Positions 1 to 64,000 of a stretch of 64,000 nt of DNA are shown piece by piece. Numbering within the stretch: position 1 is the first letter of the stretch; every line of letters begins with the position of its first letter. A program made the translations under genes and the position numbers. This DNA comes from Sycon ciliatum (Eukaryota > Porifera > Calcarea > Leucosolenida > Sycettidae): contig NC_088647.1 in assembly GCF_964019385.1 (NCBI RefSeq), forward strand, positions 15,515,794 to 15,579,793. Reading direction: 5' to 3'. A model generated the notes under the pieces. It saw only the letters and a list, made by a program, of their open reading frames with translations. It searched no databases and was not told where the DNA came from.

Positions 1-3000
1 GAGCTGCACTCCGAGCAGGATGTGTTTGATATCTTCGTTGCGTACATCACTGGCAAGCCGAACAGGCTCGGTCATAAGGTGAGCAGCGCGCGTTTGGGTG
101 GTGTGTGTACTACAGTCCATTCATAAAAAGATGGGTCCTGGCTCTGGCGAGCTCCCGTATTTGGCGATTTTTCGTGATTTCATCGTACACAGTGCAGTGC
201 TGCGAACTTTGAAATTTGAAAAAGGGTCCAAAAAGGGTGCCTGAACTGGGGTTCGAACCGCAGAATGCACTGTTGCAGGCGGGGTCAAACGGCCTGGATT
301 TTGATGGTTTTTCCCAATTCAGTGCTTTTGGGGCAAAACCTGGCCGAAATCCTATTCTTGCTATGGCTTGCTTTTTGGACAAAAAAACTTCAGAAACATA
401 ATTGGAAGAGGATTCCATATGGGATTGCAGAAAAAAATTCTAAAAAAACTCAACGTTTGACCCATTTATGGCCAAAAGCTAGAAGTTCATTTTTTTCTGA
501 ATGGACTGTAGTGGTGACGGCGGCAGCGATGGTGGTGTCATGGCCATGGGGGTGTCTGGTGTGGTGTGTGGACAGGCTACAGCGTGTGAGGCTTTGCTGT
601 TCAATGGCAGCTTATCATGGATAAAGCTTCTTGTTATTAGCAGGCCGAAACGGTACTTGGACGTGCTTCATGGGCGAAGTGGTATGGAAGGCAGACTTTT
701 CATGTTCCCTTGTGCATTGTGTGTATCTATGCAGGTGTCTCAGCTACCCTGGAACGATGAAGAACTGGCACCGGAGACCAACCTACTGACAGAGCGCCTC
801 GCCAAGATCAACGGCAGTGGCTTGCTGACGATCAACTCTCAGCCGAGCATCAACGGACGCTCCAGCTCTGACCCCATCGTTGGCTGGGGAAAGCCAGGCG
901 GTTATGTCTACCAGAAGGTACAATCACTGTTGCATTAGTAGCACTCATGTCATCCTAATTTGGATATTGCTATACTGTAGTTTGCCACCCAAGACCTGCC
1001 CAATATGGATGATTTCTCTGGTATGCTCTCTCCATGGATGAATCGTGTCATATGGATGGTGGCTTATGTCGTTGAAGGTCGTGCAGTATTACACACGGCA
1101 TTGGCGAACACTGGGTGTGCACTAGTGCAGGTTGCTGTGCAGCCGCAGACTTGTGAACACTGGGGGTGCACTGACGTTAGTGCAGGTTGCTCGCCTCTTC
1201 TGAGGTTGGGTTTCGCTGATGACTAGGTACAGTATACAACCTGTTGGCAGCTAGAAGCCAATGCTGGTATTTATCTGCTCATCTTCTCCCCTATTCTTTT
1301 GCAGGCCTACTTAGAGTTCTTCATCAGTGCGGACCGTATCGAGAAGTTGAAATCTGTGCTGGCCGACCACCCATGGGTGAACTATCACATTGTCAACCAG
1401 TCTGTAAGTTAACTTTAGATGGGTGTGTGCTGGAGTACGAAGCTCCCATGACTCATGAGCGTGCACCTACGTTTAGTCATGTACACATAAGCATCTGTCA
1501 CGGCTTGTTTTCGAATTACATGTGCAATCATCATGTACGTTGTTTTTCATTTTTCATTATATGATCCGCTCGACAAGTCGCAACCGAAACAGTTTGTGTG
1601 AGATTTACCTCACTTCTGTGCATATATACATCAGGGTTCTAGCCAGGTCAAAATACAGTCAGACCTCGGTTAAGGAGGCTCCGAACAGTTGCGCAGCGCA
1701 GTGTAAAAAGGGCACCTCCGAAATCTGTTTTTTGCCGCGAGATTCGAAAAATGTTGTGTTCCATGCGGAAATAAGCTGTTGTTCAGAAAGAAGTTTTTTG
1801 ATTTCTCTGTGCTCGCAGTTGTTCCAGGATGTAGTTCTACTCGTTGCAGTGTTTCTGTAGCCGTGGCTGTTTCTACGCTGGAAAGAATCACTGGCCATGG
1901 CTAATGCTAAACAAAGGCAGTTCCTGCGCTGCTTGATTTTTTGTGAAAACTTTGTTGAAGCGGTACGATGTGGCCACGAAGAACAAATATATTACTGACG
2001 AAGAAGGGTGAGAAAAGCAGGCTGAAGTCAGTGAAGACATCGATGTCGAACGTAGTGATACTAGTACTGGCACTGGAATTTAGCATGGCCTACCTGTGGA
2101 GCGTGAAGTGGCTGCCCACTCGCTGGTAAGTGGACCCACTTGCAGCTCCAGTCGCACGAGTGCCGTTTGAAACTGTTTCTGTGGATCCTAGAGTATCCTG
2201 AGCTCAGTGGACGACGCATCTCAGAGCTGCTGAACTTGGGCTACTGTCCCTGTAGGAATGAGGTTCGTGTCAACCACTGTACTGCACTGATGGTGTAAGG
2301 AAAACGCTGGCCAGAGGCTTGTGTTCTGAACCAGGGACGAACTTCTAAATCCTGCTTTTGTAAAAATGGGGATGCCACAACTAAGATGTGCACACTCAGG
2401 TGTGTATTGGGTAAATGCCTGTGGTTGATTATTTTGAATCCTTTTCTATGCGCAAGTACATGCGTTTGTGTGTGTGTGTGTACGCGCGCATGTGTGTGTG
2501 TGTGTGTGTACGCGCGCATGTGTGTGTGTGTGTGTGTATGCGCGCATGTGTGTGTGTGTACGCGCGCATGTGTGTGTGTGTACTCGCGCGCGCGCGCATG
2601 CGCGTGTGTGTGTGCAAGCTGTTGAAAGGTGTAATCCGAGCACAAGTTGCTATGTCTAACGTAGTTTGTTCGCTATCCTCGCTTCAGCGTTGGGCAGGTG
2701 TACGAGTGTGTGTGTACGCACGTGTGTGTGTGCGCGCGTGCTCGTGTCCGCATGTGTGGGTTCGCACGCAATGTTGATCTGGGTTATGCACATGTCCCCA
2801 CGAGTGCACTGTGTGCATGTGCATGCAAATGTCTGTGTACATGTATGTGTGTATGCACGTGCATGTGTGCGTGCGTGTGCAAAGCTAGGTGTGGAAGGGG
2901 GGGGGGGGGGGCTCACGGTGCTGGTTCTGTATGCCATTCTGGTGTCCGCAAGGACAGTGTGGTAATGGCTTTACAGTACAGGAGTTGCATGTGAATGCGC

Positions 3001-5276
3001 ATTTGTGAACCGTATTTGAGACACAAAAAGAATTGCTGAGTGAGCATGACAGTACATTACATGTATATCGTATATGTGCACGCCAGCGTGTGTAGATGCA
3101 TATTGCCCTTCATGCGATGTTTTTCTGGAGTCTGCTGCTATCAACGCAAGTGACAACCAGCAAATGCACGCCCAGTGCAGTGGCTGGTCTTCAGGCTTTT
3201 ATTTACACTAAGCCCTGCTATGGACTAGTAGTGTTACAATGATGCGTGCATGAGAGTGCGTGCATGTGGGTGGGTGTTTATGTGCGTGCGCACGCGTGTG
3301 AGTGTTTAGTGTGCCTTATTTTGAATGCCTGCTTTCACATTATTCATGTGCCAGTTTCATGGTCGAGGTTGTTATGAAACCTCGCTGCCTTACATGTACA
3401 TGTACATGTACACTACTCGTATATCAATGTGATAGGACTGAAGGCTACATGACATACATGTACATGTAATGATACATGTACCTTTCCAAGCACAGACTGT
3501 CTGGTTTGTCCAAAGGAGGTTGCAGCATGAAAATAACTTCTTCTAAAATAATGTTACCATACTACCATGTCATTGGTAGTGATATTTAGTCAAGAAGGCA
3601 AGAATGGTCAGATTTTCTAAAAATGCTATTTTCAGAATTGGCCTAAAAATACCATATTTTGATACCTATATTGTTTGGTAGGGGCCTAAAGTGCCTGGTG
3701 ACACCATCAAAACTGTCCATTATCGGTTTCCTTGGGGCTCAAGGATCACAGAAAGCCACAAAAATCAATATGTCCATGGACAAAATGTTGCAGGCTGAAC
3801 CATTTCACAATTCAACACCCGATGGAAATTTCGGTACCCGTAATTTCGAAAAAGTGGCTCCCCAAGGGCAAAACCAAGACGCAGTCTATCTTGTGTAGCC
3901 AAGATACCTCCAAATGTGGTTCTTAAACATATGATGAAGAAAATGCTTAGTATCCTCCTTCCAGGAGGCTTCTTTGGGTCAAAAACCAAATTTTTTTACC
4001 ATTTTTTTACCGAAAATCAAGAAATTGTACACTCACTAAATACACCAAAATACCTCTTATATGCCTGGTGACCCTACCTAAAAACTATACCAAATTGAAG
4101 AAGAGACATCACTCCACAATTCTATGCATAAAAAACAGGGTGTCCATGGACCTTTTATTTTTACTTCTTTAGGTGGGAGCCTCCTTAACCGCACACATCC
4201 GTTTGCCACAGATGAACAGTATTAATTTACTCCATCTTTACGGTAGTATAATTATAAAAATCAAGGGCGTGCAACTTCAATCAAAAAATTGGGGCCATTT
4301 TTGGAGTATTACGCGGTTGTCCTTTAGACACGGCGGCAGTTCATCAATCTTAGGACACATGAATCTAACTTCCATTGTTCTGCTTCAACTACCGTAGCTG
4401 CATTGTACATACATGTTCTTTGCACATTTGCTCTCTGGCTGTACATGATGGTAGCAGTGAGCGAAATGGCCTCCAAAACATAAAACGAATTCTGCCACAG
4501 ACCAGATTACACACTCTTTGTTCTGATGCCATGGAAACTCGGTAGGAGTCTACCCACTGAGTATCCGCTGCCCGACTGTACGTACTATCCTGCCGTCGTC
4601 TATTTATGTATCTGCTTATTCCTAACTCTTTTTTTGCGTACAGGGAACGGAGAGCTTCACCAACACCAGCCATAATCCCATCGCCGTCACGTGGGGAGTC
4701 TTCCCAGGCTGTGAGATCATCCAACCGACTGTTGTCGATCCGGTTAGCTTCGGCATCTGGAAGGTCAGTTGTACATGGCATAGTGCTGGCGTCTACACTT
4801 CTGGGGGAGAGGGGGGGGGGGGGTGCAGAGGGATTCTGCTAGTTGGCACCTGTTGTGCGTAACCAGTTTGTACTGTCACACATACAAGTAGGGTAGACTT
4901 CCACTTCGGTGAAAGTGCATTGCACGCAAGCGTGAGAGCAAACTGGATTGTGATGCCTACAGGGAATTGTAATCGTACGTGACAACTAGAGTGTGCACCG
5001 CCAGTGCACGTCTGTCACTCAACAGCTGCGTTTCATTCCCAAACATATCAACTGCAAGCAACGTCTCTCTCTCTCTCTCTCTCTCTCTTTCTCACTCCCA
5101 TGCAGGATGAAGCATTTGAACTTTGGATTGAGCGATGGGGCAAGTTCTATGAGCAGGACAGTCCTTCCTGGAACGTTATCAAGTCCATTCACGACAAGTT
5201 CTACTTAGTGAACTTGGTTGACAATGACTATGTAAAGGGCAATGTGCTCTTTGACTTGCTTTTGACCCTAGTTTAG
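1..5276 (+). CDS. MTHFR: Methylenetetrahydrofolate reductase, last five exons (5' partial)
   Basis: The exons encode the C-terminal part of MTHFR, the flavoenzyme that reduces 5,10-methylene-THF to 5-methyl-THF. This is the SAM-responsive regulatory domain; the catalytic TIM barrel lies upstream of the window. Exons are 1-78, 735-917, 1305-1403, 4644-4763 and 5106-5276. All junctions are GT-AG, all are phase 0, and the stop is TAG at 5274. Family signatures are clear: a conserved [76 protein letters not shown] and [10 protein letters not shown]. The protein stops about 11 residues after the LVNLVDND motif, with a hydrophobic tail where animal MTHFRs usually continue through a longer acidic stretch, so the end is slightly short. 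Intron 3 is 3.2 kb and intron 1 holds a MITE. The assignment comes from recognised family motifs and is very secure. Confidence 0.95.
113..508. mobile_element. TA-flanked MITE in MTHFR intron 1
   Basis: The sequence starts CAGTCCATTCATAAAAA and ends with the inverted TTTTTTCTGAATGGACTG. It is flanked by TA on both sides (111-112, 509-510), as expected for Tc1/mariner or pogo-type insertion. It has no transposase. An internal GGTTCGAACC resembles a Pol III B box, and a segment near 335 (AAAACCTGGCCGAAAT) recurs in the larger relative at 20772-21839. Confidence 0.75.
1404..4643 (+). other. MTHFR intron 3, repeat-filled
   Basis: A 3.24-kb intron with no coding signal. It holds alternating TG/CGCGCA purine-pyrimidine tracts (2465-2615, 2700-2885), a 16-base poly-G run (about 2896-2911), and TACATGTA repeats near 3400-3475. 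At 1654 there is TA then CAGTCAGACCTCGG, which looks like a pogo-type TIR. A reverse copy of the adjacent 16 bases (CGGTTAAGGAGGCTCC) lies at 4176-4191, but the outermost bases do not match. Confidence 0.7.
2465..2885. repeat. Alternating TG / CGCGCA simple repeat
   Basis: Two blocks of (TG)n interrupted by CGCGCA and TACGCGCGCA, separated by about 85 bases. Long alternating purine-pyrimidine tracts of this type can adopt Z-DNA. The ORFs across it on both strands are repeat artefacts. Confidence 0.9.
5062..5093. repeat. (TC)n polypyrimidine tract before MTHFR exon 5
   Basis: A pure CT run ending about a dozen bases before the acceptor TGCAG at 5101-5105. It doubles as the polypyrimidine tract of the last MTHFR intron, so its length could affect splicing. 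Confidence 0.8.
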
Positions 5277-6150
5277 AGTTTCTCCTGGAGAGTAACGTTA
5301 TAGTTATAGGCTGTGATTGAATTCTCTCCTGGGCACTGTTGGTGCCTCCCGTGCGGGGCCGATACATCTGCTCCTACCCTCAAGTCCTGTACATACACCT
5401 TCTAACCCCCCCCCCCCCCTCCCTCTCCCACGCACATCACTACGCCCATATCCACCTCTTTTTTTTCTTTTCTTTTTTCCTTTGGCTAGTGCTCTGCCAC
5501 TTTTCTGCCCATCCTGTTCCTTTCCCCTTAAGATGTTATTTATTTTCCATACTTTCTAGGGACAAGACAAGCTCGTCTTTCTCTCTTGACGCTAATGCTG
5601 ATTGCGCCTCTGCTCGTCCCCTCGTTGTTCTGCGTTTCATGGACTATGTCTTGTTGTTTTTTTCTGTTTCTCGTCTTGGAATGTTTCTTTTCTGATTTTT
5701 GTTTGACCTTCCCTTTGGCTTTGGTCTGAATGTCTCTCATCTTGGAATGTTGTTTCTTTTCCGATTTGTCTGACCTTCCCTTTGGTCTGAAAATGGTCTA
5801 TGCTCGAAGTGCTGTTGTGTTGTCGCTAGCATGGAATGTCACGGGGTGTGTGTGCATGTGTGTATGTGTGTGTGCGGGGGTGGAGGCAATCAGAATTATC
5901 ACCTGCTACCTGGCTACATAATCATTGAAACCTGTCTACCATGCACCATGAACTAGTATACCACGACTACATGTAATCACTATGCAGCCTAAGGTGCTAC
6001 ATCTGGTACAGTGTTACTGTTAGGTCTACATACATGTAAATATACCCTGCCGGTAAACCAGACCTGTCCCCACGCGGACACGCGATTTTCAGCGTTACTA
6101 CTGCCTTTCATCCGCGTTTTGGAGAGATTTTGCATACTTACCGCGACTTC
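5277..6150. other. Non-coding region downstream of MTHFR
   Basis: The 3' flank or UTR of MTHFR. It contains C- and T-rich tracts (about 5405-5500), a duplicated TTGGAATGTTTCTTTTCTGATTT-like segment (about 5675 and 5742), and a short TG tract at 5845-5878. I see no clear AATAAA signal and no gene. Confidence 0.6.
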
Positions 6151-6154
6151 AAAA

Positions 6155-6222
6155 CTTGTTATTTTTTGGTTTGTTTCATTTTTTGAATTTTTCTCTTCCA
6201 AGAACAATCAATCTTTTCGGTC
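6155..6222. repeat. Left copy of outer inverted repeat (partner 15915-15965)
   Basis: On the reverse strand this reads GATTGATTGTTCTTGGAAGAGAAA, then (after a short insertion) ATGAAACAAACCAAAAAATAA. The same words occur on the plus strand at about 15917-15962. A second matched pair, AGGGATTTCAG at about 6603 and its complement at about 15774, keeps nested order. The two pairs look like remains of a larger, older element around the 8.0-15.4 kb transposon. Confidence 0.5.
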
Positions 6223-6339
6223 TGTTTTGGGGATGTCCAGTTATGGGGGGGGGGGGGGGCTGTTTTGGGTCGCGCTCATGTGGGCATTGTGGGGGCATAC
6301 TTCCCCAGCCATGGTCAGGGTTATCATGGTTATGGCCTC

Positions 6340-6610
6340 TTGATGTCATCAAGACAAGAGTGCATAAACATGTGTATGGAGTCTATGGACTCAGTCTCTT
6401 TATCATGTTTATGTCATCAAATGATCAACACAAGAGTACAGCAAGAGTTCATGCAGATAACCCCGGGTTATGAACTTATGTGTAAGTACACTGTACAGTA
6501 TTCAGTAACTCTTGACTCGAGTCGAGTACAGTCATAAAGAGTTACGAACTCTTGATAGATGTCATCAAGAGTACATAACCCCCGGGTTATGTACTCTTGA
6601 TAGGGATTTC
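6340..6610. repeat. Cluster of perfect palindromes built on GATGTCATC and GGGTTATG
   Basis: Nested palindromes include CTTGATGTCATCAAG (6340s), a GTTCATGCAGATAACC / GGGTTATGAAC hairpin (about 6448-6478), and an 18-bp perfect inverted repeat starting ATCAAGAGTACATAACCC with a CC spacer (about 6563-6600). The half-site ATGTCATCAA occurs at least three times. There is no ORF of note. Confidence 0.7.
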
Positions 6611-8003
6611 AGGCGGTTTTTTCTGAGCAGCGCTTTGCTCCAACTAACAAGTTTTTCTGAAGCATCTATGTGTAAGGACTGTCCACAGAAAATTTGAACG
6701 GAATCCAAGCAGTATTTCCAAAGTTACGAGCATTCAAACATAGCGTACCAACCTTGATGAACACACATACAAATTGGATCTGCAGGATGGCACAAAATGG
6801 AATTCCCATACTCCCTAGCAACACCATAGCAACAAATAAACTTCATCCGATCGTGGCCAAACTTGGATCAAGGATGGCCCTGGCTGTGACGAAACGGAAG
6901 ATACAAGTTTTTTTTCAAAATTCCAAATGACCGCAACAATGGCATCCTTAGCAACGGCCCTAGCAACAGTATATTTCACGCATAATTCAACATGGTAATA
7001 GGTGGAATATGACAGAAATACGGCAAACACAACGTCTAAGTTATAATAGTATGCATGTGGGAAACTAGAGGAGCAGACAGCAAGCTCTGATGTCACACAG
7101 TGCCCGTTTTCGGCTGCAACGAGTCAGAGACGCACATTAGCCGCACAACGACCATACTAGAGGCTATTGAGTATTGTACACAGAAGCCAGCCAGCGGTGA
7201 GTATTTATAAGAGATAAGTTCAGTAAAAAACCAGCCTGGAACAACCACGCACCTGTATGACACATGGAAGATCAAGTCTGGTGCCACACACAGGGTCAAG
7301 ACCTGCTATGCCGGGTGCAGGCTCCAAAGCGCCATCATTTGCTGCGCCGGCATCAACATCAACTGTTGCTTCAGCACTGACATCAACGGCTGGTCCAGCA
7401 TGGACATGAACTGTTGCAAATGTCCACACCTCAGCACGTACGACTGCTCAGGTGTGGAAATTTGATAACACTGATATAATTTTCCAAAACTTATACAATT
7501 CATGCAATTTGCAATCCCTGCAGCCCACAATTTTCCTTGCAGTTCAATGTTTCTTTCTTAGACAAGAATCAGACACAATATACGATTTTCGTTCAGTATG
7601 TGTGGTTATCTGCTTTACAATTTGATTGAGAGGCAGTTCAAAAGGATGACTTAGTAATTCACTGAGGTCGTCACTTGCCTTGTTCTTCAGCAATTTTTTT
7701 CTCCACTCTCTGATACGCCCGATTTTGTTCCTGGCAATTTTCACATCGTCTCGAAATCCTTTCCATCCACGACTGCAACTAGCAAAATCAAATTATGCTA
7801 ACTTACTTGGTATCATTTTTGCTTCTCGCCCTCAACGAGAGTTCAACTACTACTAAGCCATTCCTCAACTGCCTGGGACAACACCATGAACACAGAGGAA
7901 GACGGAAGTCAATCGTCTTTCTTCTCCACCTCCATACTGTGTCATGGCGTTCAACTTCAAAACAATTTCCGCGACCGAGCGCGACCCTTCATGCCGTCTG
8001 AAG

Positions 8004-8731
8004 AGGTATATTATGCTCGGCAGGCCGCGAAAGAGAGCCCGTTACCTGGACCCCTACTCGCGCGGGTAGAGCGAAACTGAGCACCCTGGGATGCGAGCAG
8101 CTTTTTAGTACTCCCGGGTCCAAAATCTCACCACCAGGCCGGGATGATCAAAACGTCTGCCGGGTCTGCAGCCTACAAACGTGGATCTGCCGACACTGTG
8201 CTGTCGACGACATGTCCGGCAAGGCACCTCCTTGCGTGAAAGCAAGGAACGCTTTTTTTTTAGAAAGGAAGCTTCTTCTCCAAAATTTAAAATTTTTGCA
8301 AATTATTCCTTCTGAAAATATCATCGCGTTCTTGACCTCGAAGCTGACTGCTGAATGCGATTAGGAAAGAAGATTCCTGAAGATACACCAGACTGATTCT
8401 GGCAAGCCGTCTGTCGTCTAGATATGCAGTTGTTCGTCATGCATGGTCAGCAATCTTCCTCGTTCGTCCTTTCGTTTTCCTGACCACGATGATGACAAGC
8501 AGCTCTCATGCTCAGGTTAGTGCTGTACTTGTATGTCTGGGCACACAACACATCTGAGATTCACCCACTGACGTTATCGAACTGAAGAATGCAGCAAGGG
8601 TTCCTCGGATTCTCTTGATTTCGGAACAAATTTCCTTCACTTTCACCCTCTCAGTCTCTTCCCCATGCCCTCCATGCATGCACAATGCAGCTTGCATTTC
8701 AATTGCTGTTTTTTATACTTTGGCAGTGCCT
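8004..8731. repeat. Left long TIR of the 7.4-kb element
   Basis: Inverted copy of 14717-15442. The outer end carries a GC-rich segment (AAGAGAGCCCGTTACC, CGCGCGGGTAGAGC). The inner part contains a 61-codon open frame on the minus strand that is also open in the right copy on the plus strand. Similarity stops near CACTGCCAAAGTA. Confidence 0.85.
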
Positions 8732-8806
8732 CTGCTACACTTTCATATAGAGTGAGGTCCTGTAAATAGGATCGAACATTGTTGGTGGTGCTGGTGTGTG
8801 TGTGTG

Positions 8807-8830
8807 GGGGGGGGGGGGGGGGGGGGGGGT
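8807..8830. repeat. Poly-G tract after TG repeat
   Basis: About 24 consecutive G. Similar tracts of 10-30 G occur at about 2896, 4806, 6246, 9147, 23759, 38034 and 45110. They are G-quadruplex candidates and assembly-error risks. Confidence 0.9.
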
Positions 8831-8909
8831 ACGTTTGCAGCCAGGATGTAGGAATGACACTTCTGCACAGCAGGTGGCAATAGTCAAAACTGGTCACTCT
8901 ACAAATCCC

Positions 8910-9074
8910 ATACCTGCCAACCTTTGCAAACCTGAGATCCAATGACATACCTAGGCATGAAAATGTATACAAAAGAAGCTCGCGGTGAGGCATGGAACTA
9001 GTGCACTTTTGGGTGCCTATTACCGCCCTCGATATCGGGACGGTCCCGGCCAAATCGGGATGGTTGTCAGGTAT
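8910..9074. mobile_element. Small MITE with ATACCTGCCAACC ends, nested in the 7.4-kb element
   Basis: Left end ATACCTGCCAACC and right end GGTTGTCAGGTAT are inverted. AAATCC(CA) occurs directly on both sides, an apparent 6-8-bp target duplication. Related sequence with GACGGTCCCGGCCAAATCGG lies at 52400-52446. Confidence 0.6.
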
Positions 9075-9333
9075 GAAATCCCAACCGAGAAAACCATTTA
9101 ATTAAAAGATAAACTCGGCCAGGACATAGCGACTTTCTGTTTGCCGGGGGGGGGGGGGGGAGGGTCATCGTCCGCAATATTGGTAGAGTTACGATTACAT
9201 TGTATATGTACATGTAGATACATGTGCATCAGGGATTCATAGCACCTGGGGAGACGACATGAGACCTAAGTACCCAAAACGTTGTGAGTTGTGACCCCGG
9301 ATGGGGTAGTTCTATGTGATCTGTGTTTCTATA

Positions 9334-9575
9334 GACCTTATTCGAAAACATGATTTTTGGACTCGCCTCCAGGGATTTGTTGTAAGCTGGGGCACGCGTA
9401 CGTGAAACGAGTGGCAAGAAAGGCCCAGTTCGTACAAGGGAGTAGTAAAATACCGGTATTTTTCTACTCCTATGTTCCCACGCCGAGTCCACTGTGCACT
9501 GAGTGCAGGTCTCTTGCCGCTCCCTGGTTCCCGGGACCCTGGTTCACGTGATTGTGACGTTTATTGAATAAGGTC
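9334..9575. mobile_element. TA-flanked 242-bp MITE
   Basis: Inverted ends GACCTTATTC / GAATAAGGTC with flanking TA. It contains a hairpin around GGGAGTAGTAAAATACC that resembles the 36-bp repeat at 18561-18632. Confidence 0.55.
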
Positions 9576-10557
9576 TACATGTATATGCGGGCATGCATAA
9601 ATCAACCCTTCCACAAGGACGGCTCAAACAGGCAGCCAAGGAGTGAAAATTTCGCTCCTGGGGCTAGGAGTGAAACGAAGGCCTCAATTTGCCAGATGAA
9701 CCTTCTCCATCGAAACGAACGAAGGTGTCGAATAATTCTTTTACCAGTTCACAGTTGCCGTTCACGCGCACTCCCCGGGGCGGGGGGGGGGGGCTACTAT
9801 GCACTTGTAGTGATACTTACCGTAAACCAAGTGGAACACGACTAGTTGACTGCACAGACTACAGTACAGTATACATGCACATGTATACAGTGAAGATCAG
9901 TGCGTGCATGCCTGCCATAATCGTATGTTGACCTTCGTTCGAATTGAAAAGAGAGGGTCGTTTCGAAAAAGAAAAAAAGCTCGATGGAAGTATGATGCTG
10001 CTGACAATTCAAGACTCACTGAAGTCGCCTTTCTGGAATGGATCATGCACTCTAGGTTCATCCAATTGGATATGGACTCAAATCATTGTTACACCATTAT
10101 TGTTTGGTTAGTTATTGTACATCCCATAGCATGTACAATCAACCTTGTGAATAATCTACCTCGGGTTTACAAAACAACTCGCAAATAACGACACAATCTT
10201 CAGATCTAGTGAACATTTGATTGCATACTTCCAACCTCACGAGTAACAACAATGCGAATAGCGACACTTTTCTCATTCACAATCGAGGGTCAGTATTCCC
10301 CAGGTTGACTGCAATTGCCAATCAAACAGGAGGGGCGAAAGTCGACCACGGCTGAAAAGGCATAAAGAAAAATTAATGTATATCATGAGCTAGATGGCTG
10401 AAGGAGGAAGTAGGTTTTCTGAGAAAGCAAGAAACAGAGGTGAATGAAGCACCAGGTCTGTCCATGCAGTGGATAGAATTATTGCATTGAAAGACAGGCT
10501 CTTTACATCAGCTTGCTACTATTATACCTACATTTGCTTTCTGCCTTTTTCATGCAG

Positions 10558-10696
10558 GATTCTGAAAGCTGGAGCAGCTCTGCTTACCTCGACCACTGAA
10601 CTTACAACTAACTTCCAACCAAGTACAAGGCAATATTATGATGAATCAAGCACGCTTGCCATCATGTCATCATTGCAAAGTACATCGACAACATAG
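10558..10696 (+). CDS. Candidate 3'-terminal exon inside the 7.4-kb element, function unknown
   Basis: A good acceptor (pyrimidine tract, then TGCAG at 10553-10557) opens a 45-codon frame ending in TAG. It is rich in Ser/Thr (TSTTELTTNF, QSTSTT). No upstream partner exon is clear. The frame would need two bases from a previous exon. No family is recognised. The plus orientation is opposite to the minus-strand exon cluster at 12.8-14.3 kb, so it may be spurious. Confidence 0.25.
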
Positions 10697-12843
10697 ATTT
10701 GGTGCCGACTATGTATGATGTAGAGTGTGCTCTATGTATCTATACTACTGATTGGCCTACATTGTACTTATGTGGGCTGAGAGTAATCGATTGTGCTATA
10801 TGGCAGTTTACTTGTATGTCATAGATGTTAACATTGCACACAGCTTCTGAAATGCTTTCTGTTGCACTGGCCTACTGCGGCCCACTGCAAATAGATTGTA
10901 GTGGCGTGGGCCATGCCATAATTATAGTAGTATACCGGTACTACACCAACAATTTCACTGGTGTACTGTACTTACTGGTACGAGTAGATCTACATCATGC
11001 ACAGCCTTGTCACTGCTTTTCTCATTTTTTATTAATTTACTGTACTGTACACATTTTGGCACAGCTCTTCCACAAAGAGTTACTAGTATTTTCTTCTGCA
11101 TACCTACTGTATACAGTGACCTGACTGGTAACATCTATGGCTGTGAAATCACAAATTTCTGGGTTGACAGCCTCGAACCTATACGATTTGTTTCTAAGAA
11201 CGTGCTATAAGAAATTTTCTATTGAAGTATTCTACTGTAGCTCGCAGGACATGGAGTGCAATTACGTAAAGTTTGGAACACCACTCTTCTGTGATTTGGA
11301 TGTCAAATTATGAAATTCAGTGTGTGAGGTAAACCCATGCATGGCATACACTGCTATAGTATGACTCGGGGTAAAGTGTTCCAACGCATACTCATTATAG
11401 TGAATAGTTGTGTGACCAACGTTGTTGCTGCTGGATAAATAGTACATATTCTGAGATAACTGAAGCTACACAGCCATCTAATGTTCAGACATGCATCGAA
11501 GGGGCCGTAACGAGATCTGCAAGGCATGATTCTATACCTGTATTTGATGCTCTCTAGCCTAGGACATTCACCTGCCTCATTTTCTCTGTGCTGCATTGAT
11601 GAGTCCATTAGTAACTAAAGGACGAAACAGCATGCTGTCTGCAGATTGGTAATTGTGTAAAGACAGACGTGTATGTAGTGGTAAAGCTCAGATACATGTG
11701 CAACATAACAATCCCGGTGTTTGACAACAGCACAAACCTACACCGCAATTCTTAATTTTGGGCTGTGGTGTTCTTAGTATTCCAGGTTGGATGTTCTGTA
11801 GGCTTCCACGTTCTTGGGCGCACGACTTTACTGTGCCGAAGAATATTTTCAGCCAATGAACCCAGAGCTTGGTGGCAGATGAGTGCCATGGAACAGCCTT
11901 TTGCATGTGGCTTTCACTACATGCACATGTATAACGTTCAATTGATGCGGAAAAATCAGACGAGGACTTTTGCAGTTATGAGCAAGGTCCCCAAGAATGG
12001 TCATGTCACTTCACAGAATACATGAACTGATAGAGTAGACCTCGGTCCCCTCAGAGAACGCTTAACAGAGAACGCTTGGGGAAGTAGGTTTCAACCATAG
12101 ATTTATACTTAATATTCTTTACAACAAGGATCGATGTGTTCCTTCGGATGCCCTTTATCGACTTTCACACACTTCTCCTCTCTCCTTTCGTCATAAGCAC
12201 CATCTCTGTACACTGGTTCATAAAATAGTTCTTCATAAAACCCCTTCACACATAATGAAGTACAATTGGTTTTCGACAAGCTCAACCCGTAACGCGCTTA
12301 TCCTGCCTCTTGTTAAGTCAGCCCGGTATCTAAAGCCCCCCTTGTTTTCCGGTTATTCTCATTGGTTAACTGGGGACATGTCCAAAACCATACTAAGTAC
12401 TTGAGCTGCTCATGAGCCCCACAATTATCAGGCCCGCCGGTCTGGTTGGTCAGGTTATCACCAGACCAACTTGTTGGCCACCAACAAACGTTTCCTACCG
12501 TGGAGGACGTGTGTACCCGCCATGAAACTACCGGACCAAATTGTCCAATCAAAAACTGCTTCCGGCGGTACTGATTATAGTACAGGTTTAAGTTAAAAAG
12601 CGGCTCCATTTTGTCATACATTAAACCAACTCTGTCATTGCTATGCTACTCAAAAAGAGTAGTGATGTTTATTCACAAATGAATCACAATGCTATCAGAG
12701 AAATTCGATATTCTCCAATTTTAGGGGCACTGCAATACTATCCAAAATTAATGCTGCATGGTCATTGTTATGAAGCAGTCACCTCAGTACAGCAATTAAA
12801 CAGGCTGATTATGTGAACGAGATTCACGGCAAATCTTCTTCCA

Positions 12844-14347
12844 TCAGTGCTGTTCAGTCTTGAGTGGTCCACTGAGACAGGAAAACAACCTGTTCGGTCC
12901 TTCCATACGAGAAACAGAAATTGAACATGTTCCAGGGTGGAGGTGGCGAGTATCGGCAATGTAATGCACCTTTAGGCCAACATGACCATCATTCCGACAT
13001 GGATTCTCAAACACCTTCGCTCGTGAGAGTGCCTCAGAGTGGTATTCATCAACAGATGGCAATCCTGTAAAACACATGAAAAGACATAGCAGCAACAGAA
13101 AGAAACCTAATGTTATAGAAACGAATTCGAAAAACAAAGTCTACTATTATTCTAATACAGTGAACCAAGGTACAACCACACTCCAGGAGGCAAGCAAAAG
13201 AGCATATAATCCGAAGGTTGTGATGCCTGTATGTATTGTATTTATGTATTTACGGATTCTCCACAGGCTAAATCGAGGGAGTCTTTGTCATGCCACACTG
13301 GATACAACATGCTACCAGAATCACTTTCCCCAGAATTGATGATCTTTTCTTAGGGTGTTATATAAGACACATCTGTAGCCACTTCATCTTGCTCACGAAA
13401 TCATACACCACCACACAAACGGGTCCTTCGGCTATTATACTTTGGGTGGTACATGGTGATGTATGATATTGATAATCTATTGATACCATATTCAAGTCTG
13501 ACTCTCACCGTGAGATCCTGGCAACAGTATTACCTGGTACACGACATATTCAGACACTGACATAAGCATCTTTTTGGAACAACAGGTGTGCCTATCTGCT
13601 AGTGTAATGTGACACACATGCAGAACACATGCAGAATCAGTCATAGCTAATTTTACCCCCTCACTGTTGTATGCGCAGACTCCACTTCGCGGTGTCAAGT
13701 ACTCTTCTTTCGGTGGGCTACTCCACTAAGGCGCTTGTCTAAAAGGACTCACATTCATCCTGCAAACCAACACGACTTGCATAGTTTTCACTGTCGGCCA
13801 AAGTGCGTGCATTGCACACATTGAGATTCACTCCCTCCGTACAGGCCAGTACAGAGCTGCCCACCAATTGAGTCTGTTTTGCGTACTCAGACTTCTGATT
13901 TTCCGTATCTTGCAGTGTTTTGCGTACTGCCGTGTACATTGCATGCATACTTGCACTGTAATGTTTTTTGACACGCACATGCATGTCGGTGGCTGCATTT
14001 GGTAGTGTAAAACATGTGTGACTTGCACTCACGACATTATTATTTTTGTGCTACATGTACATGTTGTTGTGGTACGGCATGCACTCGCTTTGGTACAAGA
14101 CTATTCATCACTCAGCTTACACTTGCAATGCTTCTACACAGCTGATTGATCCTCTCCGATTTTCTATACCATTTGCGCAATTTCTGTAGTGCGCACAAGG
14201 AGTGATTTTCCGTACAAATACAGAAAATATGGAGGGCTGGTACTTGGTAGCACTGCTAGTATGGTAGTACCAGGCTAAGCTGGCTGGAAGATCAAATACT
14301 TCTTTGGTTCTTTCAGTCATTTTCACGACATATGTTTTCTTTATCAT
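12844..14347 (-). CDS. Cluster of candidate exons of an unrecognised gene within the 7.4-kb element
   Basis: Four minus-strand open blocks run inward from the right TIR. 14347-14117 starts with ATG and has a K/R-rich N-terminus. 14032-13753 has frame words such as VRKTLQDTENQKSEY and a GTGAGT donor. 13725-13534 is 64 codons, phase 0 at both ends, acceptor TTAG, donor GTAATA, with several Cys and His. 13069-12844 follows a TTTTACAG acceptor (SVDEYHSEALSRAKVFENPC). The composition is protein-like, but the phases of adjacent blocks do not all match, so the exact exon set is unresolved. I recognise no DDE, SWIM or RNase-H motif. It could be a diverged transposase or captured host exons. Confidence 0.3.
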
Positions 14348-14716
14348 GATCCCCGGGGTGTGACATTCTTATGAATGCAGAAACTCAGTCTTTCTAACCG
14401 AGTCTCACGTGCAATGTGAATTTGTTCTTCTTTTCTTCACAATGCCATGTATCGATTCATCGCTTCTTCCCACCCGAGATCCTATGCAACAGCGATTTAA
14501 AGATTGGCTTTATCAAATAGTTAATTCAGAGAGAGAGGATCAGTTGTGGATGCTGTGACAGCATAGAGTGTAGATTGGTGTAAACATCATTGCCCAGCAG
14601 AACCGTATTCACAGGGATCTGCGTTTAGCATATGGAAGCTATTTTTTTAGAATTTGTACACGTCCAATAAGCCTGAAGAGAAGAACACCTAACTTAGACT
14701 GTCCTAACGTTATCGA

Positions 14717-15442
14717 ACGCACTGCCAAAGTAAAAACAACATTTGAAATGCAAACTCGATTGTGCATGCATGGAGGGCATGGGGAAGAGACTGAGGGGGT
14801 GAAAGTGAAGGAAATTTGTTCCGAAATCAAGAGAATCCGAGGAACCCTTGCTGCATTCTTCAGTTCGATAACGTCAGTGGGTGAATCTCAGATGTGTTGT
14901 GTGCCCAGACATACAAGTACAGCACTAACCTGAGCATGAGAGCTGCTTGTCATCATCGTGGTCAGGAAAACGAAAGGACGAACGAGGAAGATTGCTGACC
15001 ATGCATGACGAACAACTGCATATCTAGCCGACAGACGGCTTGCCAGAATCAGTCTGGTGTATCTTCAGGAATCTTCTTTCCTAATCGCATTCAGCAGTCA
15101 GCTTCGAGGTCAAGAACGCGATGATGTTTTCAGAAGGAATAATTTGCAAAAATTTTAAATTTTGGAGAAGAAGCTTCCTTTCTAAAAAAAAAGCGTTCCT
15201 TGCTTTCACGCAAGGAGGTGCCTTGCCGGACATGTCGTCGACAGCACAGTGTCGGCAGATCCACGTTTGTAGGCTGCAGACCCGGCAGACGTTTTGATCG
15301 TCCCGGCCTGGTGGTGAGATTTTGGACCCGGGAGTACTAAAAAGCTGCTCGCATCCCAGGGTGCTCAGTTTCGCTCTACCCGCGCGAGTAGGGGTCCAGG
15401 TAACGGGCTCTCTTTCGCGGCCTGCGGAGCATAATTATACCT
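14717..15442. repeat. Right long TIR of the 7.4-kb element
   Basis: Inverted copy of 8004-8731. It includes the plus-strand frame 14748-14933 (core EIKRIRGTLAAFFSS), which points outward like its mirror copy in the left TIR. The near-identical translation may just reflect recent TIR identity rather than selection for coding. Confidence 0.85.
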
Positions 15443-15451
15443 CGTCTGAAG

Positions 15452-16143
15452 GAACCTACTTAGACTAAATCGATGCCGTAGAATCTGATTCTGACTGCCG
15501 CTTGAGCGTGGAACCAAGGCAAACACCTCAAAAGCGACTTTGAAATCTACAAGAATCTATCGAGATGCGTAATATCGGCACGAATTCGCCGTGTGAGGCA
15601 CCAAACGAAAGCTTGAAACCTACTCTTGAACGGTGCGCCAATAAAAATGGCGATAAACTCACTCTCCCTACCTAAAATCGACGCCGAAGACCCCGCGCTG
15701 AGCTGTGCCATGCCTGGCATTCAAAAAGCATGCATGCGTGTCAAGGTACTTTTGCCCCCGCAGATCACGTGACTGAAATCCCTACTCTTGATGTCATGCA
15801 AGAGCAGCCCATGGCCCAGCAGCTGCGCCGATCAGTGATCACTGATCAGCTGCATGCGCGCATGAATCGCGCGGCATATGATCAGCTTCATGAATAATGA
15901 ATGCACTCTCCGAAAAAAAATTGATTGTTTTTGGAAGAGAAATGAAACAAACCAAAAAATAATAAGTAATAGTTTTGATGGAACTATTTGAAGTCGAAGT
16001 CAAACACTCAGGCTTTTATTTTTTTCTAATTCTAGCTTTGACAAAGAGAAACATTGCAGTATCGTGCATATTCATTCACCTAGGCCAACCTAGGGTTTGC
16101 TTGGTTGTTCGAGTTCAGTGGTAACTAGCATTCTTCAACTGTT
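15452..16143. other. Non-coding spacer with an 18-bp perfect palindrome
   Basis: No coding signal. It holds GATCAGTGATCACTGATC (15830-15847, perfect palindrome) and the right copy of the outer inverted repeat (about 15915-15965). It ends just before the ATG at 16144, so the last part may be a promoter or 5' UTR of that ORF, although I see no convincing TATA box. Confidence 0.5.
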
Positions 16144-16875
16144 ATGGACAAAGCAGCTCTAAAAAGACTGAGGGTTGAGGCGGAACGTCTTCACAAGTGG
16201 ACATTGACACAGCTGGAGAATCAAGACACCTCAGTTGCGCCGAGAAAGTATATCGAGGAGAGTGACTTTGAAGACAATGCCGATGATGGTCAATTTCCAA
16301 TGCGAGATGCAGATGTGGACCGTCATGTACATAGAATTATTGCACTGAGTAGCGTGTATCCACTTGGCAAAAGTCGTGAAGGAGTGCTGAACGTTGATGG
16401 CATTGCTGATCAGAGCTATGCTAAAGATCTGGGCAGTGCCCAGGATGCCCCTGTGGCAGAGCAACTCCCTAAGCCGTATCCACAGCTAGGGTCAGCTATG
16501 GTTCCCGGTGCTTTTCTGCAGCAAGATCAACAACAGCAGCAGCAGCAGCGATATGAACACGTACTGCATGTGGATGGCGATGGTAATGCCACGTACGGCG
16601 AGCTGGACACAAGCTTGTTCTCACCAATTCCTTCCCGCTCAGCCCAGGGTATCACATCATTGACTATGACATCAGGTCAAACGAGTGCAGCGCCCGACAC
16701 ATTGACGACTGGGAAGACAAGTCAGCGACCAAAGACTTCGTCTCGATCATCGAGCGCTATCGCCGCACCATCGATGGTTGGGCCTGGGCCTGCTACCAAG
16801 GGGTTCCCGGTGACCTCCACGCCGGCCGTTACTAAACAATCTCGCAAACGCAAGCATGCCAGCACCGTTAATTGA
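16144..16875 (+). CDS. Orphan 243-residue poly-Q, Ser/Thr-rich, probably nuclear protein
   Basis: A continuous 243-codon ORF from ATG with varied codon use and balanced composition, unlike the simple-repeat ORFs nearby. The N-terminus is a basic amphipathic stretch (KRLRVEAERLHKWTLTQLE), followed by an acidic patch near residue 40 (EESDFEDNADD). A poly-Q run built of mixed CAA/CAG lies near residues 127-135, then a long Ser/Thr/Pro-rich low-complexity region. The C-terminus is strongly basic (KQSRKRKH), a plausible nuclear localisation signal. No known domain is recognised. It may be a complete single-exon gene or a long exon. Confidence 0.5.
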   Translation: MDKAALKRLRVEAERLHKWTLTQLENQDTSVAPRKYIEESDFEDNADDGQFPMRDADVDRHVHRIIALSSVYPLGKSREGVLNVDGIADQSYAKDLGSAQDAPVAEQLPKPYPQLGSAMVPGAFLQQDQQQQQQQRYEHVLHVDGDGNATYGELDTSLFSPIPSRSAQGITSLTMTSGQTSAAPDTLTTGKTSQRPKTSSRSSSAIAAPSMVGPGPATKGFPVTSTPAVTKQSRKRKHASTVN

Positions 16876-17039
16876 CATATATGTGTGTGCCGAGTCGGTG
16901 TACTATTGTTGCAGGTTGTGCTGACAGTGGCAGCTCCCCTTTGGGGACAGGTAACACTTCAGTTGGGATACAGCGCTCTAGCCACCCTCGTTACTTACAA
17001 CTGTGCAGTGTGCTGTGCGCTGTTGCACTTGACTCATTC

Positions 17040-17470
17040 GCTCAACTCGATGCAGAGCAGCGTAATGTGGACAGTAGGTTAAGATAGCTGCCCGTAGTCA
17101 CTCCCTGGGGTCACTCCAATGATGTCATGACTCGATTCAGAGCAGCGTGCTGGGGTCACTCCAATGATGTCATGACTGGTGCAGACTGCAGAGCAGCGTA
17201 ATGTGGACAGTAGGTTAAGATAGCTACCAGCAGTGCCTGTAGCTGTGGTCACTCTAATGATGTCATGACTCGATTCAGAGCAGCGTGATGTGCATGGTAA
17301 CTTCAGATAGCTACCCGTAGTCCCTGGGGTCACTCCAATGATGTCATGGCTTGATGCATGAGCAGCGCAATGTGGACAGCTACCAGCAGTCCCTGTGGTC
17401 ACGCCAAGGATGTCGTGACTCGTTGATGCCAAGCAGTGTGACGTGCACGGTAACTAGTAGTCTCTGGGGT
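17040..17470. repeat. Degenerate minisatellite with CRE-like core TGATGTCATGAC
   Basis: Five to six diverged units carry GGGGTCACTCCAATGATGTC followed by ATGACT, alternating with CAGAGCAGCGT and AGATAGCTACC. Spacing varies from about 45 to 95 bases. The palindromic core resembles a CRE/ATF half-site pair. The long minus-strand ORF across it (repeated SSHDIIGVTPG) is a by-product of the repeat. Confidence 0.75.
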
Positions 17471-18560
17471 CATTTCAACGATGCCATGTGCTATCTCAAG
17501 TAGCATGTGGTATACAAGTCAGGAACCAACCTGTAGTTAACCTTCTGTCAGTGACCTGCCAGCTATTGCATCTTCCAGTAAGCAGTTGGTCGGATGCCAA
17601 GCTTGTACTGCTACTGTCAAGGCAGCGTCACTGGTGCGACGTCAGTGCTGCTACTGCTCCCGACCTGTACTTGACTCTTGAGGCACCTGTGACAGCTGGG
17701 TTAGTAGGCTATGCGGCCGTGGTTCAGTATGCGTGTACTTGGATGCGATCGCGCTGCTCCTGCGGAATAGCGCGGGTGAGTACCGTAAGTGCGGGAGTTT
17801 CTTTACCTCGGCAAGTAAGCAGATAGCAGGAGAGCACCCTCCAACCCCAATGCCCACGTCCGGTATAAAGAAGGGGTGTATAGGCAAGAGAAGAGGGAGG
17901 GAGGGAAATGCGAAGAGAAAGAAACAAAGAGGTGCGGATCGCCAGATTCATAGGTTCGCGGTGGTCAAGCATGCCTCTCTGAAATATTCTCAACCTTGCT
18001 TTATTACACATGCTCATGGACTTGATAAAGTAGCAGTCAGGACTCAGGTGACCGGAATTTCCGCTGTTTCTCCGCTACTACTCATACCTTACCCATTCCA
18101 AGCACAATGCTAGCCGAAAGGGATGAGTGCCTCTGTGCGTGTGCGTGCGTGTGTGTGTGTGTTTGCGTCTGCAGTTGTAGAATCCTTCTGAAGCTGTCCA
18201 TGTTCTCTTTCTCCCTATCGGTGAACAGCAATAATTATGACGTTTGCAGCAAGTGATGATGCTCTTTGATAGGTAAGCTGGTTTGCTGTCCGTGCTTCTT
18301 TTGTTCATTTTGTATTCACTGCGTTTACAAGCCATTTATGGCCACTCGTTCATTGTCTGGGGGTTTTAAGCCCTTAGATTTCTGGGCATGTTTACTCATA
18401 GAATCCCCATGCCCGTTATCATTGTGAATTTACGCTTTGCGCTATCTGTCTGTACGAAGTGATGTACAAGAGTGTCTGGATGTTCGTTGTTGTCTCTTCG
18501 TTTTGGTTTGTATGGGGCCCTTCAGTGGCTGTGAAAGCTAGGGCAAGTCACAAGCCTTTG
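17471..18560. other. No recognisable gene
   Basis: Open frames on both strands lack conserved motifs and paired splice sites. There is a short TG tract at 18138-18164. Confidence 0.4.
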
Positions 18561-18632
18561 TCACTACCAGGGAGTAGAAATTTTACTACTCTCTGGTCAC
18601 TACCAGGGAGTAGGTATTTTACTACTCTCTGG
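18561..18632. repeat. Two tandem 36-bp units, each a hairpin
   Basis: Each unit contains ACCAGGGAGTAG and its near-complement CTACTCTCTGGT around an AT-rich loop. A related hairpin lies at about 9438-9475. Confidence 0.75.
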
Positions 18633-19329
18633 TCACTACACTGTATGTAAAGGTTTGAAGCTGCACTGCAACACGAGACATGACAGCGCCGTGTTTTTCA
18701 TAATGGTGCTATTCGTAGTTCTGGGGCTAAAGCTGCGACGTCGTTGTCAAAGCCAGTGTTGTTGCCATGAGCCAGTAATACAGGGCATCACACGGTTATC
18801 ACACTATTGAAATCACATCACTGATCATTGTCATCAGTGGCTGGAACTACATGTATAGTAGACACTTTGTTTTCTGTGATAAAATGTTCTGATTCTTCAT
18901 TTGAAGCAGTTGTGAGCTTGGCGCTTTTGAGCTTTGTCAAAAATGCCCATGTACGTATGGTGCTGGACAGTGCTATCCGCCCACTCGATCCAGAGCTTAC
19001 TGTGCAGCAAGTAATAGTTGCATGGTGGACGTGTGAACTGTGGGTTGCACAGCTGCAGGGCGTCGATGAGTGCTTGACTCAGGGTGCGCAGCGTCGCGCG
19101 TAGTGTGTCCATCGTTGTATGTCACTTGGCAAGTTGCCAGTACATGTACTGTACATTTGGCCACAGTGCAGCGTGACACCTTGGCTTCTGTATGTTTTTG
19201 TTAGCACCACTTTTGCATAGTGGGGAACAACTGTACTACCATAGGCCTATGGCTGTACATGTACTTATGCGCACACATAGTCATAGGTGCTAGTTGGACT
19301 ACTGACTTGTATAGGCCTCTTTAGCACTA

Positions 19330-19404
19330 CTCACACGCACACATAACACACACACACACGCGCGCGCGCGCGCGCGTGCACACACACACACACACACACA
19401 CACC
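19330..19404. repeat. (CA)n with CG core
   Basis: CACACACA, then a run of CG dinucleotides, then (CA)n again: a perfect alternating purine-pyrimidine tract. Confidence 0.9.
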
Positions 19405-19925
19405 GCCCCATCCATCACCTAACATGATCAGGTGTGAATGCGATGGCTTCACTTCAGGCAGGGAGCTATTGTGATAATTTTGCTCTCTGTAATGCATGAC
19501 AGTTATTGCTTTGAAGCACCTTTGTTAGCACTGGAAAACACATTGGCGGGCATGTGTGCTACTTCACCCTGGATTCCAAGTGAGATGTTGCAAGGTTGTA
19601 CGTCCGTGAGAAATCTCTCATGCACCAGTCCCGCACCAAGCTGTCATGGTATGCTGCCCCGTGCCCGGCAGTTTCTCATTTCTCTCCTGACAGAGCTTGG
19701 GCCATGAGTGCAGAGACTAACCGCTCTTGTTTTGACTTGGCTGTTTCAGCAGACGTTTGGTGTGCCTATGCCGCACTCTATGATCCGCCTGCTACGAGGG
19801 CATGTACACAGAATGCTGACGGAGTTGCAGAGACTGGATGGGCGGATGAATGGTGTGATCAGCATGTGTGGTTGTTGACAAGGTGAGTGTGGCGTCCTCA
19901 TCACCCGGCCAACTCCAGTCTTCTG

Positions 19926-20184
<259 letters not shown>

Positions 20185-20187
<3 letters not shown>

Positions 20188-20771
20188 CGAACATGCATGA
20201 GAGCCGTGTAGAGGTTATGCGAATAGGAGCATCCCATAGGCTTTGTGTGGAGTGGAATCCAGTGCTAATCAATAATGAGTGCTTTTATCAATCCAGTTTG
20301 TATTGCCATTTGCCATTCTATGCAAATCATCTGAAAAATGATGATGTGATTGCATGACTTCTACACTGTGCTGCTCAGCTATGACGCAGGGGATCTACTC
20401 TACAGAGTGGTTAGGCCTCACTGCGACGAAGTAAGGCATCTACAGACTTGCTAGGTCTCGCCTTACTGGACACACAACTACTTGCTCTTGAATTGCTGTA
20501 GCCTCCTTATATGGCCCGTCTCCCAACTCAGCGTGCTCTCCATTGAGCATAGTATATGCATAGGAGACTGAAGCAAGGCTTTTTGCAAGAGTGGTCACCG
20601 CTCCTGCAAACACCCTTGCTTAAACGCTAGATACTCAATGCTGTCTCTAATTAAAGCTCCCCTGTCTGCATCTTCTCGTTTGGTGCCATCGATCCAGTCA
20701 TTATGGCCGTGTCGCTGTCTCCCGTACATCCAGTGTCAGAGCTGTTCGTAGCCTGTCTATACTTGTATGTA
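20185..20771. other. No recognisable gene
   Basis: Unique-looking sequence with a loose direct repeat (TCTACAGA-TTG-TAGG near 20398 and 20438). The ORF that starts at 20703 runs into the MITE at 20772 and is not credible as a gene. Confidence 0.4.
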
Positions 20772-21839
20772 CAGTCCGTTTCGAAAAGATTTACAATCCT
20801 GGCGATCGCCCTGGGGAGTTTGCCGTCTTACCGTATGAGCGCTCGAGCGCTGCCTGGAAAAACTCACTGTGAACTCGAAGAAATATTCCGCGCGAAAGCA
20901 CGAAAAATGACAACTCACTCATGTCGATACTCTGGTTCACAACAAACGAGTTCTTCTTCGTATCGATATGGAGTCAGAGAGGACATGTCGAAAGTGTGGT
21001 ACATTGTAAATGTTGACGAGCGGCATGGGTCACCAAATCGTTTCTTTGAAATCGTTTCTTTGAGCTGCGATGCAATTATTCACTCTCACCATGTGACGAA
21101 AACGACATCGACATAGACTCATTCCCAACGCCATGACTTGGCAAAGCTATCCGTGTTACTTCGACGACTTTTTGAGAAAAGCAGACGCCTAGCCTGTGAA
21201 AGCTGATAGAAGACGGCATTGACTGCTAAATTCAAATAAATTCGCGATCTTGAAATACTAAAATAATACTCAAAAAGAAATCAATCGATGTGCAACACAT
21301 ACATGTACCCCTACATGTAGCTACAGCGCGATGACTTCCGTATTCACTCACACCGTTTCAGTGTTGTGGGTATGTTCACATGGCGTGAGCCAGTCAAGTG
21401 CCAGTCAGTTCGGCAGGAAGCCCGAGCTCCAACAAGTCGTTTGGTGCAGCCACCTTCAAGGCTTTGTCTTGTACCAGCTTGATCACCAAACCAATGAAAA
21501 AAAAAGTTTGACTTGAAGATAGGTTGGGATTTGAACTCACAACTTCATGGTCAGCAGACAGCACTCATAACCACAAGGCCAAAAAGGAGAAGATAAATCG
21601 TGGGTTTTGATAAAAAAATCGATACTGGCTTCCAGGGCAAATTGTAAACCATGGGAAAAGGCCCAAAACCTGGCCGAAATTCTGACTCCTTAACCGCTTG
21701 TCCAATTGTTCCGAAACCTTCACAGAACAATTTGCCGTGCCCTGACAAGCCCTTTTATGTACTTTGTTGTCCAAATTTCCCTTATCTTCATACTTTTTAA
21801 GACCAAAACCTGATTGTAAATCTTTTTTGAAACGGACTG
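20772..21839. mobile_element. 1.07-kb TA-flanked DNA transposon, non-autonomous
   Basis: Inverted ends CAGTCCGTTTCGAAAAGAT and ATCTTTTTTGAAACGGACTG are flanked by TA at 20770-20771 and 21840-21841. It shares its TIR start (CAGTCCRTTC) and the AAAACCTGGCCGAAAT segment with the MITE at 113-508, so this is one family with a longer member. A tRNA-like module lies inside on the minus strand. I recognise no transposase. Confidence 0.75.
21522..21600 (-). ncRNA. tRNA-like Pol III promoter module (SINE-like) inside the MITE
   Basis: On the minus strand, TGGTTATGAGTG (A-box-like) is followed by GAGTTCAAATCC (near-perfect B box, consensus GGTTCRANNCC), with about 20 intervening bases. It looks like a degraded tRNA or tRNA-derived SINE head captured by the transposon family rather than a functional tRNA. 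Confidence 0.4.
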
Positions 21840-22051
21840 TAGATCCACCATGTGAAGTTCATCCACCGTCCGTAGAGACAACTGCTCGTTCTTCTGTCTG
21901 TATATGTAGATCTATGACTATGACCCGCGTTTGTGTATATGTGCTGCAAGATATGCGCTGGGAGCCAAGTAAAAACTACAGTCGGCTGCAAATGAAATCT
22001 GGCCTTTCAATTAGTTGCGACTTCCTGGGCTGCTTTATAGCCCATGCCAAA

Positions 22052-22297
22052 TACTGTAAAACAGGGAATTTTCGTTGCTGTAATAATTTCGGTATTTCCC
22101 AAAATCAACGGTTCGGTAGCACGAAAATTTCGGAAAACCAGTTTTCCAGATCCGAACATGCACTTTGCACACTGCGTGGCATGGCGTGGTTGAATTTTAG
22201 GTCGCGTTTTATTCTAGGCAACAATTACCTGTACCGAAGTTCCCGATTATGGCGATACTAAAATAAATCTCTACCAATATGTTCCGGCTTTACAGTA
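22052..22297. mobile_element. 246-bp MITE with TACTGTAAA ends
   Basis: Left TACTGTAAAACAGGGAA and right TTCCGGCTTTACAGTA are inverted with some divergence. The interior is AT-rich with TTTCGG words and no coding capacity. Confidence 0.5.
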
Positions 22298-23345
22298 CCA
22301 GTTTGTGTTGGTGTGTGTGTGTTCTCTTGCTATTGCAGGGTCAGCATCATTGTCTGGTTTTGGTCGATTCAGACATGGTGGTGACAATGTCATCATCGTC
22401 CACCTCCAACAGCACAGCAGTGCCAGTTCTCCTTGTCCTCCTCTAGCTTTGAGTTCCAGGCACCAAGTCGGGGCGAGCTGATGACGCCATGACCAACCTG
22501 CTCGAAAACGGTATCATGCACTTGCAGTGTATTTTAAACTGAAAGGAAAATGTCTGAAACAGCTTGTCGAGTGGCACTGACGGTAATGATGAAGGTGAAC
22601 TCACGATGCCGCCACCAGGGCCAGGAAATGTGAAGTAAGTTGAGCGCGGCACCTGGGCACCGGCCTGGTCGTCTTGGCCACAACCAAGCTGTGCCTCAAA
22701 GCTTCCTCGCAACGGCCACAACCAAGCTGTGTGGGTAGCTTCCTCGCAACGGCCAGCTGGTTCAGCAACCCATTGTTGTCACAAGTTGGCAACGTCGTAT
22801 GTAGATGGCAACAAACTGGTGGATCACGTTACTTCACCACCACTGAGGACGAAATATATAATGCACTGATGGCTGCCATTCAGGCGAGCGATGAATGCTC
22901 CTGGTGGCCAAACAGCCTCGTCTGGCTCAGGTCCTCTGAGCTGTCCGAAGATTACCCACCGGCAGTATACGAGTGTGATGTGCATGCATGCATAATTATT
23001 ATTTTAAAATCATGATCTGCCTTCCTGCTATCTGCAAACATCTTTAATTCGTTTGGCTATGGGGATTGGGGGATCCTTCCCGCCGACGTACATATTTCAA
23101 TGCAGTTGTTTTGTGTGCGTACAGTCAGTCTACTCACAGTCTACTCACAGTCTACTCACACACTTCACACATCCGGACGGCATTACTAGTGTATGGATTA
23201 ATTAAGTCACGCATTTTTGTCTCCAAGATCGGAGGGCGTGATCGTGACTAAAACCATGTGTAGACTGTATTTTCACCACCCCAGTCAAGCATGATTGCTT
23301 GGTAAACAGCAGCCATGGACCAACTCACAATTCACATGCTTACTG
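22298..23345. other. No resolved gene
   Basis: Contains a partial tandem repeat (CGCAACGGCCACAACCAAGC at about 22672 and 22707) and protein-like frames on both strands around 22830-22970 (plus: DEIYNALMAAIQASDEC). Nothing lets me choose a strand or frame. Confidence 0.3.
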
Positions 23346-23463
23346 GTGAAAGCAGTAGTGACGGAACGGTGAAAACCGGAGATAAATGATTTAATGTCAT
23401 ACAAAAAAAACATATCATTTATCTCCGGTTTTCACCGTTCCGTCACTATTTGACTGCTTTCAC
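23346..23463. repeat. Long hairpin, arms of about 45 bp
   Basis: GTGAAAGCAGTAGTGACGG through AAATGAT is repeated in inverse at 23414-23463 with a few extra bases, around a loop of about 24 bases. A (TC)n tract follows at 23470-23501. Confidence 0.85.
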
Positions 23464-23468
23464 CCCAT

Positions 23469-23504
<36 letters not shown>

Positions 23505-23824
23505 GAACTGCAAAAACAGTGGTGACAGTAGTGATCAAGGTCTCCAAATGCTCGGGCTTCCCAAACCAAGTGTGCGAAAAATGTGCCAGTGCGAAAAAGA
23601 AGAAGAAAAGTGCCAGTGCATGAAAATTGAACGAACAAAAACAGAAAGCCAGGAAATAAATTAATGTGCTTGAAAGCAGGTAAACTCAAGTTCTCAAGCT
23701 ACTTTCGACAACCATCACTGTACTTTGAAGTAGAAGTAGTAGTCTTGAAAAAAGAGAGGGGGGGGGGGGGGGATACGATCTGCTCTATTCGAAAGTGCAC
23801 ATAACATTACACATACATGTAGTT

Positions 23825-23950
23825 GAAATAGCTGGCCGGGTTTGACAGCTTTGCTGGTGATGATGATAAATAGCTGGCCGGGTTTGACAGCTTTGCTGGT
23901 GATGATGATAAATAGCTGGTCGGGTTTGACAGCTTTGCTGGTGATGATGG
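23825..23950. repeat. Three tandem 42-bp units
   Basis: The unit begins AAATAGCTGGCCGGGTTTGA and repeats every 42 bases, a multiple of three. On the minus strand it encodes a 14-residue repeat (SSSPAKLSNPASYL) directly downstream of the exon at 23971-24563, so it might be coding. Confidence 0.8.
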
Positions 23951-23970
23951 TGGCACGGTATTGAGCTTAC

Positions 23971-24563
23971 AAGCCGTTAGGGCATATGCGGTCCTTGGGG
24001 AAAACGAGCATGTGCCTCCTGGTGACGACAAACTTGAGGCACTTGTCTGCTGAATGAGCACAAGTCACGTTTGCGCTTGATCCGCGGGGGCGACAGCCGA
24101 ATTGAAAACCAGACGCGTCTCGCAAATCATTCGGTCTGAAGTTAAGTGCCGAAACGCGCTGAATGTCCCGTGTCAATGGTTGCGGTAGCTCTTCGTTGAA
24201 ACCGGGGAACAGCAGTGTGGACATGGACGGGTCATTGTGAATTTTGTAGCCAATCTCCACAGCCGATGATTGCCCAATGCAGTGGACCGTCACTTCTTCC
24301 TTGCTGGCAGCCGTTCCAAACTTGAACTTACGGATCGTGCTCTCTCGCTCCTTGTGCGTGTTGATGTGCGCCGTCTGCAGACAGCTAATCGCCGATCCGT
24401 CTTGTGGAATAATGTTACTGTGCCGAGGTGCAGGCCGCGGTCTCCATGCCTGAGCGCCACTCGAACCTCCGGATCGGGCATCTTGTTGGGAATCGGTCGA
24501 ATTATGATCTGTAGCCGGCAGAGAACGGGACAATGTATGCGTCAGCAGTCGACTCAGCACCAC
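23971..24563 (-). CDS. Long exon of an unrecognised protein
   Basis: About 197 codons on the minus strand with strong third-position G/C preference and balanced composition. Conserved-looking stretches include INTHKERESTIRKFKFG, EVTVHCIGQSSAVEIGYK and FPGFNEELPQPL, with a Cys-containing C-terminal half. A strong donor (GGCTT|GTAAGC at 23971/23970) overlaps the apparent TAA stop, so the ORF is more likely an internal exon than a complete protein. The upstream boundary is uncertain: AG acceptors occur near 24572, and the N-terminal 60 residues overlap another open minus frame. No family is recognised. Confidence 0.5.
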
Positions 24564-24622
24564 AAACCCCTATCTTCTAGCACTGCAGTATATAATGCTT
24601 GTACATTCAGCGTATTCTAACG

Positions 24623-24948
24623 TTACTTTGGCTTATTTGCACGATTATTATTTATTTACTTATAATTGTGTACATCAGCGAGGCAGATAGACATGCTGAT
24701 GACACTGCTAAGTAGACATAGTGTGAGAGATAGAGAGTTGCAGCTCATTATGTTTAGAAAGCCAAGCTCTTGCATGTGACGAGTCCTGCGTGGTGTATAC
24801 CGAGCATCCAGCAAAAACATAATGAGCTGCAACTCTCTATCTCTCACACTATGTCTGCTTGGCAGTGTCATCAGCACATCAACCTGGCTTACAGATGTAC
24901 AGAATTATAAGTAAATAAATAATAGTTGTGCAAATAAGCCAAAGTAAC
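24623..24948. repeat. Fold-back repeat, arms of about 135-150 bp
   Basis: The left arm (TTACTTTGGCTTATTTGCAC through CTCATTATGTTT) is mirrored at 24813-24948. The loop itself (GCCAAGCTCTT, GTCCTGCGTGGTGTATA) is mirrored again at 24953-25015 and partly at 25055-25090, giving several overlapping hairpins. Confidence 0.85.
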
Positions 24949-25195
24949 AAACTATGTTTGCTGGATGCTCAGTGTACTATACACCACGCAGGAGTCACAT
25001 GAAAGAGCTTGGCTTTTAAACATCACGAGCTGCAAAGAACAATCCTTATCTATACACCACGCAGGAGTCACATGAAAGAGCTTGGCTTTTAACCCTTTGC
25101 GGTGCATCAGTCATTAACGACTGATATTGTGTACGTACCGTAAAACTGTCGTAACTCCATCGATTTTAGTCCTGTTTTTAAACATCACGAGCTGC

Positions 25196-25278
25196 AAAGA
25201 ACAATCCTTATCCAGTCCCAGACCCTCATCATATTATTATTATGATGAGGGTCTGGGACTGGATAAGGATTGTTCTTT
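25196..25278. repeat. Near-perfect 83-bp hairpin
   Basis: AAAGAACAATCCTTATCCAG continues to CCCTCATCATA and is mirrored exactly through ATTGTTCTTT, with a short ATTATT loop. The same arm start (GAGCTGCAAAGAACAATCC) also occurs at about 25029, tying it to the fold-back cluster. Confidence 0.9.
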
Positions 25279-25389
25279 CCTTTGCAAGTGAAGTGTGAAG
25301 TGCCCACTATTAATCAGCAGTTGCAAAGCCATGCAAAGACATCACGTAGTGGCGCAGCCGGGGTCCACAGCGCTTCATTTTGTATCTTT

Positions 25390-25446
25390 GTGTATGTGTG
25401 CGTGCGCGTGTGTGTGTGTGTGTGCGTGTGTGTGTGTGCGTGTGTG
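25390..25446. repeat. (TG)n microsatellite
   Basis: TG repeat with CG and TT interruptions. The region 25280-25920 around it has no recognisable gene. Confidence 0.9.
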
Positions 25447-25921
25447 TTTGCCAAATATCGACTCACGGGACCGATCACGTAGGAGCAGAGCAAAAAACAT
25501 GCATAATGCGATATCGCATACAAGTATGTCACTTGCCGTTTCCGTAAAAGTCAGTTTTCCAATGAGCCACAGATATACCGATTTCCTAAAATTGACCGGT
25601 TTACGTTACGTGTACTAAAGGAAACAATTCTCACTCTTCCTGAACGCTCACTAGCAACAGTACGAGTACTGTACTTATTTCTATATAACCTTTTTTCTAT
25701 TTTAACGGCAGATTTCTCCCCGTTAAGACTTTGAAATATCCGGCACTTCGAATCACATACATTTTGATGGGGAAATGCCATAGATACTGGTATGGCATCC
25801 GACGTCACCATTTCAACTAAAAGTGACAAAAGAGTAGTACCGGTAATATTTCCGCTGAAACTCACCCAAAGGGTGGCCGGTAGACCGAAGTGCCCGTAAC
25901 TTCGGGGTCCGGATAACTGAG

Positions 25922-26095
25922 GTAAAGTCTTGTATAAAAGCCGCACTTGAATAGAAGCCGCAATTTTGGGCCCATCAAATCACACATAAGCCTGGTTTTA
26001 GTGTTGACATACATAGAAATACCTGTCTTGTATAGAAGCCTGCGAAATTTCACCAAGAAAGTCATAGAAGCCGCGGCTTTTATACAAGACTTTAC
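25922..26095. mobile_element. 174-bp MITE with 23-bp perfect TIR
   Basis: GTAAAGTCTTGTATAAAAGC(CGC) at 25922-25944 is mirrored exactly at 26073-26095. Internal words ATAGAAGCC and CTTGTATAGAAGCC recur in the 31514-31889 element, so they are one family. Confidence 0.75.
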
Positions 26096-26559
26096 GGTGA
26101 GCGTACAAGGCTTTTACAGTACATCAAAGATATCCTACCGTATATTAAATTAAGTTGTATCACTTGAGCACAAATACCATGAGAATTTACAGGTAGAGGT
26201 ATCTTTTTTCAGCACCAGCTCCTGCCTACGGTGCTGCGGATGTCTGTGCAACAGGCAAGCTGCCAGGCTCAGTGCGCTCTCTACGGTTGGTCTTCAGGAA
26301 ATGAAGCCGGAATGAATAATATCGTTATGAATTTCACCTTGGTCTGGCTAAATCCAATTGTGAGGTTGGTGCGAGGGGGAGGTGTGTCTCCAAGAAGAAA
26401 ATTTGAAATTTTATGAGAAATTGAGCGAATTTGGGCATTTCGTGAGGCTCCAGAAAATGCAGGAAAGATCCCAGTCTGAGAACACGAACAGAAGTCAAAG
26501 CTGAAAAAGGGAAGGCTGGAGTCGGATTAATCACCGGAAACCTCACTAACCTCACTTAT

Positions 26560-26868
26560 TGTTTTCTACCTACTGTTGTGCACATGAATATCCAGTCGGA
26601 GGTCAAGCGGCCCAGGGCGCTGGCCATGCAGCCACGAGTTCGCATGTGGTCAACACGTGCACTGTGCAATGCAACGTTCTGTACGCACTGAGGGCGCCGG
26701 CCGCACGTCCGATTCGACTGGATTTCCATGTCCACGGCAGTAGTACAAAGTGGCTCCTCGCTATGCCACGGCTGCACCGTAGCCCTATAGCAGTTAGTGC
26801 ACTGGCGTGTGCATCGACATGTGCATTGCGTTCCGCCCTTGATCGATCGTAGAACTCCGCACTGAAAC
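26560..26868 (-). CDS. Candidate Cys-rich exon in duplication unit 1
   Basis: On the minus strand an excellent acceptor (long T tract, then CTGTTTCAG) opens a frame dense in cysteine (QCTCRCTRQCTNC) for about 95 codons. In unit 2 (about 29327-29030) the same block lacks two bases near the CGGCC(G)CAC site, which breaks this frame. A second frame in unit 1 is also open. Either unit 2 is decaying or the block is non-coding. Confidence 0.25.
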
Positions 26869-26992
26869 AGATTAAAAAAAATTGGCCCCGAAGAGTGGTG
26901 CGATGAAAAACCGGATCAACCGGCCCGGTGGCTTCGCGCCAGAGTTTGTATGTTAAGCCTGGCAAGGGCAATCTGTACATGTAGACCCGACC

Positions 26993-27161
26993 AACACACC
27001 TTCTCAACACACCTTCTAAACACACCTTCTCAACACACCTTCTAAACACACCTTCTAAACACACCTTCTAAACACACCTTCTAAACACACCTTCTCAACA
27101 CACCTTCTCAACACACCTTCTCAACACACCTTCTCAACACACCTTCTCAACACACCTACTT
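26993..27161. repeat. 13-bp satellite AACACACCTTCTC, about 13 copies
   Basis: Includes a variant unit AACACACCTTCTA. It sits in duplication unit 1. Confidence 0.95.
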
Positions 27162-27589
27162 TCAATAGAAGCCGCTTATGCACGTTGTGCAGATGCATGA
27201 AATCCCGTAGAAACGTGTAGAATCTCGTAGAATCCCGTAGAATCCCATACTCCCACCCGGTTGGGTGTTGAATGTGCAGGGCCCGCTTACTGCTATTTCC
27301 ACTAAGAAATGGGTCCTGAAGACATTTCATACGAAAATATTTTTTCCGACAAAGATCTAGCTTGTCACTAGTTCTATCTAAAGAGATGGAGCTGGAAAAG
27401 CAACTGTTTGCCATTAATTATGACTTTATGAGGCTAAATTGGTCAAATGCACGTGTATAGCACACAATGAACACCCAACCGGGTATGTACACACCTACGG
27501 CCCTGGTACAGAACTTCGTACATCTGTACAACGCGCCATGATAAGGACCATACATCCCCCAAAACAACTCAATACATTGGCAGACTCAC

Positions 27590-27775
27590 CTGTTTTGTCC
27601 GTTGCTGGCTTTGCAGGGATGGTGTACTCTTGCTGTGTATTAGGGTCTATCTGCGCTGGCACCAATGGTACGGTATATTCTTGCTGTGTATCAGTGTCTA
27701 TCTGCGCTGGCACCAGCGGCATGGCATGATCTGGCTGTGTGCCAGTGGCTAGGACGTTGACACTCTGATGCGGGT
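27590..27775 (-). CDS. Phase 1-1 exon encoding Pro/Thr/Gln-rich 17-residue repeats (unit 1)
   Basis: Acceptor TTTCAACAG, donor ACAG|GTGAGT, 186 bases, phase 1 at both ends. It encodes two 17-residue repeats of type PLVPAQIDxxTQQEYTx, flanked by unique Asp/Pro/Thr-rich sequence. Such low-complexity, Thr/Gln/Pro-rich repeats suggest an extracellular stalk, but no family is recognised. The exon is paralogous to 30383-30670, which has four repeats. Phase matches the Ig exon at 35323-35631 on the same strand, so both could belong to one gene transcribed right to left. Confidence 0.6.
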
Positions 27776-28426
27776 CTGTTGAAAGTGAGACAAGGAAAAG
27801 AAAGAGGTTCCCTCTTATCACAGAACTACAATGTCCCGGCCCAAAAATCTCCAACTTTTATACAACTTATAGAAAAGACCAAAATAATACATGTAGCCAC
27901 CATTAATAATGACTGGTCCGATTGGACATATTTCATAGACTTTATGGTAAGTGTACAAGGCTTTTACAGTACATCAAAGATATCCCACCGTATATTAAAT
28001 TAAGTTGTATCACTTGAGCACAAATGCCATGAGAATTCACAGGTAGAGGTATCTTTTTTTCAGCACCAGCTCCTGCCTACGGTGCTGCGGATGTCTGTGC
28101 AACGGGCAAGCTGCCAAGCTCAGTGCGCTCTCTACGGTTGGTCTGAGTCAGGGAATGAAGCCGGAATGAATAATATCGTTATATCGTTTAAAGAATTTCA
28201 CCTTGCTCTGCCTAAATCCAATTGTGAGGTTGGTGCGATGGGGAGGTGTGTCTCCAGGAAGAAAATTTGAAATTTTATGAGAAATTGAGCGAATTTGGGC
28301 ATTGGCTCCAGAAAATGCAGGAAAGATCCTAGTCTGAGAACACGAACAGAAGTCAAAGCTGAAAAAGGGAAGGCTGGAGTCGGATTAATCACCGGAAACC
28401 TCACTAACCTCACTTATTGTTTTCTA

Positions 28427-29016
28427 CAGGTCTGCTCTCGATATAACAACTCTCACTTGTACATAAACCTCGTTAGTACATAAAAAAGCCAAATCCCGCG
28501 CCGAAACAGCATCACTCCCATACAAATTTTGTTCTACACAACATAATCCTACATAACATAAACCTCGACATAACACACGCTGCGGCGGTCCCCGACGTGC
28601 GCACTCTCGATACAACATAAATTCACGTGCACGGTATGATCAAGCGGTAGCTGTCGCTAGGCAGTTTAGGCCAGTTTAGTCCTACATAACGTAAACCTCG
28701 GCATAACGCACCCTACGGCGCAGTCCCCGGCGTGTACACTCTCGATACAACGTAGATTCACGTGCGCGGCACAATCAAGCTGTAGCCGTAGGTAGCCAGT
28801 TTAGTCCTATGTGCATTATATTCTGCGGCATTGATGGTATCTGATGTCGATGGTGGTACAGTGTGTATATGCTTGCACGGTTGAACCCGCCTTGTAATAC
28901 CCTTCCTTTTGAGGTGCATCTTGTATTTTACACACGGTTTTCTACATAACATAACTCTCGATATAACATAATGTTTGCGTGGTCCCAGAGATTACGTTAT
29001 ATGGAGAGTAGACCTG
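28427..29016. mobile_element. 590-bp TA-flanked DNA transposon inserted in duplication unit 2
   Basis: Inverted ends CAGGTCTGCTCTCGATATAA and TTATATGGAGAGTAGACCTG are flanked by TA (28425-28426 and 29017-29018). Unit 1 carries the uninterrupted site TTTCTACCTACTG at 26564-26576, so this is a true insertion after the duplication. Inside, a segment of about 125 bases (CATAACATAAACCTC through CAGTTTAGT) is itself repeated twice. Confidence 0.9.
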
Positions 29017-29442
29017 TACCTACTGTTGTGCACATGAATATCCAGTCGGAGGTCAAGCGGCCCAGGGCGCTGGCCATGCAGCCACGAGTTCGCATGTGGT
29101 CAACACGTGCACTGTGCAATGCAACGTTCTGTACGCACTGAGGGCACCGGCCCCACGCCATTCGACTGGATTTCCATGTCCACGACAGTAGTACAAAGTG
29201 GCTCCTCGCTATGCCACGGCTGCACCGTAGCCCTATAGCAGTTAGTGCACTGGCGTGTGCATCGACATGTGCATTGCGTTCCGCCCTTGATCGATCGCAG
29301 AACTCCGCACTGAAACAGATTTAAAAAAAAAATTGACCCCGAAGAGTGGTGCGATGAAAAACGGATCAACTAGCCCGGTGGCCTCGCGCCAGAGTTTGTA
29401 TGTTAAGCCTGGCAAGGGCAATCTGTACATGTAGACCAGACC

Positions 29443-29949
29443 AACACACCTTCTCAACACGCCTTCTCAACACACCTTCTCAACACACCTTCTCAACACA
29501 CCTTCTCAACACACCTTCTCAACACACCTTCTCAACACACCTTCTCAACACACCTTCTCAACACACCTTCTCAACACGCCTTCTCAACACACCTTCTCAA
29601 CACACCTTCTCAACACACCTTCTCAACACACCTTCTCAACACACCTTCTCAACACACCTTCTCAACACACCTTCTCAACACACCTTCTCAACACACCTTC
29701 TCAACACACCTTCTCAACACACCTTCTCAACACGCCTTCTCAACACACCTTCTCAACACACCTTCTCAACACACCTTCTCAACACACCTTCTCAACACAC
29801 CTTCTCAACACACCTTCTCAACACGCCTTCTCAACACACCTTCTCAACACACCTTCTCAACACACCTTCTCAACACACCTTCTCAACACACCTTCTCAAC
29901 ACACCTTCTCAACACACCTTCTCAACACGCCTTCTCAACACACCTTCTT
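29443..29949. repeat. 13-bp satellite AACACACCTTCTC, about 39 copies
   Basis: An expanded version of the unit 1 array, with occasional AACACGCCTTCTC variants. Because 13 is not a multiple of 3, all three plus frames cycle through one 13-residue pattern (NTPSQHTFSTHLL), giving a 202-codon ORF that is not a gene. Confidence 0.97.
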
Positions 29950-30382
29950 TCAATAGAAGCCGCTTATGCACGTTGTGCAGATGCATGACATCCCGTAGAA
30001 ACGTGTAGAGTCTCGTAGAATCTCGTAGAATCCCGTACTCCCACCCGGTTGGGTGTTGAATGTGCAGGGCCCGCTTACTGCTATTTCCACTAAGAAATGG
30101 GTCCTGAAGACATTTCATACGAGAATATTTTTTCCGACAAAGATCTAGCTTGTCACTAGTTCTATCTTAAGTGATGGAGCTGGAAAAACAACTGTTTGCC
30201 ATTAATTATGACTTTATGAGGCTAAATTGGTCAAATGCACGTGTATATCACACAATGGACACCCAACCGGGTATGCACACACCTACGCCCTGGTACAGAA
30301 CTTCGTACATCTGTACAGCGCGCCATGATAAGGACCATACATCTCCCCAAAACAACTCTTTTCAATACATTGGCAGACTCAC

Positions 30383-30670
30383 CTGTTATGTCCGTTGCTG
30401 GCTTTGCAGGGATGGTGTACGCTTGCTGTGTATTAGGATCTATCTGCGCTGGCACCAATGGCACGGTATATTCTTGCTGTGTTTTATTGTCTATCTGCGC
30501 TGGCACCAATGGTATGGTATATTCCTGCTGTGTTTTATTGTCTATCTGCGCTGGCACCAACGGCATGGTATATTCCTGCTGTGTTTTATTGTCTATCTGC
30601 GCTGGCACCAGTGGCATGGCATGATCTGGCTGTGTGCCAGTGGCTAGGACGTTGACACTCTGATGCGGGT
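30383..30670 (-). CDS. Phase 1-1 exon encoding four Pro/Thr/Gln-rich 17-residue repeats (unit 2)
   Basis: Acceptor TTACAACAG, donor ACAG|GTGAGT, 288 bases, phase 1 at both ends. It differs from the unit 1 exon by exactly two added 51-bp repeats (102 bases) plus substitutions, so the reading frame is preserved between copies. That preservation supports real coding. The repeat consensus is PLVPAQIDNKTQQEYT. It is probably spliced downstream of the Ig exon at 35.3-35.6 kb, as a repeat stalk or linker. Confidence 0.6.
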
Positions 30671-31335
30671 CTGTTGTAAGTGAGACAAGGAAAAGAAAGA
30701 GGTTCCCTCTTATCACAGAACTACAATGTCCCGGCCCAAACATCTCCATCTTTTAAACAACTTATAGAAACTGAGACCAAATACATGTAGCCACCATTTT
30801 AACAATGACTGGTCCGATTGGACATATTTCACCCCTTCATTCACCCCTTCCCTGCGACACGCGATGCGACGGCCGCGAAACCGGGAAATCCCCAAATCGC
30901 AGCCATCTCGCAGCCCACGCAACTGCCGCAACTGGGCCATCGCAGAAGTTGAGCTTGGCTCAACCTTTGCGATGCGACAAGCAATTTGGAGTACAATTTT
31001 GACCTTTTCTACAGCAAAGTTGTACAAAAGCTTAGGAGTTGCCTGTAAATTTGTACAAGTTGTGCCGAACCGCGCGAATACCATGGTGACGTACCCACCT
31101 GCATTGAACTTTGCGCCCAATCCGCAAGGCGTCGTCGCATCGCTGACTTCTTCTGTGAATGGTATTGTTCTGCGCAGTTTCGCAATCTGCGCAGTCTTGC
31201 AATCAATTGGATGTGCAGTCTCGCAATCTGATCCTGTTTTCATTCTTCATCTCATGTTTGCCTTGCACGTGCTGTTTTCAGTTTTTCTGCCTAACCGTTT
31301 TAACTGTTTTTGGTCGTGGTTTTCGTAACTGAAGA

Positions 31336-31459
31336 ATGGAAGGGCACAAAGAGAAGTTCCTTGCGTTTTGCAACGAAAAGTTCCCGGGATGTGTAGCTGC
31401 CAAGACCAGCGAAACCATATCCCAAGCAAAAGGAGCTCGGATTGTCGAGTTTTTGAAAG
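31336..31459 (+). CDS. Candidate first coding exon, unknown (possible transposon gene)
   Basis: ATG followed by 41 codons (HKEKFLAFCNEKFPGC, SQAKGARIVEFLKG) ending at a GAAAG|GTACTT donor. Composition is protein-like, with no family recognised. It lies in the region rich in TTTCGCAATCTGCGCAG words that bounds the THAP-containing element, so it could belong to that element or to a neighbour. Confidence 0.3.
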
Positions 31460-31513
31460 GTACTTTCACTCACAATCTCACTCCTCGCAATCTCGTAGAA
31501 CTACAGCCAGTAA

Positions 31514-31889
31514 TACCGTAAAGTCGCGGATAAAAGCCGGGCTTATAAGCATATAAGCCGCTTTCTGCATCAGGCTTTAATGCAAACCAGGCTTGTATGC
31601 AAACCATGCTTATATGCACCACTGATATTTTTGCCAGGCTTGTACGCACGATTCTATGCGTATGCGCGACACGCGTAGATCTACCACTACCGGTATGACG
31701 GCAGTTTTACGATGCACCGTACATAGCGCATGCACTCTTGACCTACCCAATCCGCGCTTGCATAGAAGCCAGGCTTCGACGCGCGACAGGCTTGTATGCA
31801 TTTGACCGGTTTAATTTTCAGACTTCTATCCGCGATGTGCTTGTATGAAAACCCGTGAAATTTTTTTTTTTTTTTTTTTTTTTACGGTA
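31514..31889. mobile_element. MITE with TACCGTAAA ends
   Basis: Left TACCGTAAAGTCGCGGATA, right a long T run ending TTTACGGTA, with an internal inverted match (CGCGGATAAAAGC versus CTTCTATCCGCG). Internal words AAACCAGGCTTGTATGC relate it to 25922-26095. Confidence 0.5.
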
Positions 31890-31944
31890 GTCTTGTTTCT
31901 TAACATCTTTTCCTGGAAGGTGGAACGTGTGGAGACGCGAACCT

Positions 31945-32155
31945 GAAAATTGCGCAACCTCCCGAGCTGCAATGATTTATGAACGAGCTGCACAATTTCG
32001 AAATTACGCAGCACAATTTCGAAAATGCGCAAACTCCCGAGCTAGCAGCACAATTTCGAAATTGCGCAGCACGGTTTCGAAACTGGCTGCGCAATCTCGC
32101 AATAGATGACTTGCACAAAGATCCGAGCCGCGAGTGAGACGGGGCAAGTGCACCC
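31945..32155. repeat. Left subterminal array of GCGCA...TTTCGAAA palindromes
   Basis: Iterates ATTTCGAAATTGCGCAGCAC and variants four to five times, followed by CAATAGATGACTTGCACAAA and GAGACGGGGCAAGTG. The last two words return in inverse order at 34265-34335, showing that the two arrays are ends of one inverted-repeat structure. Confidence 0.7.
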
Positions 32156-33730
32156 TGTGCACCCAGGCTACACTGCGGGCACCCTACGTAGCTACACCGT
32201 CTGTAGACTAGTGTAGTGTACTTTTTTTGTCAGCATGAATGAACGGTGCACGGCATGTACATGTACATGATCAGTACCGTCACTGTCTTCAGCAGCTCAT
32301 GAGTCATGCATGTGCACTTGTAGGGTTAGTGGAAGCAGGTATTGTACTACTCCCTGAGTGGAAGTACATGACTGGATTATTATGTGAAGAGAAGCCAGGC
32401 GTCCAAACCAACCCAAAATACTCTTGCCTTATTCTTTGGTGAAATAGTTATAAAAAAATGTCTTACTAAACAACAGTGAGCATAGAAGCAACCTCGATGC
32501 ACCCAATAATATGGCATCCGGGAACAGCAAGTGTTGCACGAGGATCCCAAGAACACGTCAAGTTCCATGCTACCCGCCGCCATCAAAAGAACGAAGGGAT
32601 GATAACTGTGCTAGCCTAGTTCATATTCAATGTAACGCTAACGGTACGGGATATAGGAGCCTGTTGGGAAGGCGTGGGTGAGCTGTAAAATCTTGTACGG
32701 TTCGCACAGCACAACATACATGCAGCAGTTATTGCGACGGTTAACGTCGATGGACAAGAGTCATAAAGCACAGTCCATGGGGGTTGACGTTTCTGGGCTT
32801 CCTTTCCGAAAGGAAAGTTTTATTTCTTCTCAAAAAAGCAGAATCATGCTGATTATACCAGTCTGTTATGAAGACAAGGAAGCAGCCATGGACATTGTGC
32901 CATACTAAAACGACAGGTAAAAGATAAAGCACTTCATCTGAAAACTCAAGGACTATCCATAAATACAGCAAATGATTATCCTAGCCTGGTAATGTTCAAC
33001 TCCGTCATGTGAGCCATTCGGTGAGTTATCATGGGAAGCATAATGTTCGAAATGCTGAAATTTGAACAGTTGCAGTTGTGTTCGTCGCCACACAATGCCA
33101 TCGCCAGTTCACATTTGAAATGTAGCCATTTTTACGCTTGTGTCCCTGTACACGGCATGGAAGGCTGAGCAGATTCAACTCTTCCATCGCTTCCTGATCT
33201 GTACAGTAGTGCGGTTGCGTTCCCGTTCTTGACACATCGGTCTCCGCTAACCAGCATCATGAGCACTCCAATGGTTCCCGCCGCTCCTTCCGTATCGTCC
33301 CAGCGCGCCCCGTCAAAATGTGAATTACTGTAGGCAACGGAGCCAGTGTATGATGAAGGCGAATGCACTGTTTGATGATGCTCCAACAAATCCTTTCTGA
33401 GACTGAGACCCAGCCGGAGCCGCATCGTCGTCATTACCAGCTAATCATGGGGAGGTATAATGTGACTTTCCACCACTCCCTGATTCAATCATAGTTTGCG
33501 AGCTTGCGCCAAACTGCTTTCTCACTAGAGCCAGGCATTGGATACATATGGCTTCAGTAAGGTTAACAATGCTATGTCTCTGGCCTAAGTCTAAGTCTAG
33601 ATACAGCTGCTCAGAGTCAGGGCTGATGAAGTGTTCATATCGGAACAAGTGAGACTTCAACAGTAGCTAGTACACATCAGGCCTGAGGACTTCGCAGCGT
33701 TTCTCCAGCACACTTGTTCTCTCCTTCAAC
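32156..33730. other. Interior of the THAP-containing element, no clear exons
   Basis: Several minus-strand open stretches (for example 33434-33132 and 33660-33445) could be further exons of the THAP gene, but none shows a recognisable domain or paired splice sites. Confidence 0.35.
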
Positions 33731-34141
33731 TCAGATACTACTTGAAGTACTACTAAAGGCCATCTGGCTCTCACACTCAGTCCTTCCACCCCTCATTTTC
33801 GTGGTTCGGGCTTCCACTCTTGACTCGGCAGGTTCCTGGCCTCTCCGCAGTCTGTCCTCAGGAGAGGGTCGCTCTGGAGCTAGTGCAGCCGAATCGAAGG
33901 GAATCGAGTTCTTTCTCAGACGTCCACAAACTTTCGTTGTGCTTGATTTCGCTGCGGGAAAGTTGTCACACTTCAGGACCACGACGTGCTTGTTGCAGCC
34001 TACACCAATGATACTAAAATAATATTCCCTCATTTTTTCTGCCTCCCGGCCGGCCGGCTCGGAAAGGAACGTATGGAATGGGAGCCTCAGTTCCATCTCT
34101 CGTCTGCTAGTGCATTCAGGAGCGTAGCAGCGCTTCGGCAT
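33731..34141 (-). CDS. THAP-type zinc-finger-like N-terminus, probable transposon gene
   Basis: ATG at 34141 begins MPKRCYAPEC, then LPFHTF: the C-x4-C and F-H-x-F signature of a THAP domain start. A later block (KNSIPFDS) resembles the conserved VP-x-F end of THAP domains. The central C-x2-H pair is not clear (KCDNF occupies the place), so the finger is degenerate or interrupted by an unrecognised intron. The ORF starts about 120 bases inside the right array of the inverted-repeat element and runs inward, the arrangement expected for a P- or Kolobok-like transposase gene. The C-terminal half is low in recognisable structure. Confidence 0.5.
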   Translation of the reverse strand: MPKRCYAPECTSRREMELRLPFHTFLSEPAGREAEKMREYYFSIIGVGCNKHVVVLKCDNFPAAKSSTTKVCGRLRKNSIPFDSAALAPERPSPEDRLRRGQEPAESRVEARTTKMRGGRTECESQMAFSSTSSSI

Positions 34142-34264
34142 GACGATACAAGCCGAATCAAAACAACTCTACTCTCCAGCCAAAAAAATAGCTCAGTGTT
34201 CGTCAGGCAAAAAGCGAAACTTCGAAAGTCACGAACTCAAAAGGTGGGGAAGTCAGAGTCAGAA

Positions 34265-34480
34265 GTACAGTCCAGAAGGTCCACTTGCCCCGTCTCGAAC
34301 CCAGACAATCTTTGTGCAAGTCATCTATTGGAAGAATGTGCAGCACGATTTCGAAACTGCGCAGCACAATTTCGAAATTGCGCAGATTGCGAAAATGCGC
34401 AGAACACTATTTCGCGAGTTCGCATCGCATGCCTCCGTTGCAGATCGCGTCGCAGAAAAAGCTTCTGTGACTCCCGCTTT
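34265..34480. repeat. Right subterminal array of GCGCA...TTTCGAAA palindromes
   Basis: Inverse counterpart of 31945-32155 with CACTTGCCCCGTCTC, TTTGTGCAAGTCATCTATTG and three TTTCGAAA-type units. Confidence 0.7.
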
Positions 34481-34799
34481 AGTCTTGGTGGATAATATAG
34501 CAAAGGCATCATCATTTCACCAAGAACAGCGAATTGCACTTCGAATTTTACTCCTCCGCTACTTACTGTTCATGCACTCCGACATACGAAAGAAACTTTT
34601 CTTCTTTTCTTCACCATGATCTTTCGCGGCCTCCTCATATCAAAAAAGAACACAAGTGGAGAACCACTGGGCTTGCAACAATATGAAGAAAAGAACACTT
34701 TTTTGATGCTATCCATGCGATAGCACCTTTCAATACTTCGTAATTCCAGAATGAGTTTTGTCATTACCGGTACAGCGATACCGGAAGTGTGAATTCTGT

Positions 34800-34975
34800 T
34801 CAGTTACAAGCCCATGCGCTTATATGTGAGGGGTGCGCGCGCTTATATGCGGATATACCGGGCCCATGCGCTTATATGCGGATATAGGCCCATGCGCTTC
34901 TATGCGGATATAGGCCCATGCGCTTCTATGCGGATATAGGCCCATGCGCTTACATGCGCTTGAATACGGTAAGCA
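34800..34975. repeat. Tandem repeat of about 26 bp, GCCCATGCGCTTMTATGCGG
   Basis: About five units of CCCATGCGCTTATATGCGGA plus TATAGG, degenerating at the ends and finishing in TACGGTAA, reminiscent of the TACCGTAAA MITE family. Confidence 0.75.
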
Positions 34976-35322
34976 CAATCGCTCACTGAAATTCCAATTA
35001 GTTACTAAATAATTAGTCTCCAAATTTTCGCTTCTTCGGTTTCATCAGGGAGTTTAATGTGCTGCATGTACTTGTAAACGTTAAATTTGGGAGGTCTTTT
35101 GAAAGACGAGGAAAAGAAAGAAGTTACCAGCCATCAAAGTACTGCAGTGGTGGGCTAATCACTCTTAGTTTCAGGGCCATAGGCACCATTTTAATAATGA
35201 CTGGTCCGAGTGGACATACCAGTTTCACCTTGAACACAGGCAGGTTGCGAACCCAGTGCATGTGTTGCTGTCACAGTACAGATAAACAGTTGGTTGCTAA
35301 AGTGAAGTTAGTATCAGCTTAC

Positions 35323-35631
35323 ATGGCAAGACAAGCAACCGAGCTGCTGCTGCAAACACACCAACGGCGTCCAGGCTATCGTTCCCATTGATGAACCCAT
35401 GGCACTCGTAACTACCCTCGTCCTCCGGACGCAAGTTATACAGGAGGAGGTGCGCACTCTGCCTAGCCGTGGTTGAGAAGCGAACAGCCCGTTCCATATC
35501 CACGTCGCCACCTTGCTTGGTCCAGGAGATATTCACAATGCTGTCTAGAGGCAAGTCGTTAAGAAAGCAGTCAAAGACGACGTATTCGGATTCCATACGG
35601 CTGGCACTCTGGGGAGACACAGTGATGCCAC
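35323..35631 (-). CDS. Immunoglobulin-like domain exon
   Basis: 309 bases, acceptor CCACAG, donor CCAT|GTAAGC, phase 1 at both ends, the classic one-exon Ig domain. The translation has the first Cys in strand B (VFDCFL), the core Trp (ISWTKQGG) and the strand E-F signature LYNLRPEDEGSYECHGF with the second Cys. A plausible upstream region (35766-35635) contains a hydrophobic stretch (LWICFSSYLLMVTLSVGF) that could be a signal anchor, but it abuts the acceptor. The product is probably a cell-surface or secreted Ig-superfamily protein. The downstream exons at 30.4-30.7 and 27.6-27.8 kb have the same phase. The fold is certain; the gene is unnamed. Confidence 0.75.
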
Positions 35632-35776
35632 CTGTGGCAAGCAGTTGGAATACATAAACCCAACAGATAATGTCACCATCAACAAGTAACTGCTAAAGCA
35701 TATCCAGAGTATTATGGGACCCAAACGGGAGCATCCCAGTGCGAATGCATGACCACTAACAAGCATGAGCTTTTAA

Positions 35777-36625
35777 AGGGGAAGTATACCCTAAAATCAA
35801 ATTTCACCAGTTGTAGTCTTCGGGGTGCTGAGTCGAATGGTCTTGGTCCGAGAAAGCTGAGACGCTCCCTTCCTACTTCGGAAGTACTTTATTCCCAATC
35901 GAACTCGCCACTTCCACCAAAACTGGGTGACTGTGCCTTACTGGATGGGGATTTGTATGCAAAAGTGCCATTTCGTTCTTATAAACGCACAGATAACAGC
36001 AATTGGCCCATAAGTTGTAGTCTTTTGGACGCCGAGTCGACTGGTTTTGGTCCGAGATCGCTGCAATGCAACGTTCGGCCCTTATTCCCAATCAAACATG
36101 GCTGAATACGCGGCCACGTGCTCACGTGTACACCAGTCACCTGGTCACTGTGCCTCCAAGCTATAACTTTCACACCAAGGTTCAACTCAAAGGTTCAACT
36201 CGAGTGACAGGAACGCGCCCAAACAGCCTGTAAGTTGTACGCTGAAGGCACGGTGACCAGGTGACTTGTGTACACGTGAGCATGTGGCCGCGTATTCAAC
36301 CATGTTCGATTGGGAATAAGGGCCGAACGCCGCATCGCAGCCCTCTTGGACCAAAGCCAGTCGACTCAGCATCCAAAAGACAACATACGGGCCAATGGCG
36401 GTCATCCGTGCTTCTATAAAACAAAAGGGCGCTTATTAGTGACATTTTGCATACAAATCCCCATCTAGTAGGGCGCAGTCACCCAATGTCGGTGGAAGTG
36501 GCGAGTTCGATTGGGAATAAAGGAGGAAGGGAGCGTCTCAGCAAGTTCCTCGGACCAAGACCATTCGACTCAGCACCCGGAAGACTACAACTGGTGAAAA
36601 TTAGATTTAAGGGTATACTTCCCCT
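35777..36625. mobile_element. 849-bp near-complete palindrome with TTAA target duplication
   Basis: Ends AGGGGAAGTATACCCT and AGGGTATACTTCCCCT are flanked by TTAA at 35773-35776 and 36626-36629. The two halves, about 420 bases each, are inverted copies throughout (for example GGTGCTGAGTCGAATGGTCT and its complement). TTAA duplication points to a piggyBac- or Kolobok-type non-autonomous element. Confidence 0.85.
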
Positions 36626-36679
36626 TTAACTTCCCCTTTAAGTTAAAACTCGTAGCTACGGTACTTTTAAAACAGTAAA

Positions 36680-36743
36680 ACCTGTGTAACCTGTGTAACC
36701 TGTGTAACCTGTGAAACCTGTGAAACCTGTGAAACCTGTGTAA
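36680..36743. repeat. 9-bp minisatellite ACCTGTGTA / ACCTGTGAA, seven copies
   Basis: Sits at the start of a DNA-transposon-like stretch (36650-36920) with words GGTCTCCTTATCC and CGCCTTAACCGG. Confidence 0.85.
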
Positions 36744-36929
36744 GCCGCCGGCCTCTCAAGGGACCTTACAAATGTGGTCCCCGTGTACAGGTGGTCTCCT
36801 TATCCAGGGTCATTTGGCTGGAAATAGCATCCCTTGGTCTCCCCTAGTTTCCGTGGTCTCCTGGGGTAGTTGGTTGCCTTATCAGAGTTGTCGCCTTAAC
36901 CGGTTTTGTTCTACTATAAGAATTGTTTG

Positions 36930-38033
36930 AGCACAGTGACACTATGTCAAGTGCAGCCAGTGCCACATTTCAAAACAGACTGCTGAAGACATTGACCATG
37001 GGTAATCACCAAGCGCAGCTGAACACTTACGACTGTCACCTTTAACAAGTGCACCAAGCTGCAAAGACGAAAACAGCACACACACATGCAAACAAAAGCT
37101 CGTGTTTGGGTGTGAAAAAAGAAGGCAGGATGGCATGGGCAAGAACTGATGCAGTTCAACAGATTCAAAGATGATCGTTGTTTCTACGAATCACTGAGAA
37201 GATCATAGATCTGATGATGAGATGAGAATCAAAGGTTAACCGTGGCGAAACTCTTGAAAGACTTGCGGCATGACTAACGTGCGTTTGCATGAACTCTCAA
37301 CAATGTTTGACTGAACTCTCGCGCAGTGCTGTTTCTTGATTGGCATTGCTGCCGTACAATCTACTGAAAACTGCGCCAGAATCCTGCAGTAGATGCAGGC
37401 AGCATGCGCTCAATAGTGTGTTTGAGGAAGCGGGCAAACTGCAGGCGCGTGCGCCGTATGGGTTCCTGGGTGCCCGGAACCCCCCCTTTTTTCGCTCAAA
37501 ATGCAGGATTTTGCTTCATTTTTTGAAAAATTTCCCGGGGGAGGCCCCCCCCCCGAACCCACCCCTTGAAGGGCACCGGCGCACGCGCCTGAACTGCATT
37601 GATTGAATGAAGACGCACAGCTCCCCACGTGTCTGGGCATAGTTCATTTGGAGCTGATTGGCGACTGCCCGCATTATCAGTTTGGTATCCACTCGTTTCT
37701 CATTGCTGGTGCTTTACAAGACGCCCAGGGGCATGCCGGGCAAACTTGCTTGTTGATGAAAACCAATGTCACCAATTCTGGAACAAGTGTGGTGCTTAGA
37801 AGTACAAGTAGCACACGTGATGAAATGACTATTTTTGGTAGGACATTGTCGTCAAGTATGAGCAATGGAACAACCCGTGGGACAACCCAAGGGGGGGGGG
37901 GAGAAAACCCAGGGGGACAGCCCGAGAAGGGGGGGGGGGGGCAACCTAGATTTTCAATTCACCCTTGTCACTGGCAAAGATATTGGACTTGCGATATAGG
38001 TCCACAGGTCACAACAAGACACATAGGAAGGAT
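36930..38033. other. Mostly repeat-derived, no resolved gene
   Basis: Includes a segment with GGTGCCCGGAACCCCCC and poly-C/poly-G (37470-37580). A long plus ORF from 37603 runs through poly-G and (CA)n tracts and is not credible as a whole. Confidence 0.4.
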
Positions 38034-38073
38034 GGGGGGGGGGGGGGGGGGGGGCAACGGTATGTTCAATCAC

Positions 38074-38177
38074 CTGGATGACAAAGAGAACGGCCAACAT
38101 CTTGAACACTTCCATAGCGTGTCCGATATTTGGCAAGAATCTCAGCTTTTGACGAGATCACCTCTACGCTATCCCAA
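38074..38177 (-). CDS. Candidate short exon, unknown protein
   Basis: Acceptor CTTGCAG after a T/G-rich tract, donor CATCCAG|GTGATT, 104 bases. The frame gives [20 protein letters not shown] followed by [15 protein letters not shown], well-mixed composition with charged residues. The exon enters in phase 2 and leaves in phase 1. No family is recognised and no partner exon is placed. Confidence 0.35.
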
Positions 38178-38188
38178 CTGCAAGAAAA

Positions 38189-38258
38189 CACACACATACA
38201 CACACACACATACACGCACATACACGCACACACACGCACATACACACACACACACGCG

Positions 38259-38299
<41 letters not shown>
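38189..38299. repeat. (CA)n microsatellite with TACA and CG interruptions
   Basis: Immediately upstream (minus sense) of the candidate exon at 38074-38177. It supplies a TG-rich tract rather than a normal polypyrimidine tract. Confidence 0.95.
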
Positions 38300-38961
38300 C
38301 TATAGCAACAACTACTGGTAACACAAAAACAAAAGCAGACAGTCAAAGGAATGAAATAGAATTACAACACTATGCAACAATACCAACCGTGCCAAGAACA
38401 GGACCGTTACCATGGCTACCTAAACCTACAACACATCGGAGGAAGTACACAGCTGCTCAATGAAATCCAGTCGAGTCACTTGCGCAGTCCTAGACGTGCG
38501 GACACTGGGCTGCGAAATGGTGCAAGGCGCATACTTGAGTGGCAGGACTGGATTTCATTGACTCTACATGGTATATGTTGTGTACGTATTACCAAGGAAT
38601 TAGGGTCGCAAGTAGGGCGTTGGCGCTGCAGGTCATGGTAGAGACTGACATGTACATACATAATGGGTAAGAGAAGCGACTGACTGGTTCAGCTCTGGGG
38701 CCCTGGTACTTGGGACTTGCGTAGGAGCGTTACATCATTGTACTGTCGGAGTGCACCGGTGCACCATGCAGAGCCGGCTAGCCCTGCTGCTACTCTCTCA
38801 TTGCTGCTTGGCACGCGTCTCCTTTTTGCTACGCGTACCTCACAGTGTCCATTTGGGACACACGAAAAAACGTGGCATGGGCAACTGACACTAGCCGGGC
38901 CGGACGAGCCGAAGTGCGTTGCTTTGTCGTCGAAACGCAATGGGCTGAGCCACCATGAGGC

Positions 38962-39285
38962 ATGACCGTGAACCAGTCAGTACCTCGCGTCGACATCGCC
39001 GCGATTGCCAAAACGGTTATTGGACGCTTGGAGACGAACACAGTTCCTCGATCAATTGCGTGGCTCTCTCTGCGGAACATATCCGCCGAGAGAGGCCACT
39101 GTCGAGTTTACGAGATGGCATGCTTCACCCCTCTGCCAAAGGTTGGACGACAGCGTCCATGCACCACTGGAGCATTCAGACGACGACGTTTCCGCTGGAG
39201 CTCCTCTGCTGATACTACGTCGCACTGCCTGACGCCAGTGACGGAGGAAGTCCTCGTTCCAGTGTTTAGCATTTTGCACAACTAA
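38962..39285 (+). CDS. 107-codon ORF, unrecognised
   Basis: Begins ATG ACC with mixed, fairly GC-rich third positions (IAAIAKTVIGRLETNTVP near the start) and ends TAA. Competing open frames exist on both strands, no domain is recognised and splice sites are unclear. Just upstream, an ATG at 38766 starts a 40-codon frame with a hydrophobic signal-like start (MQSRLALLLLSHCCLA). Confidence 0.25.
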   Translation: MTVNQSVPRVDIAAIAKTVIGRLETNTVPRSIAWLSLRNISAERGHCRVYEMACFTPLPKVGRQRPCTTGAFRRRRFRWSSSADTTSHCLTPVTEEVLVPVFSILHN

Positions 39286-39454
39286 CTACAATGTAGTAAC
39301 TAACTTCCACAAAGTGCCAACCATCGTGGCAGCTCAGTGCCGTAGAAATCTACGCCGCTGCAGAAGATGGGAAGTCTTGCGCTGTAACTCTCACACGAAC
39401 GCGCACCGAGACCACCAAAGATATGTTTACTTCGTGACCAAAATGATCATAATA

Positions 39455-39984
39455 CAGTCTGTATCGCCTATAAGGTTGGCGGCTATAGTAATATACCGGA
39501 TATAGTGATCAATTTCTCAAATTCATTTTCATTTGCCATAACTAAGTATACACAGTTATCGCGTATAGTAATAATCGTCTATAGTAATATATCGCCTATA
39601 GTGATCAAATTCGTATTTCAAAAGACCTCCATTACACTATTTTTGCATCGGTTATAGTGATTGATGTAGAACCAAGCGATGTCAGAGGAGAACAGGGTGT
39701 TACTTCTTCGTGAAGAACTTGTCCAGTGAGTGTTGTTTGGTGAGTTTTGCTTGTACAAGTTGCCAAAATATGCCTCCTTCATGAGGAAATCCTGATTTTG
39801 TGTGTCAGGAGCTACAGCCAGCTACATGACATTGTACATGTATGTAGTGCGTATGTGCACGGCGCGCGGAGTCGTTTGACACCCCACTCGCATACATTGC
39901 ATGCAGTATCGGTCATAGTAATATATCGCTTATAGTGATAAAATGCTCAAAATCAAACACCAACGCTATAGGCGATACTGACTG
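39455..39984. mobile_element. 530-bp TA-flanked DNA transposon, non-autonomous
   Basis: CAGTCTGTATCGCCTATAAG and CTATAGGCGATACTGACTG are inverted ends, with TA at 39453-39454 and 39985-39986. Subterminal repeats TATAGTAATATA and TATAGTGAT occur several times at both ends, a pattern common in pogo/Tigger-type elements. Confidence 0.85.
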
Positions 39985-40639
39985 TACAAAGCCCTCCACT
40001 CAGCTGCACAAGCATAAACCATGTAAACGCCAAGAGAAATAGCAGGCACTCTCACAACCGTGTTGTCCTTGAAACTAGCCGGCTGCTTCGACGGCTCTTT
40101 GCCTTTTAGTTTTATGACTCGTAGACCTTTTTTGCAAGACTAGACTTCGTAGATTCCGTATCTTTGATTTAGGCATACTACAATGATTGTAGATATCTAT
40201 ACTGGCTACGTGTGCGCCTACAACAACAACATCTTTGTCGTCAACGGCAGGATTGGCACCGTGGGAGCGGAGGCTCGAGGAACCTCACACGGCGGGCGGG
40301 CACTGCCCACTGGCCCCTATCGCGTCGCGAGTCGTGACTCGTCTGGCATTCCGTTTCTCTCACCTCGTCGTCACGTCAATATGGGATAAAGTAATACTAA
40401 TTAATTTATATTAGTTTAATATGCATGTACGTGTGGCAACTTTAGAGCGAACTAACTGTTACTTACAGCAATACTAATAGATTGTCTGCTTCACGCGCTT
40501 GTCTAAATTCTAGCACCATCTGTATGCATGTTCTAGCAGCACTGTGCGTTTCGTTCTTTGGGTATGCCACTTTTCTATGTAGAAAGTGCGCCACTTTTAC
40601 CCTATACAATTTTTAATATACTCATTCCTTTATCTGCTA
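39985..40639. other. No resolved gene
   Basis: A plus ORF at 40183-40389 (IYTGYVCAYNNNIFVVNGRI) is protein-like at its start but has no recognised domain. Confidence 0.3.
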
Positions 40640-40783
40640 TTCATTCGTTATCTACCTCCACTGAGGAGCTCTAAAATGAGGGAAACAGCTGTCTGGAGGA
40701 TATGGAGCATCTGAGGCGAAATCGCCTGTTTGTGGTGCGACGTTAAATAAACTTCTACAACAACAACAACAACAACAACATCT
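40640..40783 (+). mobile_element. 3' tail of a non-LTR retroelement
   Basis: Ends GTTAAATAAACTTCTACA followed by (CAA)n, the usual 3' terminus of CR1- or RTE-like LINEs or their SINE partners. There is no coding part. Confidence 0.45.
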
Positions 40784-40934
40784 ATCAAAAAACGAACTTC
40801 CACGCTATGGATTATGGTGTTGTGAATGTGCGCCAAGACCGCAGTGTGGAGAGGTGGACAGTTCAAAATACTACATTGTAGTAAGGCGAAACCATGTAAT
40901 AAGGAATAGTGTTATGATACTGTTATCCTATTAC

Positions 40935-42163
40935 AGTAAACCTGGTGTAAGCGATAGGCACCGGCGGATTATGCCGGCATAATTATTGGCATAATTTGGT
41001 GGTTGAAAATTTGGAGCATAATTTGGCATCCTTTCGGAGGTAGGAGCATAACTGCATGATTGTATCACAGTTCTAGTATATAGGCTACACAATTGTGTAC
41101 AATGCACCTGATCAGTGCTGGTGGTCTGCATAGCAAAGGGTTCGGAGTAGGCTCCGGCGGATTATGCTCGCGAAATAATGGAATTATGCTTTCAAGGATT
41201 CTCGCATTATGCTCGTAAAATCCTCATAATTATGCTTTGGTACCCGGGATATATATTCACTTTGTTGTACTTATGGAGCCTCAAAGTTCGGAAAATTGTG
41301 CTTTTTTCGTACTTGCAAGTTGCAAGTGGCCATAAGAACAACAAAATACATGAGTATCCCCATATCAAGGTGTCCATGCATATTAGAGATCAACATGGGA
41401 AAGAAAAACATAATTATTACTTCTTCTATTAACAAATTGATTTCTTTTGTACTTCAGTAAAAATATTATTTCATTGCCAAATTAGTTTGAGTTACCTTTG
41501 AAAATTATCAGGTTCAACTCACGGTCTTCGTAATCATCATACTCGTCCAACCGATGTCACCCTCACCCTGCGAATAATCAGCTCATCTCTTCTTCCGTAG
41601 CTCCACTTCTCCTTCCATCATGACCGAACATCAACTATACATCAATTTCGAGCAATATCGATAGCCTGCTGTCATATTATGACTGCTAAAATCCAGAGGT
41701 CATGACTTCGTAACATGCATAATGTACAAATGTAATGTACATGTACATGTACACGGAGTTTTGCGGACTACCCGCCACTACCTCGTCCGCCCCGGGATAC
41801 CTGCTGAAGGCTGATTCACTCGCATCTTCTGCTACATCATGTACTGCGTCAGTGTGAGAAAGAACTTTGAAGAAGACGAGTTCGAGCATACAATACTGTA
41901 TTGCCATGATTTCTACCCTGCTTTTCATTGAAAACACTATCTGCATGACCTCCGAACCCTTTACCATGCAGACCACCAGCACTGATCAGGTGCATTGTAT
42001 ACAATTGTATAGCCTACATACTAGAACTGTGGTATAATCGTGTAGTTATGCTCCTACCTCCGAAAGGATGCCAAATTATGCTCCAAATTTTCAACCACCA
42101 AATTATGCCAATAATTATGCCGGCATAATTCGCCGGTGCCTACTGTGTATTCGCTGGGTTTAA
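40935..42163. mobile_element. 1.2-kb element with ~200-bp TIRs (GGCACCGGCGGATTATGCC)
   Basis: The left arm (about 40956-41155) and right arm (about 41940-42141) are inverted copies through AATTTGGTGGTTGAAAATTT, GGAGGTAGGAGCATAA and TGATCAGTGCTGGTGGTCTG. The outermost bases (GTAAACCTGG versus CTGGGTTTAAAG) are weaker. A second GGCTCCGGCGGATTATGC copy lies just inside the left arm. No transposase. Confidence 0.75.
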
Positions 42164-43760
42164 AGTACTCCCACAATCAGAGACAAATCAGCTACTCAGC
42201 TACCTGTAGGTCGGTTAGGCGAGTGCCGGAGCAACAGTGTGTCATATACCACTCTGAAAAAGACTGCCTATTCGCCACTTTGTAATCATAGCATTGGAGG
42301 GCAATGCGCGCCATGATCTGGAAAGGTTTGAAGACACTACGTGATGTACAAGTCATGTACATCTAGCACCGTCTTGCCACCCGGTCTCCTCACTACGTTA
42401 TGAATCTACAGAGCAACCATTCATTTCGATCCGACGGGAGCCATCACTAGTGAAGGTGACCTACATCTAACGGTACAGTCATATTATTTGGAATACAGTA
42501 CTTTGCTCCACATATCTAAGGGCAGCTTTAACCTATTATACAGTCAGATACTTAGTAGTGCCACAACGAGGCACAAAACTGACAGGGATATTGAGACATT
42601 CAACGACTAAAGCATATACCGGGTAATAATAATACTACTACTACTACTATCATCGTGTTGAGAGAACGTCACTTACTCTGTCTTGGACTTCACTGCGAGC
42701 TGAGCGGGATTAGCACAAGTTTCTCGACCTCGGCAAAGGGAAGAAGAAGAGGAACGCACAAGCTCCCGTTTGTTCTCCTCGAACAGCCAAGAAGAAATGC
42801 ACCAGTAATACTGTGGACTGCTACTTATATACGAGTAATGGAGAGACTTTGCGTATTGCAGCAAGAGCGCGAGAGGTTAGGACGCCTGATGGTTGACTCC
42901 TTGTATGTAAGTAGCTTGCGCACTCAGCACGGCAATGGCGTCCGTAGTGGACTCCATCGAAGTAGGACAGTCGGCAATGGTACTTGGTACTGGATAAATC
43001 TCCACTGGGTCCTATTCTAACACCTAGGCAGAGCGTGTGGAGCATCTGGACATGTAATTGTTGCAACGAGTTGGGCGAAGGAGTCCAAAGTAACAGCGAA
43101 GATGTCCTGCAGGATATCTGGGTCCCGCAGTTCATGAGTCGAAAAAGTGAACTCGATCCATGAAAGATGCGAACCTAGTCTATGAGGCACTGCCTTAGCA
43201 CGAAGAAGTTCTGTAGCGGATCATCGTGATCTGTTTCTGGCATCACACAGCCCTGCTCGTGTTCTACCAATCACACACTCGTCCCACTTCTTCAATGTCT
43301 TTTTCCTTCGTCTGTTTGTTTAGTCTTTCAGCTCCTTTCTCCTCCTGCGCCCTCGTCATTCGTTGATTATAAGAAGTCAGAAAGAGTATAACGTTGTTTG
43401 CGTTGTCGTGTGGCGGGGCCATCAGGCGAAAACAACACTAGTTGTGTTTCAATCATTACAGACAATATGCAGAGCAGTAGGTCACGGAATACGCTATGTG
43501 GGAACGAAAAAATGGCTGCGGTGCTATGCTGACTGTCCCCAGTCTGACACAGCTACTGGTTACAAAATCAAATACAACCATGGCTTTCACAGCGTACAAT
43601 GCATTTTCATCTACTAGCAATTATTGAAGTGATATCTATTCATTCCTGAAGAATCATTGCCGAAATCGCAACCACTATTTCGTATTATTTGATATCTATC
43701 AACTTCAAAATAATTATTGATGACTGGATATCCTGGTTTGTCATGCCATTTTACAAAATT
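42164..43760. other. Unresolved region with possible small exons
   Basis: A (ACT)n tract lies near 42630. A plus frame ending at TTGTAT|GTAAGT (42906) and a plus ORF at 43363-43617 with a CATTACAG acceptor (RYVGTKKWLRCYADC) are protein-like, but they cannot be joined or named. Confidence 0.3.
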
Positions 43761-44440
43761 GTTTAAAAAAAGGTAGGGCTGAAACAATTATACCGAATAC
43801 TCGAGTACTCGCTCTCGGTTTTTCAAAAATAATCGTACTCGGAATAAATCAGAGAACTCGTTCATACATGGTACATGCATTTACCACAGATGTCTGCAGT
43901 TTCAGAGCAGCAGTCGGCAGATATTGATGTGCAGACTGTGTGGTGAACATTTGTTCACGAGTAGAGAGAGCCAAAATGACCCACCAACCAATATACCCGA
44001 GAAAAATGACTGCTACTCGCTTCGATCAGGGTTGTATCATGTGATTTTAAGGCCCTTGGTGTGCAATTTTTAGGTGATGAAGAATACTCGAATATTCGAT
44101 CGGAGAAAATCAGAGTACTCGAACTCGGGATCCCAGTGCCAACTTTCACCCCTAAAAAAAGGACACGCCCTGCAATTGAATACTAAGAGTACAGAACAGT
44201 GTTGCCTCAGGCTGATGATTGCGTGAGTATGAAACTTGAAGTAGCAGCAAACAAGCCTTGATTGTCCTCGTTGTGTTCTGTTCTGCATTACGCTCTGCCT
44301 CCGCGGTGTTGAGCACTGTCAGCACTCTGGGTACATCCTCCGGTGAATACTGACAAAGTTGTTTAAAAAAAGGACACACCCTGCAATTGAATACTGAGAG
44401 TACACGTGTACTGAGAATGTAGGACATGATTGCAGACACT
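43761..44440. repeat. Duplicated segment with AAAAAAAGGACACRCCCTGCA
   Basis: The word AAAAAAAGGACACGCCCTGC and about 45 following bases (CAATTGAATACTRAGAGTAC) occur at about 44153 and 44367. Upstream, TACTCG-rich stretches (43795-43860, 44085-44125) form loose inverted repeats. Confidence 0.6.
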
Positions 44441-45020
44441 TTCTAAAGAGGGCTCATCCTCATTTTTAGACTCAACGGGTACGAAGGATAGCACGTCCAC
44501 GTGTCGCACTTGATTTGGTGAAGCTTTTCTAAAAGTTGCTAAAACACGGCAATATACAACCATGTTTAAGTTAAAACAAGCCAAATCGCCTCGTATGATG
44601 ATGAGCTGGGTAAGAAAACCGGTGAAATGGGGACAGTCCTGAGCTGACAGCTCTCTTGTTTCACACCAGTAGCAGAAGGTTTCTTTGAATAGGAGGGGAA
44701 CATTTATAGGTGACAGCATCACTCCACAATCTGTTCAGATCATCATAAGAGTGTTCTTGATTTATAACCAACCCGCCAACCCACACTTCCTACATTGCTA
44801 CCATACCAAATGCAGTTGCGCAAGTTTTATTGATGGGTGCAGCACAACACATGACAACAAGGAGAAAAACGAAAGCAAAAATAGAATAGAGACAGGAATT
44901 GAGTTTCGCAAAGCCCCAGCCGGCAGATAATATCTAGCATTGACGTATTAAACTGCAATAAAAACACGAGTAAATAGCTGCTTGCCTGTTCGATTTGGTA
45001 AAGGCTGGTACGAGATACAA

Positions 45021-45420
45021 TCATGTACATGTACATGTATGAGCTAAAGACAAAGGTAAGTGAAAGTAGTGAAAAGTTGTGCAGCGTGAATGCGTTGGGG
45101 AGCACACAGGGGGGGGGGGGGGGGGGGGGGGGAGGGGGTATGTACATGGCGTAGGCATACCGGAGAGCGAAGCACCATGTTTGAAAGTGAGTTTGCGAAG
45201 CTCATTATTGAAAATAATAATGGATGGTTCTGCAGTTAGTCTTGGTGGGAGGCAGTTCCATAAGAAGGAGGTTTGGAAGAGAAACAACGATTTTGATGTG
45301 GTCTTTGCTTTAGGGAGAACAATTTTGTTTGGGCGTCTCGCACTCTGCGTGATATTGAAATGGAATGAAGCTAGGGAACGTCGATACTTGAAAATAAATT
45401 TGTGCATGGCAACTTAGCTT
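45021..45420 (-). pseudogene. LINE 3'-terminal coding remnant
   Basis: The minus-strand frame contains LPKAKTTSKSLFLFQTSFLW followed by NCLPPRL, matching the conserved post-reverse-transcriptase C-terminal motif of many non-LTR retrotransposons (R-x-R-T ... F ... WN-LP). It is 5' truncated and disrupted by a poly-G (minus poly-C) tract at 45110-45140. Confidence 0.6.
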
Positions 45421-45477
45421 AAAAACTGCCTGCGGTAAAGAAGGGATTTGAATGTTTAGCTTTTTATCCTTATAATT

Positions 45478-45668
45478 TATATCCTCTACTTATGAGGTCA
45501 AACGCGCATGTATAGCACACAATGAACACCCAACCTGGTATGTACACACCTAGTACCTACGGCCCTACATTATACTGTAGACTAGTGTAGTACAGAGCTT
45601 CGTTCATCTGTACAACGGTCAGGCCATATCTTCACCAACTGGCGTTGCTTCCGTCCTCAGATATTCGA
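45478..45668. repeat. Direct repeat, copy A (partner 46558-46748)
   Basis: Shares ATATCCTCTACTTATGAGGT, GCACACAATGAACACCCAAC, CATCTGTACAACGGT and CAACTGGCGTTGCTTCCGTC with copy B. The middle part (ACACAATGAACACCCAACCG) is also found in both 26-31 kb duplication units. Relative to copy B, the exon part has an extra A (ATATTCGAA) that would shift its frame. Confidence 0.85.
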
Positions 45669-45980
45669 ACTATGCACAGTGAAGGGATAATTGTATGTAC
45701 ACGACCAAGGATAAGAGGTTATGCGATACACGTCATATAGTATATTTGCCACCCCAAATTCTTCTATATAAGGGGTTTCTGTACCCGCTTTGGGCATTTT
45801 GTCACACCAACTGGCTCCTACATGTATATATGGTGGATTTGACGTTATCGCATAACCTCTTGGGCAAAGTTGCCATTTTTGGGAGCAACTACATGTACAT
45901 ACATGATATAACCTAACACTGGTTAAAAACCAGTATTAGATCAACCTTGTTATAGTTCACGCAATTGTTAGATTGACAGC

Positions 45981-46175
45981 ATGAAACAAGTGGTGAAGGC
46001 CTACCCATATGCCATGGCCACGTCGGGACATCACCAACCCCGTCTACAGAGAGCACCTTCTCGCGACAGTGTCATGGTGATGACAAAAAAACTGTTGACA
46101 GTTGACGAGCTGAGAGAAGGACGCCATGGGCAGAAGTTGGAAGAAAAAAGAAAAAGAAGTCTTTCTACAAGTTAA
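45981..46175 (+). CDS. 64-codon ORF between inverted repeats, unrecognised
   Basis: ATG start, basic C-terminus (KLEEKRKRSLSTS) and an internal TKKLLTVDELREGRHG. It is bracketed by a 30-base inverted repeat (CAATTGTTAGATTGACAGCA at about 45964 and its complement at about 46364-46390). It may be part of a small mobile element. Confidence 0.25.
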   Translation: MKQVVKAYPYAMATSGHHQPRLQRAPSRDSVMVMTKKLLTVDELREGRHGQKLEEKRKRSLSTS

Positions 46176-46557
46176 AGAAAAGAGCGAAGAAAACAAGACG
46201 ACATCAGGAGTAGTCTCCTAACCCCCTAGCATAATGAGGGTCAGAACCGGGTGCGATACCCATATTATGGTTCAAATGGTTCGCAGGGACCGGGGCTCTG
46301 CCAACCGCGGAAGGTTGTACAGTAGAAAGGTCACTGTTTCCGAACACAGTGTTCTCCGCCTTGTTTCATGCTGTCAATCTAACAATTGCATGTACTACAT
46401 GTATATCCTCAATTCTACGTACATGTATAAGTAGAATAGGCCCTTCAGCCGCGTGTTTACGGGAAGAAGTTCTTTCATACACATCATTTTCTTTCCCATA
46501 AACACTCGGCTTCAGGGCTATTATTCTATACACTGTACGTATACCCCTCTGACTCGG

Positions 46558-46748
46558 GTTATATCCTCTACTTATGAGGTCAAACGCGCATGTATAGCAC
46601 ACAATGAACACCCAACCGGGTGATGATGTACACACATACTGCTCTACATTGTAGTACAGAGCTTCGTACATCTGTACAACGGTTACGTGCATAAGGACTT
46701 CGTCAGGCCATATCTTCACCAACTGGCGTTGCTTCCGTCCTCAGATAT
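46558..46748. repeat. Direct repeat, copy B (partner 45478-45668)
   Basis: Overlaps the 3' end of the minus-strand exon at 46703-46796 and its downstream region. The duplication therefore copied the end of a gene. Confidence 0.85.
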
Positions 46749-46796
46749 CGAGAAGAGCTGTCATCGACAGGTAGCTGTTTTTCCTTGTCTACCAAG
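46703..46796 (-). CDS. Candidate C-terminal exon of a minus-strand gene
   Basis: Acceptor TGTGGCAG, then one base completing a codon and 30 codons ending in TGA. The translation is hydrophilic (LVDKEKQLPVDDSSSRYLRT, ending TPVGEDMA), suitable for a cytoplasmic tail end. A frame-shifted copy lies at 45618-45668. The exon at 48589-48729 on the same strand may be upstream in the same gene, but intervening exons are not identified. Confidence 0.45.
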
Positions 46797-46991
46797 CTGC
46801 CACAGGCGTAAGTGATTGCCCTAGTTTGGCTCCAACAGCGTGTCTTCTTCCATTGCAAAACGATTCTTGACCTTGAAGATAGCGGTGTCCTATTTCTTCC
46901 TTTTTTGGCCAATCTTTCCAGCAGAAGAGTGTCATCAATTGAGTTTCGACGTGTGTATCACGAAGAAGTAAGTCATTCTGCTCAACTTAGC

Positions 46992-47343
46992 TGGTTTGTT
47001 GTTGTTGTTGTTGTTGTTTCAAATCTTTATTCTCACGATAGCCAGTGGCCAATAAGAGATAATAGTGTAAGAAAGGAGAAAGAGTGAGGAAGAATTGGGT
47101 GGGCAGAGCCTAGGGGTTAATGACTACTTAAGTGTACGGGCAGGGGTGGTCGCTACCCGAGCATACAGAGTTGTGCAACAGCAGGGATATCTGGGGTTTG
47201 AAGAGAGTACGAGAAGGGATTTCGCGAAGCTGGGTGGGCAAGCAATTAAAGTAATGAAGAGCCTTGTACAGGGGAGAATGGAGACAGCGATCAGTCCTCG
47301 GAGTTGGCAAGTGCCAAGTACGAGAGCGACGTAAGTTATACAC
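46992..47343 (-). pseudogene. 5'-truncated LINE with 3' UTR and (CAA)n tail
   Basis: The minus frame NLRRSRTWHLPTPRTDRC ... NCLPTQLREIPS matches the C-terminal motif downstream of LINE reverse transcriptases. After its stop at 47128 come about 110 bases of UTR ending AATAAAGATTTGAAA and (CAA)n at 46996-47018. Its truncated 5' side abuts a much longer (CAA)n array. Confidence 0.65.
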
Positions 47344-47344
47344 G

Positions 47345-47442
<98 letters not shown>
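47344..47442. repeat. (TTG)n microsatellite, about 32 units
   Basis: A pure TTG array followed by (CTTG)n and (TTTG)n. It is probably an expanded tail of an older LINE into which the truncated LINE inserted. Confidence 0.95.
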
Positions 47443-47588
47443 GCTCGCTCGCTTGCTTGCTTGCTTGCTTGTTTGTTTGTTTATTATTTTACTTGGGCAT
47501 TCCCAACATACCCTAAGGTCTTCTTACATGGCGCCGAACATGAATGAATGTGTCAGGTTCCTGGCGAAAAGAATTGGGGACATAATTA

Positions 47589-47999
47589 GTGCGAAGGGAT
47601 TCGAATGGGAGTCGTTGTTGTTATCGTTGTCTCTGTTCCTATAAAGGGACAATTGGTTTTCCCCCAACATACCAAAATATCGGCTCGTTTGAAGGTCAGA
47701 CATTAGCCTCTTTTGCGGGAAAATTTAGCCAACAAAGTTATTCAAAGCAGTTCCTCGGCCCTAACGAAAGAAGTGATGAAAGGCTGGCTGAAAGTGTTTT
47801 CAGTGAGTTCCAATGGACTATTTGCAACAGGCGAAAGTCGTTCCTTTGGCCAAAGGCAACGAAGATGAATTGCACTAACATCTTCGTGAAGCTCACGCTG
47901 GCATGGAGCGTCAAAATGGTAGGTGCTACCAACGTTCTATCTACTTGTGCCTCCGTTGCTCTTCGGAGAATATCAGTCTTGGATTTGTGTAGGTACTAG
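47589..47999 (+). CDS. ORF with protein-like core, unrecognised
   Basis: The part from about 47680 to 47920 (SDERLAESVFSEFQWTICNR, then NIFVKLTLAWSVKM) has balanced composition and ends at a plausible donor AAAATG|GTAGGT. The first part overlaps LINE-flank sequence. It might be an exon of a transposase or host gene. Confidence 0.25.
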   Translation: MRRDSNGSRCCYRCLCSYKGTIGFPPTYQNIGSFEGQTLASFAGKFSQQSYSKQFLGPNERSDERLAESVFSEFQWTICNRRKSFLWPKATKMNCTNIFVKLTLAWSVKMVGATNVLSTCASVALRRISVLDLCRY

Positions 48000-48588
48000 G
48001 TGCAACTGTAAAATCAGGTGCAGAGTTTTTCTGCAAAATAATTTAAAATTGTTACTGCGAAGAATGTGCGACTATAATAATTATACACTCTACTCCTCCT
48101 ATCCGAAAAGGCTTGTCACCGACGGTATTACTGAGTAGGACAATCGGATGGACATGGTCAATTATTTATTATGTAAAAAAATAGCCACGAGGTACTGGAG
48201 AATGTATAGAGCAGAGGATTAGGGGAAGAAGATTGTATTATTGAAACGCCGAATGGTATCGCTAACACAACCACGTCATAGAGATTCTTTGGACACGCCT
48301 TGAAATTTATAACGTATCCAGTTGTACGCTATGCCAGCAGCCTGCATCGCACCATGTACTGTTTTCACGTCGTGGCATTCTGCTGTTACACTGAAGAAAA
48401 GAACAAGCTTCAGGATCCTCCCCATGAACATTTTCAAAAGCCTTCCACTAGTACGTTCACTGTCTTCTTATTAGATGGAATCATGCAAAAAGGAACTGAA
48501 AAGTACAATGACTTCTTCATCAGAGATGTGATCGAAACAGCGCAAAGAAGAGTAGCCAGAAACGACACGGTAAAAGTTGCACCCTCAC

Positions 48589-48729
48589 CTTCTTCATCAT
48601 TAATTTTCCTTTTATATTCACGAGGTTTTGCAATGTACCGTGTTGTTTCTGGCTTCTCTTTTCTCGCTGTTGCTATCACATCATTCTCTGCTGTATATAA
48701 TTTATTGTGCATGTCGAGTTTCTTTTTAC
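48589..48729 (-). CDS. Phase 1-1 exon, probable cytoplasmic segment of a receptor-like gene
   Basis: Acceptor GGTATACAG, donor GAAG|GTGAGG, 141 bases, phase 1 at both ends. It is very hydrophilic with Tyr in charged context (KLYTAENDVIATARKEKP, TTRYIAKPREYKRKI). An upstream block on the same strand (49031 downward, acceptor CTGCAG, THPVTNTHGDGIANIQPTV) is also phase-1 compatible. Together with the tail exon at 46703-46796 this suggests a minus-strand membrane-receptor gene, paralogous or identical to the Ig/repeat locus at 27-36 kb. Inference only; no kinase or other domain is seen. Confidence 0.45.
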
Positions 48730-49520
48730 CTGTATACCACCTGATGAGAAGACAGTGAAAGTGCCAGCAAAAACATTCTTTTGAAAAAATGGATTCCGAG
48801 GAGCTTGACGTCTGTTCTTTTCTTGAGTGTGATAGAATTTTTGTCTCCAAGGAAACACTGTTCTACTACGGATTGCTCTTTCACTCCTCTTGTATACTCT
48901 GACTACTGCAGTTCTTGGAGATAACTGATGTGGCAAAAGATATGTGCGATTTCGTGTTTCTGATATTCCGTTGACGGTTGGTTGTATGTTTGCAATTCCA
49001 TCTCCGTGTGTGTTCGTTACCGGGTGTGTGACTGCAGCGATTCCGAAGCGGAGATCTTTGCTGAACGTCGTGTGTGGGTGCAGCAATGGAGCATTACAAA
49101 CTGCTTTCTGTTTTGCTGGTCATCCAGGTGAGTTAACCCGGTTGCTAAGATAGTAACCCACTGCTGAACTGCTTTCCGGGTATGGCTTGTGTGTACATGT
49201 ACTCGTAGCACGTGTAGCGTATCCCACCGCTGGCACCAATTCTGTAACGGGCCGCAGTCTTTCTCGGAGGCAAATGCAGACGGGTCTCAGTGAACACACT
49301 GTTAATAATAATTCTTACTGAACTAAACGGAAGACTACATTGTAAACATTAACTCTGACTCTAACTCTAAACTGACATAAAGAAGGTTCTAACTGGTATC
49401 TCTAACTGGCCTTTCTAACTGGCCTTTCTAACTGTAGTTTCTAACTGAACTTCTAACTGGCGTGTAGAGAATTAAGAACAGCAGCTTTTATAGGCAGACA
49501 GCATACGTGCTGCAATAGCA

Positions 49521-49700
49521 ATGGTCACGGCAAAGGCTCAGCAGAGAGAAGAAGAAAGGTCAAAGTATGTTGTGTGGGCTACAGTCATTGCACAAGGACT
49601 GCCATTTGATTCTATGCAGAAGAAGGAGCTGAATGCAGTGTGGGCAATGGGCGTAAAAGAGGCGGTTGAAAGTGCAGCAGTATTTCTAAGGTCAATATGA
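49521..49700 (+). CDS. 59-codon small ORF, strongly protein-like
   Basis: ATG GTC ACG then 59 sense codons and TGA. Composition is helical and charged (AKAQQREEERSKYVVWATVI, MQKKELNAVWAMGVKEAVES) and the minus strand offers nothing better. It could be a short gene, a first exon or a retrocopy. No family is recognised. Confidence 0.4.
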   Translation: MVTAKAQQREEERSKYVVWATVIAQGLPFDSMQKKELNAVWAMGVKEAVESAAVFLRSI

Positions 49701-49911
49701 AACATTGAACGCAGTGCAGTGAGACTAGTTACTATCCATGTCATGGATCTGCAAGCACGGTACAGAGTTGCAAGTGCGGGGGTGCGGTGTAACACGCGTG
49801 ACCAATACATTGAAAGTGATTCACGCTGCAGCTGTGTGAGTTACTAGCGTGCCAACGCTACAGCACGTACGGCTGCAACAAATGCTGTAAATGGCTGAAG
49901 AATCCTTTCAA

Positions 49912-50249
49912 TAGGGCTTGAAAGTGCTACGTCACAGCATAGCAACAATTTCAAAAATTCAAAAATTGGATCCACTTGGATCCAGTTTTTGTATGGATCC
50001 AAGCACATTTCAAGCTGTCGTACTCTCAGCAAGGTGATGTTACCAGTGAAACTGACTGATTTGGCTACTGGGGGCGGGGTTACAACTGGTGGCGAAGTAA
50101 AAGTCACCCCTGCATACGACATGAGTGGGTTGCTATGCACCCACATACTGAGGCAATAGCAAAGTCACACCTTAGTGGATCCAAAATAGAAATCTGATGT
50201 CAACTTAGTACTCCCTGGCCGTTTTTGACGTCATCACTTTCAAGCCCTA
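49912..50249. mobile_element. 338-bp MITE with TAGGGCTTGAAAGTG ends
   Basis: Left TAGGGCTTGAAAGTGCTACG and right TGACGTCATCACTTTCAAGC(CCTA) are inverted. The end type (YAGGG) is typical of hAT elements, but I could not confirm a clean 8-bp target duplication. Confidence 0.65.
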
Positions 50250-50884
50250 TTTAAAAGAAGGAATGTTCTAAGATTCTAGTACTGTTGAGTATATGACTGT
50301 TAGCATCTCGCAGCACTTGACATACATGTAGGTATTATTATTTTAAATTTTGAATAGGGGAATCCCCACAGGCCTAAGGCCTGGATTTCAGTTGCCAGCA
50401 CTGTAGGTATACCCGTTATCTCATGCAGAACAATACTATGCATTAAAATTATCTACCGGTTTGTGCCAACTTTGAAGGCAACCTGTGGCAAGGTGTTACT
50501 ACTTCGGTTAATCGTTGCCATTTTTGTAGTTTAATGCTCTTGGTATGCATATCCAGAATATAAAGTAGATTTTGAGACTATGCATGGTCAGAAACCTGGT
50601 TTCGAACCTTCCTTCCTTTGGATTCAGAAACAAATAGTCACCGAACCTTCTGTTTTCTTTATTTGAATTCGCTAAAACCAAACGGACAGAACTGTCCAGT
50701 GACAAGGGAGCGAATGATGAGCGTCATAATCACTATGCATCAAAACATCTCAGGACAAAATGAGACAGACTATATTAGGGCGAGGGTCTGCACAACACTT
50801 GTACATAAAGGGGAGTAAGAGAACAAAGGCGCGGCAGAAGTCGAAGCAAGAAAGCAATCAACGCCAGAGATATTTTTGTCCACC

Positions 50885-50943
<59 letters not shown>

Positions 50944-52139
50944 TCCGAGAGAGAGAGAGAGAGAGACAGAGAGAGAGACTAACAAATGAGGGCTGAGACC
51001 TCTACAGCAGGGCTTTACGTCTGAAAACAACCTCACGAATTAACAAGCAAGTTGTCAGGGAGAGAGACGGGCAGGCAGGCCAACAGGCAGGCATATAATG
51101 AAAGTATGGCGATAGTGATCCATCTGACCTCAAGGGTTCATGCTGTGTGGAACAGCAGCAGTGCGAAATTGGGCCGGGTGCGGTATGGCCTAACCTTTGT
51201 TGCAGCCGCCCTGGTACCTGTCAACCTTTTCAAACCCGAGATCGGGACAATCACATACTTGGTTCCTAATCCTAGTCTTCTAGCTAGGTCAGTACGCCGA
51301 AAACCATTTCGGCGAGTGGCATTTCATTGCCGTCGACTTGTCGGAAATCGCATCGACGCTTGGACAATTCTCGACAAATCAAGCAAGAGAAATCATTTTG
51401 TTATTAATTTGGTGGTGAGCCTCCAAATGCTAGGGTGGTGACAAGTCACTGCGCTGGCAAAACGACGATGCCAACCTTCTTGAGCGTTGTTTGTGCGTCG
51501 CTGTCCTTCCAGCACGCAACTCCGTAGTCTACGTTCCACAATTCCCTAGGGAACATTGGTGTACGCCGTGTACCGTTCGTTCTGAGTCTGCCCATGTAGT
51601 ATTCCTCAAAATATGTTATCACATTCTCTGCACACTCTGGGAAGTTTTCCAGTAGGCATATCCACCCTTCACTAGCTTAGGTTTGCCTCGCGAAGTAATA
51701 GTTAGGCCAGTAAAATCGGGATGAACATCCATGATTGAATCACCAAGAGAAAAGATTTCGTATCCAGAGTTTCCAGTTTTCCAGTAAAATTCGACGACAG
51801 GGTCAGACAGGATCAGCGATGAAAATGTAACTTCGTCGAAATGTACTCGCCGAATGTGTCAGGCGATGAAAAAATCACGCTGTGAAACTGCACAGTCGCG
51901 AATTGTCACTCGATGAAATGACCACCTCGAAATGTCTAGTGACGAAATGTCACTCGCCTAACTGACCGGATACCCTTAGGTATTAAAATGTATCATACAA
52001 ATGTAGCTGTGAGGCAGGGAGTCGTCAAATAGTATTTGACGACTCCCTGCTGTGAGGCATGCCACAAGTGCACTTTTTTGGTGCCTTTTATTAAAATAAT
52101 AAATAAATTTCACGGTTCGCGAGTTTTCGCATCCGTAGG
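50250..52139. other. Repeat-rich, no resolved gene
   Basis: Contains a (GA)n tract at 50888-50974, a GACTCCCTGC hairpin at about 52018-52052, and a TACCTGTCAACC word at about 51218 related to the MITE at 8910. The ORFs lack domain signals. Confidence 0.4.
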
Positions 52140-52400
52140 AACGCCACCTCCCTCTAGAATTAACGCAGCTGCAGCGCCTAAACGGTGGGAGGTGAGTAGA
52201 TCAGACCCACCACAAAGTGGTAAAGACCGAAATCCCACCAACTGCATCCATGTTACCCTCGTGCCAGGCCACGAGTTCCCAATTAACTGTGGGTCGCAGC
52301 ACGGCTGGAAAAATTCCTTCCGCTTCCAAGCAGGACTTGAACCTGTACCCTCTTTTTCTCAATCATGATCTTAGACCATCCCACTACTGCCCTTTACCAC
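52140..52400 (-). mobile_element. tRNA-derived SINE-like element
   Basis: On the minus strand the head has an A-box-like TAGTGGGATGG and, about 45 bases later, a perfect B box GGTTCAAGTCC, followed by a body of about 190 bases. No poly-A tail is obvious. It is fused to the GACGGTCCCGGCCAAATCGG repeat at its head. Confidence 0.5.
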
Positions 52401-53720
52401 CCTCGATATGGGGACGGTCCCGGCCAAATCGGTATGGTTGGTAGGTATGCTAGTGCTGTACATGTACAGTGCTGGTCTGGCCATGCAATTTTATCTTGTA
52501 CATCAAGTACTCGCCACTTGCTGTGCAGTCCTAGGCATGCAAACACTTTCCCTTCTCTTTGTTATTTTTCTGGTTTTAGAGTTCGAACCCATCGTTATCG
52601 TGCTAATAAAGAAAATTGTGTACAAACAATGTCTCTACGCCGTCCACACCAGTCTAAAAGAACATGGCTAGAATCTTCCTGAACTGGCCAAACTTTTTCC
52701 TTACCTTCTCTTACTAGGCCGTTGCAGGGAGAAAAGTTAACCTCTTACTTGTACTTTTAAAGGATCAGTCGAGGAACTGAATTGCCTGGAAAAAGAGAAA
52801 AAAACGCCTTTTACTTTTTAAATTTGGTATTGGCTCTGTATCCAGGTCGCAAAAGTCAACTTGCTGTTAAGCGTTTTTATCATGTTTGACCAAAGCTGTG
52901 AATGCTTTGCTGTTTTCTTCTGTGGCAGTTCTTGCAGCTTGTTGATGGTGCAGGCATGTACTACATAAGTAGTAAGTGGAAGGTCACTGATTGATTGCTT
53001 GAGAGAAATTGTGCACATGCATTGGTTGCTTATGCTGTTTGTGTTTCTGTTTTGGTACTTACTCTGGCCCCGGGTGCGCGTGGAACCTGTGGAGCCTTTC
53101 AAACCTAAAAAATAAACCCCCTTTGAGCGTGGCGTCATTCTCTTGGCAGCGGAAAGAGCGTTTCAAAGAGCCCTAGACTGTCAAAATCAAGCAAACAGAA
53201 CGTAAGTTATGATGGAAATGGTGGAGTGAACTGCAATTGCGCATTTTCACGCGTTCAGTGGCACCTCAAAGGGTTAATTATATTGAATCAGTTGTTGAGC
53301 CAAGAATTAAGCCGCCCATGCTTGAATCTATTGTAAACGATGCATTCAAATAAGAATAAACAGCAGATCGTAACCCAGTCAACATGGTCAAAATTTAATC
53401 TTGCTCGAATTCAACGATCTAACATCCAGATCGACGAGAAACCACTCAGCTGTTGGGAGATACAATCTGCGAAGCACTGTGAGCAACAGTACTCGATATA
53501 AATTACCTCTTGAGTTGAGCTACGATCGTGGCAACTTCAGGAGGGTATGAAAACCGTGCAAGTGTCAGTAAATGAACTTCACAAAAATGCCAGTAATCGA
53601 GTCGCACGACGCAATTGGACGGACGCATTTGGGCCATTTTTCGTACAGTGGCGGTGTAACACTCATATTCTCAATATTTTTAAGGCACACAGTCACGGAT
53701 TGAAAGTTGTTGTTCCATTC
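52401..53720. other. No resolved gene
   Basis: AT-rich sequence with transposon-like words (CACCTCAAAGGGTTAAT at about 53262). No domain-bearing frame. Confidence 0.4.
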
Positions 53721-53723
53721 ACA

Positions 53724-53933
53724 AGGAGGAAAAGAAGATAGAGGCACTGCGAGTATGAAAAGAAGACGGGGGCAGTGCGAGTATGAAAAGAAGACAGAGG
53801 CAGTGCAAGGAATGAAAAGAAGACAGAGGCAGTGCGAGTATGAAAAGAAGACAGAGGCAGTGCGAGTAGGAAAAGAAGACGGGGGCAGTGTGAGTATGAA
53901 AAGAAGACGGCGGCAGTGCGAGTATGCGCACAG
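53724..53933. repeat. 28-bp minisatellite, about seven copies
   Basis: Unit GTATGAAAAGAAGACAGAGG followed by CAGTGCGA, with one aberrant unit (CAAGGA). ORFs across it on both strands are repeat artefacts. Confidence 0.9.
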
Positions 53934-54231
53934 CTTGCCATGAACACCTACATTCCCTGGGACCGTTTCAGGAAGATTGAGTGAGTAACGGTAGTAAGCC
54001 ATGAACGGAGACCCCCTCGACTTAGGCCTCGGCCTTTGGCGAATCCATAAATAAATAAATAAAATAAAAATAAATAGAACTGAAATGATCCAAAGAACAT
54101 GAATAGTGCAGAATCTTGATATCTTGGCTCCTAAATTGTTTGAAGAAGGGCTGAGGCTTCCTGCAGCTTCATCTGTGAAAAGAATTCGGGTGGACACACC
54201 CATTCCCATAGCGCTGCATATCACATCCGAA

Positions 54232-54478
54232 CTTTTGCTGCTTCTCCTCCGTGATGTGCTAGTTGCGCCTTTTTCTCTCTCTCTGTCATACTAGGTGACA
54301 TAATTCGCATCTTTTTTGGCGCTACACTCTGCGTATATACTGCTCTTGTGTGGCTTCCACGGTATTCATTGTTATTACCTGATGATGGCCAAGTGCCGAA
54401 ACGTTGTAAAATAACGGAACTGGTTCGGATGTGATATGCAGCGCTATGGGAATGGGTGTGTCCACCCGAATTCTTTTC
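54232..54478 (+). repeat. Left pLTR of the Penelope-like element
   Basis: Identical base for base, by eye, to 57572-57818. It includes a pyrimidine-rich stretch, a TATATA near 54334 and the hammerhead-like motif. The ORF's first ATG lies five bases after its end. Confidence 0.92.
54371..54415 (+). ncRNA. Hammerhead-ribozyme-like motif, left pLTR
   Basis: Contains the conserved CTGATGA and GAAAC boxes in the right order. Stem I can form between GTTATTAC and GTAAAATAAC with a two-base bulge, stem II is GGC/GCC with loop CAAGT, and stem III is minimal (CG/GTT side). One extra T follows CTGATGA compared with the canonical core. Hammerhead motifs in pLTRs are known for Penelope-like elements. Self-cleavage is not shown here. 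Confidence 0.5.
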
Positions 54479-54482
54479 ACAG

Positions 54483-57191
54483 ATGAAGCTGCAGGAAGCC
54501 TCAGCCCTTCTTCAAACTTGGTTCTCCTCTTCCCGGAGCGAGGCAGCGTGGCGGTTTGTACAATGGTCTTGGAAGCTGCAGAGGAGCGAGTGTCAATTGT
54601 CTTTTCTTTTGCAGTGCCGGCGAGAGGGATTGATCCCCAGATTTATTTCGAATTGTGTGCGGAAGCCAGCATCAACGAGTCACAAGACCATCAGAGAACA
54701 CAGGAGACATCAGTACTGCCGCCGTCTTCTCTGCGATGCCATCGAAGACAAATGCGCAGAGAAAGATTACCGCGGGAGGCGATACAAGCAGTCTAGAGAG
54801 CAACTGTGGACGTTTACACAGTCGGACTACCTATTGATCCGTTCTCTTCAACGTGCAGTGGTTACCGAAGAACGAATAAGTTCCAACGCCAGACTAAATC
54901 GAAAGATTTCTGGGCTTCGAGAGGCGGATCAACGTGTGGCGGGAACCAACAGCTCACCCCGCGGCCCAACTCCTGTTGCCGCCGTTGGTGTTGCGTCACC
55001 CGGTGGGCATACGACCAATGCTGAGCCATCCAATGAGCGGGCGTTGGTGGTGGGCGACTGTGTGTCCGACCAGACAAGGCGTCTGCTGGAACATGGACCT
55101 AGCTTTGTCCCGTCGACGGGGAGGCTCACCAAGCAAGAACGAACAGATGTTGAGACATCGGTTGAGAGGATGGCGTTCACCCTCCGGTGGCAACAGCCCC
55201 AGCCTCAGGGTGTGGACCTCAAAGAGGAGGACCCACCGCCAGAGATCAGACACGACAAGAAATTGTGGAAGCTGATGAAGCGTGGCTTTAAGCAGCCCCC
55301 ACAGATGGACGACAAAGACGAAAGGAACATGGCCAACTTCCGCGACGAGGTGTTACGAGCTTACGACAGACACACACCCTCTAAGCCCAATCTGACGCAG
55401 GAGGAGCGGGTGGAGCTGAAGCGACTTCGCACAGACCAAGAAACCATCATCAAACCATCGGATAAAAGTAAAAAACTCGTTGCTATGAGACAGGAGCTGT
55501 ATTTGCAGAAAGCAGAAGACATATTATCGAACATGACCATGTATGAGAAAGTAGATTTGACCATAGAGTCCTACGAGACCAAGACACGAGAAGTAATACT
55601 GTCAGAGTGCAAGAACATGGATTCAAAACTCCTAAAGTCAATCCTACCAAGCAGTACGAAGTTCCCCGAGTGGTACGGTCTTCCAAAGGACCATAAGCAG
55701 AACTTACCATTGCGACCCGTGGTAGCAGCGTGCGACAGCCCAACGACTGGAGTATCTATTGTATTGGAGCGCATCCTACAGCAGCTCATTCAATTTGTCC
55801 CGGCCCACCTGGCTAACACGACGGAAGCAATAACCCACATCTGTGACGCATGTCCGGGATTGAACGCCCCCGATGGCACCATTGTTATGTCCATGGATGT
55901 AGTCGGGTTATATCCGAGCATACCTATTCGGGAGGGCGTTCAGGCAGTGGTGGATATGCTGCAGCAGTATTCCCAGCGGATCGACATGTTTGGGCTGAGT
56001 GTGAGCGGGGTACGGAATCTGCTGCTGTTTGTTCTCAGCCACAACTATTTCAGATTCGGCCATCAGATCTATCACCAAGTGGACGGGGTTGCAATGGGTA
56101 ACAATCTTGCACCCCCATTTGCGATTCTATTCATGCATACGGTTGAGGCCAGGCTTCTGCAGGATTCTCCGTTAGTACCGCTCCTCTACAAACGCTACAT
56201 CGACGATATCCTGCTGCTATGGACCCACGGCAGAGAGAGCTTGATGCGGTTTGTGCAGCATTTCAACTCTGCACACCCAAGTATCAACTTCACATATGAG
56301 CTCAGCGAGGTGAGTGGCTCCATAAATTATATGGATATCACAATTATGATCCAGGAAGGCAAGCTGGCATACAAGCTGTACCAGAAGGCATGTGCTAGTG
56401 GTCTACTCATTGATTATACTTCGGCAGTTCCCCACCATATCAAATTGGCAGTTGCTTCGTCACAATTCCTAAGAGCTCAGAGGCTCTCATCGAATACCAG
56501 AATGCGTGCAGAAAGTGAAGCGATGGTTCATGAGCAATTAAGATTGAACAATTACCCAGAGAAAATCATTGAAGAGGCACGCACTGCCTCCATAAGGCCA
56601 AAGCGTCGTCGCCATGCCAACCCTTGCTGCGCATTTCTAAAGCTTCCATATAAGTCAGATAAAGTACATCAAGCAGTGAATAAAGCAATCAGAAAGTATA
56701 AAATTCCGGTTAGAGTCGTATATGAGCACACTGGTAGCCTGAGGCGCACATTGTGTCGCTCCGCCCTCGTTCCTCCTCTATGTGTCAAGGCTGCAAATCC
56801 GCTACAACCGAAAAAAAGAGGTCGCCCAAAGGGGCCATGTATCTCGTGTATATCCGGGGGACAGGATGTATGTATGCAGAAGAATGTTGTATATCAGCTG
56901 AAGTGCAAAGAATGTCCGGAACAATATGTTGGTGAGACTGGCCGCTTTCTGGAAACTCGCCTGGAAGAACATAATGGTGAGGCAAGACGCCAGGAACTCG
57001 ACAAGCCATGGGGCCAACATTTTCGCACCACTCACCCTGGATGTAAGCTTAACTATGGGCAAAGTGCATTCTCTGCAGTTGAAGTAATAGGAAGAGAGCC
57101 TGATCGAGCCCGTCGAAAACTGCGCGAGGCAATTGAGATTCGTGATGCCAAGCCCCATGTGAACATAAGCACCGGATGGGATTTGTTGTGA
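54483..57191 (+). CDS. Penelope-like reverse transcriptase with GIY-YIG endonuclease
   Basis: 902 codons from the ATG at 54483, uninterrupted; an upstream GTG in frame is ignored. The reverse transcriptase spans roughly residues 300-660: the TIIKPSDKSKKLVAM block, WYGLPKDHK, RPVVAACDSPT, the first catalytic motif SMDVVGLYPSIP, GVAMGNNLAPPFA, and YIDDILLLW with the catalytic Asp pair. The C-terminus (about 790-902) has a Cys-rich linker (CISCISGGQDVC) and a GIY-YIG-type nuclease (VVYQLKCKECPEQYVGETGR, R and E-H residues following). Length and domain order match Penelope-like (Neptune/Poseidon-type) elements. The enzyme copies element RNA at nicked target DNA. No disabling change is seen. Confidence 0.95.
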   Translation: MKLQEASALLQTWFSSSRSEAAWRFVQWSWKLQRSECQLSFLLQCRREGLIPRFISNCVRKPASTSHKTIREHRRHQYCRRLLCDAIEDKCAEKDYRGRRYKQSREQLWTFTQSDYLLIRSLQRAVVTEERISSNARLNRKISGLREADQRVAGTNSSPRGPTPVAAVGVASPGGHTTNAEPSNERALVVGDCVSDQTRRLLEHGPSFVPSTGRLTKQERTDVETSVERMAFTLRWQQPQPQGVDLKEEDPPPEIRHDKKLWKLMKRGFKQPPQMDDKDERNMANFRDEVLRAYDRHTPSKPNLTQEERVELKRLRTDQETIIKPSDKSKKLVAMRQELYLQKAEDILSNMTMYEKVDLTIESYETKTREVILSECKNMDSKLLKSILPSSTKFPEWYGLPKDHKQNLPLRPVVAACDSPTTGVSIVLERILQQLIQFVPAHLANTTEAITHICDACPGLNAPDGTIVMSMDVVGLYPSIPIREGVQAVVDMLQQYSQRIDMFGLSVSGVRNLLLFVLSHNYFRFGHQIYHQVDGVAMGNNLAPPFAILFMHTVEARLLQDSPLVPLLYKRYIDDILLLWTHGRESLMRFVQHFNSAHPSINFTYELSEVSGSINYMDITIMIQEGKLAYKLYQKACASGLLIDYTSAVPHHIKLAVASSQFLRAQRLSSNTRMRAESEAMVHEQLRLNNYPEKIIEEARTASIRPKRRRHANPCCAFLKLPYKSDKVHQAVNKAIRKYKIPVRVVYEHTGSLRRTLCRSALVPPLCVKAANPLQPKKRGRPKGPCISCISGGQDVCMQKNVVYQLKCKECPEQYVGETGRFLETRLEEHNGEARRQELDKPWGQHFRTTHPGCKLNYGQSAFSAVEVIGREPDRARRKLREAIEIRDAKPHVNISTGWDLL

Positions 57192-57403
57192 ATTTTCTCA
57201 GCTTCCCCTGCTGCTACTTCAATATCACTGAATAATTATAATATGAGGCGGGTCACTCAAAACCATTCTATTCCTGATGCCTCGTCGCGTCCCTGGTGGT
57301 AACAGTTTGGCATGGAAGTTTTAACCTCATAGTGCATTGACTCATGGGGCTCCGTGCTCCCCTCCTAGATCCTGTGCTAGAATTAACACCATAATTATTT
57401 GGC

Positions 57404-57571
57404 ATGTACCCTCACTTAGAGCACAACGGCGCGCTCTTCTTCTCCGTGATGTGCACAGTTGCACCTTCTCTCTCCCCCCCCCCTCTGTATAGAGGTGACA
57501 TAACTCGCATCATTTTATTTTTTGGCGCTACACTCTGTGCAACGCCATTCACAGAGCACAATGCGCGCTAC
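57404..57571 (+). repeat. Degenerate internal pLTR relic
   Basis: Resembles the pLTR (CTTCTCCGTGATGTGC, GGTGACATAACTCGCATC, TTTGGCGCTACACTCTG) but with many differences and a poly-C insertion. It lies directly before the 3' pLTR. Confidence 0.7.
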
Positions 57572-57818
57572 CTTTTGCTGCTTCTCCTCCGTGATGTGCT
57601 AGTTGCGCCTTTTTCTCTCTCTCTGTCATACTAGGTGACATAATTCGCATCTTTTTTGGCGCTACACTCTGCGTATATACTGCTCTTGTGTGGCTTCCAC
57701 GGTATTCATTGTTATTACCTGATGATGGCCAAGTGCCGAAACGTTGTAAAATAACGGAACTGGTTCGGATGTGATATGCAGCGCTATGGGAATGGGTGTG
57801 TCCACCCGAATTCTTTTC
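57572..57818 (+). repeat. Right pLTR of the Penelope-like element
   Basis: Identical copy of 54232-54478, followed directly by the target duplication. Confidence 0.92.
57711..57755 (+). ncRNA. Hammerhead-ribozyme-like motif, right pLTR
   Basis: Same sequence as 54371-54415. Two copies in direct orientation would allow processing of a monomer-length RNA. Confidence 0.5.
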
Positions 57819-57828
57819 CTAAATTGTT

Positions 57829-58740
57829 AATGGAAGAAGGAGCTTATTTATGATAGGTTGCACGCCGTGACTTGCCGTCCTACTGGTAGGACCACGTGTC
57901 CTACCAGGATGCAATAGTGTTGTAACTGACTTTATTCAAGTGCTCCCGGCCTCGTGCCATCTCCACACTCAGGCAATGGACGACGATAACTACACTTAGG
58001 AGACTATTATTATTTGTGACAAGACGACGGAAACACAACTTTATCACTTTCTTAGTATTGACTCCCATTGATTTTCGCTATACCTACATGTATAAAGCAG
58101 TCAAATATTCCTGCATTGAGCTAGAACGATGATATTGTTATGATAATTATATCATAATAATTATATACAATGTAGCTCATGGGTATTGAAGATATGTCAT
58201 TTATGAATATGTCTATAATTATGAATATTGCAGCCTGAGTGATAATAATAGTGCTATTTCCTGAGTTTGACTGTTTCAGGATCTGTCACGATGCACAGAT
58301 CTTCATGCATAGATCTCGCCTGGCTAACGAATATAGCGGTCGTTAATTCCAAACGAAAATTTGTACTTACATGTATACAGTATGTGACCTTGTCTAGCAC
58401 AATGATCAATGATTGTGACACATACGTCACGTCATTGTGTGAAACTACAGCTACCGCCGTATGTACAGTCTGGTGGCACCGACGAGAAAAGTAGCGCTAT
58501 TTTTTAGAGAGCAGAGAGACTGGCGATAGGCGATACTGCTGCTCTCTGTGACGCTGGCAGCCCCCTGCACTGATGTAAATATTAATTGTAATGAAAGTGT
58601 ATATAAAGCCGGATTCGCGAGTCTTTTCCAAGTGACGATAGTTTGTACCGGTAATATTTTGGCCTTCAGCTTTAGTTTGTGGAGAGTGAAGTAATAAAAG
58701 TGGTGAGTCCTTCTCTAGCTGTGAGAAAACTACACTGTGT
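57829..58740. other. AT-rich spacer, no gene seen
   Basis: Holds a short palindrome around TCCTACTGGTAGGA (57886) and an AT-rich inverted repeat near 58135-58170 (ATAATTATAT). No coding signal. Confidence 0.5.
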
Positions 58741-58761
58741 GAGTTGTTATTTGTTGGTCCA

Positions 58762-59215
58762 ATGGCAGCCACGGGAGGCGGAGACTCTGCTTTTGAAACA
58801 GAAGATAAGAGCAGTGAGAGTGATGGCTTTTTCACAAAGTTAGCAGAGAGGAAAGCTCTAACTTGGAAAAGAACGCACAGCACAACCAGCTGCCCGCAAA
58901 AGGTCGGTTGCAAGAAGTGGAAAGTCCAGCGACTCGAGCCAGAATACCGAGGCAAAGCGCGTGAGAGTGTCGGATGAGAAATCCACCGCAGCACCCACGA
59001 TCGGATTGCAGAATTCCCGGACGAGTACCTCTCGGTTTCTTCGGGGAAACTCTACTGCACTTGACGATTAGTATCAAGCAGAGCATTGTGAAAGCTCATG
59101 TGAATAGCCAGCGACATGTGCAGGAAAAGGAGAGAAAGAAACGGACGAAACTTCACCGACAGGCAATAACTGCTTTGTGGAAAAAGTTTGCAAGTGAAAG
59201 CACGAGCTGGCGGGA
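58762..59215 (+). pseudogene. Decayed BED/CGGBP1-like zinc-finger relic
   Basis: ATG at 58762 opens a frame beginning MAATGGGDSAFE. Farther on, IAEFPDEYLSVSSGKLYC and, after a frameshift near 59062, TISIKQSIVKAHVNSQRH resemble the BED-like finger found in hAT-transposon-derived and CGGBP1-like proteins. The second Cys of the expected finger is lost at the shift. At least one more frame change separates the ATG region from this block. A non-functional copy. Confidence 0.5.
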
Positions 59216-59291
59216 AGTGGTCAGTCACAAACTGTATGTGTCTGTAAATACTCTTGGCTGTGGTGTTGGTGTTGTGTGTTTGTGTTGGCAG

Positions 59292-60593
59292 CATCATCCG
59301 AGTGTATGGATGGCTTCAGGTGGCACAAGGGCACTAGCGGGTGCCACGACATTGACGAATGCAGTATCGGTACCGCCGGCTGTGTTGCAAGGGCGGTCTG
59401 CATAAACCAGCCCGGTTTCTTTGAGTGTGCCTGCAAGTATGTACTTACAAGTGGGGACGATGTGGTTTGGCAGCGGCTGCTGCACATACATGTACACGTG
59501 ATAAGCATCCATTTGCTTTTGGAGAATCCTTTAAAAGGGGGCAGCCTACCCATAAATTTCATATGGCATTCAATTGACCGTAACTTTGGTGTTTCTCAAT
59601 GGATTTGAGTGAAATTTTGACCACCCACTCCTGCCACTATGCTGGCCCTCAGGACATGATTTACAAGTTCTTGCGCCTCACTGACAGGCTTCCAGGCCGG
59701 AAAAACTCAAATTTCCGGCATAGTGCCATGGTGTGCGAGCCACCCAGGAGCCAAACAAAATGCATTTACATTTTTTTCACATTTTCGTGCCCATTCTGTC
59801 CGTGCGCGGGACCCAAACCTAAAACAAGTCCAGAAGCAGCCATGGGTGGTGGGGTAGGGCCCCTCAACGTGGCCCTGGAATCTGTCACAACGGAACGAGT
59901 GGGCGTTCTCTCACGGACTTCCACAGATCCAAGTCAATTTTTGAATTTTTTTAGGTTTAGCACGTGCTACGAGGTCGTACCTTTGATACAACATCCAGTG
60001 CTGGGACCTCCACAGCAAGCCATTTCCACAGCGCTGCACACCAAATCCAGGATGCCCTCAGCAGGAAACCGGCAAAGACTGCCACTCACTTTCACTACTG
60101 CCTAGTACTGAATCCTACCTGACTTCTTGACACGACTCAAACTTGCCAAAGTCACTAAATCAACGTCAACTACAATAATCAAGCCACATATCTGCAACGT
60201 CACGAGGGTGCTGGCAAAAGTCCTGCTGCACGGCGGCGGGCTTTGCCCGCCGCCGTGCAGCCCAATACGTGGTTTTTTAACGTGATTTGTTGGACTTGGA
60301 GCAAAATTCTGCACACTTTCACGTGTTTCCATGATACGACAAGTTGCGCACGGTCTGCTCACATTCAAATACAGTGCTGCCAACAAATGACAGCGTGCAA
60401 CAAAAAAATCTTTCCTTGCAAGGGCACATTTTCGGCCATAACTCTTGAACGGCCGGTCAGATCGGGACACAATTTTCAGAGAATTTGCAGCTATTCATGC
60501 TCTTTCAACTGACGTAGCACCCAATATGAATTTACAAATTTGATTTTTCAGCGAATTTTTGGGTAGTCTGCCACCTTAACAACAACGACGACG

Positions 60594-60630
<37 letters not shown>

Positions 60631-61070
60631 CGTACATACATCGCGACAGTGCAGTGTAGAGTGCCGGCTGCATAGCTTGCGCTGGTGCTGATATCGAGTT
60701 CAAGACAACTAGTACATAATTATACTAGTACTAGTGAGCATAATCTGCAGCTGAAAGACGTATCAATCTCGCAGCAAAGTTGTATACTGGTGTTCAAGGA
60801 ATTATTTGGCGTGACATCAGCTACATGGAAGATGTCCTAGTCACTCCAAGCTGGAGATGATCGTCCAAGTGCTGAGCTCAGTGATCCATTGATCATCTCT
60901 AATCAACATCACTGGCAAGATGACATGAGCGTGTTGCTGATTTCCTGAGTTGCAACTCTAACAAACTAAAGAATCTCGCAAATCCACTCCGCTTTCTGCT
61001 GCTGTTTCTGTGTGTGTGTGTGTGTGTGTATGTGTGTGCGTGCGTGTGTGTGTGCGTGTGTGCGTGTGTG

Positions 61071-61122
<52 letters not shown>

Positions 61123-61755
61123 ATATGGTGCAGTGGTATGTGCAGTCGATTTCCAATCGAGAGGTTGCGGGTTCAATTCCCGACGATTATGGTCGCACAC
61201 GTCTTTCTTCTCTTTCTCGGACTCTTCCTGACTTTTCTTTCATTCTCCTGGGTGGTTACCAACAGCCAGTGTATGTCGGAGTATGTGGTGTGGTGTGTGT
61301 GTGTAGAAAAAATGGAAAAAATGAAAAATAGGGATTCACTGGCCAGAAAAAAAGTCGCTTCAATCAGCTGTGTGGTGGATACCAGGCTAAAAATAGTGGC
61401 GGTCAATTCATCAGCCTTGCAAGCTGTTGAATGGTGTAATCCCATTATCCCAGCACAAGTTGCTATGTCTAACATAGCTGTTCGCTATCATCGCTTCCGC
61501 GATGGGCAGGTCTGAGGTCTGAGGTGTGTGTGTGCTACATGGTGTGTGTTGTGTGTGCGTGTGTTGTTTGTGACTGCAGGATTGGCTTCCGCGGCGATGG
61601 TCGTCAGGAGTGTCTCAATATCAATGAGTGTATGGAGAGTCGGCACACTTGCCATCAGAACGCAGTGTGCACAGACACAGAGGGGAGTTACACGTGTGCC
61701 TGTCCGGCTGGCTTCCATGACAACGGATCCCACTGTGCCGACAACAATGTCAATG
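59292..61755 (+). CDS. Two exons of a calcium-binding EGF protein (internal part)
   Basis: Exons 59292-59436 (acceptor TTGGCAG, phase 1 in; donor CTGCAA|GTATGT) and 61580-61755 (acceptor GACTGCAG; donor CAATG|GTGAGT, phase 1 out) join in frame (phase 2). They encode the end of one Cys module (CMDGFRWHKGTSGC), then DIDECSIGTAGC ... CINQPGFFECACKIGFRGDG, a full cbEGF domain, and NINECMESRHTC ... CTDTEGSYTCACPAGFHDNG, a second. The D-I/N-E-C and N/D-x-x-G-[FSY]-[FY] calcium and hydroxylation signatures are present. The product is secreted or the extracellular part of a membrane protein. Other exons lie outside or are not found. The 2.1-kb intron holds a TTAA transposon, (CAA)n, (TG)n and a tRNA-like sequence. 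Confidence 0.87.
59535..60575. mobile_element. 1.04-kb TTAA-flanked element in the EGF-gene intron
   Basis: TTAA at 59531-59534 and 60576-60579. The ends AAGGGGGCAGCCTACCC and GGGTAGTCTGCCACC are inverted with some mismatches. No transposase. This fits a piggyBac/Kolobok-type non-autonomous element, different from the one at 35777. Confidence 0.65.
60226..60260. repeat. Perfect 16-bp-stem GC hairpin
   Basis: CTGCACGGCGGCGGGC, TTT loop, then the exact complement. It lies in the middle of the TTAA element. Confidence 0.95.
60582..60631. repeat. (CAA)n with CGA units
   Basis: Follows the TTAA of the preceding element: ACAACAACGACGACGACAAC, then pure CAA. Confidence 0.95.
61009..61119. repeat. 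(TG)n microsatellite
   Basis: TG with CG and TA interruptions, ending directly at the tRNA-like sequence. Confidence 0.95.
61121..61192 (+). tRNA. tRNA-Gly(UCC)-like sequence, perhaps a SINE head
   Basis: 72 bases. The acceptor arms CCATA/TTATGG pair for about five bases, the D-arm region is GTGCAGTGGTATGTGC, the anticodon stem TCGA/TCGA encloses the loop TTTCCAA (anticodon UCC), and the T-arm is CGGG-TTCAATT-CCCG with a perfect B box. Acceptor pairing is imperfect and there is one T-stem mismatch, so it may be a degraded tRNA or a tRNA-derived SINE. Confidence 0.5.
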
Positions 61756-62104
61756 GTGAGTGTAGTATGGTGTTTGAAGAGGTGGTACAGGACTGGGACC
61801 CCGATCATTCATATACTGTCCACTAACACCACCAGTTGCTAAACCATCAGCTCATGCGATAACATTGCACGACACTGACCGACAGTACTGACGTTCTACA
61901 ACTAACTGGCTAACAGCTCTAGCACATCTTGGATGCGCACTCCAACAGCCTTCCAACTTGGAAGGTTCTAAGTTATAGAAATAACATAAGGAGCGGAAGG
62001 TGAGCGCAACCAAGATAAGCTGATTGTTTAGTAACTGGTGGTGTTAGTGGACAGTATAGCGTAACTTGTAGTTCCTTGGTCTTTTTGTATAAATTAAACT
62101 TTGG

Positions 62105-62462
62105 CTCTTCATCTGAGTACTTCCAACAATAATAAGTATATTCTCATCATTGGGGATTGTTTTAGAAAATGGCTTGAGATGATCCCATTACCCAATATTA
62201 CTGCCAAAACCGTTGCCTCCTCCCCCCACCCCCCCCCCCTTAGTTGAGTGGATTTTGTATGTTTTGGGGCTCGTGAGAAAATCCATGCGGACCAAGGGTC
62301 ACAATTTTGCTTCACAGTTGTTTCTGGAATTGTGCAAACGTTTTAATGTGAAAAAGACTCGGATGACCCCGTTCCACCCTATGCGAGATGGCATGATCCA
62401 GGAATATTTGGATGTTGCCCACAAACAAACTATGATTTCAAAGCCAATGCCGATGCTTTGAA
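62105..62462 (+). pseudogene. Decayed Ty3/Gypsy integrase core, left arm
   Basis: Plus-strand reading matches SNNNKYILIIGDCF and PLPNITAKTV of the integrase core start (first catalytic Asp in IGD), then after a poly-C frame break SMRTKGHNFASQLFLELCKR and KTRMTPFHP. The second catalytic Asp (usually in HSDQG) is replaced, and the expected Glu region (MIQEYLDV) is altered. Non-functional. Confidence 0.65.
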
Positions 62463-62645
62463 GGTGGAACAGTTTGTTTGGCTTTACCGGCACCCCCGCA
62501 GCAACTCCGGCCAATGATCCACTGGAGAACACCCGGCACACCATCAGACAACAGTGCGGGCTATGATTTTGTTGCACCAGTCCAGTGGATCATTGGCCGG
62601 AGTTGCTGCGGGGGTGCCGGTAAAGCCAAACAAACTGTTCCACCT

Positions 62646-63002
62646 TCAAAGCATCGGCATTGGCTTTGAAATCATAGTTTGTTTGTGGGCAACATCCAAA
62701 TATTCCTGGATCATGCCATCTCGCATAGGGTGGAACGGGGTCATCCGAGTCTTTTTCACATTAAAACGTTTGCACAATTCCAGAAACAACTGTGAAGCAA
62801 AATTGTGACCCTTGGTCCGCATGGATTTTCTCACGAGTCCCAAAACATACAAAATCCGCTCAACTAAGGGGGGGGGGGGGAAGGAGGCAACAGTTTTGGC
62901 AGTAATATTGGGTAATGGGATAATCTCAAGCCATTTGCTAAAACAATCCCCAATGATGAGAATATACTTATTATTGTTGGAAGTACTCAGATGAAGAGCC
63001 AA
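62646..63002 (-). pseudogene. Decayed Ty3/Gypsy integrase core, right arm
   Basis: The inverted copy of the left-arm fragment. Here the reading frame stays open for 118 codons across the poly-C part (FPPPPLVERIL), but it shares the same loss of the second catalytic Asp (RTKGHNF). It ends in the MITE-like arm sequence. Confidence 0.7.
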
Positions 63003-63462
63003 GGTTTAATTTATACAAAAAGACCAAGGAACTACAAGTTACGCTATACTGTCCACTAACACCACCAGTTACTAAACTATCAGCTTATCTTGGTTGCGCT
63101 CACCTTCCGCTCCTTATGTTATTTCTATAACTTAGAACCTTCCAAGTTGGAAGGCTGTTGGAGTGCGCATCCAAGATGTGCCAGAGCTGTTAGCCAGTTA
63201 GTTGTAGAATGTCAGTACCGTCGGTCAGTGTCGTGCAATGTTATCGCATGAGCTGATTGTTTAGTAACTGGTGGTGTTAGTGGACAGTATAGCGTAACTT
63301 GTAGTTCCTTGGTCTTTCTCTTTTGTATAAATTGTTGGAAGTGGAAGGTATTAAGGGACCCACCATGTCTAGTACCATGGTCTCGAATAATTCCACCTGT
63401 CAGCAGCCAGGTAGGGAAAAGCATAGAAACCATACGGTGACGAAGCATTAGGCAGGGCTAAA

Positions 63463-63530
63463 GCAAGGGTGGACTGTCCCCTGGTCAAGGGTGGACTGTC
63501 CCCTGGTCAAGGGCGGACTGTCCCCTGGTC
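63463..63530. repeat. Three tandem 22-bp units AAGGGTGGACTGTCCCCTGG
   Basis: The unit ends TC, and each contains the GGACTGTCC palindrome. Confidence 0.9.
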
Positions 63531-63635
63531 AAGGCATCCGTATGGTTGCTATTTGATTAAAGTACAAAAAGCTCGGCAAGTAGAGGGCTGCGGCGGCCAT
63601 GCAAACATTTATAGAAAAGGCAACATATTTTTAGG

Positions 63636-64000
63636 TTATAACGGATGGCGACAGGAATGATTTTGTGGCGGTGACAAATGGTGACTGTTGGAGGGGCATG
63701 GTGGGTAGCCAATTGTTATCCTGAGGCTACGCTCGAAGCATCGAATAAGTTTGTTGTATAGGGTTGCTGATATAGTGTGAACGTAGTAGTTGCTAGTGCA
63801 CTCCATGGTGGATTGGATAATGCTTAGGTAAAAGGAACGTTGTGCCTGGGAAGTGATGCGATGTCGTATTTTGCGGAATGCGGCCAGCTTACGGTTGACG
63901 TCAGCGACAACTTTCCCGACCTGCTCCTTGAAGGCGAGGTGCTGGTCGACTAGCACTCCGAGGTAACGGACCCACTGGGAAGGGGACACTGGAAAGTTAC
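63636..64000 (-). pseudogene. Non-LTR retrotransposon reverse transcriptase, C-terminal part (edge-truncated)
   Basis: The minus frame is open from the window edge to a stop at 63636. YLGVLVDQHLAFKEQVGKV, NRKLAAFRKIRHRI, RSFYLSIIQSTMEC and LYNKLIRCFERSLR follow the order of the thumb and post-thumb region of LINE (jockey/CR1-type) reverse transcriptases. The catalytic part would lie beyond the window. The C-terminus past IGYPP diverges quickly, so this is probably a relic. Confidence 0.75.

Follow-up and report, generated by a model that had tools for sequence, protein, structure and literature searches.

The stretch of Sycon ciliatum DNA analysed here (64,000 nucleotides, hereafter the window) contains a complete transposable element of 7,441 bp at positions 8003..15443, with no assigned strand, whose ends read GAGGTATA...TATACCTC and whose borders were set by alignment of its terminal inverted repeats (TIRs) and by comparison of its copies. 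The same two approaches placed the left TIR at 8003..8729 on the plus strand; the right TIR, at 14719..15443 on the minus strand, carries one additional base near its end in the window copy (GAGGTATAATTA). Between them lies an unstranded interior of ~6 kb (8730..14718), which frame statistics and Pfam searches indicate to be without recognisable coding sequence. The TIRs of the window copy are ~725 bp long and ~98% identical: when positions 8004-8731 were aligned with the reverse complement of 14717-15442, 714 of 725 aligned positions were identical, with 4 gap positions. The element of ~7.4 kb with near-identical long inverted ends described in the earlier note is thus real, with its borders corrected.

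An exact 9-bp repeat had also been reported outside both ends. The repeat itself exists, as CGTCTGAAG occurs on the plus strand of the window at 7995 and 15443 only; however, the family comparison showed that the real duplication is its inner 7 bp. In the other copies, fetched as 10-kb stretches, a G precedes AGGTATA in 20 of 20 and a C follows TATACCT in all 17 that have a listed right end. Since these two bases are constant across copies, the G at 8003 and the C at 15443 belong to the element, and the target site duplication is the 7-mer GTCTGAA, located by comparing flanks across copies at 7996..8002 and 15444..15450, both on the plus strand. The agreement at the two remaining bases, 7995 and 15451, is a chance match of the flanks.

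A search of the host genome with the 16-base end returned 144 exact occurrences (71+73), and none for the reversed control, which corresponds to roughly 70 elements. On average, 21 copies compared along 800 bp differ by 0.33%, and 20 copies compared along 2.3 kb by 0.39%, in agreement with the earlier proposal of a young transposon. In the window copy, 10 of the 16 differing TIR columns are left/right differences common to most other copies, in a comparison that drew on 21 left ends and, with those of L010-L012, L015 and L026 set aside, on 16 right ends. TIR identity is therefore an unclean measure of the age of this copy, and the divergence between copies is the better gauge. All 17 fetched copies with both ends retain the large interior. 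Additionally, L013 and L019, which occupy different sites, carry an identical nested insert at an identical interior position, indicating that multiplication also involved a copy whose interior was already disrupted. A 40-base stretch of the TIR had no match in the prokaryote genome collection.

The comparison of copies also covered their target duplications, which are 7 bp wherever intact. Among 28 end pairs (18 from the 7.4-kb family and 10 from its relatives), an exact duplication was found in 22, each of 7 bp; L010-L012 did not enter this count, their right end being absent from the 10-kb stretches. The other six end pairs have no duplication, which counts against the interpretation favoured below. 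When L016 and L017, which have a common site, are counted once, the figure is 21 of 27. We considered a gap-free junction match in related sequence to be the unoccupied counterpart of an insertion site. For eight of the 22 joined sites, a match running across the site was present elsewhere in the compared sequence, and the junction was gap-free in seven of them; near the junction, the match of L025 is interrupted by 7 gap positions, and so this site was not scored as unoccupied. The insertion sites of the compared end pairs varied in sequence. Terminal inverted repeats, a target duplication of fixed length and dispersed copies with unoccupied sites, all of them features of cut-and-paste (class II) transposons, are present; a DDE/D transposase, as expected in an autonomous member, was not found within the element.

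The absence of a recognisable transposase, already remarked upon in the earlier note, was borne out by our analysis of the interior. Six-frame Pfam scans returned a single match (E=0.13), far below the cut-off, and no family exceeded the cut-off in ten interior frames. The interior has 8 frames of at least 100 codons (random mean 5.2, 95th percentile 9), and its longest stop-free frame, of 123 codons, is within the Markov expectation; open frames are thus not in excess. Both the frame and the Pfam tests could miss a gene that is divided among many short exons.

The outermost 11 bases, GAGGTATATTA, are common to several families, among them a sister family of 12.1 kb and a subfamily that is older. 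This sequence is found at 701 places in the host genome (381+320), versus 101 (51+50) for the control, and 100 listed places include 30 convergent end pairs, compared with a shuffled mean of 11.1 and a maximum of 19. The 12.1-kb sister element has TIRs of 701 bp and an apparently non-coding interior of ~10.7 kb. Four interior blocks of the window copy at 10462..11160, ~69-80% identical to the sister family, and one at 12684..13229 (element positions 4682-5227), 66% identical, were identified by family comparison, none with an assigned strand; the former include a polypyrimidine-CAG stretch at ~10540-10559. In block 12684..13229, gaps are mostly not multiples of three and mismatches have no codon phasing. 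In two short interior blocks of 76 and 51 columns, mismatches crowd one codon phase (0,3,10 and 1,2,7, respectively), and a third, of 150 columns, leans to the same phase (9,7,14); gaps break the frame in the 76-column and 150-column blocks.

Neither of the candidates considered as an autonomous partner could be retained. The 12-15-kb copies L029-L032, read in part, are in four cases of four the 7.4-kb element with large inserts; this reading left aside the longer copies on C7 (19.5 kb) and C4 (21.8 kb) and three 18-20-kb end pairs on C1 (73776426-73795958, 79815281-79835017 and 79843553-79861848). Pieces of the long frames in and beside the inserts matched reverse transcriptase, retroviral-type protease, RNase H, zinc knuckle or integrase in Pfam, families of LTR retrotransposons, and no DNA transposase was found in the ten insert-frame pieces scanned, where one piece represents the long frame of L029. 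The 12.1-kb sister element has no long frames, and its six-frame Pfam scan, which covered 9.2 kb (L037 801-10000, leaving out the last 2.35 kb, L038), gave no match. A search of the host genome with the P-type profile PF12017 found no match, but it found none in the control genomes either and is thus uninformative.

Could the element nevertheless be autonomous, with a transposase gene in many short exons too diverged for Pfam? The conservation of interior blocks between the two families (66-80%), the conserved polypyrimidine tract ending in CAG, which resembles a 3' splice site, the codon-like mismatch phase of two short blocks and the retention of the large interior through the burst are consistent with such a gene. 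However, gaps in the conserved blocks are mostly not multiples of three, the larger blocks have no clear phase bias, the sister element has stops within many matched frames, long frames are not in excess, and six-frame Pfam results were empty or insignificant for both families, so we consider this reading improbable. Gene capture by a Pack-type element, also suggested in the earlier note, would fit a large interior that varies between families with the same end; against it, no Pfam family exceeded the cut-off in ten frames and six whole frames, although captured non-domain sequence would escape Pfam, and within the window the interior is matched by short repeat fragments only. We regard capture as very unlikely. 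Local assembly duplications do occur, as indicated by the common left flank of L010-L012 and the common site of L016/L017, but nothing of the kind was seen for the window copy. The false inverted duplication that the earlier note had raised as an alternative is ruled out for practical purposes by the ~70 dispersed copies: their pair of ends is constant while their flanks differ, and 7-bp duplications as well as unoccupied counterparts are found among them.

Assignment to Mutator had rested on the 9-bp duplication. The duplications of Mutator-like elements (MULEs) are usually 8-11 bp, and a length of 7 bp in every one of the 22 intact end pairs is a poor fit to this family. A MULE with an unusual 7-bp duplication would account for the long TIRs, which foldback-type and other MULEs share, and for the G-initial end, and MULE transposases occur in the host genome, where profile PF10551 has 41 matches, most without inner stops. 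Nevertheless, no MULE match lies within the element in six frames, and the GAGGTATA end was absent from the four of the 41 loci that were read (~1.5 kb on each side); on visual inspection, three of these seem to have ends of another, tandemly repeated kind. We therefore consider a MULE origin unlikely.

Dada DNA transposons have duplications of 6-7 bp, resembling those found here. However, Dada elements reportedly have multicopy RNA genes as their specific targets (PMC8869645), whereas the insertion sites here varied and Rfam at gathering thresholds returned nothing in the window. By duplication and repeat length, the nearest of the known systems compared is Galileo, of the P superfamily in Drosophila. 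Its duplications are 7 bp, or 7 or 8 bp in D. willistoni, and many copies lack an intact transposase while terminal bases are common to subfamilies (PMC2775673, PMC4168063, in part); its TIRs range from ~575 bp to 1.2 kb, longer in exceptional copies (PMC4168063). Both the 7-bp duplication and TIRs of hundreds of bases are matched by the present element. In D. willistoni, a nearly complete copy of 4.4 kb has a transposase frame and most non-autonomous copies consist of TIRs and a spacer (PMC4168063, in part), whereas here non-coding interiors of 6 kb and ~10.7 kb are kept.

Based on these results, the feature is probably a member of a young family of ~70 large TIR DNA transposons of the cut-and-paste type, which are non-autonomous and moved in trans. 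Because neither a transposase nor an autonomous partner was found, we infer mobilisation in trans: a transposase whose gene lies at another genomic location would recognise GAGGTATATTA and the adjoining TIR, excise the element and insert it elsewhere through a joining step staggered by 7 bp. The families that end in these 11 bases would be served by one enzyme or by related ones. The first candidate, named tentatively, is a transposase of the P type, like that of Galileo, a leaning that derives from the 7-bp duplication and the long TIRs and not from the end sequence; P-type ends typically begin with CA, unlike the GAGG of this element. It is also conceivable, albeit doubtful, that the GAGGTATATTA-ended elements with a strict 7-bp duplication form an undescribed lineage of animal DNA transposons, perhaps a superfamily, in which the large elements, of 7.4 and 12.1 kb, would have conserved interior blocks but no coding sequence and insertions would favour positions beside or inside the ends of their kin. 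The matches listed for sponge Mutator/MULE, foldback and P/THAP9 elements, to the extent of their available text, describe no such element, and the occurrences of the 11-base sequence in the literature, in six papers, were irrelevant, as judged by titles and the beginnings of abstracts.

Non-autonomous DNA transposons are usually short. The 7.4-kb and 12.1-kb sister families are apparently geneless, and the smaller of the two multiplied very recently with its interior at full length, which prompts one to ask why such an interior persists. The copies are so young that current transposition may be testable, and the GAGGTATATTA end together with the strict 7-bp duplication provides a handle for finding the enzyme.

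The earlier description of a 7.4-kb element with inverted ends of about 730 bp was borne out, the ends sharing 714 identities over 725 aligned positions and including an inverted pair that extends over 704 bases free of gaps at 99%. The 9-mer said to flank the element does occur in both places, and nowhere else on the + strand of the window, but the true duplication is of 7 bp. AGGTATA was preceded by G in all 20 fetched copies, the position before that G being variable (G in 10, C in 7, T in 3), and the right end was TATACCTC in 17 of 17 copies with a right end listed; the element therefore spans 8003-15443, with a 7-bp duplication. We examined 28 end pairs, 18 of the 7.4-kb family (including the window copy), 9 with ends of the 12.1-kb sister family and 1 of the older subfamily. 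Exact duplications were found in 22 (14, 7 and 1, respectively), with L016 and L017 representing one common site, and all 22 were of 7 bp, which does away with the 9-bp target duplication proposed in the earlier note. The remaining six pairs (L014, whose duplication is imperfect only, L019, L026, L028, L047/48 and L053/54) had no exact duplication. In Galileo, exchanged duplications are reported and ascribed to recombination between copies (PMC2775673); recombination of this kind may also have exchanged duplications here.

In the genome containing the window (538 Mb, 313 contigs), a search with the left TIR returned at least 42 matches, with 40 of 596 candidates scored. Among the 42 listed, 40 covered all or nearly all of the TIR at 99-100% identity, the other 2 being partial at 93-94%. 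The exact 16-base end occurred 71 times forward and 73 times in reverse, as against 0 for the reversed-pattern control, which indicates about 70 elements. Twenty copies, fetched as 10-kb stretches, all shared the interior, in long pieces 97-100% identical, and the 17 with both ends measured 7.3 to 9.3 kb. Pairs of copies differed on average by 0.33% in the leftmost 800 bp (21 copies, including that of the window) and by 0.39% in a 2.3-kb part of the interior (20 copies); compared with the majority, the window copy had 2 differences in 802 columns and 5 in 2,310. Nested inserts were seen at all 7 junctions among those listed. Copies with such inserts include L013 (369 bp), L019 (386 bp), L016/L017 (884 bp in L016) and L020 (283 bp). 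One and the same insert occupies a single interior position in L013 and L019, whose flanks differ. The L016/L017 insert starts at most 6 bases from where the match in L010-L012 stops, and it may be common to those copies too. Four end pairs 12-15 kb apart, read in part (L029-L032), correspond to the 7.4-kb element plus large inserts; 10 pieces of their long frames matched LTR-retrotransposon domains, and no DNA transposase was found among the 10 pieces scanned.

At 22 sites with a duplication, the flanks were joined with a single 7-mer and compared against the window and the fetched loci. A match across the junction was found elsewhere for 8, gap-free at the junction in 7 (L013, L024, L027, L039/40, L041/42, L049/50 and L051/52) and not gap-free in L025. 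L024 and L041/42 have one mismatch close to the junction, the L013 match extends just 10 bases beyond it, and some matches stop at another element's border. The sites of L027 and L049/50 fall within TIRs of related elements. These counterparts lie in repeats at 84-100% identity and are not alleles, but in them the 7-mer is single where the element is absent. In the same comparison, the window element's own site had no junction-spanning counterpart.

The end GAGGTATATTA is common to other elements in the fetched stretches, and genome-wide this 11-mer occurs 381 and 320 times on the two strands, versus 51 and 50 for its reversed form. Among 100 places listed, all on contig C1, we identified 30 pairs of neighbours that converge at a distance below 25 kb (mean 11.1 and maximum 19 in 1,000 strand shufflings); 13 were spaced 7.3-8.5 kb and 10 were spaced 11.8-12.4 kb, this second set including one 7.4-kb element enlarged by an insert. 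Eight of the 99 gaps between neighbouring ends were shorter than 500 bp, versus 0.03 expected for 70 units placed at random. Part of these short gaps can come from elements nested in repeats, from local duplication and from motif-like background, and a preference for sites adjoining related ends is also possible. Related elements were also observed inserted 6-10 bp from, or within, another's TIR (L023:189-200, L028:193-200, the L027 flank and L049). The 12.1-kb sister element L037+L038 has 701-bp TIRs and a 7-bp duplication, and the older 7.5-kb subfamily (GAGGTATATTATGGCACC) also has a 7-bp duplication in its one tested pair.

The longest stop-free frame inside the window interior has 123 codons, and 8 frames reach at least 100 codons; a 152-codon frame crosses the TIR border. 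In second-order Markov copies of the interior, the median longest frame was 147.5 codons, with a mean of 5.2 frames of at least 100 codons (95th percentile, 9). Ten of the longer interior frames gave no Pfam family above the cut-off, the best sub-threshold match being LUC7 (E=0.0027, or 0.13 once the whole frame was scanned); all six frames of the interior, read with stops as X, gave no other Pfam match up to E=1, and Rfam gave no match at gathering thresholds in the whole window. L037+L038 has no frame above 132 codons and no Pfam family within the scanned 9.2 kb. Aligned with the 7.4-kb family, this element matches at 65-80% in its TIRs and in several blocks of the interior; the alignment gaps are mostly not divisible by three, and the long interior blocks lack a clear codon phase. 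Mismatches in two short blocks (76 and 51 columns) are nevertheless codon-phased (0,3,10 and 1,2,7), a 150-column block leans to the same phase (9,7,14), and one of the conserved blocks resembles a 3′ splice site. In view of the phased short blocks and this splice-site-like block, the interiors could still conceivably harbour a gene with introns or give rise to a non-coding RNA.

The host genome contains MULE transposases (41 matches). The GAGGTATA end was missing from four MULE loci, read 1.5 kb to each side, among which bare AGGTATA occurred once, in L034; by eye, L033, L034 and L035 appear to have inverted, tandemly repeated foldback-type ends, unlike those of the window element. No MULE match lay within the listed end pairs of C1, the one contig for which 11-mer ends were listed and which carries a single MULE match. 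PF12017, of the P-element family, gave no match in the host genome and likewise none in 14 of 14 control genomes, so that this negative carries little weight. By duplication and TIR length alone, Galileo, of the P superfamily (PMC4168063, PMC2775673), was the nearest case found among those described, a P transposase acting on these ends being at most a candidate.

Elsewhere in the window, a 918-codon open frame (54435-57191, +) shows reverse transcriptase and GIY-YIG matches that are weak and fall short of the cut-off; its domain order suggests a Penelope-like element. The frame at 501-938 (+) matches the MTHFR SAM-binding domain well (E 8.7e-26) and is probably a host gene exon. A 248-codon frame (16129-16875, +), for which Pfam gave nothing up to E=0.01, begins about 690 bp to the right of the element, which may lie upstream of a host gene. 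Further palindromic foldback-like repeats are located at 61812-63291, 35773-36629 (with TTAA at both ends), 24622-24948, 48388-48830, 23345-23464 and 25196-25278, and the minisatellite CAACACACCTTCT is found at 26992-27157 and 29442-29948, each time within one copy of a duplicated stretch.

Interiors of 6 kb in the 7.4-kb family and about 10.7 kb in the sister family persist without recognisable genes. We observed directly the 7-bp duplication, the counterparts lacking the element and the number of copies, and we infer an enzyme, a cut-and-paste step and the sharing between families: the element was most likely moved by a transposase encoded elsewhere in the genome. Such a transposase would bind the end common to the families and excise the element, which would then be inserted with a 7-bp stagger.
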